Shown here piece by piece: positions 1-64,000 of a stretch of DNA of 64,000 bases. Source of the stretch: Rhizobium lusitanum (GTDB taxonomy: Bacteria > Pseudomonadota > Alphaproteobacteria > Rhizobiales > Rhizobiaceae). The translations under genes and the position numbers were made by a program. Each line of letters begins with the position of its first letter. The stretch's first letter is position 1. Under the pieces are notes generated by a model that saw nothing but the letters and a program-made list of their open reading frames with translations, searched no databases and was not told the DNA's origin. The stretch spans positions 124,001 to 188,000 of the forward strand of contig NZ_CP050305.1 in NCBI RefSeq assembly GCF_014189535.1. Reading direction: 5' to 3'.

Positions 1-64
1 TTTTAATGCGTTACATTTATATCGGCCTCTTTATTTCCGTCCTATATAAGTCGATATCCCGCAG

Positions 65-760
65 ATGAACGGTGGCGAGCTTATTGGGGCGTACATCTTC
101 GGCTCGGTCGCGCGTGGCAAACAAGACCACCTTAGTGATCTAGACATTTTAGTCGTTGTTAGAAACGGCATGGGCAAAGTTAGCGACGGGGAAGTCTTGT
201 CCAGAGTACCCGAGAAACTCCGCTCGCTCAGGCCGTCAATCTCGTGGTACGGAGCTAACCGAATCGAACAAATGTTCCGCAATGGTGAGCTTTTTGCGTG
301 GCATCTCTTCCAAGAAAACCTTCCGATATTCGATCCAAACAATTTCTTGAAGAATGTCGGGAAGCCTGCCGGTTACCGGGATGCTTTGCTGGATGTTGCG
401 TCTTTCAGGAAGGTGTTGCAGGCAATTCCGCAAGAGGTGAGAGCAAACGAAGGCAATGCTATATATGAGGCAGGGCTTGTCTACGTATGTCTCCGGAATA
501 TCGCCATGTCTTCGTCATGGTCGTTATGCAGCCGCCCTGACTTCTCGCGATACTCGGTTTTTAATCTGGAGGGCATTGCTGAATGCCCGATGTCAATAAG
601 CGAATTTGAAAAGACAATGCTCTGCCGAATGGCAGGTCAGAGAGGGACCGAGCCACCAGAGGGCGTTGATAAGGACTTCGTCCTGCGCCTTCATGCGCGC
701 TTGACTCCGTGGTTGGAGGCGTTGCAGGCAACACTTGAGGAGCTGGAAAAACGTGGATAA
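65..760 (+). CDS. nucleotidyltransferase-fold protein
   Basis: The N-terminus carries the signature of the polymerase-beta/minimal nucleotidyltransferase fold: Gly13-Ser14 (GSVARG), followed by Asp25 and Asp27 in SDLDILVVV. These are the metal- and NTP-binding residues that transfer a nucleotide onto a protein, RNA or small molecule. The remaining 200 residues are alpha-helical in character and could be a KNTase-C-like substrate domain, which I cannot confirm. The GS motif sits unusually close to the start; family members normally have a leading helix of about 20 residues. An in-frame stop lies at 47-49, so ATG 65 is the only good start, and the gene may be slightly truncated at its 5' end. 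The next gene begins close downstream on the same strand, suggesting a two-gene unit such as a nucleotidyltransferase with a partner. The substrate is unknown. Confidence 0.7.
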   Translation: MNGGELIGAYIFGSVARGKQDHLSDLDILVVVRNGMGKVSDGEVLSRVPEKLRSLRPSISWYGANRIEQMFRNGELFAWHLFQENLPIFDPNNFLKNVGKPAGYRDALLDVASFRKVLQAIPQEVRANEGNAIYEAGLVYVCLRNIAMSSSWSLCSRPDFSRYSVFNLEGIAECPMSISEFEKTMLCRMAGQRGTEPPEGVDKDFVLRLHARLTPWLEALQATLEELEKRG

Positions 761-794
761 CAAGACGCGCAGAACTCGGTTCGAGACGAGGATA

Positions 795-1387
795 ATGTTA
801 GAACGCGAGTTCCTTGCAAAAGTAAATTCGGTCTTCGGGTCTGCCCATCCACTCACGGGAATGACGATGGCTGCGATACGAGAATGGCGAGAGAAACTGC
901 ATAGGATTTTTCCAGAGCTCTTTATTCTGGATATCGAGCAGCTTTTGATGGAGGCTTCCGCGCGAGCTGACCTCATGGCAGATGATAGCAAAGAGGTTTT
1001 CCAACCTGACCGACGCGAGCTCGACTCCCTTTTTGAGGTAAGATTACTTCTTGACCAGAAGTTGGAGGCGGCATTGCAGAGCCGTGATCGGATACGACTA
1101 TCCTTGGGCTGCACGACGAGGCGCTGTTAAGTCTGTCTAAAACTCCGCTCGCCGGAAGACTTCTCCTCGGGCTCACCGAAGACACCGCGAGCACAGATCT
1201 CGCTCGCATCTTTGGCCGCTTCAAACGGCTTCACGCAAGCGTTGCGGTCCGAACCAAAGTGCGCATGAGCTTGGTTCTCCGCGCCATGCTGGAGCGCGGA
1301 GAACTTGATGCCGCAATCGTCCAGGTCTTTAACCCAGGAGCGCCATTGCTCTACATTGGTCGGTGTAGCACTCACATCGGAAATTAA
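795..1387 (+). pseudogene. unknown protein, frameshifted near 1090
   Basis: The reading frame from ATG 795 (GAGG at 788-791 as ribosome site) closes at 1130, but coding-quality sequence continues in another frame from about 1091 to the stop at 1385-1387. Adding one base near 1090 joins them into one product of about 198 residues that reads through DTTILGLHDEALLSLSK and on to a helical, leucine-rich C-terminus. The upstream TTG at 735 would overlap the preceding nucleotidyltransferase gene; ATG 795 looks better. I do not recognise the family. Position right behind the nucleotidyltransferase suggests a shared function. The break is either a real one-base deletion or a sequencing error. Confidence 0.5.
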
Positions 1388-2173
1388 TTGCGAATAGTCA
1401 GAGACTTGTCCTGGCAATGTAGATTGCGGACGCAAGCCAAAAACAGTGGTCTTGATGGGAATCGAACCACCGACCAGTTAATTCGGATTTCGATTTAGGC
1501 TCCATGAAGCACGTTTAGTGCAAAAGAGACATCGAGACGTGCATATTCCAATGCGAAAACACAGCAGACGATGCAGGGATTTTGTTCGCCAGGCAGGTGG
1601 CAGCACTTTCTATTCATATTCTGGTCAGTCCGAAATCTGCTCATTTTGCCTCACCCGAAATGTTTAGCCATGGCTATCCATCTGTATCACTTCAGGGCAA
1701 CACCCAATAGACGCGATTGATAGCTGATGCGATCCCTTGCTTCAGCTAGCTGCCCAAAATCTTTCGGGATGGATCTGGCCCGGTAGCAATTTTGAGGCCA
1801 CGTCAATGGAATCAAAATGAGCCAATCACAACCACCCAAAACCATCGCGAGACGATCGAGAGGAGCCCGACCACGACGCATATGAACGTGGATACGCGAG
1901 TGCGGGCGACGATGACAATTTCACAGAAATAAAAAATAGCTAGTATTTCCGGGCATCAGGTAGTATACAACCACTTGCAACTGATCGGCCCTTCTATTTG
2001 GTTGAATCAGAAACTTAGCCAACTTAAGAAATATAAAAAATTTAATGTTGGCGCATGAGATCCATATTTAAGGATTGGATATTTAGTAGTTGTAGACCTA
2101 CTGAATATACGTTCAACGACATAACATCATTCTGAAATGTAAGCCCTTCTCTCGTTAAGCGATGAGGTCCGGC
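1388..2173 (+). other. gene-free stretch upstream of the large operon
   Basis: No convincing coding sequence on either strand. The distal part (about 1920-2150) is AT-rich compared with the operon that follows and is the likely place for its promoter, but I cannot assign a clear -35/-10 pair. A segment near 1455-1480 resembles a tRNA T-arm on the minus strand but does not fold as one. Confidence 0.5.
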
Positions 2174-5140
2174 ATGACTGACGATGTCTGGTCAGCGTTA
2201 ACCCGAGGTGTCCTTGGCTTCGCACATTCGCGCGCAGGCGACCTCACCGGTTCCTCCTTCAAGGACACAGGCTCGCTTCTTGCCTCGCTCTTCGACAATT
2301 CTCCAGCCGGCACCACCAAGGCGCGGCTAGGCACGCTCAAGCAGGACATTAACAACCTCAGCCCGCTGGTCCAACAGGTTGCCGATGCGATCAAAAGCAA
2401 GGTCGACGACGCCAAGACGGCCGTGACCAACATGGCCAACGAGCTCGGCACCGACCCATTCACCATCGAGGCTGCCGGCCGCGCCGCCACTGAACTTGCC
2501 TACGTGCTGATCGCCTTCGACCAGGCACTCGATCTCATAGCAGACAAGCTCGCCGAGCAGGAACCAGCGGGGCCAAACCATGATGCCAATGTCACGGACA
2601 TCAAGGCCGCGATCAAAGGCATCGACGAGCCCTGGCGGAAACCCTTCCGCAATCTGGCGGGCGATCTCACCAAGACCTTCGATGCCTTGTGTCAAGCGGT
2701 GCTCGGTATCGACAAGGCAGGCTCAAAAATCGCGACCCAGATTGCCTGGAGCCGGCCCGACAAGCGCCTTGCCTTCACGCTGCAGAGTACGAGTGCGCGC
2801 CAGATCGGCCCGCTCGGCTTCGATGGCGCGTCGGTGGAGGCCTTCTTCGCCTATAAGACCGACGCAACGCTCGGCCTTGCCCTGCGTGCGAAGCTTCAGG
2901 CCGGTCTCCGCAACGACAAGCTCCTGGAAAAGATCATACCGGGCGAGGCGAAGACAGCGGACACCAATGCCGTCGCCATCAATCTCGATACGCATGACGG
3001 CCTCACCTTCGGTGAAGGCAAAGATAAACGGCTTGTGCTGCCGGTGCGCTTTAACTTCCCCGGCATCGAATTGCGCGAATTCGCCATCGCCCGCCCCCAA
3101 GGCAAAGACGAGAACAGCGGCCGCATCGATTTGATGACCACGATCGCCGGTAAGATTGGCGATGTCTTTGGCGTGGTGACCGAAGGCGGCGGTGTCACGA
3201 TCACCTGGACAGGCGGCGACAGCGCCATCGACGTCAAGCCAAAGCCGCCGCCATCCACCGGCGTGCGCATCAACACCGGCGTTGTCCGCGGCGGCGGTTT
3301 CCTGCGCTACAAGGAAGATACCAAAGAATATGGCGGCGTGCTCGACCTGCAATTCATGCGGTTCGGCATCACCGCGATCGGCCTGATCGGCACGGACCCG
3401 TTTTCCTTTGTCGTCGTGATAGGCGTGCATTTCCTGCCAAAGATCGAGCTCAGCTTCGGCTTCACCCTCAACGGCCTCGGCGGAATCCTTGCCATCGAGC
3501 GAACGCTTGATAGCGACGCCCTGGCAAAGGGCCTTAAGGATGGCGCGGTTGGCCAACTGCTTTTCCCCGAAAATCCTATCGACGCAGCACCCCAGATCCT
3601 CGATCGCCTGGCGCAGGTTTTCCCACCGCGCTCGGGCGGTTTCGTCGTAGGGCCGATCGCCGAGCTCGGCTGGGGTTCGCAGGCTGGCTTCCTCAAGGCG
3701 CGGCTCGGCATCGTGCTGTCGTTGCCCGACCCCAAGATCGTCATCCTCGGCGCCGTACAGATCGGCGTGCCCTCCGCCGACGTCGACCCGAAGCTACGCG
3801 TCGTCGATATCCACGCCGAGTTGCTGGGCGAAATCACCCCCGACTTCTTCCTCATCAGGGTCTCGCTCGCGCCCTCGAAACTGGCCGGGCTGACGCTCAG
3901 CGGCGACCTCGGCATTTTGATCCAGTGGTCGGGCGAAGCAGCCTTTGCCATCTCCGTCGGCGGCTTTTTCCCAAAATATACGCCGCCACCGCAGCTCGCC
4001 GACCTCAGGCGTGTCGCCATCGAGCTGTCGCCGCCTGTCAAATGGCTGACCGTCCACGCCGAAGCCTATGTGGCGGTGACCTCGAACACCATCCAGTTCG
4101 GCGGCAAGATCGTCGTCAGTGCCGATCTCGACGTGGCATCCGCCAAGGCCTGGATCGGACTCGATGCGCTGTTCCAATGGTCGCCGCGCTTTTATTTCAT
4201 CTTCATCGTCGATGTCGGCATCGAGGTTAAGGCGCTGGGGCATACCATCGCCGGCGTCGCCTTCCACGGCGAACTGCAGGGCACAAAGCCATGGCGGCTA
4301 GAGGGCAAGGCCAGTGTCGACATTCTGTTCTGGACCATCGATGTCCCCATCGGACCCGAAGAATGGGGCGAGAAGGACGCTACTGTCGCCGAGACTGTCA
4401 ATCCGCTGGAAATCGCCCTGGCCGCGTTGACGGCAGATTCGGCATGGACGCCGCAATTGCCGGCGGGTAGCGACATGCTGGTGCGCTTTACCGAGTCGGA
4501 CCTACCACTTCTCGTGCATCCGCTCGGTTCACTCGAGGTCAAGCAATTAGTGGTGCCGCTGGAAACGGATATCGATCGGATCGGATCGAGCCCGGTTTCG
4601 GTCAGACGCATCAACCTGTCTTCGCCGAAGGTTGGCGGGCACGACGCGATGGCGGTGTCGCATTCGCTCGATAATTTTCCGCCGGGTCATTTCATCCAGC
4701 AACCCGACGACCAGCAGGCGACGCGACCTGACTTCGAGGCTTTTCCCTGTGGCATGAAGCTGGCGACCACCAAGGTGCCGGACTTCGGCGGTTCGGTCGA
4801 TGCCGTCTATGAGTGGAACACCGTCTTCCCGCATCAGACATTTGAGAGCAATCGTGATAAATGGATCCTGGACGCAATTGCCCGACCAGTGATGCGCACG
4901 AGCGCCGTCGCTGCCGCCCAGCGCCTCCGCGGCAACCCCTATCAGAAAGTCACACGCGCTGCCGATGACACCATCGGCATGGTCGACCCCGGCCTCTGCC
5001 AGGTCTGTCTCAAGAGTGATCTCAAACTTGTCGCGGGCCAGCCGCCGGCGATGACCACCACAGCCGCAGCCCAGTTCGTCATGGCCAATGGTGCGATGGA
5101 GCAGGCGCTGGAACTCGTCTCATTGGGAGTGGCGGCATGA
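2174..5140 (+). CDS. giant-operon protein A, DUF6603-like beta-rich protein
   Basis: This is the first gene of a four-gene operon and encodes about 988 residues. ATG 2174 is preferred over ATG 2162 because GAGG lies seven bases before it. Residues 1-200 are helical and Ala/Lys-rich with no signal peptide. From about residue 300 to 740 the protein is a long series of alternating hydrophobic strands, for example GFTLNGLGGILAIERT near residue 428, typical of what is catalogued as DUF6603. That assignment is from memory of the family style, not a search. The C-terminal 200 residues are a separate, more polar region. The stop overlaps the next start in ATGA, so translation is probably coupled. Biochemical function is unknown; the strand-rich middle suggests a structural or surface-layer role. 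GC content and codon use are typical of rhizobial core-like DNA. Confidence 0.65.
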   Translation: MTDDVWSALTRGVLGFAHSRAGDLTGSSFKDTGSLLASLFDNSPAGTTKARLGTLKQDINNLSPLVQQVADAIKSKVDDAKTAVTNMANELGTDPFTIEAAGRAATELAYVLIAFDQALDLIADKLAEQEPAGPNHDANVTDIKAAIKGIDEPWRKPFRNLAGDLTKTFDALCQAVLGIDKAGSKIATQIAWSRPDKRLAFTLQSTSARQIGPLGFDGASVEAFFAYKTDATLGLALRAKLQAGLRNDKLLEKIIPGEAKTADTNAVAINLDTHDGLTFGEGKDKRLVLPVRFNFPGIELREFAIARPQGKDENSGRIDLMTTIAGKIGDVFGVVTEGGGVTITWTGGDSAIDVKPKPPPSTGVRINTGVVRGGGFLRYKEDTKEYGGVLDLQFMRFGITAIGLIGTDPFSFVVVIGVHFLPKIELSFGFTLNGLGGILAIERTLDSDALAKGLKDGAVGQLLFPENPIDAAPQILDRLAQVFPPRSGGFVVGPIAELGWGSQAGFLKARLGIVLSLPDPKIVILGAVQIGVPSADVDPKLRVVDIHAELLGEITPDFFLIRVSLAPSKLAGLTLSGDLGILIQWSGEAAFAISVGGFFPKYTPPPQLADLRRVAIELSPPVKWLTVHAEAYVAVTSNTIQFGGKIVVSADLDVASAKAWIGLDALFQWSPRFYFIFIVDVGIEVKALGHTIAGVAFHGELQGTKPWRLEGKASVDILFWTIDVPIGPEEWGEKDATVAETVNPLEIALAALTADSAWTPQLPAGSDMLVRFTESDLPLLVHPLGSLEVKQLVVPLETDIDRIGSSPVSVRRINLSSPKVGGHDAMAVSHSLDNFPPGHFIQQPDDQQATRPDFEAFPCGMKLATTKVPDFGGSVDAVYEWNTVFPHQTFESNRDKWILDAIARPVMRTSAVAAAQRLRGNPYQKVTRAADDTIGMVDPGLCQVCLKSDLKLVAGQPPAMTTTAAAQFVMANGAMEQALELVSLGVAA

Positions 5141-8100
5141 GCGGCTCGCTGGCGTTTTCCAAGAACTTCGTCGCCGATGCTTTCAAGGTCGGCGCCACCA
5201 CCTTTTATAAGCCTGAGGACATCGTCCTCGGCGAATACGCCTTCCTGCCGTGGGTGCGAACAGGCCTCGCCGCGGCGATCCAGTCGCCAGCCGGCGCCGA
5301 TCTTCGTGGCGTGGTCGTGGTGACCGCCGATCTCGTCGCTAGTGACGGCTCACAACCGGCTGCGCCAGTCGAGAAGACGCTCATCCTGCGCGGGCCAGGG
5401 GACGTTGTCGGCATAGACCCGAGCCAGATCATCCGCCGGGAGCCGAACGCCAATATCGTCAATGCTGAAGAGACTTTCCTCGCCCATATCGAATTCGACC
5501 GGCCCGAGCTGCCTTGGCTGTTTTCCCCTTTTGCCCCGACTGGTGATACTTTGCAGCCATGGCTGGCCCTGGTGGTCTGCAAAGCCGACAAGGTGGTGCT
5601 GCTTCCCTCCGCGCCCGGTCGACCCATCCAGCTTGCCACGACGCTTGGCGAATTGCAGCCGCTCTCGGATGCCGCATCCTGGGCGCACGCCCAGGTCATT
5701 GGTCGTACGACGGCAAAGACCCCGCTTGCGGACCGGTTGAGCGATGACCATGCGCCGGCCAATCTTTCGCGGATCCTGTGCCCACGCAAGCTGGAGCCAC
5801 AGACAGACTATATCGCCTGCCTGGTCCCCGCCTTCGATTGCGGCGCGCGAACCGGACTTGGCCAATCCGGCGGTACGCTGGAGCTTGCCTGGAAGCGAGC
5901 GCCCGACAATAGCGATGCGGCAACGCAGATCATCCTACCCGTCTATGACAGCTGGACGTTTTCAACCGCGCCGGCCGGAGATTTCAAGACCCTGGCCGAG
6001 AAGCTGGAAGGCATCGCCGCGCCCTGGACCATCGGCCGCCGCATCGTCGATACAAGCCGGCCGGAAGGGGGCTTTCGCCCCTGGCGCCCGGTGAGGAAGG
6101 CACTGTTCAAATACTCGAATGCGCCCTGGTCTCACCACAGTCACCACCCGCCGATGGCCCGTCCGAGACCAGCACCTGGAGCCCGGCACGACGTGATGAC
6201 CTGCGCTTGAAGATCGACCAAGCCAACGAGCCAGGACATGAAGATCTGCCGCGCGTCGGCCCGCGACTTTATGCGCGCTTCCAGCGCGGGGCCTCTCAGC
6301 TCGGCAAGATCTTCGGGGATCCGCCGTCTGAGACGGTGTCTGCCGACGCCGACTGGTTCTTGCAGCTTAATACCAACCCGCTGAACCGCATCGTCGCCGG
6401 TCTCGGTACCCGTGTCGTTGTCAAAGACCAGGAGCAGCTGATGCAGGCGGCCTGGGCGCAGGTCGGCGAGGTGCGCAAGGTTAACGCTTCCCTCATCCGC
6501 CACCAACTGGGCCGTTATGTCGGCGCGTCGCTACACCGCATGCATCTATCCAATCTCGAACTGGGGCCGCTGACGCAGGTGATGCGCGGGGTGCAGGCCA
6601 AGCTCAAGCTCGATGGCGACGCGCTGACGGTCTACGGCAAGGTGGATCTTAGCCGGACGGCTCCCGTGGCAATGACCGCCGCCTATCGCCGTGCAACCCG
6701 GCTGCGGGGGCCTGTGGCCCGTTTTGCGAAGGACGCTGGCCCGGCTGCCCTCAAGGGATTGGTCGCAGGCATGGCCGGTTTCAACGATTTCCGCGTTGCC
6801 TATGCCAATCCCGATGGTGTCGGGAAACTGTCGGTAAAGGCGATCAACGCGTTGCCGGTGGACATCGTCGCGCGCAGGCTGGGTGTCGACCCTTCCGTCG
6901 CGATCCGGACGCTGACGGAGCGTCTCTCCGTCCTGGAACGCAACCCCACCATCGCCGATCAGGCGTTATCACCGGTCGGCACATGGCGCGTACCGGCCGG
7001 CAACATCGACCTCTCCGCCATTCTCGCCGACACAGTGGCAACAAAGGTGGCAACAGTCACGCCGGTTATACCAGAAAAAGATTCCGGGCGGGCTGAAGCG
7101 CTCAGCGGCCTGCTTGTCGGGTTGGCAAACTCGGGCATAGCCTCGGTTGCGACCAAAGCGGCCGGTCAAGTGCAATTGTTTGACCAGAAGATTCCTTTCA
7201 AGGCGATCAATGTCACGCCCGGTCCGGTGCTGACGCCAAGCCCAGTCACGCGTCCGCTTCTTCCCGGCACGGGAATGGTTACTCCCCTGCCCCACGGCAA
7301 TGTGCGTATTCAGACGCCGTTGCGCCCACCGGTGGTCAGCCGGTCGGTTGGCAGCATCTCCGATACGGTGACCGCCGGGGCTAGCACGCGCGTTCCGACC
7401 TCCCCTGCACCGCTTGTTCGTTTCGAGACGGCGACATCGCGCGCGCTCACCAGTGATCTCAACAAATACCGCGTTACGCCGGCGATGGATATCGCCACGG
7501 CGATTTCGACACTCGCTATCGACAATGGTATGACTACGCTGCCCTTGACGCCGGATCGGCCGAGCCTGGCCGTCGCCAGGACATCGCTGCTCCAAGCCGT
7601 GACGCCTGCCACCACGATGACGCGCTATGTCACGAACCGCCTGGTCCGGATGCCCTCCTGGCTCCCGCCTGACTGGTTCGCGAACGGCCGTATCGATCCG
7701 ATCATGGCTGCGCCGCATTTCGACCGGCCAATGTACGAGGCGCTCGATGCCTATGACCGCGACTGGCTCATTCCAGGCATCGGCACCGTCGGCAAAAACG
7801 ATTTCGTCACCTTGCTCAACACCAATGCCGCCTTCACCGAAAGCTTCCTGATTGGCCTCTCGGACGAGATGGGGCGCGAGCTTCTGTGGCGCGGCTATCC
7901 TACCGACCAGCGCGGAACTTATTTCAAGCGCTTCTGGGATGAATCGCAAGATGAGTTGAGCTCCGACATCCATAAATTCCTCCCCAATCAGTCACTGGGA
8001 ACCCATATCAGCATCGGCGGCAACAATATCGTGCTCGTGGTGCGCGGCGAGATCATCAGACGCTATCCCCATGCAATCGCAGCGGCCGTCCTTGCCCAAG

Positions 8101-8402
8101 ATGACAATAATCAACGCCCGACTTTCGTCGATCATACCGCGCAGATCCTTTTCCAACACTATCTGCCTCCGGATTTCCTGCTCGTCGGTTTTAAACTCAC
8201 GGAAGCACAGGTCCGGACCGATCCATGGTGGTTCATCATCGCGGAGCATCCGACCGCGCCGCGTTTCGGTTTTGCCACGGGAGCACCCCAGGGCTCGGCG
8301 GCGGCAATTGCTGCCGCGCGCCTGAAAGATCCGGTGCGCGCCGCCTTCCGGGGTAAGTTCCTGCTCAACCAGATTCAATCGGCCGGGGGTCCCAATGCCT
8401 GA
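5137..8402 (+). pseudogene. giant-operon protein B, one gene split by a frameshift at a G5 run
   Basis: Two frames, 5137-6210 and 6207-8402, are best read as one gene of about 1088 residues. At 6067-6071 there is a run of five G. With a sixth G the protein reads RPEGGLSPLAPGEEGTVQ and continues in the second frame without a stop. The apparent TTG start at 6207 then has no significance. The N-terminal third has a conserved-looking block near residues 118-136 (FDRPELPWLFSPFAPTGD). The C-terminal third has a Trp/Arg-rich block ending in RGEIIRRYPH near residue 969, then a PDFLLVGFKL segment. No signal peptide, membrane segment or known catalytic motif is visible. The start overlaps the stop of gene A (ATGA), and the end overlaps gene C by eight bases. 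Function unknown. Whether the frameshift is real or a homopolymer error is undecided. Confidence 0.6.
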
Positions 8403-11400
8403 TCCCAACCTCACCGCTCTGAAGAACGTCCAGAGGACTGTCAAAGCGCAGCAAGATAAGCGCGACAAGGCCATCGCCGATCTCGCTAATGCGAATGCCG
8501 AGATCGCCAACGTGACAGCCGAGGCCGCGCGCCTTGAAGCTGCGGGCGATACCATCGGCGCGCAGCGCAAGCGCGCGGCGATTGATCCGCTGGTGACCAA
8601 GCGCCGCAATGCCAATACGGCAATCACCGATACCGTCACTGCCGTGACCGGCGCACTCGACGGCCTGCGCGACCTGGTTGATCCCTGCGATGCCGATCCA
8701 GCTTTCCCGTTGCTACTTCTTCCCGTGCGCGTCGAGACGCGCTTCAGCCCGGACGGCAAGACCCTGCGGATCCGCATCATGCCGGATGACGTCCATATCG
8801 ATCAGTTAGACCATGGTCTCAGCAATGCCGAACGGGATGCTGCGACCGCCTACTGGCACGCTTTGTGGACGGCGGCTGACGATGCCCTCGATCCGCCATG
8901 GCAGATCTTAGTTAATGCTGTCGGCAAGCAGCGAGCCGCGTGGACCGCGCTGGCGATGGAACCCTCCAACCTCAACCAGCGCAAGACGGCGGCAGCGCCA
9001 GTGTTTCCGGATGTGAGCTCCAGGACCAAGCGCGCGGCCGTCGCCCGCCTGCTGCCGGACCATTTCACCGCTGTGGCTATCCAGGCCGGCAGCCAGAGCC
9101 GAAAGACCGGCGCGAGCATCCCGCCGGAGCTTGTGGTCGGCTTGTTCGCCGGCGATGGGTCAGAATACAAGGAAGTAAGCGGACTGCAATTCTTGCCCGG
9201 TGCCGAGTGGCTGGCTGACTATGCTGCCGCCGAGAAGAACGGCATGGCAATCACTCTACCGCTTGCCAGTGCTGGCCAGAAGATCGACGATCTCTTCGTT
9301 TTCGGCGTACGCCGAAGCATTGATCCCAAGCGCGCACCCGCCGAATTCGAGGATCTCCTTACAGCGCACCTGTGCACCAAGGGACTTGCCTTCGTGCCGC
9401 AGGGCGCCCCGAGCAATAACACCGAAACCGATCGCGCCGCCTGGCAGCGCCGACCCGATGTGCGCCAACCACCACGCGATGCCGTCAATCTGGACCCGGG
9501 CAGCAACGCGGCAGTATTGAGCGCGGCGCTCGGCGTCAGCACCTCACTGCTGTCCGGGCTCGATTACGCCGGTACCCGCGAACAGGCGCTCGCCAAGGCG
9601 ATGAACGTCGCGCTGTGGGGGCCAAGCTGGGGCAGCTTCCTCGACCGAGCCAACAATGTCGACGCCTCGGGCTCCACCCTCACGACCGCGACGCGCGAGC
9701 AGACGCGCATCTTCCATCGCGATTTCGTGCGCGGCCGCGGACCACTGCCGACCCTGCGCGTTGGTGCCCAGCCCTATGGCGTCCTGCCCGTGTCGAGCAT
9801 TGCCAGACGCTGGAAGAGCACGCGAGGCGACACATTCGAAAACAACATCGCCGGACTGCTGCAACGTCTGCGTCAGAAATGGCTCAGCTGCGTCGATGAT
9901 CTGCCGCGGGTTGGCACCGGCGCGATCGACGAGGTGATCAGAAAGCTACTCGGCACCAGCCCCGTTTCGGTATCGTTGCGGGTGCGAACGGTTCTGTCCG
10001 CCGAATTGGCCCGGCTTGCCGCCAAGACGGCCGGCGCCTCGCAAGCCGATTTCGATCTCGAATCCCTCATCGAGACCGTGCTGGTCGAAGAGCTGATCGG
10101 CAACCTCAATTTCATCCATCCCATGGGCTCTCTGTCGGAGGACTCGCGGCCACTGGCGCTCCCCTATGTTGACGATGCCAGGGACGGGGCCGTTATCGGT
10201 CAGATCGTCGCCGGCCAGTCGCCGCAGATATCCAGCGTTTTGCAGGCACTGGTGGCGCTGGCCTGGGACCGCGCAAAGCGTGAAATCGACGACAATAGCG
10301 GCCAAGGCCGGCTCAACGACATCATCCAGGCGACAACATCGATGTCGCCACAGATTAAGAACGATGTCGCAACGCTTGTGGCCCGCCCCGACAGTGCCAG
10401 CGCTGATCAATATTTTGCCGTTGCCACCACCGTTCTCGCCGCCAATCGAACCGCGACCGTCCCGGATATTGCCGAAGTCCAGCCTGTCGCTGCCTATCGC
10501 TCCTCCTTCGCCCAATTGGCATTGGAAAGCACGGCTGATGTTTCGCGCGACTATTTCGGCGTAATCACAGCAGCGGCTTGGGCGTTGGCCTCCGGCCGCC
10601 TTGCCGAATTGAAGACAGCACTCACGGAGCTCTCGGCTGCCTTTTCGCCCGATGCGCTTCCCGGCGAGCGGCGGATTCTCGTCGCCGAGACGCTCGATAC
10701 CGCCTCCCATCGTCTCGATGCCTGGTTGACCGGACTGGTGGAGCGGCGGCGGCAATCCCTGCGCAAGGCCAATCCGGCCGGCCTCACTATCGGCGCCTAC
10801 GGCTGGGTACAGGAGATCACGCGCACCGCCGATCAAAACAGCGGCACTGGCGGTTATATTGCCGCGCCAAGCCTGGACCATGCCGCCACCGCCGGCATCC
10901 TGCGCAGCGCCTATCTCAGTCATAATCCAGATGTCGACGGCAACAACGCCTTCGCAATCGATCTGACCAGCGAGCGCGTACGCACGGCGCTGCACCTTAT
11001 TGACGGCATCCGCCAGGGCCAGCCGCTCGGCGCATTGCTCGGCTACCGCCTGGAGCGCAAGATTCACGAAGCCGGGTTAGATCGACTGATCCTCTCGCTA
11101 CGCTCCATCGCACCGCTTACCCAGGGCAAGCTCACCGATCGCAGTGATGATACGGAGATCCCGGCGATCGAGGTGCTGGCCGCGCCAATGTCACCGACGG
11201 CCTGCAACTCATCGAGAAATACCAGGGAAAGGTGACCGGTTGGGACCAGCAGAAGGTGTTCGATCGACTGAAAGAACCGCCAAACAACCCCTACCTCATC
11301 GGAACGTGGAAGCCGCCCAGCCCGGACGAATGGAGCGCAGTGTCGGCCATTATTTTGGATGCCGGACAAGCTGCGGATGCGGTCGCCGATCTTCTCATGG

Positions 11401-13025
11401 CCGAATCCGTCCATCAGATGGTCCAGGGGAACATGCCACGCGCTTCGGCGGCGCTGGATGCCGCCAGCACCGGCGACGTGCCGCCGCCCGAACCGGATGT
11501 CGTTGCCTCGCGGCTGGAGGGTATTCCACGCGTTCACCGCCTGATGCTCGTCGCCGGAGGCGATGGCGGCTGGAACTCCACCCGTCCACGCTCGGCCGCC
11601 GCTCCGCTCCTTGAGGCCTGGTCGGGTGCCCGGCTCGGACCGCCCGCAACCATCCGGATCGGCAGCGATATCCAAGGTACCGTCCTGACGGCCGCCGATA
11701 CCGGTCTTTCCGCGCTCGACTTCGTCTATATAGCAACCGATCGGCCGAACTTCGAACGCGTCTTGCGCGCCAATCTGCCGGCCCTTGCCCCAGATGCCGC
11801 CCTCTTTGCCGAGCCCGCCGACGACTGGCCGGCAGGCCAGCGTGCCATCGGCAACATCTTCGACCTAGCCACTTCGCTGCGCGCGCTTCTGGTGGCCAGC
11901 CGCCCTGCAACGGCGGCAGACCTTGCCGTCCCTAACACCCCACCGGTACGCAGTGTCGCTCCGACTGAACTCGATCTGGTGAAGGCGCAGCTTCAAGCGG
12001 CAACCGGCATGTTGTCATTGCGCGCGCAGGCGGTCACGGCCCAGCTTTCAGTCAATCCTGTGGTGCACGAATTGCTTGCTTCCGCTCTTGCGGCGCTTGC
12101 CGACTTCGGGATCGTCCTTCCCCAACTCCAAGGCGATGCCATTATCAACGCCGGCCATCTTGTGTTGGCGGATGCCAACAAGCGCCTCATGGAGGCCGAA
12201 CAGGCGCTAGGCGACCCTGCTTCAATCACCGCCGAAAGCCTCGCGACAATTGGCCAGGGCCTCTTCGGCGACGGCTTCTGGGTGACCCCGCGTGTCGGAT
12301 CGCCTTCCGGGCCGGATGCGTGGGGACGGGCGGTCGGCGCCACGCCGCTGATTACCCAGCCTACGCACTTCGCCATCCAGCGCTACCTCACCGACATGGC
12401 TAGTGTGCGCGACAATGTCCGCCGTTATCTCGAGATCCTCATGCTGGGCAAGGCGACGGCTACGCCACCCGCACCCCGCGCTACCCAGATGGCAGGTGTC
12501 GGGGACGATCCGCCGACAACCTGGATCGGCGTCACGCTTGATCCCTCACAGCCAACATCCTCGGCCCCACTGGTCAGCACGGTGCTCGACACCGTTGCCG
12601 CCTATGATGGCAGCGGGGAGACGCTTGCGCTCATCATCGACGAGTGGACGGAGGTCGTGCCGATGCGCGAACGGCGTAGCAAGGAGCCGGGCGCGCCGGT
12701 CGATATCCGGTCGACCGCGGGCATAGCCGTCAATGCCAATGCGCCCGGAGCCCGCGCACCGCAGGCAATGTTGCTCGCCACCTCGCCCGATGGTAGCCGC
12801 TGGACGACTGACGCCATGGTTGACCTCCTTGCCGAGACTTTGGAACTGGCCAAGATCCGCGCGGTGACGTTGGAAACCACCAATGGAGCCGCACGCATCT
12901 TGCCAGCACTTTACGAGCGCAGCTGGTCGCTGCAGGGAGAAAAGGTCCTCGACCTCCGCTTTATTGCCGAGAGGGCGTACAACAAGGCTGCGGTCGCTGC
13001 CTTCGTAAAGGACAAGGGGCCATGA
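8395..13025 (+). pseudogene. giant-operon protein C, one gene split by a frameshift near 11180
   Basis: The frames 8395-11235 and 11232-13025 fit a single gene of about 1543 residues, the largest of the operon. Near 11178-11186 the sequence GCCGCGCC appears to lack one base. Adding it gives EVLARANVTDGLQLIEKYQG, running smoothly from the first frame into the second. The GTG at 11232 is then not a start. The N-terminus (residues 1-95) is a charged, Ala-rich likely coiled coil. A conserved-looking block LLLLPVRVETRF follows near residue 105, then DDVHIDQLDH. The rest is a mosaic of helical and mixed segments with no catalytic motif that I recognise. The ATG overlaps the stop of gene B, and the stop overlaps gene D (ATGA), indicating coupled translation. 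Function unknown; likely works with A, B and D. Confidence 0.6.
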
Positions 13026-14767
13026 GCAACACGGTGAATGTCATTGCTTCCCGCCCGCTAAGTGGGATCCTCAAGGCAATAGCCTTGGAGCCGCCGGCAT
13101 GGAGCCGCCTGGAACCGCAATCCGTCACCGGCGATCCCACCCCCGGCATCGAGGCACGCATCCATGATCCCTTATGGCTGATCGCTCGCCAATGGCAGTT
13201 CGGCGAGTTCCAGGGCGAGGATGCCGGCACACCTATAGCCATGCATGTCGCCATGACCAGCCGGCGGTTCAGTGCTTGGAAACCCGGTGACCAGAGCTCT
13301 GAAACTCCGGTGCGGCCGCTGAGGCCAGACCACTCGATCGAGCCCGAAGTGGAGCGCGAACCTCCACCCAGCCACGGCATCGGCTTGCGGCAACGAGCCG
13401 AGGCAGGAGCTCTACTCGTCTCGGCTTTGGCGGAGGCCGGTTTTGACGCCGGCAAGGCTTTGACGGACGCCTTTACGCTGCCCGTCGATGAAGAGCCGCC
13501 GACCGACGTGCCCGCGGCTCTCTGGCAGGCCGATCCAATGTGGCGCACGATCGCCCGTGCGAGCCCGGATGGGGAGGCGGTCGCTGCGTCCATCGAAGCG
13601 GCCGGCGCCGGCAATCCGGCCTGGCTGATCGGTGCTTCCGCTGATGCCGTTGCGGCATCACGGGAGTGGCTTGTCTGGTATCGCTCCCAGGTCTCCCGAC
13701 CGGCCGGCAGCAACGATGCCTGGCTGCGCGAGCGCCTCGAGTACCAATTCGCCGTCCGAACTGGCAATCCGGAGAACCAAGCGGTCTTCCGTGCACCTGC
13801 CCATGATGGCGGTCCAGTCGACTGGTACAGCTTCGATTATCACCACGGCGAGACCCTGACGGTGGAGGGGGAAGCCGCCGAGGCCGCAGCCGAAGTCGCC
13901 AAGACGATGACAATGCTGGCAACGCCTCTACGCTATGCCGGCATGCCTGCGGACCGTCTCTGGCAATTCGAGGATGGCCTCGTCAACTTCGGCCACATAG
14001 AGGCCCAGCCGCACGACCTCGCGCGCCTGTGCTTTGTCGAATTCTCAACGATCTACGGCAATGATTGGTACACGATCCCGGTCGACCTGCCGGCCGGCAG
14101 CTTCACCCAATTCTCCGAGGTCGCCTTCACCACTACGTTCGGCGAGCGCTTCGTGGTTAACCAAGCGGACGACCGAGGGCGCAGTGGCCATTTCCGCATG
14201 TTCGAGCTTAGTGTCTCGGGCGACCCCGTCATACTGCCCGGCCTGCTGATACCGCCGGGTGGCAGGATTTCGCAGGAAGGAAAGGCGCTGGAAGACGTAG
14301 TGTTCTTGCGCGACGAAAGCGCCAACATGGCCTGGGCAGTTGAAAAGACGGTGCAAGGCAAGAGCGGCGATCCACGCAGTCGCAGCAGCGAGCCGCAGTT
14401 CGTGCCACCCAACGCGCCGCTCGCCGCTGGGGCGGACCTGCGGTATATCCTGGAGACTACGGTGCCGGCCAACTGGATACCGCTCGTGCCGGTACCAACG
14501 TCGCCGGCGCAGGGTGGTTTCGAACTGCGCAAGGGCACAATGACCGACAAGGACGAATCGCTCGGCGAAATACTCGATCCAACGCCCTTCACGCTCAAGG
14601 AGGAAGAGGTTCCGCGTGAGGGCGTGCGAGTGCGCCGCGTTCCCGCCATTTGCAGGACCGCTGACGGCCAGATGGTGCGCTGGATCGCCCGCCGGGTCAG
14701 CGTTGCCCACGGCGAGGGAGCAAGCCGTCTTGCTTTCGACGGCACAACCAATCAGCCCGGAGGATAA
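13022..14767 (+). CDS. giant-operon protein D
   Basis: The last gene of the four-gene operon encodes 581 residues and overlaps the stop of gene C as ATGA. The strongest visible block is DPLWLIARQWQFGEFQGED near residues 51-69, preceded by a WSRLEPQ segment. These tryptophan-rich blocks look conserved, and I recall similar ones in proteins of unknown function that travel with DUF6603-type genes; this is memory, not a search. There is no signal peptide or membrane segment. The C-terminal 100 residues contain a basic, arginine-rich stretch (GVRVRRVPAICR). Its start codon and phase agree with the end of gene C in the restored frame, so the operon is co-linear throughout. Function unknown. Confidence 0.6.
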   Translation: MSNTVNVIASRPLSGILKAIALEPPAWSRLEPQSVTGDPTPGIEARIHDPLWLIARQWQFGEFQGEDAGTPIAMHVAMTSRRFSAWKPGDQSSETPVRPLRPDHSIEPEVEREPPPSHGIGLRQRAEAGALLVSALAEAGFDAGKALTDAFTLPVDEEPPTDVPAALWQADPMWRTIARASPDGEAVAASIEAAGAGNPAWLIGASADAVAASREWLVWYRSQVSRPAGSNDAWLRERLEYQFAVRTGNPENQAVFRAPAHDGGPVDWYSFDYHHGETLTVEGEAAEAAAEVAKTMTMLATPLRYAGMPADRLWQFEDGLVNFGHIEAQPHDLARLCFVEFSTIYGNDWYTIPVDLPAGSFTQFSEVAFTTTFGERFVVNQADDRGRSGHFRMFELSVSGDPVILPGLLIPPGGRISQEGKALEDVVFLRDESANMAWAVEKTVQGKSGDPRSRSSEPQFVPPNAPLAAGADLRYILETTVPANWIPLVPVPTSPAQGGFELRKGTMTDKDESLGEILDPTPFTLKEEEVPREGVRVRRVPAICRTADGQMVRWIARRVSVAHGEGASRLAFDGTTNQPGG

Positions 14768-15061
14768 GCGGTGAGTATGCAGATGGGGTCTTCGCGAGCT
14801 CCATTAGTGCCGCCTGTTTGCAAAGCCGCAGACAAGTTCATCCAGCGTTTCGCTACTCATCGGTAGACTCCATAATCGACTGGCAAGTTCACGGGCAATG
14901 GTTGCGTGCCGCTCCTACTCACCTACGAGCGGCCAACATTCCCTGGCCGAAACAGGTATGGGTCGATGCAAAAGGCTTGGCGGGCATCAACTTCGTGCTG
15001 CGCACGCCCGAACTCGGTTCGCTACCCGCCAAAACAAACTGTCGAACTGCATCATACCTCA

Positions 15062-15314
15062 ATCGCTGTCGGCTGCCTGACCTTGCGTTCCAGTGCCGCG
15101 ATTTGCGCCTCATATTCGGCGATCACGCTCGCTTCGGCTTCCTCATCGCTGAGTTCGCGCGATCTGATTGCGTCAGCCACAACTGAATGAGGTTGGCCGA
15201 GACACCGTAAGTACGTTGCGCATCACGCCGTCCGATGACGCCGTGTCGAATATCCTGGCAAAGCTGCAACTTGAACGGTGTCGAGTGCCGCCGGTATGGA
15301 CCTCTGGATTTCAT
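15062..15314 (-). pseudogene. IS3-family orfA remnant
   Basis: Reading from ATG 15314 on the minus strand gives a helix-turn-helix protein (FKLQLCQDIRHG, then RRDAQRTYGVSANLIQLW) typical of the small OrfA of an IS3-family element common in rhizobia. Around 15140 the frame breaks. One added base restores the expected RELSDEEAEASVIAEYEAQ coiled-coil leucine zipper. Beyond about 15062 the similarity ends, so the element is truncated and has no orfB. It lies just behind the giant operon and may mark its recombination boundary. Confidence 0.6.
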
Positions 15315-15399
15315 CAGCCTTCTCCATTTAAGGCCCACAGAGCGTATCAGTTTTCTCCTGTCCCGTGGTCCAGCCCGAGGAGTTCACACCAACGCCGGG

Positions 15400-16548
15400 T
15401 CAGATCGTGTCGGAATTCAACATAAAGGGGACGTATTGCATGTGATCACTACGGTGCATTAAATCAACCAATTCAGCTTGGCGATGAGTACTAGTCTTTT
15501 CAAAAATTCGAGCAAGATGGGTGCGTCCAGTAGACCTCTTAATTCCTAGGTGATCAGCGGCCGACTGTATGCCGTGCCCTTTCATGAGTTCGACAGCAAA
15601 CAACGCCTCTGATGCAGTCAATCCGAACTGTTTTTGTAATTGGGAATTGAACGGTTGCACGTTGCGATTGGGTTCAGTTACAAACACTGCAGCTACAGAT
15701 CGTTCTATCGTAAAAAAGGGAGCTTGTTCAGAGCGAAGTGGAGCTATCAGCAATGATAACGATTTTTTTCCCGGTTCGGAATTAAGATGGAGATGTCCAC
15801 CTGCTGGACGATCGTTGCCGGGTGGCACGGCACGGGCAATCAGAGAATATAGTAGCCCTGAATTTGCAATCGTATCGGCAAGAAGTCTTCCATTCGATAT
15901 CCGCAGCGACCCAGATGATCCACAAATGCGTTCAGCCTGCTCATCAGCAAAAATCACTCGGGCGGCTCTGTCTACAATTAGCATACTTCGTCCAAAAGCT
16001 TTGATGGACGCTTCACTCTGTATCTGCATTTGTGCAATTTTAATATTTAACTGAACCGCTCGTTTCACATGCGGCACAAGACAACGGAAAAGCTGGATGT
16101 CCTCCGGTCCAAACTCTTCCTTTCTATGTACGGCCAGAGCGGTTTGTCGCCCATCCTCTTTCAAAACGACAGCATTGAGAATGGATCCAAGATGCTGCGG
16201 CACCAGAAAGTCGTTGTAAAACTCTGTTCGACAAAAATCACGTTTTGACATAACCATTGCGTCAGTCTGCACGGCACCAGCCTGCGAAGCGGTCATTCGA
16301 TGCCAGATTGGGTTGATCTGATGGTAATGGTTGGCATAACTCTCGAAATATGTTGGATCGCATAGTGGAGCGATGCTCCAGGACTGAGCCGAACGATCGC
16401 CTTGCCGCGTCAGAACAACGGCGCGAGCACCGCAGGTTTCAGCGATGAGACGCAACGCATCCGGCCAGCGATTAAAATCCACCGCTGCATCATAGATCGC
16501 ACTGATTAGGCTACCAACTATAGCTTCATTAAGCGTGTAGTTTCCCAT
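15400..16548 (-). CDS. LuxR-family transcriptional regulator
   Basis: A 382-residue regulator. The last 75 residues form a LuxR-type helix-turn-helix: FGLTASEALFAVELMKG begins near residue 309, followed by the recognition helix in SAADHLGIKRSTGRTHL and the dimer helix HRQAELVDLM. The first 220 residues are a mixed alpha/beta region that could be a PAS- or GAF-like sensory domain; no autoinducer-binding signature is obvious. There is no receiver domain. It is transcribed away from the exported-protein island that begins at 16.8 kb, sharing an intergenic region of about 300 bases with the CVNH gene. It is therefore a candidate regulator of that island, though this is an inference from position. 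Confidence 0.85.
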   Translation of the reverse strand: MGNYTLNEAIVGSLISAIYDAAVDFNRWPDALRLIAETCGARAVVLTRQGDRSAQSWSIAPLCDPTYFESYANHYHQINPIWHRMTASQAGAVQTDAMVMSKRDFCRTEFYNDFLVPQHLGSILNAVVLKEDGRQTALAVHRKEEFGPEDIQLFRCLVPHVKRAVQLNIKIAQMQIQSEASIKAFGRSMLIVDRAARVIFADEQAERICGSSGSLRISNGRLLADTIANSGLLYSLIARAVPPGNDRPAGGHLHLNSEPGKKSLSLLIAPLRSEQAPFFTIERSVAAVFVTEPNRNVQPFNSQLQKQFGLTASEALFAVELMKGHGIQSAADHLGIKRSTGRTHLARIFEKTSTHRQAELVDLMHRSDHMQYVPFMLNSDTI

Positions 16549-16848
16549 GATTTCCCCTTGGGCACAACTAACACCGTTCTCAACCTGTTATGTATAGAAG
16601 TTGACGAGACTTTTGTGATCCTCATCAAAGGCTCTGCTCAATTCGAACTTTGAATTTTTCTAATATATTAAACAGAGAAGATATCAGTACCAACAGGGGA
16701 TCTCAACGATCGTCACGGTATTATATGAGTATGTTCTTAAAAATTTGTCTGTATAGGCCGAACGGCGGATGTTTGGCATTCAAGCAAACGATACAATTCG
16801 CAGAATATGGAGATTATCCAGTTCGCATTTCTTCGCGGAGGATTGGTT

Positions 16849-17652
16849 ATGAGCACATCCAGTACGAAGAATGCGGTTATCGTTGGTTTTATAGCGAGCC
16901 TTGGCTGCATTTTGGCTTCGGTCGTGGACAGCACCTCATTAAATGCCGCACCGAACCCGCCCGGCGGCTATCAGCAATCATGCCGTGACATTGCAGCGGA
17001 TGAGACGTCAGTCGTCGCACAGTGCATGAACTTCAATGGCGATTGGGCATCCAAAACGACGTTAAACTACACCGGCTGTGGCGGTGAAATCTACAATTAC
17101 GATGGTCAGCTCAAATGCGCGGGCTTACCGCCCCCGCAGGGCACGTATCAGTCGACTTGCAATGAACTCAAAACAGACTCGGATCAAGTTCTTCACGCGA
17201 GATGCGAAACGATCAACGGCGGTTGGATTACCACAAGTTTGGTGATCGTCGGGTGCCAGGGGAATATTGCCAACATCGACGGAACCCTTCATTGCAACCG
17301 CAGCCCGGTTCCCATTCCATCCGGCTCATATTTGGAGACCTGCTGGGATGTTGCGGCTGACGGCATTCACCTGAGTGCCACCTGCCGAACACTTAGCGGC
17401 GATAGCGCGGGTACATCTGCAATTGCTGACTACCCCGCTTGCGCGCGCTCCAATCAGGATATCTTGAACCGCGATGGTGTTTTGACCTGCGCGTCTGTTA
17501 CCCCTGCCAACTCACCTTGTTCTTGGGGCAATCCAAATCGCGATCCACATTGCGGAGTATCTGTTAATCCGAACCCAGCACCTCCTTGGCCTCCGGGTTC
17601 GTCCACCTCGTACCCATTCTCGATGAAACGGAACGTTCCGTTGAACCCATAG
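16849..17652 (+). CDS. exported protein with three tandem CVNH (cyanovirin-N homology) repeats
   Basis: The start at ATG 16849 is chosen because GGAGG lies at 16836-16840 and the N-terminus then becomes a signal-peptide-like segment (residues 8-33). Three homologous repeats follow at residues 39-90, 97-149 and 158-214. Each has the pattern G-Y-x3-C, then a second Cys about 15 residues on, a Gly-Trp pair in the first two, and a closing Asp-Gly-x-Leu-x-Cys. This matches the CVNH fold, known for binding high-mannose glycans; canonical CVNH has two sequence repeats per domain. The four cysteines per repeat fit extracellular disulfides. The last 50 residues are Pro/Asn-rich. It is followed closely by an LGFP-repeat gene on the same strand. 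The third repeat lacks the tryptophan. A carbohydrate-binding role outside the cell is likely; the ligand is unknown. Confidence 0.75.
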   Translation: MSTSSTKNAVIVGFIASLGCILASVVDSTSLNAAPNPPGGYQQSCRDIAADETSVVAQCMNFNGDWASKTTLNYTGCGGEIYNYDGQLKCAGLPPPQGTYQSTCNELKTDSDQVLHARCETINGGWITTSLVIVGCQGNIANIDGTLHCNRSPVPIPSGSYLETCWDVAADGIHLSATCRTLSGDSAGTSAIADYPACARSNQDILNRDGVLTCASVTPANSPCSWGNPNRDPHCGVSVNPNPAPPWPPGSSTSYPFSMKRNVPLNP

Positions 17653-17681
17653 GCAACGCCTATCAAACCTGTGAGGCTATC

Positions 17682-19031
17682 ATGACAAACCCCAATGAAA
17701 CTACCAATCTCGGATGGCACCACAGTGCAGCTTCATCCCTGCAAACTCAGAGAACGAGCTACATTCATGCTGTGTCTCAGCTATTTGAGCCCGGCGATCC
17801 CCACTTGAACAGTCAAGCAGCCGTTCACCGCGTCGGCGATACGGTGTCAGTAGCGGCCTCAGGAGCACTGGTTTCGCTTATTTCTCTCCAACAAGCGGTG
17901 GATGCCATTACTCAGAAAGCGGCAAGTCTCGGGCTATCCAATGCCAATGTAGAAAGCGCTGTGGAGGGTGTTACGGGTGGCTATATCGGTCGATTTTCGG
18001 ATATGGATATCTACTATTCCGTCGAAACCGGAGCCCATGAAGTTCATGGCGATATCCGAGCAAAATACAATGTGCTTGGTGGTCCCGGCGGTCTTCTCGG
18101 GTTGCCCGTAACCGACGAAGAACCAACACCGGACCTAATCGGACGCTTCAATCACTTTACCGGCGGATCCATCTATTGGACGCAACATACAGGCCCCATG
18201 TCAGTTCGTGGCCAGATCAAAGATCTTTGGGCAACGATGGGTTTTGAAAAAAGCGAACTTGGTTACCCCGTCACGGATCAATATCGAATGAAGACTGCGT
18301 CACCAAATGACCCAGTCATTGAATGGTGCCAGTTTGAAAACGGAATGATTGCATCCGATCGCACCGAAGCCCGCGTCGCGCCCTTTGCTACAATCGACCC
18401 TAATACTCTTCAATCGGTCGTATGGAAGATGATTGATACCAGATTTCATGATTCACCAGATAATGTAGGCCTTCATCCCGATACGAGCATTCAAGGCGTC
18501 AGCGAATGGCACTACGGCTTTTGGGTTTCTGTCCCGCGGGCAATTGGCTTTCGTCTACACGGCTTTCGCGATAACGGCGGCGCTCCCGATACTGACTACT
18601 TCATAAATCTTTGGCTGCGATTTGAACTTGCATGGAGCACCAACAACTTTGCTGAACCTATCGACAAATCAGTTGTAGCCTCGCTGGATTGGTTGCGAGT
18701 GACCTCTGATGGTTTCGATGTGTCCGGCGGCGCTGTGATCAACGGTGTAACACAGGGCTTGCACGATGCATTCTTCTCTGCCCCAGGAAGTGGTGATCAT
18801 CCTGAAGTGCTTGCCGGGTCACTGTATGTCGGCAACTTGCCGACGCACGCAGAGCCAAGGCGCGGCAATATAGATTTGATTGGAATCGGAGTATCGAAGG
18901 CAGGCGAGTTTCAGGTGTTTGTGAATCCATTGCGCCCGACTGACGCGCCAGGCATATCTGATTATGGAATACTGCGCAGCATTGGGGCTCAAACAGAGCT
19001 GAATCTTCTAGTCAGTAAACTTCTCGCTTAA
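17682..19031 (+). CDS. LGFP-repeat protein
   Basis: ATG 17682 is preferred because GAGG stands just upstream; the longer frame from 17586 would overlap the preceding CVNH gene. The 449-residue product has two clear LGFP-type repeats, with cores LGLPVTDE at residues 139-146 and LGYPVTDQ at 193-200. A preceding GRFSDMDIYYS and a GRFNHFTGGSIYW segment complete each unit. LGFP repeats in other bacteria occur on secreted or cell-wall-linked hydrolases and are thought to anchor to the envelope. Residues 230-449 form another, Trp-rich beta region of unknown type. No classical signal peptide is visible from this start, which is odd given the exported neighbours. It probably forms an operon with the CVNH gene (30-base gap). 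Confidence 0.7.
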   Translation: MTNPNETTNLGWHHSAASSLQTQRTSYIHAVSQLFEPGDPHLNSQAAVHRVGDTVSVAASGALVSLISLQQAVDAITQKAASLGLSNANVESAVEGVTGGYIGRFSDMDIYYSVETGAHEVHGDIRAKYNVLGGPGGLLGLPVTDEEPTPDLIGRFNHFTGGSIYWTQHTGPMSVRGQIKDLWATMGFEKSELGYPVTDQYRMKTASPNDPVIEWCQFENGMIASDRTEARVAPFATIDPNTLQSVVWKMIDTRFHDSPDNVGLHPDTSIQGVSEWHYGFWVSVPRAIGFRLHGFRDNGGAPDTDYFINLWLRFELAWSTNNFAEPIDKSVVASLDWLRVTSDGFDVSGGAVINGVTQGLHDAFFSAPGSGDHPEVLAGSLYVGNLPTHAEPRRGNIDLIGIGVSKAGEFQVFVNPLRPTDAPGISDYGILRSIGAQTELNLLVSKLLA

Positions 19032-19119
19032 ATCGAAAAGTCTTTGGGTTTACGGGTGAGGAACCCGGAAAATTCACAGCATCGTCTTTAACTTACTACA
19101 GATAAGGGGGTACGTTTCT

Positions 19120-19794
19120 ATGAAGTACAAAATTGCAATATTCATCTTCCTCTTTACAGCTTCCTTTTTTCCGGTAGAACGCGCTTATGCCGTAAACTGC
19201 ACTGTACCAGCGCCTTCGGTGTCGTTTGTAGAGAATAGACCGCCTTTTGGCGGCGGCCCGATAGTGAATGGGCAGATAATCTGGCGCTATGTTGGCAGGG
19301 ACACTTGCAGAGATATTTACAATTTGCGCTACGGAATAATTGGCGGCAGCGAAATCCAGATAGAAATACGGGGGCATTCTTGTAAGCCCGGCGCCCCCTG
19401 CGCCTTCAACGTATCCCTCAATCGCGACAAACCTTACGTTTTTAAAGTTCAAGCTTGCCACACGGCGTTTGCTCAAAGTTCTTCCTGTTCTCAGTGGGGC
19501 CAGACGATCTATCGCCGCTATGGCCCTGACACATGCAAAGATGGATTTGTTTGGCGCGAACTCATTCCCAACGATCATGTGTGCGTAACGCCGCAAACCC
19601 GACAGCAGGGACAAAACGATAACGCACAGGCCATGCAGCGACGCAATCCGGCGGGAGGCCCCTATGGTCCCGACACCTGCAAGCAAGGGTTCGTCTGGCG
19701 CGAATTGACACCAAATGATCACGTTTGCGTAACGCCCCAAACACGCCAGCAAGGTCGCGATGACAATGCGCAAGCCGCACAGCGGCGGGCCTGA
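19120..19794 (+). CDS. secreted protein with two C-terminal GPDTC repeats
   Basis: A 224-residue protein with a good ribosome site (AAGGGGG at 19104-19110) and a clear signal peptide (residues 1-24, ending AYA). Residues 26-125 form a Cys-containing, fibronectin-III-like beta region. Then come two near-identical repeats at residues 134-175 and 182-223: YGPDTCK, GFVWRE, NDHVCVTPQTR, DNAQA, each with two cysteines. Such repeats occur in exported proteins of actinobacteria and other soil bacteria; their role is unknown. It follows the LGFP gene after 88 bases. The two repeat copies differ at only a few positions, so the duplication is probably recent. Confidence 0.65.
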   Translation: MKYKIAIFIFLFTASFFPVERAYAVNCTVPAPSVSFVENRPPFGGGPIVNGQIIWRYVGRDTCRDIYNLRYGIIGGSEIQIEIRGHSCKPGAPCAFNVSLNRDKPYVFKVQACHTAFAQSSSCSQWGQTIYRRYGPDTCKDGFVWRELIPNDHVCVTPQTRQQGQNDNAQAMQRRNPAGGPYGPDTCKQGFVWRELTPNDHVCVTPQTRQQGRDDNAQAAQRRA

Positions 19795-19982
19795 GGCGTT
19801 TGGCAAATCGATTGCGCTAGTGTCGCTTGGCACATTGCGATGCCATTTATGGGAGGAGGCCAAGCGCGTTATTCCGATCTGGCTGTCAATCGGCGGAATG
19901 TTCCCGTTCAGTCGTATTGTTCGCTTTCGAGACCAATGTCCGAAAGGCTGATGACGGTGGCCACCCAGGATGTCGTTTTGCC

Positions 19983-21260
19983 TCAGTTCGGCTTGCGGGT
20001 ATCCAAGACGGCCTGAGGACAAGCTCGCCGCTCAGCGGATGTCAACGAGGAAGGCTGCGACAGATCAGTTTCAATCGTGGGCTCAGGCATGAAGCTTGGC
20101 ATCATCCGGTCGTCGGAAAGCCCTGCGCTAGATGCCCATACCCGACCGCGTGCCCGCCACGCGTCCAGCTCCTCCGCGTTCAGCCGATGTTCGCCTTCAT
20201 CGACATAGAAAGCCACATCCCTTCCGAGGCGGTCCCTGCGTTGACTGCCTGGCCTGACCGTCAGAGCGATGGCCTGTCTGATCTGCCAGGGCCTTGAGTC
20301 AGGCAAGCCCTTCAGTTGATTTTGGATCGCTTGTTCGATCGCCAAGTGGTCCTTAGAGTTCACGTTGGTGTGCGCCGCGCGATCCTTGAAGAAGCCGTAG
20401 TCCATTTCCGTGGGCACCAGGTGATTGGAGGCGTAGGCGTCGTAAAAGGACGCGACTTTCCCACCATCCAGGCTGGCGCTTCTGTAGAGCTTGTCAAACA
20501 TCTCTCTTGCAGCAGGGATAGCACCAATCTTCGAGAAGCCGATCTTCCATGCCACCCGTCTCTTCGCGTCCATCCAGACTCCACAAAGATAGGTTTCCAA
20601 GCTTCGGTCAGGATCTCGGTCCCGAAGTACGAACATGCGGCGGACCGCAGCGGCTTCAGTCCCAAAGGAATCGTCGATGCTATTGGCATCGAGTTTGTCC
20701 AGAGCCTGGAGAATGAGCCGCACCTCCTGACCGCCTCCAGCTGTCGCACCGTTCGGACCCCAGGTCAGATAAGACCTTGGATCGTTGGAGTAGCACCGCA
20801 TTTGCCCATGCTTCGGGTCGTAATGCGGTTTCGACTGGCAGAAATTCCATTCCATCACGGTATAGTCAGTGGCCTCATATGTAAGCATGATCGTGTGGGC
20901 ACGCTGATCCACAGAAGGTGGCGACACATCCGGCAGCAACGCTTGCCAATAGGCCACAGTCAGTGTCCCAGCGACCGCTTCGGCATCACCGGCAATTTTC
21001 GGTGCGATCTCCGGGCAAGCGCTCAGGAGCGTCAGCGCCCATCGAGTTGCTGGCCCGAATTGCCCGTCGATGGTGGGAGAAACGTTTTTTCCACAAGCCT
21101 TCAAGGCAGCCACCATTGCGGTCTGCAAATTGGCCACCGGCCCATACCTGCCGTCGTCCAATGGTGCCTCGCGATACTTGTACAGCACGTCCGCGTGGGC
21201 GCAGGCCGGCAGAAGTGACATGAAGATGATTGCAAGGAGCGGCAATACAGTCTTTGGCAT
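19983..21260 (-). CDS. exported protein with peptidoglycan-binding-like domain
   Basis: The start is set at ATG 21260, which has a GGGGGA ribosome site and begins a signal peptide (MPKTVLPLLAIIFMSLLPAC, then AHA); the longer frame to 21359 lacks these. A lipoprotein cysteine at residue 20 is possible, but the -2 proline is atypical. Residues 38-77 resemble a peptidoglycan-binding fold (DGRYGPVANLQ, DGQFGPATRWAL). The next 250 residues contain TWGPNGATAGGGQE and several Trp/Cys positions. This could be a lysozyme- or chitosanase-like catalytic part, but no active site can be assigned with confidence. The upstream gene on the same strand ends 41 bases before this start, suggesting an operon. 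Confidence 0.5.
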   Translation of the reverse strand: MPKTVLPLLAIIFMSLLPACAHADVLYKYREAPLDDGRYGPVANLQTAMVAALKACGKNVSPTIDGQFGPATRWALTLLSACPEIAPKIAGDAEAVAGTLTVAYWQALLPDVSPPSVDQRAHTIMLTYEATDYTVMEWNFCQSKPHYDPKHGQMRCYSNDPRSYLTWGPNGATAGGGQEVRLILQALDKLDANSIDDSFGTEAAAVRRMFVLRDRDPDRSLETYLCGVWMDAKRRVAWKIGFSKIGAIPAAREMFDKLYRSASLDGGKVASFYDAYASNHLVPTEMDYGFFKDRAAHTNVNSKDHLAIEQAIQNQLKGLPDSRPWQIRQAIALTVRPGSQRRDRLGRDVAFYVDEGEHRLNAEELDAWRARGRVWASSAGLSDDRMMPSFMPEPTIETDLSQPSSLTSAERRACPQAVLDTRKPN

Positions 21261-21301
21261 GTTCCCCCGGGTAAGGTCGATCGAATACAAGTGCGCGCTG
21301 G

Positions 21302-23746
21302 TCAAGGCTTCGGGTGCATGTCTGAGCGAAACTGGAAGACGAAGTAAGGTGGAATGCACACGCCTCGTTTGTCATTCCTCGCCAGCCATGTCGCGTCCGG
21401 CTTCGTCTGCCCGTAGTAGTCAGATTTGCTGTAGTTGCGTCCAACCACCTCGTGAAAGAGGGAGCCGCGCGCGAGAAGCTCGGCTCGTTCATTGAACTTT
21501 GAGATCGCGCTCGGCCCGCTCTCCGCCATCGGCTTTACGCAGATATAATCGTCTCGGCAGGGCGATGCGACGTCACAGGCTCGCAGTCCTGCGAGCGACG
21601 TAAAGGTCGCGAAACATTGAGACAGGGTCGTTCTTCCTTCGCCAGAATTGGCTATTCGCGACACGCAGGTGTTGAAGCCCGTGGACGCGATCATGCCGCA
21701 TGTCGCCTGATCGGGTAGACCGACACACTCCGAAAGACGAAGCATTCCGGCGGGGAAACCGCCGGTCTGCTGATCTCGAATGTCATCCCTGGATACGGGA
21801 TTTCTTACACCCTCGTTGTACTCCTGATGCGCACCATAAAACGAATTGCCAGCTGGAGGATCCTTGGGCAGCACCGAAGAAGGAATGACCGTGGGCGCGC
21901 CATCGGCCAAGGGCGGCTCGATCCTTTCATAACGGTCTGTAGCAAATCTCGTCGTGACGATCCGGCCAATCTGAAGGGGATCGCCAACCTGCGTCTGCCC
22001 GGCATGGGGAACGCACGTACCGACCGCTGGCTCGTTCGTCGTCTTGAAGAGACGGCGGCACTCAAATTGCGGTTGGCAAACCCACTGCCTCTGGGTCGTC
22101 GCTAGCGCATCTGGCAATACACATGCCCCTCCCCAGCCGCCAAGAAGCTGAGTGCCTTCGAGTTCCGCGGCGAAACTGTTGAGCGGCCGGGACGAATAGC
22201 TGGCGGCGAGCTCGTATTCGGTCAGCCTTGCATCCGGCCGGGACGCCATCAGTGAAACGATCCTGCGCCGTCGCGGTTGATCGCCGTAAAACAACGGAGA
22301 ACCGGCCAGCGCCACCGCATTTTCATTCGGAGTGTCGGCCCTGTCTTGTCCCGGGAAATGAAACCCGGCGATCGCTCGTGTTTGATGGCATACGGTACAG
22401 GTGCTCTCGTTCAGGCGGGTTCTGAAATCGTCGGGCGACTTTATGAAGCTCGTTTTCTGGCCCGTCGCCTTGAACGCCTCGATCGCGGCCTTTATCTCGC
22501 CGTCGCTGATGATTTCGTGAGAAGCTGAATTTGCCTTCCAGAACAGTTGGTTCTCGGAGCGAGTGTTGCCTCCGGGGGAAATCGAAGATGCCGAAAAAGC
22601 GAGATATTCACTTGGGATGTTCAGCGTCCCCTTGTCGATGGAGGAGACGACGGCCGGACGTTGAAGATAGGTTACCAGCTTTTCCCGAAGGCGCTTCTTG
22701 TCAAGACAGGCAACGGTCGCGTCATTTGTCGCGCATAGAAGGCGCGAGCGATCGATTTCGTTGGTGAGCGCAAGCGGCTCAAGGAGCTTGTCTTTGGCAA
22801 CCCATTGAAACACGCGCATGAGATATTTGGCTTGTGAACCAAAGCCGTGTGCATGGTCTCCGTCACCTGCCGGAAAGCGATAAACCTGGATGTTCAATTC
22901 AAGTCGAAGAAGATCCTCACCTCTGATGAGAGCCACGGGGCCGCTTGCCGGATCCAGCAGCATGGCGGGAGTCCATCTTCGGCCTGCCGCCTCGTCTTGC
23001 ACATAAGCATCCCATCGCTTCGCAACCTCCTGGCAGGTGACCTTCGAACCCGCAGCTCCGGGCAGCGCTGGAAACACCAGATTCATCGTTATCGGCAGAC
23101 GGGATTTCTGGGCTCCGTTCCTCAGCGTGTAGCCAAATCTATAAATGACAGCAATCTCGCCACATCCCTGCTGAGCAGCCGATAGATCGCTTCCAGAGTC
23201 CTTTATGAATTGTCTGTCCATCCTGTTGACTACGCCGACAAGCTCGGCCTTGGAGTCCGGATGTGACAGGAACCGCAAATCCATTTGAGTCCCGTCGTTG
23301 GCACCATCGCTTTTCCGCAGTTCGTCGATCTGCTGAGACACGGACTTCAGTACCCGATCTGCGATGCCGAGATTGAATGGATTTGCGGTCTTGTCTGCAT
23401 GGCCGACTGTTGCTGCCTTGGCATTCATCAGAGAGATGAAATTCAACGGGCCGTCGCAGGAAATCGCTGACTCGCCGCAATCCAGGGTCTGAACAATATC
23501 AGCTCTGAATACCGAAGGTCCAATCAGACTATCCGCAGCCGATGCTGAAAAGTCCGTGGCCCGCGCTGAGGCCGACGTTACAATGAGAAAAATTCCTAGG
23601 ACACCGAGCGTGAGTCCCAACAGCGATCGTTGCTGGCCTGATGGGCGGACAAGATCACAGCACATGCGTAGACGTCGTCGAACATTTTGCACCGGCCTGC
23701 TCCCCCACCCCGCACGCAAAATTCGCGTAATGAGAGTAAACAACAT
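21302..23746 (-). CDS. large exported protein with a single CXXCH haem motif
   Basis: About 814 residues from ATG 23746; a TTG at 23767 and an ATG at 23665 are alternatives. A hydrophobic stretch (LGLTLGVLGIFLIVTS) forms an uncleaved-length signal or anchor ending in ASARA. A single CTVCH, the covalent haem c site, is encoded near 22385-22400 (about residue 449), followed by PGQDRADTP. GVVNRMDRQF lies near residue 170, and cysteine-rich segments at the C-terminus contain about ten cysteines. The overall architecture is unfamiliar to me. It could be a periplasmic mono-haem cytochrome fused to unknown domains. The frame continues to within 42 bases of the peptidoglycan-binding-like gene, so the two are probably co-transcribed. 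No function is proposed beyond export and possible electron transfer. Confidence 0.55.
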   Translation of the reverse strand: MLFTLITRILRAGWGSRPVQNVRRRLRMCCDLVRPSGQQRSLLGLTLGVLGIFLIVTSASARATDFSASAADSLIGPSVFRADIVQTLDCGESAISCDGPLNFISLMNAKAATVGHADKTANPFNLGIADRVLKSVSQQIDELRKSDGANDGTQMDLRFLSHPDSKAELVGVVNRMDRQFIKDSGSDLSAAQQGCGEIAVIYRFGYTLRNGAQKSRLPITMNLVFPALPGAAGSKVTCQEVAKRWDAYVQDEAAGRRWTPAMLLDPASGPVALIRGEDLLRLELNIQVYRFPAGDGDHAHGFGSQAKYLMRVFQWVAKDKLLEPLALTNEIDRSRLLCATNDATVACLDKKRLREKLVTYLQRPAVVSSIDKGTLNIPSEYLAFSASSISPGGNTRSENQLFWKANSASHEIISDGEIKAAIEAFKATGQKTSFIKSPDDFRTRLNESTCTVCHQTRAIAGFHFPGQDRADTPNENAVALAGSPLFYGDQPRRRRIVSLMASRPDARLTEYELAASYSSRPLNSFAAELEGTQLLGGWGGACVLPDALATTQRQWVCQPQFECRRLFKTTNEPAVGTCVPHAGQTQVGDPLQIGRIVTTRFATDRYERIEPPLADGAPTVIPSSVLPKDPPAGNSFYGAHQEYNEGVRNPVSRDDIRDQQTGGFPAGMLRLSECVGLPDQATCGMIASTGFNTCVSRIANSGEGRTTLSQCFATFTSLAGLRACDVASPCRDDYICVKPMAESGPSAISKFNERAELLARGSLFHEVVGRNYSKSDYYGQTKPDATWLARNDKRGVCIPPYFVFQFRSDMHPKP

Positions 23747-24085
23747 CGGATCGTCGTGGTCAATCAACAGTAAATTTGATGGGCGATGCGCTTCGTTGCA
23801 ATTTAATTTGTGCGTCCCTCACGGCTGGCTTATGCAATACAAAGCAAACGAGAAGGTTAGCGCAGGATTTGGTCTGGTAACAACCGAGCCGCCACTGCTA
23901 AATCTCCGAGAAGCTAGCCGGATAAATGTCGATTCCATTTTGAACGCGTAGGTGATCGGATGAGCGAGAGCGAGTTGAAGCGATCCAGGATCTTGATGCG
24001 TCCCCGATACCAAAGGTAACGCAAGGAACATACTGACAACTATTTAAACCTGAGATTGATTCTGACTACTCATAGGGGGCAGGAC

Positions 24086-24172
24086 ATGCAACTCAAAACA
24101 TTCGCAGTCATGACAACAGTTTGCCTGCTCGTTGGGTTTCAGGCTCATGCGACAGGACACCGGCTGGATTAA
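24086..24172 (+). pseudogene. orphan signal peptide fragment
   Basis: A short frame with a strong ribosome site (GGGGGC about 8 bases before ATG 24086) encodes a textbook signal peptide, MQLKTFAVMTTVCLLVGFQA with HA at the cleavage site. It stops after six more residues. The sequence after about 24150 belongs to another gene in a different frame. This looks like the 5' end of an exported-protein gene whose body was replaced by recombination. Confidence 0.5.
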
Positions 24173-24621
24173 ACTTGTTGCTGGATTGCACATAGACGGA
24201 TTTGAGATCGTCGAAACGGAAGTGCGGGTTCCTGCGCGTCGGAGCTGGCGGACGGACGAGGTGGAGATCGTGAGGTCGCTGAGCAAGATCTACCCCGTCG
24301 ACGTACCGGCGCTCGATTTCAACGAAGCAGAAAGCGAAATCGCCCTGCTCCTTGACCGTCATTCTCTAGTGACGACCAAAGGGCATCTACGCCAGGCGAT
24401 ACAGAACTTCACGAACGGAAACAGGGCCGTGGTCAACAGCTAGATCCGGACTTTCTTCGAAAGCTACATGATCGAAATCGCACTTCGCATGGGGTATGGC
24501 GGAAGGCCTTACGAGACTATTCGTTGCTTCCGTCTCACAGAGCGAACTCGATCACGTTGCTCGCGCCTACGGAAAAATTCGTCTTGGTCTCTTCTTGCAC
24601 GATGCAGCTGGCGGTAACTAA
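24147..24621 (+). pseudogene. decayed gene, resembles AbiJ/HEPN-type abortive-infection protein
   Basis: The frame from ATG 24147 runs to an amber TAG at 24441-24443, then continues in the same frame as IRTFFESYMIEIALRMGYGG. The segment AIQNFTNGNRAVVNS followed by that sequence resembles the helical region of abortive-infection proteins in which a Gln normally stands at the stop (CAG to TAG). Further downstream, coding-like sequence appears in another frame (ASVSQSELDHVARAYGKIRL) up to a TAA at 24619-24621. The gene therefore carries a nonsense codon and probably a frameshift. Its 5' end overlaps the orphan signal peptide, marking a junction near 24150. The family assignment is from memory and tentative. 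Confidence 0.4.
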
Positions 24622-24784
24622 GGCACTGTTTTATCGTCTATTATAACTGTCGGCAACAATATTGCCGGAACCAATACCACAATGGAGTCAATTGACGAGC
24701 GCAAACTAAGCGCGCACATATACATCGCTCGCAGTAATGCATGCCACAGATACGAATTTAACACCGTTAGCGATAGGATTTACT

Positions 24785-25777
24785 ATGCCTAGTGCTATTT
24801 CGAGAAGAGCATTCATGGCTTCGACTATTTCCGCGGCCATTGTTGGATCAAATGTCTCTGCTTCTGCAGATGATAATGGCATCGACCTCAGCGATGATCT
24901 TTCACGAGGGCAGATATTCAAAGATTTTGTTGTCTTGCCGTGGCTAGCTGAGAACGGAGGGGAAAATCAAACACTATCAATTCCCGCGGTATTTCAGTTC
25001 CCGCAAGATGTAACTTATGACTGCACCCTCGACGCACAGAAGGTCTGTAGGACGGACACATCGAAGCCTCGCACAAAGCCGATGCTGTTTGGAGTGGACA
25101 TAAGCCACTACACTGCCCCCTCTTTTTCATTTAGCGAACTGAGGGACAAGAAGGTTCGGTTCGTGCAAATGAAAGCCAGCCAAGGGCTTAGGTACCGAGA
25201 TGCTAACTTCGCTGCATTCTGGAAGCGAGCCGCCCAGTTCCAGGGAGACCAGGCAGTTTTCCGGGGGGCTTATCACTTTCTGACGGCAGACGGGGATGGA
25301 AAGCAGCAGGCTGAATGGTTTCTTAGCGAACTTGAACGCGCCGGGGGTACGGTAAATGGTGATATGGCGCCAGGTGTCGATCTCGAATGGGATGTCTACA
25401 AGAGCACCGGCAAGGCAGATCATTGGGAGGGAAAAGGCGCCAATTTTATCCTCGATACGGTCCATGCGTGTATGGAGCGATTGACAAAAGCCACGGGGAA
25501 AAACCCAATCTTGTACACTGGGAAATCCTGGTTCTCCGCAAAAACGGTTCCAATTGATCGCTTCAAGGAGTTGGAAAAATATCCTCTTTGGGTTTTCGAT
25601 TACAACCCGCAAAGGAAGCTTGACGAGAAACCGCTTCTGCCGGACAATTCCTCGAAGGCAGCCATCTGGCAATTTTCGGATTCAGCACGTGCCTTGGGAG
25701 CGTACGACGGAACACTCGATTCGTCGGTATTTTATGGCAGTGAGGGCGACTTCAAAAATGCCTTCGGAATCTCGTAA
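24785..25777 (+). CDS. Tat-exported GH25 muramidase
   Basis: ATG 24785 (AGGA at 24775-24778) gives a 330-residue protein with a twin-arginine signal (SRRAFMA at residues 6-12) ending near ASA. The glycoside hydrolase family 25 fold is clear. FGVDISHY carries Asp105, and a later VDLEWD carries Asp199 and Glu201, the catalytic DxE that cleaves MurNAc-GlcNAc bonds of peptidoglycan. An ending WQFSD strand is also typical. Residues 30-100 are an extra N-terminal region of unknown role. The stop TAA overlaps the start of the caspase gene (TAATG at 25775-25779), so translation is coupled. A Tat signal on a muramidase implies it folds before export. Likely target: the organism's own or a competitor's cell wall. 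Confidence 0.85.
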   Translation: MPSAISRRAFMASTISAAIVGSNVSASADDNGIDLSDDLSRGQIFKDFVVLPWLAENGGENQTLSIPAVFQFPQDVTYDCTLDAQKVCRTDTSKPRTKPMLFGVDISHYTAPSFSFSELRDKKVRFVQMKASQGLRYRDANFAAFWKRAAQFQGDQAVFRGAYHFLTADGDGKQQAEWFLSELERAGGTVNGDMAPGVDLEWDVYKSTGKADHWEGKGANFILDTVHACMERLTKATGKNPILYTGKSWFSAKTVPIDRFKELEKYPLWVFDYNPQRKLDEKPLLPDNSSKAAIWQFSDSARALGAYDGTLDSSVFYGSEGDFKNAFGIS

Positions 25778-27695
25778 TGAGGGCCAAGGGACACATCATC
25801 GCGTTGATAGCTGCCATTGCCCTTTTTTCCTGCTGCAAGGCGGCATGCGCGGATGACTGCTCTAATATTGCGGTGGGTGTGGCAGACCCAAGTTGGTGCC
25901 AATATTTGGGTCGCTTTCCCTTCAGTTCCCAGAACGACCCAAATCGGCACGTGGACAATCGCGTGAAGGATGCGATGGGGTTGAACGATACACAAGACTC
26001 CAAAATTAGGAGCTACGCTTTCGTTATTTCGGTATGGGATTATAATTTCTCCGATGCGATTACTTCGGAGCTAAAAGGGGTCGAAAACGAGCAATCATCG
26101 TTGCTTAGTTTTGTTAAATCTCAAGGCTTTGACGAAGCATTGGTCCTAGAGAATGGTGAGGCGAATGCCCAGACAATTCGAAAAATTTTCACCGAGTATT
26201 ACCTGCCTAAATTCATATCTGCGTCCCAAAATGGCCAACAGATCCGATTTATGTTTATATTTGATGGCCACGGTTGGCAGCCTCCATCAAGCGAAGCAAC
26301 TGGCGCTTTGGCGCTAAGCAAGCTAGAAGATGAAGGCGACTTGAATTATGACCACCGCTTCTCGTTAGCAGAACTACGCGGTCTTCTTGCAGACCTTTCT
26401 CCCTATACCCGATCGATGGTCGCACTGTTAGGATCATGCTACTCGGGTAGTGTGTTACGGGGACCGGGACTAGCCGACGACTACACCCCAGGACCATCGG
26501 CGTGGATCGCAGCGGCCGCGCCTAATCGAACGCAAGCATGGATCCTCCCCAAGGAAAGTGGCACCCTTTTTTTCAAGATTTGATCTCAACAGTCGACCAC
26601 TGGTCAGCAGCAACTAGTCAGCTACCAGCAGATGATACCGCCTCGGCCGTTGTTAGTTTCGCACAATTCACACCCAAACTTCGCGAAATCATCGACAGAA
26701 TTAATGAGGAGCATCAATCCGCTCGCAATCCAGAGAAACCTGACGAGCCTTATCCACCATTCGTAATGGATACAGTCTCTTACGAAGGGCAGAGGAAAGC
26801 CGCTTTTCGCTTCATAGTTCCGGCCAAAGTCACTGCTGCAAATGGCCTTGATATCGGGAATGTTACCTTGACTGGTAGCGCGGTAGTAGGCCGACCGAAC
26901 GTCACTGTCGTCCACACGCCAGAGTATTATTCGGTACGGGGCATAGATTTATCCCATGCTTCGGGCGATGTCGATTTTCAGAAACTCAAATCCTCAGGAG
27001 TAAAGTTTGCATATCTTAAAGCTACGCAAGGAACAAAATTTAAGGATGCCCGCTTCGGCGGATATTTGAAAGATGCAACAGCAAGTGGGCTACCAGCAGG
27101 CGCTTATCACTTTTTTGACTATTGCGAGGGACCGGATCAACAATTTCAAGCAATTATAGAAAACGTACCAAAAAGTATTGATCTTCCTATTGCGGTCGAT
27201 TTGGAATGGAAGGTCATAGCGGCAGGAGGCTTTGTGGAGCCAACAGACTGTAATAGCAACGAGGTGATCCGGGAAAATTTTCGTAGCCTGCTTCAGAAGC
27301 TCACGATATACTACGGAAAGATGCCGGTCATTACTACGGCCTCGGCTTTTGTAAAAGCCTATCCAATCATAGATGATAGTTTCGGAATTTATCCACTGTG
27401 GATAATGGACTACAGCAAGAGTAGAGTAGCACAAGGAACACCCTCTCTGCCCATTCATACTCCTTGGACGTTTTGGCAATACACGGACCATGGTACGTTT
27501 GATGGTATTCCCGGAAAGACATTCGATGTGAGCGTCTTCTTTGGTTCCGACCAAGAATTTCGTGACTTTGCGTCGGGAACGCAAAATGTTGCCCTCCAAG
27601 CAGCTCTACCGTCGTTCTTGCCAGCCGCGAACGCGGCAGTAAAAGCCATCACAGAGCCAGCGGCTGCCGCCATTCACGAGATATTTCACTTTTAG
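25777..27695 (+). pseudogene. caspase-like peptidase fused to a GH25 muramidase, frameshifted at a T7 run
   Basis: The frames 25777-26583 and 26538-27695 fit one gene of about 639 residues. At 26567-26573 there are seven T; an eighth would give SGTLFFQDLISTVDHW and join the frames. Residues 1-25 are a signal peptide. Residues 75-300 are a C14 caspase-like domain with the catalytic dyad His165 (FIFDGHGW) and Cys221 (LLGSCYSGS). After a linker with a beta domain, residues 385-600 form a GH25 domain with GIDLSH (Asp391) and VDLEW (Asp475, Glu477). The last 40 residues are Ala-rich. The start overlaps the stop of the preceding GH25 gene. A run of seven T could also permit slippage that makes both a caspase-only and a fused product. 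Real frameshift, slippage or sequencing error cannot be told apart here. Confidence 0.65.
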
Positions 27696-27823
27696 AGATA
27701 GCTAGACAAAACATCCGGAGACATATGGTAGTCGGACAGGCGAACCTACATCACGCGGCCATATTCGCAGCGATCCTTTTCAAAGCCCTCTACAGACCAA
27801 AGACGGGCCTCGATCGCCTTATC

Positions 27824-27861
27824 GGGGTCATTTGCGGGAGAGGGCGATATACTACCTTAGG
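27824..27861 (-). repeat. Tn3-family 38-bp terminal inverted repeat
   Basis: The 38 bases begin GGGGTCATTTGCGGGAGAGG and end in CTTAGG, the pattern of terminal repeats of Tn3-family transposons (GGGGTC start, about 38 bp). It lies just outside the stop codon of a Tn3 transposase C-terminus on the minus strand, as expected at the tnpA end of such a transposon. No matching partner end was found in the window. Confidence 0.65.
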
Positions 27862-28022
27862 GACGGCCATCGATATTCCCCGGTGAGTGTTATGTGTTCC
27901 CATCCAAGCGGTGAGACGTGTGGCAGCAAGCTTGGGTCGATCAGTTCGCCGGCGGCGATTTGCTCGGCCACGATCTCTCCGAGTTTCCAGGTGTTCCAAT
28001 AGATTATTATGGCGGTCAGCAG
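27852..28022 (-). pseudogene. tnpA: Tn3-family transposase C-terminal fragment
   Basis: Minus-strand translation gives the typical Tn3 transposase ending: NLLTAIIIYWNTWKLGEIV, then HVSPLGWEHITLTGEYRW and a stop at 27852-27854. Only about the last 55 residues remain; sequence above 28022 belongs to other elements. With the adjacent terminal repeat it is one end of a lost transposon. No resolvase or partner end is present. Confidence 0.65.
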
Positions 28023-28029
28023 ATTAAGG

Positions 28030-28083
28030 TGTCAATCGGCGCGGAATGTTGACCCCTTATCGGCGTCCAATCTTCACCCCCTT
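28030..28083. repeat. partial insertion-sequence end with internal direct repeat
   Basis: TGTCAATCGGCGCGGAATGT followed by TGACCCC, then a second, similar unit (CCAATCTTCACCCCC), resembles repeated terminal sequence of IS21-type elements in rhizobia. It separates the Tn3 and IS3 fragments. No istA or istB gene is present. Confidence 0.35.
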
Positions 28084-28370
28084 ATAGACGATCAGCGCTT
28101 GGCCTACACGGCAAAGGAGACCAGGCTCTTTGCTCAGCCTGTCAATCTGACACCATGCTTCACGCCGGTTGCCAGCCCGCAGTCCAACGGCGTGTCTGAA
28201 GCCTTCGTCAAAACCCTGAAGCGGCACTACATCCGCTATCACCGCTTCCGGACGCCGACACCGCGCTCCGGCAGATCGATGGATGGATCGAGGACTGCAA
28301 CGAGATCCATCCACATTCCGCGCTCAAGATGGCTTCCCCTCGGCCGCTCATCAGGGCTAAATCAAACTAG
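28084..28370 (+). pseudogene. IS3-family orfB integrase-core fragment
   Basis: Translation shows YTAKETRLFAQ, TPCFTPVASPQSNGVSEAFV and KTLKRHYIR, the region around the third catalytic acid (Glu in SNGVSEAF) of an IS3-type DDE transposase. One base added near 28236 restores the expected continuation LPDADTALRQIDGW and NEIHPHSALKM to the stop at 28368-28370. The N-terminal two thirds, with the first Asp, is missing, so it cannot be active. Confidence 0.6.
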
Positions 28371-28435
28371 CCGACTGTCCGGTGAAACGGGGAGCACTCC
28401 ACCAGGGTAGCAACGGTCGACTGGAGCATGCAAGC

Positions 28436-28599
28436 ATGAGCAAGACGAGAGAAAAAGGCATCATCGCATATGGAACCGAGGAGGATCGGCGCAATCTGGC
28501 AATCCTGGCCGACACTATCGAGTGTCCGGAATCGAGCTTCTAATTAAGATGCTCAGAGAGCGCTTCGAGCAACTTTTCGGCGAAAACGCGTTAAAATAA
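28436..28599 (+). pseudogene. small ribbon-helix-helix-like protein, frameshifted
   Basis: The frame from ATG 28436 begins MSKTREKGIIAYGTEEDRRN and stops at 28541. One extra T near 28541 would continue it as SSFLIKMLRERFEQLFGEN to a stop at 28597-28599, giving about 54 residues. The size and pattern resemble small CopG/Arc-type DNA-binding proteins. Tentative; no partner gene is recognisable. Confidence 0.3.
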
Positions 28600-28703
28600 T
28601 TACAACGCAGGCTGCCAATCCAATTAAGATCATTGTATGTAGAGGGCTCCCGTTCAGAGTCCTAATCTCAAGAACTACATCTTGAGTGTCATTGGAGAAT
28701 TAT

Positions 28704-30104
28704 ATGTTGAAATATCCATTAGCATTTTTCTTCATGACGCTCTCTTTAACTTTGTCATTCTGTGTAGAGACGGCGTTTGCTCAAAATGCAGCCGATGAAA
28801 ATGATCCGAAATGGGAATGCTATGCTCCTGCTCCAGGACATCCTACTGATGCTGAACGAGTGGCATTTGTAGACAAGGCGTCCAAAATCGCTGTTGATCT
28901 GGAAAAAAGCTATGGCGTTCCAGCACCGGCGATCACTGCGATGGCTGCGGTCGAATCTGGCTACGGTTGGACAAGGATAGCTGTGTTCGCCAACAACTTT
29001 TTCGGCTGGAAGGGTGAAGAGGGCGCGGGCAGCGCATATCATCTTAAATGCCAGCCGTTAGACACTGATCCCAACGCGTTTTATGTGAAGTTCAATTCTC
29101 TTGAAGCCTCAATGTCCGCCGTTGCCGAACGGTTAGCGAAGGGCAGAAATTACCAGAAAGACACCGCTCGCTATCAGGCGGATCTCAAGGAAGGGATCGA
29201 TCCGGCTCTCGCAGCCAGACTTTGGATTGACGCAATAGCGCCACGTTACAACGGCAAGCCTTGGCTGTATCGCAGCACGCTTAAACGGGTCATGAATGAT
29301 CCAATTTCGCCTGCGGATTTCATCAATCCTAAGCTTAACTTGTATCGGCTCGCACCCCCGCCGGTGAAGGGCGAGAATCGTTATGCACATATAGTCGACA
29401 GTATCGCGTATAAAACAGTAATTAAACTTGCCAAACGGGATCTTGCTCCTGGCGCGCGCACTATGGACAATTGCATTGATGGTGGTGGAAGCATTCAGAA
29501 AGACTACCCCGAGTATGAAGGCTATCCGGTCAAGCGGTGTATTTACCAGATCACAAGCCCCAACGTGCTGAAAGGCCTTGTATACACCCTCCATCCTACG
29601 GCAGAACAGGTTGCAGCATGGACAGCTTTTGCATGTATTCGGGCCGATGCTTCAGATCAGTCCGCGTGTGCCACGCGACTTTTTCGAACCGGGAGCTCTG
29701 AAACTGAAGGGCTTTATGAAAGTAACAACGCTCAGTTTCCTGTTTCGGGGAACGTGATTGAGATTGGTAGCGCGGGGGGCTGCACCAAAGCGACAGTGAA
29801 CAACAACATTTTTTTCAGGCATGGTGTTACAGTTAAGCTGAAAGCGCTGCCCTCGGTCTGTTCAACTCAAGCGTTTTCTATTTCTGATCAGGAGCAGTAC
29901 TCAAAATCGGCGGTGGAAAGATACAGATTCGTCGCACGGGTATCCGCTTTAAAGCTACAAGAATATAGCGATTTCACCGGCAAGTCTCCCACGGGTGATG
30001 AATGGGCACGGATCAACCAATTATCTTATCTCACTGGCCTGGACGACGGTGTCAACGCATTGCTCAACATTCAAGCAGAGCGGCTTTTCGGGAGTAAGCG
30101 TTGA
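28704..30104 (+). CDS. exported N-acetylglucosaminidase-domain protein
   Basis: ATG 28704 with GGAG at 28694-28697 gives 466 residues; the longer frame from 28686 has no ribosome site. Residues 1-27 are a signal peptide ending AFA. Residues 45-200 form a glucosaminidase (mannosyl-glycoprotein endo-beta-N-acetylglucosaminidase type) domain: AAVESGYGW with the likely catalytic Glu84, then FANNFFGWKG and a YxDxARY block. These enzymes cut GlcNAc-MurNAc bonds of peptidoglycan. Residues 210-466 are a second, Cys-containing region that I do not recognise. It lies downstream of two GH25 domains, so this part of the island encodes three cell-wall hydrolase domains. A hairpin follows at 30109-30139. 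Confidence 0.75.
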   Translation: MLKYPLAFFFMTLSLTLSFCVETAFAQNAADENDPKWECYAPAPGHPTDAERVAFVDKASKIAVDLEKSYGVPAPAITAMAAVESGYGWTRIAVFANNFFGWKGEEGAGSAYHLKCQPLDTDPNAFYVKFNSLEASMSAVAERLAKGRNYQKDTARYQADLKEGIDPALAARLWIDAIAPRYNGKPWLYRSTLKRVMNDPISPADFINPKLNLYRLAPPPVKGENRYAHIVDSIAYKTVIKLAKRDLAPGARTMDNCIDGGGSIQKDYPEYEGYPVKRCIYQITSPNVLKGLVYTLHPTAEQVAAWTAFACIRADASDQSACATRLFRTGSSETEGLYESNNAQFPVSGNVIEIGSAGGCTKATVNNNIFFRHGVTVKLKALPSVCSTQAFSISDQEQYSKSAVERYRFVARVSALKLQEYSDFTGKSPTGDEWARINQLSYLTGLDDGVNALLNIQAERLFGSKR

Positions 30105-30108
30105 CGTT

Positions 30109-30139
30109 CTGGTAGCTGGCCACGCAGGCTAGCTACCAG
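30109..30139 (+). terminator. hairpin after glucosaminidase gene
   Basis: CTGGTAGCT at 30109-30117 pairs perfectly with AGCTACCAG at 30131-30139 across a 13-base loop, four bases after the stop of the glucosaminidase gene. There is no U-run, so it is a weak or Rho-assisted terminator, or a 3'-end stabiliser. Confidence 0.4.
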
Positions 30140-30238
30140 TTCCATAGTAGAACCTTTATCTGTGATGGCAGTGTAGCGGCTATTTAGTAATGCGACAGTC
30201 GAGTGACCATGATGCTGACCGAATCGCCCGATTTAGAC

Positions 30239-30597
30239 TTATAGAGAAAGCAGTCCATTCAGATACGTCTCGCGATCAATATTCTCCGCTTGGCTTGACG
30301 CAAGATCGACCAAAGCCAAGACAACCGAGCGGGCTAGCCGGCGTGCGCGACGTCGGTCTTCACTCGATATTGGCGCCATCGATCGGCCATGGACATAAGC
30401 GCTTCTTAGATCGAAGAGCGATTCATATTCGCCCCGGATTTGGGATCGGCTAGCAGGTTTTGCACTCTCGTCCGCATCACCTGCGTAACTGACATCGCTT
30501 TCCGGGGATCGGTCTTCAGCTTTTTCCCATAGTCGGAGTGCAGGCTGTTGATTTCCACTGAGAAGTGACCCGGCGGCACAGGATATTTCCATCGAGA
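30239..30597 (-). pseudogene. C-terminal fragment, HEPN-like
   Basis: On the minus strand this frame ends with FDLRSAYVHGRSMAPI and SEDRRRARRLARSVVLALVD. The Arg-Ser-x3-His pattern and surrounding helices resemble HEPN domains (R-x4-6-H), as in ApeA-type proteins, many of which are defence RNases. The frame is cut at about 30598 by the end of the ISL3 element, so the N-terminus is lost. A competing overlapping frame at 30406-30630 exists; this one is preferred for its HEPN-like end. A SIR2-like N-terminal fragment lies on the same strand beyond the inserted elements. Confidence 0.4.
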
Positions 30598-32225
30598 ATT
30601 GGCTCTGACGCGCTTTTTGCTGATGTTCATCCCCTACGACGCGCCGATCAAACGCGCCTGCAGCAGATCGAGTTTTGCTCTCCCGTACATCTGGCGTTTG
30701 ATGAGCTTCAGTCGCGTAATCTGACCCTCCGTCTGTCCGTTCGACCAAGGTGAGATGATTGCGTTTCTTACGGCATTGAGGTCTTTTTCAACCCCACCAG
30801 CAAACGATCCGACCAGGCTGTTTTTAGCTGCTTCAAGCCATTCATCGAGCTTTCGTGTCGTCTTGGAGCGGATCATGGATTGGAAGTCGCCAATGGTCGT
30901 GCGGGCAACGATTAGTTCCGGAACGTTCACTTCGATTGCCGCCACCAGGATAGCCTCGGATTTTGCCAAGTCATCGCGTGCGGTTGTCATCAACCGGGCG
31001 ATGGCCCGCGCTGACGGTGTTCGCGCAAGCCCGCTCTGGTTGGCCTTCTCCGCAAGACGTCGACGCTGAGCCCATTGCGAGACGACCCCGCTTTGCCCCG
31101 GAAAGCCCTTCGCTTTCATCTCGCGCCAGAGTAGGCGTTTCGTGCGCCCTCCTCCCAGCGGCTGTTGAGCCACGGTAACCAGCTATCCAGTGAGCTGGGC
31201 CGTGTTCGAAACATATCGAGGCGTTGGCCCCTCAAAACGTCGCGGACAATCTTCCGGCTATGACCGGTTTGCCGAACGATCTGTCGAATTGAGGTTCCTT
31301 TCTTCGACAGCTCCCGGATCGCCTCGTTTGTTTCCTGACGGCGCAGATATCCCTCGTACTGCAGTTTCTCAGCGTAGGTCAAAAGCTTGGGATCAATGAC
31401 ATTGCTGCCGACCGCCTGCCTGATCTGGCGCATCGACTTGCCGACAGCATCGAGGAACGCTCGGCTGGAATTCTCCATCAGATGCCAGCGGTCGGCAACC
31501 TGCTCAGCATCAGGTAAGGCCTTTGCGATAGCCTCACCATAGCCGCCACCCCGATCGCGAGCGACGATGGAGATCGACTGATGCTCGGCAAGCCACGCTC
31601 GAGACGTATCCAATGCTCGATCCGGTAACAGGGTGACGGGCTTCCGCCGCTCCAGATCGCAGACGATCGTCCCATAGGTTTGGCCCCGCCTGAAGGCAAA
31701 ATCATCAATGCCTATGACGGTGAGTTCATTGTTTTGATCGGCAATACGGCGGCGAACCACCCGCAACAGTGTGTCGTTGCTCACTGGCACCATCAGACGA
31801 TTGGCAAAGGCCGCCGGTCTGCCGCCGAGTGCCAAGCCAAGGTGGTGGACGATGGTCTCCAACCGCTGGGTGCGCCGACCGTAACGTGCCAACACGCCAT
31901 TATCGAACTGTTCGCAAAAGATGCGCCGTCCGCATAGCACGGCATCGCACCAGAACCGACGCGCCACGATTGCCAGCTCGACTCGCCGACCGCTGATGGG
32001 CAGGTCAGCGGGCCGGCGCAGATATCGGCTTTGAACTCGTCGGCTCTGTCGCCCGCAGGCTGGGCAAATTCCTGATGGAGCGCGCGATCGCAGCCGAACT
32101 TGAACGCACTCTGCAACAACCGCCACTTCATCGACTGCAAATCCGGACGGCGCGAGGCTCGCGCGTTGAAATCGTCGTTGCATAGCTGATCCTCCGATGA
32201 ATCAGCAAAAGCATCATCCGTAACA
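30598..32225 (-). mobile_element. ISL3-family insertion sequence
   Basis: The ends are estimated from partly matching inverted sequences: GCGCTTTTTGCTGATGTTCA near 30610-30629 and, inverted, GATGATGCTTTTGCTGATTC near 32195-32217. One transposase gene (frameshifted) fills the element. The boundaries are approximate to about 15 bases, and no target duplication was identified. Confidence 0.5.
30634..32183 (-). pseudogene. ISL3-family transposase, frameshifted near 31143
   Basis: The two minus-strand frames 31116-32183 and 30634-31173 are parts of one ISL3 transposase. The N-terminal zinc-ribbon (GICPACGRQS) is followed by the catalytic core: VIGIDDFAFRRGQTYG with the first Asp, then VARDRGGGYGEAIA and VADRWHLMEN. 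The C-terminal part has SPWSNGQTEGQITRLKLIKR with the catalytic Glu. Adding one G near 31143 gives RWEEGRTKRLLWREMKAKGF and restores about 517 residues. As written the element should be inactive. Confidence 0.75.
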
Positions 32226-32319
32226 GCAGCAAATGATGGTGTGGAACGGCCCTTCGCACCGGCATCGAGGATGCCTACTGTGGTGACGCCAATCGCCACA
32301 AGATAGAAGGAACCGTTCC

Positions 32320-33081
32320 ATGGAGAAGATTACCACAATCGGACTGGATCTGGCTAAGTCAGTCTTTCAGGTTCATGCCATTACGGAAGATGGACATGTC
32401 GCTGTCCGACGTGCTTTGCGGCGATCACAATTGTTGGAGTTCTTCCGCAACACCGAACCATGTCTTGTCGGAATGGAAGCATGCGGGAGTGCCCACTACT
32501 GGGCCAACGCGATTGGTGAATTCGGTCATACGGTGCGATTGATGCCTCCGGCCTATGTGAAGCCCTACGTCAAGCGAAACAAGACCGACGCAGCTGATGC
32601 TGAGGCAATCTGCGAGGCGGTCACGCGCCCTACAATGCGCTTTGTTCCCGTCAAGTCACCAGAGGAGCAAGCTGCCGGGATAGTTTTGAAGACCCGAGAG
32701 TTACTGGTGCGTCAGCGAAGCCAGACGGCCAATGCCATGCGGGGCCACATGGCCGAGCTCGGGATCATCGCTGCAACTGGAATGACAAGCATTGCCAAGC
32801 TCATCACCATTTTGCGTGACGATGGAGATGATCGTCTGCCGAACTCGGCTCGGGCCGCGCTGTCAGAGATGGCCGATCAGATCGAAAGGCTCACAGAAAG
32901 GGTTGAGGTGCTCGACGGCAAGATTATCGCAGCAGTGAAAGCTGATGATACCGCTCGTCGGCTGACGACGATCCCCGGCGTCGGCCCTATTATTGCAGCA
33001 ACTGTTCGCGCCGCCGTTCAAGATCCGGCAGCCTTCCGAACCGGGCGGGATCTGGCCGCCTGGATCGGCATCACGCCGAAA
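32320..33081 (+). pseudogene. IS110-family transposase, 3'-truncated
   Basis: The N-terminal DEDD core (TIGLDLAKSVFQVHA, VGMEACGSAHYW, KTDAADAEAI) and the central helical part, ending GVGPIIAATVRAAV and AAWIGITPK, are intact. Then the reading frame runs into a 194-bp inverted-repeat element at 33082 and ends at 33174 in unrelated sequence. The expected C-terminal serine region is missing, so it is probably inactive. The 130 bases upstream (32190-32319) are the usual non-coding leader of IS110 elements. Confidence 0.75.
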
Positions 33082-33275
33082 GGGGGCAGAACAAGATTAG
33101 TGCGAAATCGTACGTTAATCAAATTCGTCCATATTTTCCGTAGTTTGTCGCCTGTACTGAATATGAAGTTTTAGGGTGAAATGCTTTTAGGGCCCAGTTT
33201 TGGGAACGAATATCGATCTCGAGCATCACTTCCTCGGCTAAACGTACGATTTCGCACTAATCTTGTTCTGACCCC
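33082..33275. mobile_element. 194-bp MITE-like element with 35-bp inverted repeats
   Basis: The left end 33082-33116 (GGGGGCAGAACAAGATTAGT, continuing GCGAAATCGTACGTT) is the inverse of 33241-33275 with one mismatch (34 of 35). The 124 bases between contain no gene. This is the form of a non-autonomous miniature element or a solo internally deleted IS. It interrupts the IS110 transposase on its left and a SIR2-like fragment on its right, so flanking DNA was also rearranged. Confidence 0.7.
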
Positions 33276-33276
33276 A

Positions 33277-33403
33277 AGGAGGATGGCGCAGGATAAGACG
33301 CGCCGGCTCCGACGACGAATAGCACGTCACCACGGTCCCGGGCCAGAAGCAGATCCTCGGGTAGGGGCGGAAGTCCCGCCTCGAGATATACTTCAGTCGA
33401 CAT
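33277..33403 (-). pseudogene. SIR2-like gene, N-terminal fragment
   Basis: From ATG 33403 on the minus strand the translation runs MSTEVYLEAGLPPLPEDLLL, then DVLFVVGAGASYPAPSSL, before entering the inverted repeat of the MITE-like element. FVVGAGAS is the NAD-binding glycine loop of SIR2-fold proteins, which in this N-terminal form occur in many anti-phage NADases. Only about 42 residues remain. It lies on the same strand as the HEPN-like fragment at 30239-30597, and the mobile elements between may have split a single gene or operon. Confidence 0.5.
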
Positions 33404-33901
33404 GCTGCCCCAAGCCCCGTCTCATTAGTTGCACACCCTATACACGATACGACTTGCGAACGTAAACATCCCAAACGTGCATCATCGCCTCCAAACCGAG
33501 GGAATCTACTCAGCTAATGCCTGCACCAATCCAGGCCTTTGCTCGCGCGGGTCATTATGCAAGCATGACCTTTGATGTGGACGGCGCCATTGCTCAGCGC
33601 TTCCGCACTCGATACGGATACCGCTCTCAATTTCGAACTACGAGTTCCGCCACAAATTGCCGTGTCTTTCGCCTTGCTGCTGACCAGGTCGGAATTGAGA
33701 CAGGGCAATGAAAAATATTGCTTTTCATGCCGGGCGATCGGCTCCGGTAGAATGGCAACCTCGGTGAATTTTGCACGAGATTCAGCTTCCTTTTACCCTT
33801 CCAGGGGTGTCCGCCGATGTTCAGCGCGCAAGTTGCAGCGTATATAGCTGTTTGAAAGCGTCGATCTGTTAATCCTGCAGAGATTGGATGTGAGCTGAGG
33901 T
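33404..33901. other. no recognisable gene
   Basis: Short open frames occur on both strands at 33514-33711, but none has a ribosome site, typical codon use or a familiar motif. The stretch probably holds the SIR2-like gene's upstream region and decayed DNA. Confidence 0.4.
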
Positions 33902-34840
33902 ATGAACCACCAAACGATCCAAACTACAGCCGCCGTTGTATCTTTGATTGTTACCATCTTTGCCGTCGTCATCTCGACGACATTCCAGTCTAGCGGAACT
34001 AATATTCCAAAGAAAGTTGAGGTTGAATATACCGGTCCAACCGATCCGCTATCGGACCTGAAAGAGACAAAAGTTGATCTCAATGTCTCGGTGAGCAGCG
34101 AAGGGCAAAATGTCGATCGGCTTATTTTCTACCAAACGTCGATTACCAACAGTAGCAACGTTCCGATCCTGCCTTCAGACTTTTTCGGGAACATGAAACT
34201 AGTCTCAAAGCAACCTTGGCAAATCGTCGCGATCGGTCGTTCAAAATACGAACTCGCGCATGGTGTCGTGGCTTCATGGGCAAGGCAAAGCGATAACGAG
34301 TTCGACTCGCCGCCAATTTTGTTGAATCCAGGCGAAGCTTTGAACGTAACCGTCTATCTGACGGCACCGGAAGCGATAATTTCTGCCCAAAAATTTGACG
34401 ACCCGGCACCAATCGCCTGGGATATGCACATCGCCAATCTCGCATCTTTGGAGGAAACACCCAATCCCGTCACTCGCTTTAGGACAAGCGTTGGCAACAT
34501 TCTTGTGACGATTTGGGGTTGGGGAATCTGGACAGTGCTCGGTCTATTCATTTTTCTGCTCGGAACACATCTTCTGCTGCTAACCTGGTCGGGTCTTGTA
34601 AATCGTCTTAACCCGCTAGGTGGTGCCCTTGTCGTTTATGTTGCGCTACTAAGTCTCATCGCCGCTGAAACGATTAACACCATGATTTTCGGTGTATCAC
34701 CGCTTTTCTACGTCCCAGGTGACCTCAGCTCGAGGTTGCCCATCTGCATCTTGAATTTCGTTGTCCTGGCAGCAACTTCCATCTTGAGCTATCGAAGCCG
34801 ACGCAGACGTGGCAAGGTCCAACGGTCATCCGAATTATAG
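33902..34840 (+). CDS. membrane protein of unknown function
   Basis: 312 residues: an N-terminal transmembrane segment at residues 8-27, a beta-rich extracytoplasmic-type region of about 170 residues (30-198), then three hydrophobic segments at 200-228, 241-258 and 279-297 and a basic tail (RSRRRRGK). I do not recognise a family. A plausible ribosome site (TGAGG) lies just before ATG 33902. Four-helix membrane proteins with a sensor-like loop occur as effectors or regulators in defence and envelope-stress loci, but there is no direct evidence here. It stands alone between decayed defence fragments and a toxin-antitoxin region. Confidence 0.6.
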   Translation: MNHQTIQTTAAVVSLIVTIFAVVISTTFQSSGTNIPKKVEVEYTGPTDPLSDLKETKVDLNVSVSSEGQNVDRLIFYQTSITNSSNVPILPSDFFGNMKLVSKQPWQIVAIGRSKYELAHGVVASWARQSDNEFDSPPILLNPGEALNVTVYLTAPEAIISAQKFDDPAPIAWDMHIANLASLEETPNPVTRFRTSVGNILVTIWGWGIWTVLGLFIFLLGTHLLLLTWSGLVNRLNPLGGALVVYVALLSLIAAETINTMIFGVSPLFYVPGDLSSRLPICILNFVVLAATSILSYRSRRRRGKVQRSSEL

Positions 34841-35300
34841 TCGGCGCCGCTTTTGGAATGTTCTATATTCGTGCGCCCCTCCACTATTTGGTTGGAGGAT
34901 AATCGCAATTCTCGGGGGGCTGACCTTGCCTGTTGATTATCGCACGAATTTGACCCACTTTTTCGTTTCAGACGAATCCGCCCACACTGCGAGAAAATGT
35001 TTTCGATCAACACCATAAATGCAATTGGGTGGTACAACGCAAAATGAAAAATTGGCGCAAATCTAGCTGAAACTCAACAGACATCAGTCTCGATGAAGTT
35101 GCGCGCCTTTTCATCTGAAAGGGCTTGTGCGCATCAAGGCGCACGTAGAAATATTTTCCTACGCCTCTTTACTTTACAGCCAAAAGAGAGTATAATGGCA
35201 AAATCGACGTCTGTCTATTTGACGGCGTCGTTACCATGGCATCCTGTGCCGAAGCGAGTTAATTCCTAAGCAGTCTTCAACTCGCATATCGGGGCAGTGT
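34841..35300. other. no recognisable gene
   Basis: AT-rich sequence with small overlapping frames only; nothing with coding character. It probably contains the promoter of the ParE-like toxin gene at its right end. Confidence 0.4.
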
Positions 35301-35321
35301 TGTCAACACAAAATGTCAACA
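35301..35321. promoter_or_regulatory. direct repeat TGTCAACA, possible operator
   Basis: Two copies of TGTCAACA, at 35301-35308 and 35314-35321 (13-base spacing), lie about 30 bases before the toxin start. On the minus strand they read TGTTGACA. Paired repeats here suit an operator bound by an antitoxin or regulator. Confidence 0.35.
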
Positions 35322-35348
35322 TAAGGAAACCTGACATGGAAGCACGTA

Positions 35349-35633
35349 ATGCCCAGTAATGCCCTCTCGATTGAGTGGGGTGAAGATGCCCTGAATGACG
35401 TCAATGAAATGGTGAATTTCATTAGTGAATTTAATCCGCCGGCTGCGAAGGCTCTGGTTGATCAAATTGAGAAAAGCGTCGATCGCCTGCCGACTTTCCC
35501 TTTCAGCTACAGGACCGGTCGTGTCGCCGGGACCCGTGAAATGCCGGTTGGGAAGCATATTGTAATCTATTCTGTGAGCGAGACTGAAGTCCTTGTTCTT
35601 CGGGTACTGCACTCCGCTCAGCAGTGGCCCTAA
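35349..35633 (+). CDS. RelE/ParE-family toxin
   Basis: 94 residues with the ParE/RelE fold pattern: IEWGEDALNDVNEMVNFIS, FPFSYRTGRVAGTREM, and a C-terminal IVIYSVSETEVLVLRVLHS strand pair. ParE members poison gyrase and RelE members cut mRNA; ParE is more likely from the VLRVLHSAQQWP ending. A short seven-codon frame (from ATG 35336) just precedes it and overlaps its start region. No antitoxin gene lies upstream on the same strand; instead a RelB/DinJ-like gene faces it from downstream. A strong terminator hairpin follows the stop directly. Confidence 0.8.
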   Translation: MPSNALSIEWGEDALNDVNEMVNFISEFNPPAAKALVDQIEKSVDRLPTFPFSYRTGRVAGTREMPVGKHIVIYSVSETEVLVLRVLHSAQQWP

Positions 35634-35639
35634 AGGTTC

Positions 35640-35675
35640 AGCTCTGGCGCGTGATCAACGCGCCAGAGCTTTTTT
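35640..35675 (+). terminator. intrinsic terminator after the ParE-like toxin
   Basis: AGCTCTGGCGCGT (35640-35652) pairs perfectly with ACGCGCCAGAGCT (35658-35670) over a 5-base loop and is followed by TTTTT. It lies seven bases after the toxin stop and abuts the stop of the convergent antitoxin gene. Confidence 0.9.
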
Positions 35676-35964
35676 ATTTTGTTTTTTCTTCGAGATTGGC
35701 TCTGATCGCTGCCATAGCCTTAGCGTGTGGTACTCTTGGACGAGTATCCCCCATGGCTTCTCTGACTTTGCTGCGAAACCACTCATCATAAGCTTCAGGA
35801 TCGGTCGTTAGGCCTACAGGAAGAGCGCCTTCCTTCTCAATTCGGGTAAGAAGAATCCTTACAGCGTCTGAGATTGTGAGGCCAAAGTTTGCCAGGACCT
35901 CTGAAGCATTTTGCTTTAGCCGATCGTCGATACGAACGTGCAGCATTGAAGTTTGAGTGCTCAT
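35674..35964 (-). CDS. RelB/DinJ-family antitoxin
   Basis: 96 residues with an N-terminal ribbon-helix-helix (LHVRIDDRLKQNASEVLANF, then GLTISDAVRILLTRI) and a C-terminal toxin-wrapping tail (PHAKAMAAIRANLEE), as in DinJ and RelB. AGGAG at 35971-35975 is a good ribosome site. A perfect 28-base palindrome at 35983-36010 lies just upstream and should be its own operator. The usual downstream toxin on the same strand is missing; the only toxin nearby is the convergent ParE-like gene. Either they are a pair in unusual orientation or this is an orphan. Confidence 0.8.
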   Translation of the reverse strand: MSTQTSMLHVRIDDRLKQNASEVLANFGLTISDAVRILLTRIEKEGALPVGLTTDPEAYDEWFRSKVREAMGDTRPRVPHAKAMAAIRANLEEKTK

Positions 35965-35982
35965 TTGGTTCTCCTATGACGG

Positions 35983-36010
35983 CTCTTGTATCTCAAATGA
36001 GATACAAGAG
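35983..36010. promoter_or_regulatory. perfect palindromic operator of the RelB-like antitoxin
   Basis: CTCTTGTATCTCA, two bases, then TGAGATACAAGAG: a 13-bp perfect inverted repeat ending 19 bases before the antitoxin start. Ribbon-helix-helix antitoxins bind such palindromes to repress their own promoter. Confidence 0.75.
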
Positions 36011-36272
36011 CAAGGAGAAAGTGAAATAGCGCCCAAAGGTTCCGGATTAATTCCCGTCGACCTTTCTAAATTGATGCCCGCAAGTTTCCCTATTTCCCTT
36101 TTAGCCGGAACGGCAAGACCCTTGCTGAAGAAGAGGTATCATTAAACTCAGTGCTTTCACGCAGCTTGAGCCCAATGACCTCTGCATTCCTGGAAAACCA
36201 CCCTGGGGGCAGCGCAGTAAGGTTTTCAATGTCACCCTCGTATAAAAGGAAATGGTCGGCGTGCTCACCCTA

Positions 36273-37690
36273 CTATTTTCTAAAATTAAAGATGCGAATT
36301 TCATTCGTAAAGAAGGTCAGCTTCGAAGAGGAAATGATTGAGCGCGACTCCAACCAGCGCACAAACTCCTGATTTTCTGTAGTGTTTCCTATTCTCGGCT
36401 GCCGCCATCCTGGTTCGATCTCAGAAAATGGCTTCGGTAACTCGTGAAGTGCCGCTTTGACCTGCTCGTCGGACATCAGATTCTGGCATCTATTGAACAA
36501 TGAGATTTGAACGGTGACTGGTTCGGCATTTATGACCACCGCGTGGGCGGCTTCTGGCGTCAGGTGACTTAAGTCCGCGTTGGAGCGATGGAATACCCGG
36601 CCGACAATCGAAGCACGATGTGATAAGCTCGCCAGCGACATCAGGTCCATCTTATCTATGATTTTGAGCTTCTGATCGTCGTTAATGTTTGACGCTAGAA
36701 GCTTCTCACGAAAGTTGTCGTCGACCGAGAATTTGTCTTCACTAGCGAGATAGTTGTCAATATTCTTCGCTACGAACAGAACCTGCAGCTCATCGTTGCC
36801 CGCCAAAAACGAAAATGCCTTTTCGGAGAACGTGATCGTCGCCACTTCAACAAGCATACGTAATTTGTCCGTGCCCAAATTTTCAGGAAACTGAACGAAC
36901 TGCTTAGGCAAGGTGCAGAGATAGGCTCGATAGGTATCGGCGTCGAAATCACTGTTGTTGATCAGGAATTGACGCAGCGGAACCGCTTCCTTTCGATCGT
37001 CGATAGTGACAGCCGAGAGCACGGACTGCGCTTCAGGATGTTGAAGGTAGGCTGTGAGTGTTTGCGCATCGAAATCGTCACTCGATATGAATGTCAGGCA
37101 ATTTTCCCACGATGGTTCGATCTTGCGCAATCGAAACACTGTCGATCGAAGCCGAACCGGAACCTGCTCAAGCGCAGGCAGCTCCACTCTTTGCTGCTCC
37201 AGGAACTGTTCTAGATATTCTGCCTCGATCTCTTCGTGGTTGAGAACGTTAATGACCGCGGAAACATCCTCCTCAGTGTTGCTCGCTTGGAGGAGAACGT
37301 TTTTGAGGTAGCGATCAAAATCGTTATGAACCTTGTCGACCAACGGCGCGTAGTCCGTTCGCAAAACGGTTGAGTAGTGCTTGGTTTGCAGATTCGCTTC
37401 GGTGCTGGAGCCCAACACCTCGCGAAATATGAAATCCAAGTTCTCGACGGTGATCTTGTACAGACCGTGATCGCTAAGCAGTCGGGCAACAGCCGGGTAA
37501 GGCCCTATCCTGTTCAGGTCTTCCGTCTCGAACTGAAATACGGCCAATCGGCTAGGTTCGAAATCGATCTGAAGAGCCAAAATCTGCGCAAGGTTCACGG
37601 CCAAAAAATCGAATAATCCAGGGGCCTTGCGAGGCAGCGATTCAAGCTCCTTCTCAGGTAGATGTGCGATTATCCGCGCGATATTGGTCT
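36273..37690 (-). pseudogene. C-terminal part of a large NTPase-like protein, cut by IS3
   Basis: A long open frame (about 470 residues before IS sequence begins) that lacks a proper start. Its first 30 codons (to 37787) come from the IS3 element, and gene-like sequence begins at the IS edge near 37690 with QTNIARIIAHLPEKELESLP. The rest is helical and Leu/Phe-rich with repeated 30-40-residue units (for example LRQFLINNSDFDADTYRAYL), ending FVRWLESRSIISS. It resembles, from memory, the C-terminal region of YobI-type P-loop NTPases of over 1,000 residues; the Walker motifs would have been in the lost N-terminus. Large NTPases of this sort are often found among defence genes. The tail reads normally to its stop at 36273. 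Confidence 0.45.
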
Positions 37691-37749
37691 GCCCCCTGAA
37701 AAATGATCCTTTTTGAAGTATGGCTTGCGAGCCGAAGGAGGATATTGAA

Positions 37750-38049
37750 ATGGCAGGGAGAAGACATAAGGCGGAAGAGATCGTCACGAAGCTTCGTCAG
37801 GTCGACGTGCTGACTGGGCAGGGCAAATCAATGGTGGAGGCGATTCGAGCGATAGGTGTAACGGAAGTTACATATTATCGCTGGCGGGCCGAATACGGTG
37901 GTCTGAAAGGCGATCAGGTGAAACGCCTGAAGGAGCTGGAGGCTGAGAATAGCCGGCTTCGACGAGCGGTTTCCGATTTGACGCTGGATAAGATAATTTT
38001 GGTGGGTGAAGCGAACCAGCAATCGATCCGGTGGATCGATTGCCGCTGA
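37750..38049 (+). CDS. IS3-family transposase OrfA
   Basis: About 99 residues from ATG 37750, with a purine-rich site (AAGGAGG) before it. It has a helix-turn-helix (HKAEEIVTKLRQVDVLTGQG, VTEVTYYRWRAEYGG) and a leucine-zipper region (LKELEAENSRLRRAVSDLT), the normal parts of OrfA. It overlaps orfB by 44 bases in a different frame, which is the arrangement for making the OrfAB transposase by -1 ribosomal frameshifting. Confidence 0.85.
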   Translation: MAGRRHKAEEIVTKLRQVDVLTGQGKSMVEAIRAIGVTEVTYYRWRAEYGGLKGDQVKRLKELEAENSRLRRAVSDLTLDKIILVGEANQQSIRWIDCR

Positions 38050-38950
38050 ACGCCAAGGGAAACTTCTAAGCCCCGCTCGTCGTCGCGCTTGTGTGGATCA
38101 TGTCATCGAGGAACTGGGCGTGTCCGAACGACGGGCTTGCCGGGTTCTCGGCCAGCATCGTTCCACCCAACGCAAGATCGCCAAAACACCCGATGATGAG
38201 GCAGCCTTGACCGCCGACATCACGGCACTCGCACTCCAGTATGGCCGATATGGCTATCGCCGCATCGCGGCGCTGCTACACCAGGCAGGCTGGATCGTAA
38301 ACGTAAAGCGAGTTGAGCGGATATGGCGGCGTGAGGGGCTAAAGGTTCCCTATAAGCAACCCAAGCGTGGGCGGCTCTGGCTGAACGACAGCTCATGCAT
38401 TCGGCTCCGGCCGGAATATCCCAACCATGTCTGGTCCTACGATTTCGTCGAGGACCGAACGCATAATGGAAGGAAATTTCGCATGCTAAACGTGATCGAC
38501 GAGTTCACACGAGAATGCATCGCTATCAGGGTCGAGAGGAAACTAAAGGCGGTGGATGTCATCGATGTCCTCTCCGATCTGTTTATCCTGCGCGGCATCC
38601 CGACTCACATCCGTTCAGACAACGGGCCGGAATTCATCGCCACGGCGTTGCGGGATTGGATCACGATGGTCGGCGCCAAGACGGCTTATATCATGCCGGG
38701 CAGTCCTTGGGAGAACGGATACTGCGAAAGCTTCAACTCGAAACTCAGGGACGAACTGCTTAACGGAGAAATCTTCTACACATTGCAGGAGGCAAGGATC
38801 ATCATCGAAGCGTGGCGGCGGCATTACAACACTGTCCGTCCGCACTCGTCTCTAAACTACAAGCCTCCAGCCCCCGAGGCCACTGTCGGGCCTAAAGGAA
38901 GCGGACCGGCGTCAACACCAACAGTGGCGGCCAAGCCCAGTATGCACTAA
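38006..38950 (+). CDS. IS3-family transposase OrfB
   Basis: 314 residues with a complete integrase core: an N-terminal HTH_21-like region (YGRYGYRRIAALLHQAGW), then the DDE triad in VWSYDFVEDRT, RSDNGPEF and WENGYCESFNSKLRDEL, and the usual RPHSSLNYKPPAPE ending. Probably translated as an OrfAB fusion through frameshifting from orfA, so the annotated start is nominal. All key residues are present, and the element may be active. Confidence 0.9.
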   Translation: MKRTSNRSGGSIAAERQGKLLSPARRRACVDHVIEELGVSERRACRVLGQHRSTQRKIAKTPDDEAALTADITALALQYGRYGYRRIAALLHQAGWIVNVKRVERIWRREGLKVPYKQPKRGRLWLNDSSCIRLRPEYPNHVWSYDFVEDRTHNGRKFRMLNVIDEFTRECIAIRVERKLKAVDVIDVLSDLFILRGIPTHIRSDNGPEFIATALRDWITMVGAKTAYIMPGSPWENGYCESFNSKLRDELLNGEIFYTLQEARIIIEAWRRHYNTVRPHSSLNYKPPAPEATVGPKGSGPASTPTVAAKPSMH

Positions 38951-39078
38951 CATTAAACATGGGGTAATCGCGGCGCGATCGCCCTGGGCCATTTTATGAG
39001 AGTGATGGCTGGAATGGGCGGTTGCCCCCGATAAGATGGAAGAACGGGCTCACGATTGGCACCGGGCCCAAACATCGA

Positions 39079-40122
39079 ATGGAGGCAACCGTGGACCAAT
39101 ATATAGGGCTTGATGTTTCATTGAAAGATACCGCAATCTCGATCCGCCAGGAGGGGAAGCGGATCTGGCGGGGGAAGTGTCCTTCGGATCCAAAACTTCT
39201 TGCAGAGATGATCCGCAAGCACGCGCCATACGCCAGGCGTGTCGTATTCGAGACGGGGCCGTTGTCGACGTGGTTCTATCATGCGCTGACGGCCGAGGGG
39301 GTGCCCGCTATCTGCATCGAAGCGCGGCACGCGCAAAAGGTATTGGGCGAGACGCTCAACAAGACCGATGCCAATGATGCGGATGGCTTGGCCCAACTGG
39401 CCGAAGCCGGCTTCTACAAGGCGGTCCGAGTAAAGTCGTTCGACAACATGCTGACGCGCACGCTGGTGGGGGCTCGCAATCAGCTGCTGAGCATCTCAAC
39501 CCAGCTTAACAATCAGATTCGCGGCCTGATGAAGACGTTCGGTCTCATTGTCCCCAAAGGGAAAGGTCGGGTGTTTGATGACAATGTGAGGGAACTCATA
39601 GATGGGAACGACGGGTTGGCAAGGATCATATTGCCTCTGCTTGAGGCGTGGGGCGGCATACGCAAGCGCGCGGCCGATCTCGATCACCAGTTGCTCGCAG
39701 TGGCACGGGAGAGCCAGGCTACGAAGCTGTTGATGACGATCCCAGGCATCGGCGCCGTCACGGCTGTTTCCTACGTCGCGGCGATTGAAGATCCAGACAA
39801 CTTCCGAACATCGCGCTCGGTTGGCGCCTGGCTCGGGCTGACAACACGGCGCTACCAGTCAGGCGAGGTCGACTATGACGGCCATATCTCTCGAAGAGGC
39901 GACAACCATCTACGGGGACTGCTCTATGAGGCGGCGACGGTGATCCTCACGAGGGCCAGTACCAAGAACGAGAGCAGTCTCAAAAGCTGGGGCCTCAAGC
40001 TGCGTGAGCGGTTGGGCTTCAAGCGCGCCGCGGTGGCGGTCGCCCGAAAGCTTGCGGTTATCATGCACAGCATGCTCAAGACAGGAGAAGTGTTCAATGC
40101 ATCGGCCGGCGCCACCGCGTAA
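39079..40122 (+). CDS. IS110-family transposase, full length
   Basis: 347 residues from ATG 39079 (start MEATVDQYIGLDVSLKDTAI). The N-terminal DEDD core residues are seen in YIGLDVSLKD, VFETGPLSTWF and KTDANDADGL. The C-terminal Transposase_20 part has IPGIGAVTAVSYVAAIEDPD and, later, GHISRRGDNHLRGLLYEAA with the serine/arginine-rich strand transferase region. IS110 elements use a bridge RNA from their non-coding ends; that RNA would lie in 38967-39078 or 40123-40300, but I cannot delimit it. Unlike the first IS110 copy (32320), this one is intact and belongs to a different subgroup. Confidence 0.9.
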   Translation: MEATVDQYIGLDVSLKDTAISIRQEGKRIWRGKCPSDPKLLAEMIRKHAPYARRVVFETGPLSTWFYHALTAEGVPAICIEARHAQKVLGETLNKTDANDADGLAQLAEAGFYKAVRVKSFDNMLTRTLVGARNQLLSISTQLNNQIRGLMKTFGLIVPKGKGRVFDDNVRELIDGNDGLARIILPLLEAWGGIRKRAADLDHQLLAVARESQATKLLMTIPGIGAVTAVSYVAAIEDPDNFRTSRSVGAWLGLTTRRYQSGEVDYDGHISRRGDNHLRGLLYEAATVILTRASTKNESSLKSWGLKLRERLGFKRAAVAVARKLAVIMHSMLKTGEVFNASAGATA

Positions 40123-40480
40123 GCGAAGTGCCAGTCTCCTTCCCTCAGCGCGTCAAAATTGATTTGAGGCACTGAGCGTCCCTGCTGCGGACGTGGGTTG
40201 GATCATTCCGTTTACACGGGCTGCAGTTCGTTGAGACTGCGCATTAAACATAGGAAGATCCTGCCTGCGAAAACCCATCATGCGGCGACATTTGTCGACC
40301 GCGGAGACAACCCTGCTCCCGGCACAGGACAACTCAGAAGAAAGCATGGCTACTGAGGCTCGACACAACCAATCAACTCACACCGCGTTGCCAGTCGCGC
40401 AACACGGCGAAGATACTCAATTGCCACGCCGTCTTGACTAACGGAACGCTATTAGACAACCCGGATCATCCTGCGGGGGC
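40123..40480. other. non-coding flank of IS110, no gene
   Basis: No coding sequence is recognisable. The first part is probably the 3' non-coding end of the IS110 element; the rest is a junction to the gene fragment that follows. Confidence 0.45.
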
Positions 40481-40945
40481 ATGCCACAAGCACCAGCCAA
40501 GATCCGAACCGGCGCAATCAACGTGCTCGCCCAATGGCTCGTGATCGACAAGGAGGGACCTGAGAAGGCTTGGACATCGATGATCGTGCCATTCTTCAAT
40601 CGGATCTGGCCAATGGAAAAGCGGTTCTTGGACAACGCCCATACGGTGCACTTAATCCGGCTCGCAGTCGGCGCGGGCGATCATTTCCCGTCCGCGATCG
40701 AGTTGCTGCGACCTTATATGCAGCCCTTCGCTCGCAGCGCTAGCTTGCATATGTTGACGGGTAGCGGCATCCCAAGCAAATTTCCGCATTCGACGTTGGA
40801 CCTACTTTGGATAGTGCTTAGATCCTCGGAAGCAACGTCTTTCGAACTTGCCGATATTCTCGACGAAATCGTTGCCGCCTTTCCCGAGATCGAAATCGAT
40901 CGCCGGTTTCAGTTTCTAGCACAGAAGGCCACGCGCTATCGGTAA
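40481..40945 (+). pseudogene. C-terminal fragment of an unidentified large protein
   Basis: A 154-codon frame that seems to be the end of a longer protein. It reads VLAQWLVIDKEGPEKAWTSM, WPMEKRFLDNAHTVHLIRLA, FPSAIELLRPYM, and STLDLLWIVL, a helical-repeat style often at the C-terminus of large defence proteins (from memory, of the type annotated DUF4020 behind SIR2). That match is tentative. There is no plausible ribosome site at ATG 40481, and coding character does not clearly continue upstream, so the front was probably lost to IS110. Its stop (40943-40945) overlaps the end of the next miniature element. Confidence 0.35.
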
Positions 40946-41402
40946 GTGGGGCAGATTGGGTGGCAAACGACCGCAGATCAAACTGATATCCGCAATCAGC
41001 CTCTATTTTGTTGGAGACGAAGTACAATAGGCTGCACGTGATGACCAGAACATGGGAAATGCAAAAATGATCATAGACAAAGCCCACGCGAAGCGAATTA
41101 TAGACCTCGTGGTTTCACTAGATCCCATCCTCAATAAGCTCGCCGAAGAAGTCACATCGATTGAGAACACCGAGCGTTCGAGGGAGCTAAGGGGAGCTCT
41201 CGCTGAAATCATGGGGCAGGCCATGATGGGTATCATTGTCCCGCTTGAGAAACTTTTTCCCGAGCTGAATCCCGATAAGGCCTGACGATAATCGTTGTTA
41301 TGAAAAACGCTCGTCGTGCGACCTACGCCGCTGCGTACCGCTGGCTCTGTTGGTCGCATTCCCAATCAAATGCAGAGCGCCACCCATTCTGCTCCACGTA
41401 CC
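40942..41402 (+). mobile_element. 461-bp miniature element with IS66-like ends and a passenger gene
   Basis: The left end at 40942-40964 (GTAAGTGGGGCAGATTGGGT, then GGC) and the right end at 41379-41402 (inverted: GGTACGTGGAGCAGAATGGG, then TGGC) are imperfect inverted copies of each other. They also match the ends of the IS66 element immediately downstream. Inside is no transposase but a 77-codon gene. This is the structure of a mobile insertion cassette mobilised in trans by the neighbouring transposase. Confidence 0.55.
41052..41285 (+). CDS. small hypothetical protein, passenger of the miniature element
   Basis: 77 residues, helical and acidic: KAHAKRIIDLVVSLDPILNK, EVTSIENTERSRELRGALAE and MGQAMMGIIVPLEKLFPELN. 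No family recognised. It resembles in size small helical antitoxin- or phage-accessory-like proteins, without specific support. It is the only gene between two IS66-like ends. Confidence 0.5.
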   Translation: MGNAKMIIDKAHAKRIIDLVVSLDPILNKLAEEVTSIENTERSRELRGALAEIMGQAMMGIIVPLEKLFPELNPDKA

Positions 41403-41409
41403 CCCATTT

Positions 41410-43309
41410 GGTACGTGGGGCAAAATCGGTGGCAGGGTCTCAGCGTCGCCGGATAGAAAGTGTGCATAACCGGGCGCGTTGAATCCTGTTGGTCGGCGCT
41501 GGGATTCCTAAGACGGGGCAAATCATGATTCGATCCAGGTATGGCAAAGAGACGCCTCCCCTCCCCCGAGCATGCCGACACGCTTTCACTGAATGCGTTG
41601 CGCAGTCTGGTGACGGGTTTGTTGCAGCGGTCGCAACAGGCGGAAGCGCGGCTTGATAGGCTCGAGGCCGAGACTATTCAGCTTCGCGACGAAAACGCAG
41701 CCCTTCGCTTGGAAAACACCCGGTTAAAAGTCGAGAACCAGCTGCTGCGCGACGAGATTGCGCGATTGAAAAATCTGCCGCCGCGACCGCCGTTTCGCTC
41801 CTCCGGAATGGAGAAGGTGGCGGATGCCACATCCGACGACAAATCGGTACCGAAGAAGAAACCCCGCGGCCCAAAGCTGGATGTGAAGCGGGTGAGCCGG
41901 CAGGAGATCCTGCGCGTCGATGCTCCTGATGGATCGCGCTTCAAGGGATACAGAAGCTTCTACGTTCGCGACCTGGTGCTCAAGGCGGAGCTCGTGCATT
42001 ACCGTCGTGAATGCTGGGTGACCCCGAATGGAAAGACGGTGCTGGCAGCCTTGCCAGCGGGGATTACGGGTGGCTATGGCGCCAACCTCAGACGGCTTTG
42101 CCTGATGCTCCACGCACATGGACAAGTGACGACCGCCCGACTGACGACATTGCTGAACGATATCGGTCTCGATATCTCCAAGCGTCAGATAGTGCGGCTT
42201 TTGACAAAAGAGTTCGATGGCTTTGTTGCCGAGGACTCGGCGGTGCTGCATGCCGGTCTTGTATCGTCGCCTTATGTGACGGTTGACGACACTGGCGCGC
42301 GGCATTCCCATAATAACTATTACACCACACATATCGGCGGCCCGAATTTTACCGTCTTCCGAACGACAAAATCGAAGTCTCGGCTGAATTTCCTGTCGCT
42401 GCTGCGCGGCAATTACCAGGATTATGTGCTCAACGATGCCGCATTCGATTATCTGCAAGAGCGCCGTGGCGATCCAGTCATGGTCGCCGGACTTAGGACG
42501 TTTGAACCGCAGCGCTTCTGCAACCAGGTGCCGTTCATGACGCATCTGGCCGAAAAGGGCGTCGATATCTTCGATCGGCAGGACATTGGCACACTCGCTG
42601 AAGCCGGCCTTTGGGGCGCCATCCGTCACCACGGTCTGATGGGCAACATGGTGATCGTGTCCGACGACGCCGGCCAGTTCCGCGTCGGCAATCACGCGCT
42701 GTGTTGGGTCCATGCAGAACGCCTTCTGCAAAAGCTCATGCCGGCCACCGCCAAGGAAGAGCGGCGGCTCACGATGGTTCGCGATCTGGTCTGGCGTTTC
42801 TACAAGATGCTAAAAGCTTACAAGCAGAAACCTTCACCGCAGGCTGCCCCTGCCTTCCGACGACGGTTCGACCGGATCTTCGCCTTGCGCACCGGTTATG
42901 AGGCACTCGACAAGCTGCTTGAGCGGCTGCATCGAAGGAAGAACGAGTTGCTGAAGGTGCTCGAGCATCCCGGCATCCCGCTGCACACCAACGCATCGGA
43001 AAATGACCTGCGGACTTTCGTCACGAAACGAAAAATCTCCGGCGGTACGATGAGCCGCGACGGCCGGGTCGCGCGAGACATCATGCTCGGTCTGATGAAG
43101 ACCTGCCAGAAGCTCGGGCTTTCTTTCTACCGCTATCTGGGAGACCGGCTTGGCCTGGGTAATGGAGATCGTCCCATCCCGCCTCTCTCGGCCACCATCC
43201 TCGCTCGGGCTTGAATGCTGTAACCGCCAGGGCTCACCAGCATTCAACGCTTTTGCCTGTCAAACCGGCAACGCCACCGAATGTGCCCCACTTACCCGCC
43301 CCACGTACC
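41410..43309 (+). mobile_element. IS66-family element (ISBst12-like, single-gene)
   Basis: The left end GGTACGTGGGGCAAAATCGG (41410-) matches the inverted right end at 43298-43309 (GCCCCACGTACC). Inside the right end a further IS66-like end (43273-43295) resembles the left end of the upstream miniature element. Only one gene, a TnpC-type transposase, is present, as in the ISBst12 subgroup, which lacks tnpA and tnpB. No 8-bp target duplication was found. Confidence 0.65.
41541..43214 (+). CDS. IS66-family transposase (TnpC-like)
   Basis: 557 residues. The N-terminus is a long leucine-rich coiled coil (residues 15-80) with a proline-rich linker. The core has VTVDDTGARHSHNNYYTTHI with the first acidic residue, VIVSDDAGQFRVGNHALCWV with the second, and HTNASENDLRTFVTKRKISG with the Glu near the C-terminus. 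No tnpA/tnpB accompany it, consistent with the single-gene IS66 subgroup. The reading frame is intact, so it may be active and able to move the adjacent miniature element. Confidence 0.9.
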   Translation: MAKRRLPSPEHADTLSLNALRSLVTGLLQRSQQAEARLDRLEAETIQLRDENAALRLENTRLKVENQLLRDEIARLKNLPPRPPFRSSGMEKVADATSDDKSVPKKKPRGPKLDVKRVSRQEILRVDAPDGSRFKGYRSFYVRDLVLKAELVHYRRECWVTPNGKTVLAALPAGITGGYGANLRRLCLMLHAHGQVTTARLTTLLNDIGLDISKRQIVRLLTKEFDGFVAEDSAVLHAGLVSSPYVTVDDTGARHSHNNYYTTHIGGPNFTVFRTTKSKSRLNFLSLLRGNYQDYVLNDAAFDYLQERRGDPVMVAGLRTFEPQRFCNQVPFMTHLAEKGVDIFDRQDIGTLAEAGLWGAIRHHGLMGNMVIVSDDAGQFRVGNHALCWVHAERLLQKLMPATAKEERRLTMVRDLVWRFYKMLKAYKQKPSPQAAPAFRRRFDRIFALRTGYEALDKLLERLHRRKNELLKVLEHPGIPLHTNASENDLRTFVTKRKISGGTMSRDGRVARDIMLGLMKTCQKLGLSFYRYLGDRLGLGNGDRPIPPLSATILARA

Positions 43310-43526
43310 GAGATTCTCAGGTTTCTGTTTCATTAACCATATGAATTAACGTAATACTTTTCCGCATAGGAAGCAAAATTGCCCATAACTTCCATCATGC
43401 ATAGCATTTCTTCTGACGCCTATCACTATCGATAAGTATCAAGTATCGATGGTGATATGACCTACTACTTGACCAACTTCGTTTTTGCGCCTATCGTCGC
43501 GCAGAATGTCGATTTGCAGGCTCTGA

Positions 43527-43820
<294 letters not shown>

Positions 43821-43822
43821 TC

Positions 43823-44242
43823 ATGTCTTTCGTCGTGGACGCCTCTATCGCCGCCAGCTGGTTTCTTCCCGATGAGCAGAGCGAAACCGCCGAGCGCCTG
43901 ATTGGCGCACTCGCCGTCACACCAGGCCTGGTTCCATCGCTGTTCTGGTTCGAGGCCCGCAATCTGTTTGTCATGGCCGAGCGCCGTGGTCGATTGCCGG
44001 CCGGGGCAGCGCTGACTGCGACATTGAAGCTGCGCAGTCTGCCACTCGACGACCGCGGCTCGGGCAATGATGTCGCCATCGTCGATCTCGCTATCCGGCA
44101 TGGCCTCTCGGGTTATGACGCCAGCTACGTTGCGCTTGCGAAATCTGCCAATGCGCCGTTGGCAACCGCCGACCGGAAGATGGCAAGCGCAGCCAGAAGC
44201 GAAGGCATTGCGATCGTGGGACCACTTGAGCATGAGCACTGA
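43823..44242 (+). CDS. vapC: VapC-family PIN-domain toxin
   Basis: 139 residues of PIN domain: VVDASIAASWFLPDE gives the first acidic residue, LFWFEARNLFVMAERRG the Glu, LSGYDASYVALA the next Asp, and PLATADRKM the fourth. PIN toxins are metal-dependent RNases that cleave tRNA or rRNA. It overlaps the recombinase start by 11 bases (ATG 44232 lies inside the vapC end), so the three genes are probably one transcription unit and VapBC is translationally linked to the integrase. Confidence 0.85.
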   Translation: MSFVVDASIAASWFLPDEQSETAERLIGALAVTPGLVPSLFWFEARNLFVMAERRGRLPAGAALTATLKLRSLPLDDRGSGNDVAIVDLAIRHGLSGYDASYVALAKSANAPLATADRKMASAARSEGIAIVGPLEHEH

Positions 44243-45398
44243 TCGGTATCCAGCGGATTTACCGGTTCTGAAGCGCGCCGAAGAACTCGATGCGCTCGAC
44301 GCCATTCTTCCCTTCGATCGCCGCGACCAGCTGGCAACGCTGCTGACTGACGACGATGTCGCCACTTTAAAACACCTGGCGCAAGAGGGCATGGGCGACA
44401 ATACGCTACGGGCGCTTGCCTCAGACCTTGGCTATCTCGAGGCCTGGTGCCAGCTTGCCACCGGCGCTCCCCTCCCCTGGCCGGCGCCCGAAAGCTTGGC
44501 TCTCAAATTCGTCGCCCATCACCTCTGGGATCCGGTCGAGCGCGCCGAGGATCCAAACCACGGCATGCCGGCCGAGGTCGAGGCGGCATTGCGCGCTGAA
44601 GGTTTTCTACGGGTCGACGGCCCGCATGCACCAGACACCGTGCGGCGGCGTCTGACCTCCTGGTCGATCCTGACGCGCTGGCGTGGCCTGACGGGATCCT
44701 TCACCGCTCCGTCCCTGAAGACTGCCCTGCGGCTGGCCGTTCGCGCTGCGCCGCGGCAACGCCGCCGCAAGAGCAAAAAGGCCGCGACCGGCGACATCCT
44801 GGCGAAACTCCTGGCAACCTGCGCCGGTGATCGTCTGGTCGATCGCCGCGATCGCGCGCTGCTGCTCCTCGCCTTCGCCTCCGGTGGCCGTAGGCGTTCG
44901 GAAGTGGCGGGCTTGCGGTTCGAGGACCTGATCGACGAGGAGCCAGTGCGTGCTGATCCGACCGACGCAAACTCCCCTCCCCTCCCCTGCCTGACGATCA
45001 GCCTCGGCCGCACCAAGACGACGACGGCCGATGATGACGAACACGTCGTGTTGATCGGCCGGCCGGTAATCGCCTTGAAACATTGGCTAGCGGAGGCCAA
45101 GATCGACACCGGCCCGGTGTTTCGACGCATCGATCAGTGGGGCAATATCGATCGGCGGGCATTGACGCCGCAATCGGTCAACTTCATCCTCAAGGCACGC
45201 GTCAAGCAGGCCGGCCTAGACCCGGAGATGTTCTCGGCGCATGGGCTGCGATCGGGCTATCTCACCGAGGCCGCCAATCGTGGCATCCCCCTCCCCGAGG
45301 CCATGCAGCAGTCGCAGCACAAGTCGGTGACGCAGGCGGCGAGCTACTACAACAATGCCGAACGCAAAAATGGACGAGCTGCCAGGCTGGTGATCTAG
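44232..45398 (+). CDS. tyrosine recombinase/integrase
   Basis: 388 residues from ATG 44232, starting within the end of vapC. The N-terminal SAM-like domain (DDDVATLKHLAQEGMGDNTL) is followed by a catalytic domain with the first Arg in ASGGRRRSEVAGL, the HxxR box in FSAHGLRSGYLTEAA and the catalytic Tyr in VTQAASYYNNAE. It resembles integrases common on rhizobial plasmids rather than phage integrases with strong DNA-binding arms. No attachment site or recombination-directionality gene is visible. The overlap with vapC suggests TA-linked maintenance of an integrating or dimer-resolving system. Confidence 0.9.
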   Translation: MSTDRYPADLPVLKRAEELDALDAILPFDRRDQLATLLTDDDVATLKHLAQEGMGDNTLRALASDLGYLEAWCQLATGAPLPWPAPESLALKFVAHHLWDPVERAEDPNHGMPAEVEAALRAEGFLRVDGPHAPDTVRRRLTSWSILTRWRGLTGSFTAPSLKTALRLAVRAAPRQRRRKSKKAATGDILAKLLATCAGDRLVDRRDRALLLLAFASGGRRRSEVAGLRFEDLIDEEPVRADPTDANSPPLPCLTISLGRTKTTTADDDEHVVLIGRPVIALKHWLAEAKIDTGPVFRRIDQWGNIDRRALTPQSVNFILKARVKQAGLDPEMFSAHGLRSGYLTEAANRGIPLPEAMQQSQHKSVTQAASYYNNAERKNGRAARLVI

Positions 45399-45616
45399 CG
45401 AGGCGTCTCGGCCAGTTGGTTCATGCGCGAAGACAGCCGACTCGCCCCCCGGTCGAACACATGGTTCCGGCTGGATCTGGAGGTCGCTCCATTTTTTTCG
45501 ATGCCACCTGAAATTGTCAGCTTGATACCGGTAAAGGCAGTAGATAGCCTGATGATGTTAGGTCTAACTCTGGCATGCCAGAGGTCTGGATATTTAGCAG
45601 CCCGAAGGGGGGAACC

Positions 45617-45928
45617 TTGAAACCTTTAGTCATTGCACCTGTATTATTCGCACTAATGTCTTTAAGTGCCTGTGAAACCTCGTCCCCATCCAACTCAGCA
45701 TCAAGATCAACCTCTGATGCCTGCGGTGCCTCTCGATATCAAAAGTTGGTAGGAGGTCCATCTTCCGCGACAACGGGGCTAAAAATACCCGGAGATTCAC
45801 GACACTACGGAAGCGAAGAACGGGTCGCTACCGATACCCCTACGCGCTTGAATTTCGTCCACAGCGGCACTGCGTTCCAATCCGTGACTAATCCGAAATC
45901 TAAGGTGATACGCGTGTTTTGCGGATGA
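45617..45928 (+). CDS. lipoprotein, I78-family peptidase inhibitor
   Basis: TTG 45617 is the start, with AAGGGGGG (45605-45612) just upstream; the ATG at 45575 would give no signal. The first 18 residues are a lipoprotein signal ending LSAC. The mature part matches the small I78 inhibitor pattern: CGASRYQKLVG near its front, then RHYGSEERVATDTPTRLNFV and a C-terminal VIRVFCG. I78 proteins inhibit serine peptidases; a periplasmic or surface role is likely. A second lipoprotein gene follows 147 bases downstream. Confidence 0.65.
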   Translation: MKPLVIAPVLFALMSLSACETSSPSNSASRSTSDACGASRYQKLVGGPSSATTGLKIPGDSRHYGSEERVATDTPTRLNFVHSGTAFQSVTNPKSKVIRVFCG

Positions 45929-46075
45929 AAGCCCAGTAAAGCCAGATCAAAGTGGCATCTGCGAATAAGCAGGGTGAAATAATCCCTGTCGCGCCCGCAA
46001 AAACATACGTTTAGCGCACGTATCGCCGCCGCAACCCGGTGCCGGATCACAATCATACCCATCTAGGAATTTGCA

Positions 46076-46552
46076 ATGCGATTTTCACTGCCCTTGATCG
46101 CTGGGCTTGCTCTGATGACTGCTCTCTCCAGCTGTGTGACGACGCCGCACGTAGCCTCCCCTCCCCCAGCAGGTTGGAAGCGTTTCCATGCCTCTAAAGG
46201 TGGCTGTGCCATTGCTGTTCCGGATTGGATGAAAATAGCCGATGGTGCGGCAGGCGCCGCTCAGACCCAGCCTGGCAACGCGAGCCGAATTACGGTTGTG
46301 TTCTTCTTGCCCGAACTCGGCGACTATCAGCGCACTACCAGGGTCATGTCGATGGTCGATCCAAGCATGAAAGTCATGAGCCAATCAGGGCGCGGGACCA
46401 TCGGCGTAGTCAACACATCTGCGGGCAGCCTGTGGACGATTATTAGCAACACCACGCCTGCTTGCAGCGTTAAGATTACCAGTTACGCGCCGCCTACCGG
46501 TGGGATTCCGGTTGTTATTTCGACAATGGCCGCGCAATTGGGGCCGGAATAG
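46076..46552 (+). CDS. lipoprotein of unknown function
   Basis: 158 residues starting with a lipoprotein signal (MRFSLPLIAGLALMTALSSC, Cys at residue 20). The mature region is a beta-rich sequence (CAIAVPDWM, ITVVFFLPELGDYQ, TIISNTTPACSVKITSY). No family recognised. It follows the I78-like lipoprotein on the same strand. Confidence 0.6.
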   Translation: MRFSLPLIAGLALMTALSSCVTTPHVASPPPAGWKRFHASKGGCAIAVPDWMKIADGAAGAAQTQPGNASRITVVFFLPELGDYQRTTRVMSMVDPSMKVMSQSGRGTIGVVNTSAGSLWTIISNTTPACSVKITSYAPPTGGIPVVISTMAAQLGPE

Positions 46553-47799
46553 GCCCCTGCTACCCAGACCCGATTACACCCGGCCCACCCAGAGGGCACA
46601 GCGTTGGTTTCCCGCTGCACAACGCTGTCCCTCAATAGGTGTCGTCGCCCAGCTTTTTTGAAGGGAGTTGCGAAGCTGCGGCCGCCCTGGATCGGACGGG
46701 CACTATCGGCCAGATTCGGGTTCTGCGGCGCAAAACGATCGTGTATCATTCTCGAGCTCAACGGGAGAGATCGATTGGGTAACTACGTTGTCCGCTTTCT
46801 CGATACTCGGCGCACAATCATTGTGCTGACCAATCACCGTGGCGTTCCAGCCCCGCGCATCCGGGCGCACCAGGTTGGGCAAATCCTTTTCAGCGAATGA
46901 GATATCCCGCACGGGATCGAGAAGTGCAATCTATACCTCTGCGGTTGGTGACAGCACGTCGCCTTTTCCGGAGACTTCCTGTGGGATTGCGCGGCGAAAG
47001 CGACCGCTTCACAATGACGGCAGAAGAGCTTGGCGCCGGCGGGCACCGATCGAAACTGTTCGATCGGCGAGCCATCAGAAGGATCGGAAAACCGATTATC
47101 TGGCTATGGCATTCAACGATCCAACAAAAGCCGCTCGAGCCTGCCGGGTGGATTCTCCGAAAATAAATCTTTGAATAATTTTGAAACAACACGTGGGCGC
47201 AAACCAGCACTTTCATCGATCAGCACCAGCGAGAACTTTTTGATCTCGATGGTGATTGTGCGTGCATCGTCGATGCGACGATACCTTCGCGAATCGAGCG
47301 AATTGAAGCCATTCTGTGTTGCCCATGCAGCTATAGTCTGCGCCGTCATGACGTGTCCCATTGCGGAGACGAAGACGGCGACCACGCGCGTTCAAATCAT
47401 TCCGCTGCTCAGTGAATAGCTTGGGTGAATCGAAGAGATCCAGAGCCAAATTGACTAGACCGAAAATTGTCTGAGGGCTGTTGCAAGTTAGACTCACGCC
47501 TCAAGGCGCGTGGCAGGCCTGCCAGGCAATCTTGGGCCTCGGGAATGTCGGCTGGCCGTGGCCGCGCCTATCTGGACGAACTGATTGTGTCGGCACTTAC
47601 ATATGAAAGACGTCGAAAGGGTCGTTGACGCGATCCTGGTGCCTACCCATTTGGGCGGTCTATACGCGTGACGATGGTGGTTGTATCGTTGAGGCGTTCA
47701 CTACCCGGTGGACTTTACTTCGCCAGGCGTCCACGCCCCCAACCAAAAGACGCCTGGCGGCCCCTTCAAACCGCAAGCCGACCAAGTGCAAAGCCCCGT
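46553..47799. other. decayed region without intact gene
   Basis: More than 1.2 kb with only short, overlapping frames on both strands and no ribosome sites or familiar motifs. A frame at 47113-47385 (minus) has some coding-like stretches but no recognisable domain. The region probably contains remains of older insertions upstream of repABC. Confidence 0.4.
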
Positions 47800-48127
47800 C
47801 TAGGCGCTCTTGGAGCCGTGTCTTGATCGCTCCGCGATGCTGGAGAGATCAACCTTTTTGCCGGCAACGTCAGCAACGATCTTCAGCGTTCCACCGAGTG
47901 ATTCAGCATAATCCCGGAGCTTCGATAGTTTCATGTCGGCACGCTTCTCCAACCTGGATATATTGGTCTGCTTGAAGCCGGTTCCGGCGGAAACGTCCTC
48001 TTGCGTCCGACCAGCAAGCGCGCAGTTCCCTGAGGTTGCGGGCGGTGATCAGTTCGTCCGCACGCTTCGCAATGGCTCGCTGTTCGTCAACGGGAAGGTC
48101 GTTTATCAGCTTGTCCAGATCGTCCAT
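47800..48127 (-). pseudogene. XRE-family (HigA-like) antitoxin, frameshifted
   Basis: From ATG 48127 the minus strand reads MDDLDKLINDLPVDEQRAIA and ADELITARNLRELRA, the N-terminal helix of a HigA-type antitoxin. Then the frame breaks, and the helix-turn-helix continues in another frame as AGRTQEDVSAGTGFKQTNIS and RLEKRADMKLSKLRDYAES to a stop at 47800. The length (328 bases) is not a multiple of three, confirming one indel. Just upstream (48128-48200) a possible end of a RelE-like toxin (YDEHLAELEK) is also visible. Confidence 0.55.
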
Positions 48128-48322
48128 GTGTCTTCTCCAGCTCTGCCAGATGTTCATCGTATCGTCAGCCACCCGACTTAGCACTGCCATCTCTACGATT
48201 GCTGTGCGCCGGGGCGGTATGCGATCCACCTCTGATTTGCAATGCGTTTGGGCCAGGAGTCAGGTGATATCGAGCAAGAGTTAGCTGGTTCTCGCCTGTC
48301 GAGACCAATGCCAGAGCCAAGA

Positions 48323-48338
48323 GTTGCCAGGTGGCAAC
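48323..48338. promoter_or_regulatory. parS: parS-like centromere site 1
   Basis: GTTGCCAGGTGGCAAC, a 16-base palindrome except for the central two bases, 150 bases before repA. Its reverse complement occurs again inside repB (49748-49763). RepB proteins bind 16-bp palindromes of the GTT-N10-AAC form in repABC plasmids. Confidence 0.7.
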
Positions 48339-48486
48339 TTGTATCTCCAAAGGTCGAGATAGGGACGCATATGCTGACAGCCTGTGTATGTTAAGCTTTC
48401 GTTAACCCTTATTTCCTTGCCAAGAATCGCGACTCGCGGCATCTTCCCTACGAAATATTCGTCCACTTGGGAGAATTATCGTAGTT

Positions 48487-49701
48487 ATGGCGAAGGCTCG
48501 TAGTCAACTAACAGAGACACTCGCACCAAAGCGCCCGATAACCGAAGTTATCGCGAGTGATGGCGCGGCGTTATCCGAGGAACTGCAAGCCATGCGGCAG
48601 GTGCTTTTCCCGCCAATTGCGCAGAAGGTATTGCGTTCATTTTCGTCGGTCGAATCGGCAAAACTGATCGGTATCGCTGATGCGTATCTTCGGCAGCTTT
48701 CGCTTAATGGCAAGGGACCGCAGCCGACAATTAACTCCGGTGGTCGCCGCTCATACACGCTCGACCAGATCAATGAGATTCGAGCTGTTCTTGATGAAAA
48801 TTCGAAGGGCAAGCGTTACGTTCCCCGTCGTCGGGGTGACGAGCACTGCCAAGTCATGGCTGTTGTGAATTTTAAGGGCGGTAGTGGTAAGACGACGACC
48901 GCAGCACATCTGGCACAGTATCTCGCGTTACAAGGATATAGGGTTCTTGCGGTTGATTTGGATCCGCAAGCGTCTCTCACTGCTCTGCATGGCTATCAAC
49001 CGGAATATGATATCGGCGCTAACGAGACAATGTACGCAGCCGTGCGATATGACGAGACCCGGAGACCTCTGAGCGAAGTTATTCGCAAGAGTTACATTTC
49101 CGGTCTTGACCTTGTTCCTGGCAATCTCGAGCTCATGGAATACGAGCACGACACACCGCGCGCGCTTGCCGAACGTTCTGCCGAGCCCTTCTTTGGCCGC
49201 GTAGCATCAGCTCTCGGCACTGTTTCCGATGATTACGACGTGATGGTTCTGGACTGCCCACCGCAGCTCGGTTTCTTGACGCTAGGGGCTCTCTGCGCTT
49301 CGACAGGATTGCTCATTACCGCGCATCCCCAGATGCTTGACGTGATGTCGATGTGTCAATTCCTTCTGATGGCATCGGACCTGCTGAGCGTTGTTCAGGA
49401 ATCCGGGGGCGATCTCGATTATGATTTCATTCGGTATGTGGTGACGCGCTACGAGCCTTCCGACGGTCCACAAGCGCAGATGGTGGGGTTCATGCGGTCG
49501 CTGTTCCGAGAGCGTGTCCTAACCAACACGATGCTGAAATCGACCGCCATCTCGGGCGCTGGCTTATCAAAGCAGACGCTTTACGAGGTCGGTCGTGAGG
49601 ACTTTTTGAAAAACACCTACGAAAGAGCGATTGAATCGCTCAACGCCGTCAATGGTGAGATTGAAACCTTGATCAAGCAGGCGTGGGGTAGGGCCGCATG
49701 A
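48487..49701 (+). CDS. repA: RepA, ParA-type partition ATPase
   Basis: 404 residues. The Walker A motif FKGGSGKTTT occupies residues 129-138, followed by VLAVDLDPQASLTALHG and VMVLDCPPQLGFLTLGALCA (Walker A' and B regions). The N-terminal 110 residues are the RepA-specific DNA-binding part that represses the repABC promoter. It works with RepB and parS to segregate the replicon. A GGGAGAATT site precedes the ATG after some ten bases. The stop overlaps repB's start (ATGA). An imperfect palindrome upstream (GTTAA at 48390-48394, TTAAC at 48402-48406) may be its operator. Confidence 0.95.
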   Translation: MAKARSQLTETLAPKRPITEVIASDGAALSEELQAMRQVLFPPIAQKVLRSFSSVESAKLIGIADAYLRQLSLNGKGPQPTINSGGRRSYTLDQINEIRAVLDENSKGKRYVPRRRGDEHCQVMAVVNFKGGSGKTTTAAHLAQYLALQGYRVLAVDLDPQASLTALHGYQPEYDIGANETMYAAVRYDETRRPLSEVIRKSYISGLDLVPGNLELMEYEHDTPRALAERSAEPFFGRVASALGTVSDDYDVMVLDCPPQLGFLTLGALCASTGLLITAHPQMLDVMSMCQFLLMASDLLSVVQESGGDLDYDFIRYVVTRYEPSDGPQAQMVGFMRSLFRERVLTNTMLKSTAISGAGLSKQTLYEVGREDFLKNTYERAIESLNAVNGEIETLIKQAWGRAA

Positions 49702-50729
49702 GCAGAAAAGAGGTGCTAAAGGCAATGCTAACTCGTCGGGAGCAGGAGTTGCCACCTGGCAACTTGCAGCCTGAAACCGATAGCCCAGAGCCTGCGATAA
49801 CGCCGGAGCGGAAGTTGCAACACATACGCTCTGGTGCTGTCGGTGCTATGGGGCGCTCACTCGGAAGTATTGCAAGCGCGGCCGACCAAGCGAGAGCCCT
49901 GATCGCGGCCGGTTCAGCCGTGATTGAAATCTCTCCTGACAAAATTGAGGGTTCATTTGTTGCTGATCGGCTGTTGGACGATGGCGAAGACTATCAAAAG
50001 CTCCGCAATGCCATTAGCGAATCTGGACAAAAGAGTCCGATCCTCGTGCGACCGCATCCGACGAAACCGGACAGGTATCAGATCGCTTTCGGTCATCGAA
50101 GGGTTCGTGTTCTCGCAGCGTTGGAGCGCCCGGTTAAAGCTGTCGTTCAAAATCTTACAGATGAAGAGCTAGTTGTTATCCAGGGTCAGGAAAACTCAGC
50201 TCGATCGGATCTTAGCTACATCGAGCGCGGTCTCTTTGCTTTGGCGTTAGAAGAGCGAGGCTTTGACCGTCGCGTCATTATGTCATCGCTCGCGATGGAG
50301 AAGACGCAGCTTTCAAAGTTGATGAGTGTTGCGCACTCTTTGCCTCGTGCTCTGATAGAGGCAATCGGTCCGGCACCAAAGGCAGGGCGACCACGTTGGG
50401 CTGCGCTGACTGACCGTCTTAACCAGACTAAGAAGAGATCGGAGCTGAATGCGCTGCTGGATAGCCGAGAATTCAAGGTCGCCGACACGAATGAGCGCTT
50501 CAGCCAGGTGATGGAGATTCTATCCACGCAACGCGCTGCTAAACGGCCTGAGAGCATCAAAACCCGCGAAGGTACGAGGCTCGCCTCAATCGAGCGATCT
50601 GGCTCGAAGATCAATCTTGTCTTTGACGATCGAGCTTCACCTGAATTTGCAGATTATGTGGCGTCTCAACTTGAGACTCTTCATCGATCATATCTTGGGA
50701 CCCGCAAAGCTGAAAAAGCCGAGCGATGA
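49698..50729 (+). CDS. repB: RepB, ParB-type partition protein
   Basis: 343 residues overlapping the repA stop. The ParB/Spo0J N-terminal domain shows as LRNAISESGQKSPILVRPHP and IAFGHRRVRVLAAL near residue 131, then LSYIERGLFALALEERGF and a helix-turn-helix region (LAMEKTQLSKLMSVAHSLP) for parS binding. A parS-like site is encoded within its own 5' end (49748-49763). After the stop comes the intergenic counter-transcribed RNA and then repC. Confidence 0.95.
   Translation: MSRKEVLKAMLTRREQELPPGNLQPETDSPEPAITPERKLQHIRSGAVGAMGRSLGSIASAADQARALIAAGSAVIEISPDKIEGSFVADRLLDDGEDYQKLRNAISESGQKSPILVRPHPTKPDRYQIAFGHRRVRVLAALERPVKAVVQNLTDEELVVIQGQENSARSDLSYIERGLFALALEERGFDRRVIMSSLAMEKTQLSKLMSVAHSLPRALIEAIGPAPKAGRPRWAALTDRLNQTKKRSELNALLDSREFKVADTNERFSQVMEILSTQRAAKRPESIKTREGTRLASIERSGSKINLVFDDRASPEFADYVASQLETLHRSYLGTRKAEKAER
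49748..49763. promoter_or_regulatory. parS: parS-like centromere site 2, inside repB
   Basis: GTTGCCACCTGGCAAC, the exact reverse complement of the site at 48323-48338, located about 17 codons into repB. A centromere copy inside the coding sequence of the protein that binds it allows autoregulation by occlusion. Confidence 0.65.
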
Positions 50730-50781
50730 TCAAATGAGTTATCAGAGATAATAGTAACGACGAGAAGGACTACACCGCAAA

Positions 50782-50835
50782 AGAAAAAAGCCCCCGAACG
50801 TCACCGTAACGGAAGCTTTCCTCTAAGTCTGAACA
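50782..50835 (-). ncRNA. counter-transcribed RNA (incompatibility RNA) of repABC
   Basis: Between repB and repC, on the minus strand, a strong promoter (-35 at 50865-50870, -10 at 50842-50847) predicts a transcript start near 50835. The transcript then runs to a G-rich hairpin followed by six or more T (minus strand of 50782-50800: GGGGGCTTTTTT). The predicted length of about 54 nt fits known repABC antisense RNAs, which limit RepC translation. Confidence 0.7.
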
Positions 50836-50841
50836 CCTTTG

Positions 50842-50870
50842 AGAATCGCATTTCCGGGAATCGCTGTCAA
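50842..50870 (-). promoter_or_regulatory. promoter of the antisense RNA
   Basis: On the minus strand TTGACA (50865-50870), a 17-base spacer and GATTCT (50842-50847): a near-consensus housekeeping promoter, as usual for the strong constitutive antisense RNA of repABC loci. Confidence 0.75.
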
Positions 50871-50928
50871 GAGTCTTTGGCGCCGTTCGGCGAGTGGATT
50901 TCTGTTGCCTCAACGTAGGTGAGAGAAA

Positions 50929-52242
50929 ATGGAAACTGGATATGTGACGACGCCCTTTGGGCGGCGGCCGATGACGCTTGGCATGCTCGCAAGTCAAAAG
51001 CTGACGCGCGAAATCGACCCTGCCAAGTCGGTCGACAAATGGAAAATTTATCGCGCGCTTTGTGAAGCCAAGCCACTGCTCGGCGTCACCGATCGTGCGC
51101 TCGCCGTGCTGAACGCTCTCTTGAGCTTCTACCCGAAGAACGACCTTTGCGAAGATAACGGCCTGGTCGTTTTCCCCTCGAATGCCCAGCTGTCATTGCG
51201 GTCGCATGGCATGGCCGAGCAAACGATCCGACGCCACCTCGCCGCCCTGGTCGAGGCTGGGCTGCTCATCCGCAAGGACAGCCCGAACGGTAAACGTTAC
51301 GCCCGCCGGGGTAGGGAAGGGGAGGTCAGTGACGCTTTTGGCTTTTCATTGGCTCCATTGCTTTCTCGCGCCGAAGAGTTCGAACATCTAGCTGCCACAG
51401 TGGTGGCCGAGCGCCTCCATATCCAGCAGCTGCGTGAGCGCATCAGCCTCTGCCGTCGCGACATAGCAAAACTGATCGAGACGGCAGTTGCTGAGCAGCT
51501 CGGCGGCGATTGGCAGGGCATATATCTGGGTTTCAGAAGCCTGATCGAGGACCTCCCACGCTTCCCAACGACAGCAGCATTGGAGAATCTGCTCGAGGAA
51601 CTGGTCATTTTGCGTGATGACATCGTCATCCAATTGGAAATGCAGCTGAAAACACAAAAACAAAGCGGCAATCCCTATCAAAATGAGCGTCACATACAGA
51701 ATTCAAACCCCGAATCTTATTCTGATCTTGAACCAAGCTTCGAAACGAAGCAGGGCGCGACAACGGTGGATAAACCTGACCTGACAACCGTACCGATGGT
51801 GGGGAAACCCGAAGTATCCGTTGACGGGCGGCAATCGGGTAGGCGGAAAGCAGCCGAGCGGGACGCTGGAGCGAATGCGGATGCCCGCGGCGATCTCAAA
51901 TCATTCCCGCTGGGTCTCGTTCTTCAAGCCTGCCCGCAGATCATCGATTACGGGCCGGGCGGTGCGATCGGCAGTTGGCGTGACCTGTTGTCGGCTGGCG
52001 TCGTCGTCCGAACCATGCTGAATGTCAGCCCATCTGCTTATCAGGATGCCTGCCTGGCCATGGGGCCGGAAAATGCCGCGACGGTGATGGCCTGCATTCT
52101 CGAGCGCGGTGGACATATCAACTCGGCCGGCGGCTATCTCCGTGATCTGACCCGGCGAACCGAGAAAGAACAGTTTGCGATTGGTCCGATGCTGATGTCG
52201 CTGGTGCGTGCAAATGCTCCTACTGGGCAGAGGACGGGTTAG
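50929..52242 (+). CDS. repC: RepC replication initiator
   Basis: 437 residues. The N-terminal winged-helix part begins TTPFGRRPMTLGMLASQ and includes the typical KWKIYRALCEAKPLLGVTDR and FPSNAQLSLRSHGMAEQTIR, a recognition helix. The middle is a coiled coil around residues 150-225 (LHIQQLRERISLCRRDIAKL), and the C-terminal domain contains SWRDLLSAGVVVR and AAGGYLRDLT-like sequence. RepC starts replication at an origin located within its own coding region. Its translation is controlled by the antisense RNA upstream. The end overlaps a convergent ProQ/FinO gene by 23 bases. Confidence 0.95.
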   Translation: METGYVTTPFGRRPMTLGMLASQKLTREIDPAKSVDKWKIYRALCEAKPLLGVTDRALAVLNALLSFYPKNDLCEDNGLVVFPSNAQLSLRSHGMAEQTIRRHLAALVEAGLLIRKDSPNGKRYARRGREGEVSDAFGFSLAPLLSRAEEFEHLAATVVAERLHIQQLRERISLCRRDIAKLIETAVAEQLGGDWQGIYLGFRSLIEDLPRFPTTAALENLLEELVILRDDIVIQLEMQLKTQKQSGNPYQNERHIQNSNPESYSDLEPSFETKQGATTVDKPDLTTVPMVGKPEVSVDGRQSGRRKAAERDAGANADARGDLKSFPLGLVLQACPQIIDYGPGGAIGSWRDLLSAGVVVRTMLNVSPSAYQDACLAMGPENAATVMACILERGGHINSAGGYLRDLTRRTEKEQFAIGPMLMSLVRANAPTGQRTG

Positions 52243-52690
52243 AGTCTGCTGCTTTCGGTTTGCTTCGGCCGAGAAGGCCGGCGCGGATTTGAGCTGCTCG
52301 CGAAATTTCAGGCGATTCCGTCGTCGGTTGCGGGGGAGGGGCGGGAGTATCCGATGAGCTCTTGTTCAGCTTCGAGAACGCCAGTTGGGCGGCCATCCGG
52401 TGTTCTTCCGCATTGGGAGCGACCGCGTTGCCGTCGATATCATGCCGAAAAGCGTCTGGCTGGGCGCAGGCAAGAAAATAGCGTTTTGAATGCGTGTAGG
52501 CAGAAACCGCGCGCCGAAGCGAGATAACAGAGGTGTCTGGTTTCAGGAGCGCTCGAAGATCGGTCCAGATGCCGATGGCAAAAGGGCAGATTGGGTCGCC
52601 GACTGCCTTGGGTAAAAGATCGATCGGCCGGATCAGCAACGCCTCGATGGCTTTAGCCTTGTCGATGTCAGAAGGGGCTGCTGGGATCAT
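52220..52690 (-). CDS. ProQ/FinO-domain RNA-binding protein
   Basis: 156 residues from ATG 52690, preferred over the longer frame to 52840 because it starts at the domain. The ProQ/FinO core is visible: IRPIDLLPKAVGDPICPFAI, GIWTDLRALLKP, then a YTHSKRYFLACAQPDAFRHD strand-helix region, followed by a Ser/Pro-rich tail. FinO on F-type plasmids is a chaperone for antisense control of conjugation; ProQ binds structured small RNAs. Its 3' end overlaps repC on the opposite strand by 23 bases. Proximity to an antisense-RNA-controlled replicon makes a role in copy control plausible, as an inference. Confidence 0.75.
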   Translation of the reverse strand: MIPAAPSDIDKAKAIEALLIRPIDLLPKAVGDPICPFAIGIWTDLRALLKPDTSVISLRRAVSAYTHSKRYFLACAQPDAFRHDIDGNAVAPNAEEHRMAAQLAFSKLNKSSSDTPAPPPQPTTESPEISRAAQIRAGLLGRSKPKAADSNPSSAQ

Positions 52691-52980
52691 GAATCGGCTC
52701 TCCGTCCAGGGTTTGTTATCGATCGTTCTCGTTATCGGCTTTCGATAAACACTGGAACATGCAATTTTGATGACGACTTTGTACCGGTTTTGCAAAGAAA
52801 TAGTAGCGGCCTTGGGCTGGTAGACTGCGGAGATATCCATTTGTTGAATTGGTATATCCAGATTGCTTACAACCCGACCGATATACCGCTGTTGTTCTTG
52901 TCGGACAGATCACCACATCGTGGTGTGATGCCTTACTAGCTTGCACAGTGTCTAATTCATCCCTATATTGGGATGGATTG

Positions 52981-53634
52981 ATGAAGGAGTGGCGCTTGTC
53001 CCAAGTCCAGAATTTTACGCTAAGCGAAGCAGGCTATGTCCTCGGCAGAACTCCGGCGATGCTGAACAAGGCGGTTGACACAGGTGTCATTTACGCCCGG
53101 CAAAAGAAGGTGGGGAACGTGGTTCAAAGGCTCCTTGGCCCGGCCGAACTGCGCTTTCTGCGGCTTGCCGATGAACTCGACAAGGACCTGACGCCAGCAG
53201 GGCGGCGCCGGCTTTACGGCGCCTTGCGCAAATTGCCCTATGATGCTCACAAACTCCAGCTCGGTAGGCTTGAACTGGATCTTGCGCAAATCGACACCGA
53301 TCTTAAAGACCGAATGGCGAGACTTGAGGCCGTCAGAGGCAGGATTGATAGCAAGGGCGATCGAGGTGAGGCGGTTGTTCGCGGAACGGTTATTTCGGCA
53401 CACTTGATCGCAGCTTTGGCGCGGGACGAGGGCGTTGATGCGGTCCTTACAGATTTTCCTTCGATGACGCGAGATCAGGTCGAAGCGGCGGTCGAGTATG
53501 CCAAGGCTTACCCAAAGCGGGGGCGGCCCTATCCAACGAAGAGCCTGAAAACCACTTTGGCCGCTTTGGCTGATGCTGGTGCGTTCGATGACGACAGCGA
53601 CCGTGGTGAAGTCGGACCAAGGGCCATTCCGTGA
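52981..53634 (+). CDS. DUF433-domain antitoxin
   Basis: 217 residues from ATG 52981; the longer frame to 52849 has no support, while GATGGATTG precedes this start. Residues 1-60 have a MerR/helix-turn-helix-like region (FTLSEAGYVLGRTPAMLNKA). The C-terminal half carries the DUF433 pattern (VVRGTVISAHLIAALARDEG, DFPSMTRDQVEAAVEYAKAY). Such proteins pair with PIN toxins. Its stop overlaps the PIN gene by four bases, so it is the antitoxin of the pair. Confidence 0.75.
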   Translation: MKEWRLSQVQNFTLSEAGYVLGRTPAMLNKAVDTGVIYARQKKVGNVVQRLLGPAELRFLRLADELDKDLTPAGRRRLYGALRKLPYDAHKLQLGRLELDLAQIDTDLKDRMARLEAVRGRIDSKGDRGEAVVRGTVISAHLIAALARDEGVDAVLTDFPSMTRDQVEAAVEYAKAYPKRGRPYPTKSLKTTLAALADAGAFDDDSDRGEVGPRAIP

Positions 53635-54062
53635 CGCTTTATTTGCTCGATGAAAATGTTCTCCGTGAACTCAAGCACGGCGGGCACAAGAACGTGCATC
53701 AATGGATCGCGACGGTCGATGACACGGACCTTCGGCTGAGTGTCGCGACGCTATTCGAAAAGCGTCGGGGAGCCGAAGCATTGATGAAGCGTGATCCGGA
53801 ATGCGCTCGACGGATACTTGATGGCATCGAGACGCTCGAAAAATCGTTCTCTGATCGTATCATTCCAATCGACGGGCCGGTTGTCGCAGAATGGACGCGA
53901 CTTCTCGGAAACAAGAACTAGGACCGATGGGACGTTGCACTGGCCGCGACCGCACGCGTTCACGGTCTGATAATTGTGACGCGAAACGTTTCCGATTTCA
54001 CGGGGCGCGGTGTTAGAATCCTCAATCCGTTCAAGTCGCCCCCGGAAATTCTGAATATTTAG
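53631..54062 (+). pseudogene. PIN-domain toxin with an in-frame amber codon
   Basis: From ATG/GTG 53631 the frame runs MTLYLLDENVLRELKHGGHK through VSVATLFEKRRGAEALM-like sequence to TAG at 53919-53921. It then continues in the same frame for 46 more codons (RWDVALAATARVHGLIIVTR, NVSDFTGRGVRILNP) to TAG at 54060-54062. The missing part holds the third and fourth PIN acidic residues. The full reading would be 143 residues. The gene is thus a VapC-like toxin broken by a nonsense codon, leaving the antitoxin intact; this fits loss of an unneeded toxin, or a base error. Confidence 0.65.
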
Positions 54063-54186
54063 GCTATCGCTTTGATGCGTAGCGCATCGTTCGGGGTAAG
54101 CCAAAGGCATGGTTTGCATCGTCGCTTCTAGCGTAGGGCTTAGCGTGGAAACGACCTGTGAGAGTGGTCATAGTAGCTGCGCCCGA

Positions 54187-54480
54187 TCAGGAAGCCTCCT
54201 CCGATTGGGTAAGTCGGCTGTCGAAGGTGAAGGTATCACGGCCGGGCCTGTAACCCTTTGCTCGCTTTTGCCGTAGAAGTTCCAGGAACGCTTCTACAGC
54301 TCGTTTTTCGCTCGAAAATACGTCTATACGTCGTTGTCCCCTGGTGCCTAGCCGCCCCCATATCCGCACCAGCGAAGTCTCGCCAAATAGCGTCGGCTCG
54401 AGCGAGATCTCATAGAAGCGCGCCATGTTCCTGGCGGGGTCGATGCGCTGAATGTGAAGTCGATAAGGTTGCGGGCTCAT
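54187..54480 (-). CDS. WGR-domain protein
   Basis: 97 residues from ATG 54480. The WGR domain is clear: RFYEISLEPTLFGETSLVRI, then WGRLGTRGQRRIDVF and EKRAVEAFLELLRQKRAKGY. WGR domains bind nucleic acid in PARP and RecQ-like proteins; stand-alone versions are common on rhizobial plasmids and of unknown role. The longer frame to 54645 lacks domain similarity. Confidence 0.75.
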   Translation of the reverse strand: MSPQPYRLHIQRIDPARNMARFYEISLEPTLFGETSLVRIWGRLGTRGQRRIDVFSSEKRAVEAFLELLRQKRAKGYRPGRDTFTFDSRLTQSEEAS

Positions 54481-54854
54481 GGCAAAAGAGTCGCACGCGT
54501 ACGGTTTTGCGTCCAATGAGAGGTTTGAATCGGTTCGGCCTAAATGATTCAACCATTTGATGGGATCGAGGAGGGTAGGGCAGGCATGATAATGCTGGCC
54601 GCAATATTTGGAGCCATCATCGTCTCGTTCCAGGTCGAGTGGCAATCAGCATGAAGCCGAGAAGTGGCGAGCGATAAATTTCTCGGCGCGATCAGCCCAG
54701 TGAAGCATGGTTCCCGCCCTACGCCTGCACCAGGGCATTGGGCAACAGTAGGAGACGGCGTCTCGCCACTGGTGTTAGAACCAATGAGCATTCAGGCACT
54801 CGGCGCGAATAGGCAGAAGATCAGCCGAGCTGTATGGCGCCTATAGCGCTGCTC
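54481..54854. other. intergenic, no gene
   Basis: No convincing coding sequence on either strand. It separates the WGR gene from the end of the parDE operon; short overlapping frames appear to be chance. Confidence 0.4.
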
Positions 54855-55223
54855 TTATTCATCGCCGTAATTTGCTGGCAAATGCAGCTCGACCTCCATC
54901 GAGTCGTGCAACACACGACCAATGCCGATGAAGTCGGCATGGGCAAATCGGAAAAGAAGTAGATGGCGCGGCTGACGGACTATGCCGCTCTCATGCCTCG
55001 CGCGTTCTCGGCTGTGCCGCAGATGGTAACTGCAAACATGATCGCCCAGTTCGGGTCGCTCGATAATTCCGATGCGTTGGGGTTCAGCGGCAATGTCCCG
55101 CATGGCGGTCACCAAAAGGCGTTCGTATCTAAGACGGGCGAGTTCGCCGAATTTGTCCTGCGTCCAGGCAAGCATATCGAGGATGTCGGCTTGCGCCGAC
55201 GTGGAAATACGGAATGCGGGCAT
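54855..55223 (-). CDS. parE: ParE-family toxin
   Basis: 122 residues: FRISTSAQADILDMLAWTQD, FGELARLRYERLLVTAMRDI, HLRHSRERARHESGIVRQPR and LLLFRFAHADFIGIGRVLHD, the standard RelE/ParE fold with its C-terminal strand and arginine pattern. ParE toxins act on DNA gyrase. It follows the antitoxin with a 3-base gap and should be co-transcribed from the operator at 55567-55585. Confidence 0.85.
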   Translation of the reverse strand: MPAFRISTSAQADILDMLAWTQDKFGELARLRYERLLVTAMRDIAAEPQRIGIIERPELGDHVCSYHLRHSRERARHESGIVRQPRHLLLFRFAHADFIGIGRVLHDSMEVELHLPANYGDE

Positions 55224-55226
55224 GAG

Positions 55227-55520
55227 TTACCGGGACATATTCTTGACGCGCTGGCCAGCTTGCCGTCCGAGCCCAGTGATAAACCCTTCGAGTTCGTCGT
55301 CATTCACATCAGCGAAGCGGCCGCCCTCGATATCCGAGAACCCAACGCGAGCTGCTTCGCGTAAAGATTCCAGCTTGGCGACGTCAAGGGCATCGCGCTG
55401 CTCGACCAGCCGCAAGCCGTCGCGTAGAACCTCACTCGCGTTCTGATAGCGGCCTGACTTTACCAACTTGTCGATTACTGCTTCGTGGTATTCGGTGAGG
55501 ACAACGTTTCGTGTTGGCAT
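55227..55520 (-). CDS. parD: ParD-family antitoxin
   Basis: 97 residues with a CopG/ribbon-helix-helix N-terminus (RNVVLTEYHEAVIDKLVKSG, RYQNASEVLRDGLRLVEQ) and a C-terminal toxin-binding tail (ADVNDDELEGFITGLGRQ). The first gene of the parDE operon. A perfect 8-base inverted repeat lies about 50 bases upstream as the expected autoregulatory operator. Confidence 0.85.
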   Translation of the reverse strand: MPTRNVVLTEYHEAVIDKLVKSGRYQNASEVLRDGLRLVEQRDALDVAKLESLREAARVGFSDIEGGRFADVNDDELEGFITGLGRQAGQRVKNMSR

Positions 55521-55566
55521 TTACGATTCTCCGGTCAGCTGATGTCCAAGTGCGCTTCTATCACCA

Positions 55567-55585
55567 TATGGCATATTATGCCATA
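55567..55585. promoter_or_regulatory. palindromic operator of parDE
   Basis: TATGGCAT, three bases, ATGCCATA: a perfect 8-bp inverted repeat in the parDE upstream region, 46 bases before the parD start. Confidence 0.65.
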
Positions 55586-56452
55586 AGACCGACACCTCAA
55601 ATAGAGCTGATCGGATTTGAGGGCTTGAAGAGCCGACGCTCGATACGACCAAGAGTATGCTGTAGAGCGCAACTGTGAGCGATAAGCCCAGGATGTACGG
55701 ACTATCGACTAATTTTACGGGGATATCCAAATAATAACTGCAGGATATTCCCGTATATCTCCATCACGAACTGCGAAGATTGCCCGCATAATTAGAGGAT
55801 TGGGCAATGGGCAAACTTTAGAAGCCGCGATGGCTTTTCGCTGGTCACAATGGATCTCATGAAACAGCTCGCAAAAGATTGGTGAACTCATGTGATGAAG
55901 GTTTTCCAGCCGTAGCGCCCGTCGGGCGGCGCGTTAGCGGCCGGAGTGAGCTCGCGACAAATGCCGCGCATTTGTAATGCGGCGCACGGAGCAGGCGGAG
56001 GGGTGTTGTCATGTCTGGATGGGTGCGAAACCACAGATTGAATTGCGAGACCCACAATCGAATCCACTCTTGAATATTCATATTATATAATATACGCATA
56101 TTTGCAGAGCAGATTTTAACGCGGAGGGAATGGTTTCCGAGCCGGACGATATTTTTCGGAAATGGAGGCGTTTGGTTTGACTGGTACTTTCAGGCCAATG
56201 CTATGACGGCTAACTGATCCGTATCACGCTGAAAATATTTACACTCTGGCATTTTCCATCCCGGATCGTTGTCATCCTGGATCAGTTTTATTGCGAATTT
56301 TTTGCAGTCGTTAGGCAGGCGGTGTGCTCTAAGGATGGACTGTGTGACCGGACTAGCATGTCGATATCAGAACCTGTGGCGGGAGTTGTGGAGCCTGCTA
56401 ATTGCCACGATGACGCGATTTCGTCATCTTCAATATAAAACTGGAGGTTGTT
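55586..56452. other. non-coding stretch with a repeat element
   Basis: No gene on either strand. It contains the first copy of a 70-base dispersed repeat (55931-56000) and AT-rich sequence before the secreted-protein gene at 56453. Confidence 0.5.
55931..56000. repeat. dispersed 70-bp palindromic repeat, copy 1
   Basis: Begins GCGTTAGCGGCCGGAGTGAG and contains an internal hairpin (ACAAATGC / GCATTTGT). The same 70 bases recur at 63444-63513 with about a dozen differences, and the hairpin is kept by compensated ends. It resembles rhizobial intergenic mosaic elements. Confidence 0.65.
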
Positions 56453-56926
56453 ATGCGGAAAGTAATCGGGGTATTCGCCATATGTTTGGCAATGACTGGA
56501 AATGCAATGGCAGCACCTGTCATCACCTTCTACAAGAAGCAGGGTGAAAGCAATGTCGATTGCCGCATCTCGATGGGCAATGGCGAGATCAGCTTCAAGA
56601 GTTCGAGCAATGCTTGCACCAACGATGACGATTATTATTTCTCGATATCGGGCGCTGAAGACGGTGTCAAATTCGGAATTTACAATAGTGGCGACTGCAA
56701 GACCAATGAGAGCTACGCCACCTACAAGATGGGCAATGGCGACTCGAACCGCAATATCCGCATTACCGCTGTCGACGCGAGCCGGGGACTGAGCGAAAAC
56801 CGCCTCATCCACGATACGCTATTGGCCGGTGGATCGTCGGCCAGCGGGCAATTGCACGGCAAGGTTTCATGCTTGAAAGTTTGGGATATGTCTCGTGACT
56901 CCAAAATGATGGTGCTTCCCAAATAA
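56453..56926 (+). CDS. small secreted protein
   Basis: 157 residues with a signal peptide (residues 1-20, ending AMA), then a Cys-containing beta region (FYKKQGESNVDCRI, FGIYNSGDCKTNESYATYKM). No family recognised; a crystallin-like fold is possible from the spacing but not supported. It stands 150 bases before the RHS-associated genes on the same strand. Confidence 0.6.
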   Translation: MRKVIGVFAICLAMTGNAMAAPVITFYKKQGESNVDCRISMGNGEISFKSSSNACTNDDDYYFSISGAEDGVKFGIYNSGDCKTNESYATYKMGNGDSNRNIRITAVDASRGLSENRLIHDTLLAGGSSASGQLHGKVSCLKVWDMSRDSKMMVLPK

Positions 56927-57077
56927 TCCATCACGGACCCAAGCCTGAATTTTCGCAGTCTAGCCAATCATGCTGGCGAGTAACGGGTGGAACAATCCTC
57001 CCGTTACGTGGACTATGCCTTGGTCAGACGACGGAAGTTTATTTTGTATCTAAAACGTTGAAAAACAGGGTGCAAAT

Positions 57078-58052
57078 ATGAACAGCGCAAACAAACAGGC
57101 ACGGACGTCACAATGGACGAACCTGGAGACGTTCGAACCAAGGGTGACGTCGCCGACAAACAGACTCTATCGAAACGGCAGACAACAGGCGGAGGTGACG
57201 GTCGTCCTGCGGGCGATCGACGCCAATAGTCAGGTCGTTAGCCTGAGCGACGAGCAACGAAGAAGCGTGCGCTTGATCGACTACGATAGTGGTGAGCCTC
57301 TGTCGGGCGTTCCCGCGTCGGGCATTGTCGAAGGTGGCTGGGGGGCAACACAAACCCGCAACGAATACGAATTCTTTCCGGGGAACCGCGCTGCCTCCGA
57401 GCCACGGGCAAACGAACCCGGTTTCGAGTTCTTCACATGGTATGTCCAGACCGTCGAATCCTCACCGAAAAAAATCGGTTGTCAGGTGACCAGAGATACC
57501 GACACGATTTTCAAATCCAATGCCGATAATTTTAAAAAGTCTGTCGAACTACTGCCGCAGCGGCTACCGAGCGCGCACGAGACCCGGGCCGTCGATTATC
57601 CATGGGAAGTGCGACGCGTTACCGGCGGCGAAAACGATTGGGACACCACGTCAGTCGATTACTACTATTGCGGACTTTCGGTCGATGGCAGCCGAGTTCA
57701 GTTTCGTTCGTTCATTGCAGTGCCTGCCAGCATGATCCAGTGGGAGAGCAGCAATCCTGCAAGCGAACTGTTCACATTCACTGGCTACGGTGCTCCTGGC
57801 AGTACAAGCGCAGTCTATGCGATGCCTGCGATATTTGACAGCCGTAAGCATAATGCGATCACAGCGCCGCGAAGCGGCGAAGGGATAATCGTCGCAATCC
57901 GCGACGTCGGTATCAGGTCGAGCAATGCGCAAAACCCGAACCGCTCGCCATGCAATATTTCGGCTATGGATGAATTCGGGACGGAACATCTCCTGCGCGT
58001 CGAATTCAAGTCGTCGTCAAACCGCAACGAACTTGTGATCAGCCGCCGCTAA
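57078..58052 (+). CDS. unknown protein upstream of the RHS gene
   Basis: 324 residues, beta-rich and without signal peptide, membrane segment or known motif (for example TNRLYRNGRQQAEVTVVLRA, VDYPWEVRRVTGGENDWDTT, VDYYYCGLSVDGSRVQFRSF). It ends 83 bases before the RHS gene, the likely operon partner. Many RHS/Tc loci encode a delivery or chaperone partner nearby, but I cannot place this protein in such a family. Confidence 0.55.
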   Translation: MNSANKQARTSQWTNLETFEPRVTSPTNRLYRNGRQQAEVTVVLRAIDANSQVVSLSDEQRRSVRLIDYDSGEPLSGVPASGIVEGGWGATQTRNEYEFFPGNRAASEPRANEPGFEFFTWYVQTVESSPKKIGCQVTRDTDTIFKSNADNFKKSVELLPQRLPSAHETRAVDYPWEVRRVTGGENDWDTTSVDYYYCGLSVDGSRVQFRSFIAVPASMIQWESSNPASELFTFTGYGAPGSTSAVYAMPAIFDSRKHNAITAPRSGEGIIVAIRDVGIRSSNAQNPNRSPCNISAMDEFGTEHLLRVEFKSSSNRNELVISRR

Positions 58053-58135
58053 CTAGCCCGTGTGCAGCGTTCACAATCGAACGCACGCACCCGCTTGTTC
58101 GCCCATCCCTCAGCCTTTTTCGACGAGGTTCTGCA

Positions 58136-61100
58136 ATGACCACATCCGATGGTGAAGCACGGTCACCAAGCCCAACGGTGCGCTCGAACGCTTTTAATTT
58201 TCTCAGTTTCGTCGAAACCGGTGTCGATCCGCGTACGGGCCTCTATACGGTCAGTGTTTCGTTGCCCGATTTGCCTACCAACGGACTGACGGGACCGGTT
58301 GCACCGATCGGGCTGGCGTTCAGTCCCATGCAGCCTGACGATCGTGGGATCGGCATCGGATGGTCTTTGCGTATGAGTGCCTACGACCGCTCGGCGAAAC
58401 AGTTGCGCCTATCGACTGGCGAACTCTACAAGGCGACGGATACGGGATCGCGTCTCGTCGTCGAAGATCAGAAGCTGCAGAATTTCCACGTCGAAAAACG
58501 CGGCAACGACCTGGTGGTGGTTTATAAATCCGGCGTCACTGAAGTGCTGTCGAACGGCAACGGACTTTACGATGTTTATTTGCCGTCGGTGATCCGGTCG
58601 CCCGAGGGGCGCTCGGTCAATCTGAGCTATTCGCTGTTTCTTGGCCATCGGATCCTGAGCGAGGTTCGCGACGACAGTCAGCGCATACTGACGATCGAAC
58701 GCAACACCGGGCAGGTGCGTATTGCATTCCATCCAGACACCCAATCTGCTGCGGTGTTCACACTTGTGCTTCAGAACGACCTAGTGACGCAATTGCGATT
58801 GCCGGTCGAAAACGCGGCGTGTTGGCGCTTCCAGTATCGGATGTTGCTCGGCTTGCCGTTGATTAGCCGGCTGGAGTCGCCGACCGGTGGCGTGGATATC
58901 CTGAACTATCAGGAGAATGGCCACCAGTTTCCAGTGGGCGCGCCACAGAATTATCTGCCGTATTTGATCGAACACATACGGGCGCCGGGTGCGGGTCAGC
59001 CGCCGATGCGAACTGTGTACCGATATTCCAGCCGCAATTTCCTCGGTAGGGATGCGCCGGGGCTTATATGGTCCGATGACGTGGACAATCTTTATAAGGT
59101 GTTGGCCGACTACCAGTACGAATCGACCGAGATGGTGATGGACGATGCGGTCGACACGAGTGAAGCCGTGCGGATAACACGACGCGTCTACAATCGTTTT
59201 CATCTGCTGGTGACGGAAGAAGTCAATCAACAGGGTCACGTTCGGCTGCAGGACATCGAATATCACGAGCATCCGGGGCGCCCGTTTGCCGAGCAGGCGC
59301 CGTGGTGCCAGTTGCCTCACCGCGTGGTCAAGTCGTTCTATCGGACCGCATCGACCGACATACGGCGCGACGAGACAGTCAGCACGACATTCGATGAGTA
59401 CGGTAATCTGTTGCAGCAGGTCGATGCCGCCGGAATGATTGAGGAATACACGTATTATGGAGCAGAGGGCGAGGCCGACTGCCCCACCGACCCGTTCGGC
59501 TTCGTAAGATTTGTAAAGGAAAAACGCGTCACGCCCGCGCCATCGGTAAGCGACACTTCGGTAATTGCGACACGTTGCGGATATGCCATCCTGCCATCGT
59601 TCGTAAGCGGGCAAGCCCATATCGTGCAGACCCGTGAATCGCGTTTTGAGCTCGCCGGCGAAACGGAGCGGCTACTGGCGCAAAAGGATATCGCGTATAT
59701 CGATACGCTGTCCGATCCATCACATCATGGGCGCGTGCGATCGGAAACCGTCACTTATAACGGTTTTTCGACGCAGACATTTCACAGCTACGCCATACAG
59801 AACGAAGCACTAAAGACGACAACCACGGTGGTCGGATTTGACGGCACACAGCGCAACACGGTGATGACACGTTCGATACTCACCGGGCGTGATCTGGAAA
59901 TCCAGAATGAAGACGGCGCGACAGTACGTTTCGAGTACGACGCGTTGGGGCGTGTGATTGGCGAGATCACGGCGCCGGGTACAGAATTCGAAGCGAAACG
60001 CCATTACACTTATGCGCTCGCAGCTCTTTCCGGCGATCCGGTCGATATGCAAGCTGTTGACGTCAATGGCATTGCGACGTGGACGTACTACGACGGGCAC
60101 AATCGCACCATCCGTATTGAGCGCGAAGATGCGGACCAGTCGGACAAGCCGCTACGGATTGTTTACGAGGCACAATACGACGCAAGAGACCAACTAACGA
60201 GTGAAAAGCAGGTTGATTGGCTTGAGGGCAAAGCCCTCGCGGTGACGCGTGTTCATGGCTACGACGATTGGGGTCAACGGTGCTGCACAGTGCGGCCAGG
60301 CGGTGTTAAGGAACATCACGAAACCGACCCGGTGGCTCTCGCTGAAACAGCCTGGATTGAGGCGGCAGACACCGTGCGTTCGGGCAAGATGGTCACAACT
60401 TATAACCTGTTTGGCAAGCCGGAATCGATCGAACGCTTCGATGTTGAAGAGAACACGGTCAGTGTCGCGCGCAAAGAGTATGATGGTCTTGGCCACTGTG
60501 TGCGAGAATTCGATCCGGCCGGAAATTCGACACGATTTGCCTACGATGCGTTCGACCGGCTGACGCAGCACATCTTGCCGGACGGCACCACGATCGAACA
60601 TGCCTATGCGCTGCATGACGGCGGCGATCATCCGGTTGCGCTGTGGGTGAGCCACGCTGGCGGGATGGCACGTGTTAGCGCGGGTGAACAGACGTTTGAT
60701 GGTCTGGGACGTCTCCTCAGCCGCACGGTCGGCGGACGTCGGCGCGTGTTTTCATATCAAGCGGGCCAATCACAACCCACCAATGAAACTACGCCCGCCG
60801 GCAGCGTGATCGAATACCGCTACGAGCCGCGCTTGACCCGAGAACCGGTGCGCCGTATCGCCGAAGGCGTCGACACCGAGTATGGGTTTCATCCAAAACA
60901 TGCTGGGCTAATATTCACACGCGAGGCAGGCGCGGACTATCAGCTTGAATATTTTCCGTCAGGCAGTTTGCAGCGCGAACGGTGGAACGGAAGCGGTGAC
61001 GTGTCCGAGGCCAGTCATGCTATGTCGCTGGGTGGACTGCCGTTAGGTTACACCGACCGCTTCGGCCGGACGCAGCAGATGGAGTACGACAATACGGGTC

Positions 61101-62980
61101 GGCTCGCGCAAATCCGCTACGCATCGTTGACCAGTACTCTGGATTACGATTCGCTGGGTCGGCTCGCGCACTGTACAACCCGCGACGCCGCGGATCAGAT
61201 TGCGCTCACGATTGCGCCGCGCTACGACGACCTCGGACGAGAGATTGAGCGCACGCTGTCACGCGAAGGCACTGCCCATCAGATACTGACACAGCGCTAC
61301 ACCTCGACCGATCAGATCGCGAAACGCACATTGCGTTCGGGCTCAGAGGTTCTGCGCGACGAGACATACGAATATGACGCGCTCGGCCGTCTGGTGGCGT
61401 ATCAGTGCACGGGAACCAAGCGCCCGCGCGATCCTTACGGCAAGGATGTCACGCTCCAGCATTATGAATACGACGTGTGGAACAATATCGTGTCGCTCAA
61501 AACTGGCTTCGACGGCGGCGAGGATATTGCGCGATTTCAATATGAGAATTCAGCCGATCCGACACAGTTGACTGGCGTGAGCCATAGCCACCCAGATTAT
61601 CCCGCGTCGTTGACGTTGCACTACGACGTGGACGGCAACCTCACCAAGTCAGGCGAATTGACTTATCGTTATGATGCGCTCGGCCGCCTGGAAGCCGTTG
61701 CGCACGGTGTGAACGGGGTGCTTGCGCAATATCGCTACGATGGGCTGGACCGAGTGGCTACGATCGAATCGACAGGCAGCCCTGCTGCGCAACGCACCTA
61801 CCGCGAGGGGAAGCTTGCGAGTGAAGTGCAGGGCGATGTTGAGCGCAGCTATCTCCACGAGGGTAGGCTGCTGCTGGCCCAGCACGACGGTGGCCCACAG
61901 GCACGCTCGATTCTTTATGGCACCGACTTTCAGCTTAGCGTGCTGCGTGCGGTGGCCGGCGACAGTGAGCGCGACCTGGCTTATACGCCGTATGGTTTCC
62001 TGCCGGCTGACGCCACGTTGCCAGGGGTACCAGGGTTCAATGGTGAACCGCGTGATCCGATCATGCTCAGCTATCTCTCTGGAAACGGGCGACGTCTCTA
62101 TGATCCCGCGCTGATGCGGTTTTGCAGCCCGGACAGCCTCAGTCCATTTGGAGGCGGCGGATTGAACGCCTATGCATATTGTCTCGGCGATCCGGTGAAC
62201 CGGGTTGATCCGACCGGTCAATTGAGCTGGCAGGCGATACTAGGCATCGTGCTGAGTGCGGCGGCCATCGTTGTGACGGTCGCTTCGCTTGGAACAGGTG
62301 CTGCGATTTCTGCTGGGATGATACAGGCAGGGGCCGCATTGACGACGTTCGCGACAGTGCCGTCCGCGACGGTCTCGGGCGTGGTCGCTACCGCGATGAG
62401 TGTGACGGGTATAGTGGAAAGTGCTGCGGCGATCGCTTCGGCGTCATTGTCGGAGAAGTCGCCCGAAGCGGCAGGAATGCTCGGCTGGGTGTCGCTCGGG
62501 CTCGGCATCGGCTCCGCGGCGTATGGCGCTTATGGCGCGGTCACGCAAGTCGCACGGGCAGCCACCGGAACCGTCTCTAAAGCCGCGCGTAACATTGCCG
62601 TGGCACGATCGGCCGTCGATGTGGTCTCCCGGACACAAGGTGCGGCTGGCCAGTTCGGTGCGACGTTTGCCAGCGAGATGCCGGCCTGGGTAGGGTATAC
62701 GATGACGGGGCTTTCGCTTGCGTTGACCGGCGCGAGCTGGGGAGGTGCCCATCGGCAAGCGGCACATGCGCGAAGCACCGGTCGCTATCCGCTGGCGCTC
62801 GCCGGAGAGATGGAGATGAGCCCTGCCGGTCCACAACCGGTTGATCTATCGAGCAGCGAAGACGGCGGGGCACCGGCTGTCTTATTGAGCTTGCGTGGAA
62901 TTCCGGAATCGCCGGGTGTACTGTCGTCTCGTGCGAACGATGGTGTCAGGCAGGTTGGGGTGCTTACCAGGCAATCGTGA
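58136..62980 (+). CDS. RHS-repeat protein, TcC-like
   Basis: 1614 residues of YD/RHS repeats. The N-terminal third has VETGVDPRTGLYTVSVSLPD and WSLRMSAYDRS, as in the TcB/TcC-type insecticidal complex. Many YDALGRL-type units follow between residues 600 and 1230. The RHS core then ends with YDPALMRFCSPDSLSPFGGG and NAYAYCLGDPVNRVDPTG at about residue 1361, where RHS proteins normally cut themselves to release a C-terminal toxin. The remaining 253 residues are Ala/Gly-rich with hydrophobic helices (VLSAAAIVVTVASLGTGAAI) rather than a recognised nuclease. No signal peptide; export needs a T6SS, Tc or other system not seen here. An IS6-type end starts directly after the stop. Confidence 0.85.
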   Translation: MTTSDGEARSPSPTVRSNAFNFLSFVETGVDPRTGLYTVSVSLPDLPTNGLTGPVAPIGLAFSPMQPDDRGIGIGWSLRMSAYDRSAKQLRLSTGELYKATDTGSRLVVEDQKLQNFHVEKRGNDLVVVYKSGVTEVLSNGNGLYDVYLPSVIRSPEGRSVNLSYSLFLGHRILSEVRDDSQRILTIERNTGQVRIAFHPDTQSAAVFTLVLQNDLVTQLRLPVENAACWRFQYRMLLGLPLISRLESPTGGVDILNYQENGHQFPVGAPQNYLPYLIEHIRAPGAGQPPMRTVYRYSSRNFLGRDAPGLIWSDDVDNLYKVLADYQYESTEMVMDDAVDTSEAVRITRRVYNRFHLLVTEEVNQQGHVRLQDIEYHEHPGRPFAEQAPWCQLPHRVVKSFYRTASTDIRRDETVSTTFDEYGNLLQQVDAAGMIEEYTYYGAEGEADCPTDPFGFVRFVKEKRVTPAPSVSDTSVIATRCGYAILPSFVSGQAHIVQTRESRFELAGETERLLAQKDIAYIDTLSDPSHHGRVRSETVTYNGFSTQTFHSYAIQNEALKTTTTVVGFDGTQRNTVMTRSILTGRDLEIQNEDGATVRFEYDALGRVIGEITAPGTEFEAKRHYTYALAALSGDPVDMQAVDVNGIATWTYYDGHNRTIRIEREDADQSDKPLRIVYEAQYDARDQLTSEKQVDWLEGKALAVTRVHGYDDWGQRCCTVRPGGVKEHHETDPVALAETAWIEAADTVRSGKMVTTYNLFGKPESIERFDVEENTVSVARKEYDGLGHCVREFDPAGNSTRFAYDAFDRLTQHILPDGTTIEHAYALHDGGDHPVALWVSHAGGMARVSAGEQTFDGLGRLLSRTVGGRRRVFSYQAGQSQPTNETTPAGSVIEYRYEPRLTREPVRRIAEGVDTEYGFHPKHAGLIFTREAGADYQLEYFPSGSLQRERWNGSGDVSEASHAMSLGGLPLGYTDRFGRTQQMEYDNTGRLAQIRYASLTSTLDYDSLGRLAHCTTRDAADQIALTIAPRYDDLGREIERTLSREGTAHQILTQRYTSTDQIAKRTLRSGSEVLRDETYEYDALGRLVAYQCTGTKRPRDPYGKDVTLQHYEYDVWNNIVSLKTGFDGGEDIARFQYENSADPTQLTGVSHSHPDYPASLTLHYDVDGNLTKSGELTYRYDALGRLEAVAHGVNGVLAQYRYDGLDRVATIESTGSPAAQRTYREGKLASEVQGDVERSYLHEGRLLLAQHDGGPQARSILYGTDFQLSVLRAVAGDSERDLAYTPYGFLPADATLPGVPGFNGEPRDPIMLSYLSGNGRRLYDPALMRFCSPDSLSPFGGGGLNAYAYCLGDPVNRVDPTGQLSWQAILGIVLSAAAIVVTVASLGTGAAISAGMIQAGAALTTFATVPSATVSGVVATAMSVTGIVESAAAIASASLSEKSPEAAGMLGWVSLGLGIGSAAYGAYGAVTQVARAATGTVSKAARNIAVARSAVDVVSRTQGAAGQFGATFASEMPAWVGYTMTGLSLALTGASWGGAHRQAAHARSTGRYPLALAGEMEMSPAGPQPVDLSSSEDGGAPAVLLSLRGIPESPGVLSSRANDGVRQVGVLTRQS

Positions 62981-63046
62981 GGGCACTGTTGCAAAAAATC
63001 GTGTTGCTGTCCGAAAGAACGCCGAAGATTTTGAGCGAGACTTTTG
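62981..63046 (+). mobile_element. IS6-family left end
   Basis: GGGCACTGTTGCAAAAAATC directly after the RHS stop is the expected terminal sequence of IS6-type elements, followed by the leader and the transposase start at 63047. The other end is missing. Confidence 0.5.
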
Positions 63047-63130
63047 ATGAGTGATTTCAAGTGGCGTCATTTTCAGGGTGAAGTGATTTTATCGGCGGTG
63101 CGATGGTATTGCCGGGCGATGTCACCTTAA
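63047..63130 (+). pseudogene. IS6-family transposase N-terminal fragment
   Basis: ATG 63047 encodes MSDFKWRHFQGEVILSAVRW and YCR, the start of a typical rhizobial IS6 transposase, then AMSP and a stop. The usual continuation (YRDVEEL and the DDE core) is absent. The fragment is 27 codons long. Confidence 0.6.
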
Positions 63131-63641
63131 CTTGAATTCGGATGCACGTGAGACGTTCGGCCTTGGGGATTGATCTCAGGCCATGGCTCCGGCCGCAGTT
63201 TTCCACTCTGCGATCGCCTGAGATCCTCGATGCAGTATGGAAGCATCAGCTTCCCAAGCTGATCCTGGGATGCAGGGCTCTACTGAGTAAATGTGGGCCG
63301 CGTGCAAAAAATCCCGCTGTCGTTTCGCCTTGGCCTTCCTCGAGCATCTGTAGGGCGTGTCCATAGGTTTCCCGCAATGCCTCTGTGCGGCGCATCGCGC
63401 CGCGTTGTTCGGGGAAAGCGGCGCCGCTTGGCGTGTGGATTGCGCGTCAGCGGCCGGAGTGAGCCCGGCACAAATGCCTTACATTTGTACCGGGGCGAAC
63501 GGAGCAGGTGGAGGCAACCCGCGCCCGCCAGGTTGCGCTGAAGGGTTTGCCGGAGCCTCGTGGGAAACCTGATCGATGATACGTAGGTGACACTCGCTCG
63601 ATCGAGCTTTAGCTTCCCGGAATGGTGTGCCAAATCCGAGA
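63131..63641. other. intergenic region with repeat copy 2
   Basis: No gene recognised. It holds the second copy of the 70-bp dispersed repeat (63444-63513) and remnants of IS-type sequence. Confidence 0.45.
63444..63513. repeat. dispersed 70-bp palindromic repeat, copy 2
   Basis: Same orientation and length as copy 1 at 55931-56000: GCGTCAGCGGCCGGAGTGAG, hairpin ACAAATG / CATTTGT, ending GGAGCAGGTGGAG. The two copies flank the block containing the secreted protein, the unknown protein and the RHS gene. Confidence 0.65.
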
Positions 63642-63983
63642 TCAAGCTTTGGGAGGCATTCCCAGGTATGACCTGAGGGCACGCTCTGTAATGTCGCTGG
63701 CCGTCGTCTTCAGTTTCAGTGCCTCCAGCTTGGCAGCAATGATCACCGCGCCGGACAAAGCGATCTGGAAGCGCTCCGGCTTTTCATCGGCGGAGCCAGG
63801 ATTGAGAGGGACGACCGGTTGTGACTGCTTTTCCGTGGCTGGTGGGTCGGCGGCATTCCGGTTGCCTGCCGGTGCCGCGTGCATCCCGTCATAGGAGCCC
63901 AGTCTTCCGATGGAATCGGCAATCAAGGAATCCAGGTCTGACAAATTGCGACGTGACTTTGGCAGCGGCGGAATGTCCGTCAT
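63642..63983 (-). CDS. small hypothetical protein, possible ribbon-helix-helix
   Basis: 113 residues from ATG 63983 (a second ATG, at 63995, is an alternative start). The N-terminus is polar and Pro-rich; the C-terminal 40 residues (ALSGAVIIAAKLEALKLKTT, SDITERALRSYLG) suit a ribbon-helix-helix DNA-binding or partner-binding motif. Similar small proteins accompany ParA-like partition ATPases on plasmids, but the neighbouring gene lies beyond the window. Intact in the window; the upstream partner is not visible. Confidence 0.4.
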   Translation of the reverse strand: MTDIPPLPKSRRNLSDLDSLIADSIGRLGSYDGMHAAPAGNRNAADPPATEKQSQPVVPLNPGSADEKPERFQIALSGAVIIAAKLEALKLKTTASDITERALRSYLGMPPKA

Positions 63984-64000
63984 GTCGTCCTCCATTTTCT

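What the first reader, a model, noticed from the sequence alone, without database searches (positions are those of the whole stretch)
25777..27695. Exported caspase fused to a GH25 muramidase, translationally coupled to another muramidase
A signal peptide, a C14-like domain with an intact His165/Cys221 dyad and a GH25 domain with intact Asp391/Asp475/Glu477 lie in one restored reading frame. Its start overlaps the stop of a Tat-exported GH25. A secreted caspase joined to a peptidoglycan hydrolase points to a proteolytically controlled lysis or antagonism module: the peptidase could mature one or both hydrolases. I do not know such a fusion as described.
Basis: partly seen in the sequence, partly recalled or inferred. 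Interest (0 to 1): 0.75.

Follow-up and report, generated by a model that had tools for sequence, protein, structure and literature searches.

The report
Exported caspase–lysozyme fusion with lysozyme partner
Some soil bacteria carry, often on plasmids, a linked gene pair: an exported cell-wall-cutting enzyme, and a protein that joins a caspase-type protease to a second cell-wall-cutting module, which hints at a protease-controlled cell-wall weapon or self-destruct switch.

Summary
The window carries a GH25 muramidase gene and, overlapping its stop, an exported caspase-like domain followed by a GH25 domain. The fusion is split here by a frame break at a T7 run. The break belongs to this copy: a 99%-identical database protein (P0024) and a paralogue on another contig of the same genome (615 aa, P0001) read through intact. 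I examined 33 distinct fusion sequences (named sources are alpha- and betaproteobacteria). All keep the caspase His/Cys pair, and in 12 of 12 loci a GH25 gene lies directly upstream. AlphaFold and PDB comparison give a full caspase fold (57-348) and a GH25 barrel (381-598). The partner GH25 keeps its catalytic residues almost without exception, whereas the fused GH25 has lost at least one in 13 of 33 rows. So the conserved activities are caspase plus partner muramidase, and the fused GH25 looks increasingly like a wall-docking part. All three domains are under purifying selection; caspase and partner distances correlate (r = 0.915). The module is rare, often plasmid-borne, and mostly annotated as a GH25 lysozyme. 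That the protease switches the muramidase on is inferred, not shown. Metacaspase–amidase fusions were surveyed in 2012; I found no report of this GH25 pair.

The parts
24785..25777 (+). Partner GH25 muramidase (330 aa from the likely start; the longest ORF starts at 24737); signal segment with a twin-arginine SRRAFM motif
   Evidence: GH25 3.3e-26; D/D/E/D intact
24875..24955 (+). Ordered N-terminal element of the partner (residues 31-57) with the DLSRGQIF motif; Arg41 invariant in relatives
   Evidence: Arg in 113 of 113 rows with a residue there; 7 of 120 rows have a gap; helix 41-57, block pLDDT 80-91
25777..26583 (+). Caspase (C14-like) half of the fusion: signal segment, His165, Cys221; ends early at the frame break, inside the second half of the caspase fold
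26567..26573 (+). Run of seven T at which the reading frame of this copy is broken; intact copies exist elsewhere
26538..27695 (+). GH25 half of the fusion, in the other frame; GH25 domain about 26943-27509
   Evidence: (GH25 1.4e-36)
28686..30104 (+). Glucosaminidase gene whose C-terminal region (about residue 251 onward) is related to a ~265-aa protein near the module in L008 and L042 (weaker in L043 and L056); possible associated part
   Evidence: suggestive only (5 of 12 loci; the window sequence was one of the three profile rows, and single-sequence tblastn gave 8e-7)
48487..52242 (+). RepABC-type replication genes: the window lies on a secondary replicon
   Evidence: ParA-type ATPase and RP-C Pfam hits; the middle gene 49698-50729 was not scanned

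Best explanation
A two-gene exported cell-wall module. Gene 1 is a complete GH25 muramidase. Gene 2 is an exported caspase-fold cysteine protease carrying a C-terminal GH25 module that often decays towards a peptidoglycan-binding part. Most likely the protease is anchored on the wall by this module and, when triggered, cleaves a protein beside it (the partner muramidase, itself, or an inhibitor or other envelope protein), so that the muramidase can cut the wall: a protease-gated lysis unit, carried sporadically, often on plasmids. Shown here: architecture, conserved pairing, intact caspase pair, intact partner active site, decay in the fused GH25, purifying selection, predicted folds. Inferred: export of both, proteolytic activity, wall anchoring, partner as target. 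Unknown: trigger, cleavage site, and whether self or neighbours are lysed. In the window's own copy the fusion is broken; the C3 copy is intact.
Against: No experiment. No cleavage site is identified. The metacaspase S1 acid is absent in 32 of 33 rows, so specificity is unknown. The invariant Arg of the partner's N-terminal motif sits at the start of a confidently predicted helix, not in a floppy propeptide, which weakens it as a cleavage site. Partner-type GH25s (186 at E<=1e-40) outnumber the fusions found (33 rows), so some may work without a fused caspase; the context of most is unknown. Rows are related, so the mirror-tree mostly shows descent as a unit. Pfam C14 at E<=0.01 matches only 8 of 19 members. 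No third gene is shared by all loci.
Confidence: 0.5

Rival explanations
1. Programmed cell death or anti-phage unit: infection or envelope damage activates the exported caspase, which unleashes the muramidase and kills the cell before phage or damage spreads.
For: Caspase plus lytic enzyme; rare and patchy, often plasmid-borne; a second exported caspase of another type within 5 kb in 4 of 12 loci, which matches a PADLOC caspase model weakly (6.6e-05); CHAT-TPR gene beside one locus.
Against: No PADLOC model hits fusion or partner; no sensor domain seen; exported proteins are badly placed to sense cytoplasmic infection.
Confidence: 0.2
2. Interbacterial antagonism: both proteins are released and act on neighbours' walls, with the caspase cutting surface proteins or maturing the hydrolase outside the cell.
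For: Signal segments; another wall-enzyme gene nearby (glucosaminidase in the window); plasmid carriage.
Against: No immunity gene shared by all loci: the lipoprotein family is in only 4 of 12. Secretion-system effector signatures were not searched for. No targeting domain found by Pfam.
Confidence: 0.2
3. Wall remodelling for plasmid transfer or envelope maintenance, with the protease limiting muramidase amount.
For: In R. freirei pPRF81a the module lies between a type IV coupling-protein gene and relaxase/MobC genes (L043). All three plasmid records have MPF_T and two are typed conjugative.
Against: Also on a 1-Mb Duganella contig and a Nitrobacter MAG contig. Among 9 further neighbour proteins from 7 other loci no transfer family was found (a selection, not every neighbour).
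Confidence: 0.12
4. For the window copy only: programmed frameshifting at the T7 run makes both a caspase-only and a full-length product.
For: The break falls on a T-run that could be slippery; both frames remain open around it.
Against: A 99%-identical protein reads through intact (P0024); the paralogue is intact and needs no shift; downstream RNA structure is no stronger than shuffles (z 0.75); the caspase-only product would lack much of the second half of the fold.
Confidence: 0.07

Closest known systems
Bacterial metacaspases/orthocaspases, including metacaspase–Amidase_2 fusions (PMC3501461; passages seen)
   Same: Caspase-fold protease with a His/Cys pair, often with an N-terminal signal-like helix; four sequences of that survey carry an Amidase_2 domain and eleven a peptidoglycan-binding domain.
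   Different: Here a GH25 muramidase module, a second GH25 gene directly upstream, and no metacaspase S1 Asp in 32 of 33 rows. The survey's main text has no occurrence of 'glyco_hydro' or 'lysozyme'.
GH25 muramidases (Streptomyces coelicolor 1jfx, Bacillus anthracis 2wag, Clostridium SleM 5jip)
   Different: Caspase domain fused in front, or an extra ordered N-terminal element in the partner; fused copy often catalytically degenerate.
Wall hydrolases regulated by proteolysis or a shorter product: RipA (PMC3585148, title and abstract start in listing); CD27L and CTP1L endolysins (PMC4110038, PMC4777826, titles and abstract starts in listing)
   Same: Precedents for control of a wall hydrolase by proteolysis (RipA, CD27L) or by a secondary translation product (CTP1L).
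   Different: As far as I recall none encodes a caspase in the hydrolase polypeptide.
EACC1-associated caspases (NCBIfam NF047832)
   Same: The only NCBIfam profile that the paralogue's caspase part matched (2.6e-10).
   Different: 40.1 bits against a 140-bit cut-off: related, not a member.

Membership tests
Clan CD / C14 caspase-like peptidases | Caspase-haemoglobinase fold | tested here: met
Clan CD / C14 caspase-like peptidases | Catalytic His and Cys | tested here: met
   33 of 33 distinct rows; aligned with metacaspase-1
Clan CD / C14 caspase-like peptidases | Curated Pfam C14 score | tested here: inconclusive
   Window piece below cut-off; 8 of 19 members match at E<=0.01
Clan CD / C14 caspase-like peptidases | Proteolytic activity | not testable with these tools
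   Needs purified protein
Metacaspase/orthocaspase (Arg/Lys-specific) | Acidic S1 residue two before Cys (recalled) | tested here: not met
   Asp in 1 of 33; Gly 26, Asn 6
GH25 muramidase (partner gene) | GH25 fold and catalytic Asp/Asp/Glu | tested here: met
GH25 muramidase (fused domain) | GH25 fold | tested here: met
GH25 muramidase (fused domain) | Catalytic residues kept across the family | tested here: not met
   13 of 33 rows lost at least one of four positions; the window allele P0024 and the C3 copy keep all
Known anti-phage defence system | Match to a PADLOC model | tested here: not met
   None for fusion or partner at E<=0.01
Phage lysis cassette | Occurs in phage genomes | tested here: not met
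   0 confirmed relatives in viral contigs (42 pattern stretches) and no match among 50,697 phage records with the caspase part
EACC1-associated caspase | NCBIfam cut-off | tested here: not met
   40.1 against 140 bits

The most novel reading that the evidence does not exclude
A new kind of exported executioner cassette: a wall-anchored caspase that reads peptidoglycan state through a decayed lysozyme module and, when triggered, switches on a dedicated partner lysozyme, a bacterial self-destruct or antagonism device that works outside the cytoplasmic membrane and spreads on plasmids, unnoticed because annotation sees only a GH25 lysozyme.
Probability: 0.3. Interest if true: 0.85.

Novelty: new variant of a known kind. 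Interest (0 to 1): 0.62.

Why it matters
Few bacterial caspase homologues have known targets (recalled). Here the putative target may be encoded next door, inherited as a unit, and is an enzyme with simple assays, so the question of what a bacterial exported caspase cuts becomes directly testable. If the protease gates the muramidase, it would be a self-contained proteolytic lysis switch outside the cytoplasm. It also shows that a set of 'lysozymes' in databases are caspase fusions, some with a degenerate lysozyme domain.

Tried and rejected
Sequencing or frame artefact as the whole story: rejected for the family; likely for this copy (recent mutation or assembly error; reads not available). 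Programmed frameshift: no stem, intact allele exists; low probability. Phage origin: none found. Known defence system: none. Tat export as a shared feature: not general. The partner's SR..LF motif as caspase cleavage site: first favoured. It is in 12 of 12 partners and in 0 of 14 true stand-alone GH25 controls (of 36 loci given, the script found an ORF in 19; 5 of these, L003-L006 and L010, are module loci and were dropped, and in L006 the script misread the domain start), but 8 of 31 other GH25 hits carry it, the model makes it an ordered helix start, and the S1 acid is missing, so I keep it only as a marker. Three plasmid hits that matched P0001 from residue 243-278 onward (H34-H36): the two I opened (H34, H36) are ordinary stand-alone GH25 lipoprotein-type genes without caspase; H35 was not opened. 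A partner-type relative (P0038) searched in 397 order genomes was found only in G000. Caspase-only relatives: none of the six has a Pfam GH25; not followed further. The absence of other folds in the structure rows is not evidence. My draft said that no transfer genes lie beside the module; checking showed T4SS coupling and relaxase genes around L043, so the remodelling rival went from 0.10 to 0.12. Paper searches for the fusion: caspase, GH25, fusion: 1 unrelated paper; Peptidase_C14 with Glyco_hydro_25: 0; nothing describing it in the listings, which are capped. Only open-licence PMC papers were searched. The long proteins among P0029-P0059 were not examined for caspase domains.

Full report
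What is in the window. A GH25 gene ends at 25777 (likely start 24785), and the next ATG shares one base with its stop. ORF 25777-26583 carries a signal-peptide-like start, FDGHG (His165) and GSCYSG (Cys221). ORF 26538-27695 carries GH25. The two are in different frames, and the break lies at a run of seven T at 26567-26573. A database protein 99% identical to the matching parts of both halves reads straight through (P0024), so the split belongs to this copy; whether it is a mutation or an assembly error cannot be told. The same genome has a second, intact pair on another contig (C3, 85.8 kb): GH25 at L008:5248-6462 and a 615-aa fusion at L008:6459-8306 (P0001). The genome is very probably a Rhizobium: it shares its genus with G422, whose contig length equals that of the Rhizobium sp. 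BK418 contig in L044. RepABC-type genes at 48-52 kb place the window on a secondary replicon.

The family. Searching with P0001 gave 20 proteins, 19 of them fusions of 586-746 aa; P0023 (27% identity over 31%) was dropped. Searching with the window's GH25 half added P0024-P0028. A pattern-based scan of one genome for each of 84,980 species gave 13 confirmed loci, a lower bound: 7 fusions (Rhizobium sp. ASV8, R. freirei, Rhizobium sp. BK418, R. rhizogenes, a Nitrobacter MAG, Duganella aceris, Paraburkholderia sp. C35) and 6 caspase-only relatives, none of which has a Pfam GH25. Plasmid records added Sinorhizobium terangae, R. leguminosarum and R. ruizarguesonis. In R. ruizarguesonis both genes are annotated as GH25 family lysozyme. 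After removing two exact duplicates there are 33 distinct rows, with a few close pairs (such as 95-96% identity) and one truncated protein, P0026. The module is rare: a caspase profile matched 1 of 397 genomes of the order and 1 of 398 of the phylum, both times only the window's genome (samples overlap), and P0002 matched 2 of 61 close relatives. No viral contig or phage record was found to hold it.

A two-gene unit. In all 12 loci (window, L008, L042-L048, L055-L057; L058 and L059 repeat two of them) a GH25 gene lies directly upstream on the same strand. In the nine where I assigned a fusion start the genes overlap or lie at most 24 bases apart; in L042, L055 and L056 the open frame of the fusion runs back into the partner gene. 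Ten fusion hits share the longest-contig length with a partner-type hit (P0004/P0060, P0007/P0066, P0008/P0064, P0011/P0065, P0013/P0091, P0016/P0090, P0017/P0124, P0018/P0078, P0019/P0113, P0020/P0135); this is a proxy, P0008/P0064 is the locus L044 itself, and the other nine of the 19 showed no such match in the 120 rows listed. In 72,556 plasmid records, two partner-type queries from elsewhere hit exactly the three records that hold the fusion. Across 20 pairs (8 of them paired by the contig-length proxy) caspase and partner distances correlate at 0.915, caspase and its own fused GH25 at 0.813, with none of 5000 permutations as high. dN/dS is 0.044/0.076/0.046 for the caspase part, 0.096/0.106/0.075 for the fused GH25 and 0.051/0.075/0.073 for the partner in three locus pairs. 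Synonymous change is high (dS 0.7-1.5), so the values are rough.

Which enzyme matters. Caspase His and Cys are kept in 33 of 33 rows. The partner keeps D, D, E and D in 12 of 12 loci, and in 120/120, 120/120, 120/120 and 119/120 aligned partner-type proteins (the 120 best of the 186 hits at E<=1e-40). The fused GH25 has lost at least one of these positions in 13 of 33 rows (12 of 33 if only the first three count). Within the 12 loci it is 5 of 12 against 0 of 12 (Fisher p 0.037; loci are not fully independent). The window's allele and the C3 copy keep all four. I read this as a conserved protease plus a conserved separate muramidase, with the fused GH25 sliding towards a docking or sensing part.

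The partner's N-terminus. Between signal segment and GH25 barrel every partner has a short motif of the form [DE]x[SA]RxxxF (12 of 12 by pattern; 0 of 14 stand-alone controls; 8 of 31 other GH25 hits). Its Arg is present in 113 of 113 rows with a residue there, 7 rows having a gap. The model of the window's partner (pLDDT 88.4, 38 sequences) makes it the start of a helix 41-57, outside the part that GH25 structures match. It is a good marker of the partner family. As a cleavage site it is only a guess, and the missing metacaspase S1 acid (Asp in 1 of 33; role recalled) argues against assuming Arg specificity.

Neighbours. Within the fetched DNA (flanks differ, and L042 has almost nothing upstream), a lipoprotein-like family occurs in 4 of 12 loci, a second exported caspase of a different type in 4 of 12, a ~265-aa family in 5 of 12 (in the window as the C-terminal part of a glucosaminidase; the window sequence was in that profile, and tblastn alone gave 8e-7), and a 320-aa protein in 2 of 12. 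In R. freirei the module lies between a type IV coupling-protein gene and relaxase/MobC genes; nine neighbour proteins from seven other loci showed no common or transfer family. None is universal, so the core is two genes.

Mechanism and novelty. Best reading: a protease-gated, wall-anchored muramidase unit (0.5). Whether it serves self-lysis, antagonism or remodelling is open. Metacaspases with Amidase_2 (four sequences) or a peptidoglycan-binding domain (eleven) were surveyed in 2012 (PMC3501461, passages). Regulation of wall hydrolases by proteolysis has precedents (PMC3585148, PMC4110038; titles and abstract starts in listings). No paper describing a caspase–GH25 fusion appeared, which cover open-licence PMC text only and list only the best papers. 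I therefore file it as a new variant of a known kind.

Noticed in passing
L049:9373-11452, L050:9403-11323, L051:9518-12127, L053:9370-11530, L054:9415-11122: Caspase-only relatives with signal-like starts, each directly preceded by a small (152-186 aa) protein ending in an FQNGFFW-type motif: a possible second two-gene caspase system in distant phyla (5 of 6 caspase-only loci).
   Followed up: partly
L050:9794-11323: Caspase with a C-terminal Lcl_C domain (Pfam 1.9e-30).
   Followed up: no
L008:10082-12121, L042:4448-6790, L043:7449-9539, L044:7418-9424: A second exported caspase type of about 670-700 aa near the module; the L008 copy has the D-x-C motif that the fusion lacks and a weak PADLOC caspase hit.
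   Followed up: partly
L043:1834-18570: The R. freirei module sits between a T4SS coupling-protein gene and relaxase/MobC genes.
   Followed up: partly
L057:12123-15428: CHAT-domain TPR protein next to the module in R. ruizarguesonis.
   Followed up: no
window 2162-14767: Run of six large same-strand genes, one DUF6603 (2.2e-99), five without Pfam match.
   Followed up: no
window 58136-62980: Long RHS-repeat-like protein (1614 aa) downstream of the replication genes; recognised by eye only.
   Followed up: no
window 28009-33174: Transposase remains and IS genes (ISL3 and IS110 relatives) just downstream of the module, in keeping with a reshuffled plasmid region.
   Followed up: partly
window 17586-19031: Protein with LGFP repeats (Pfam 1.8e-32).
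   Followed up: no
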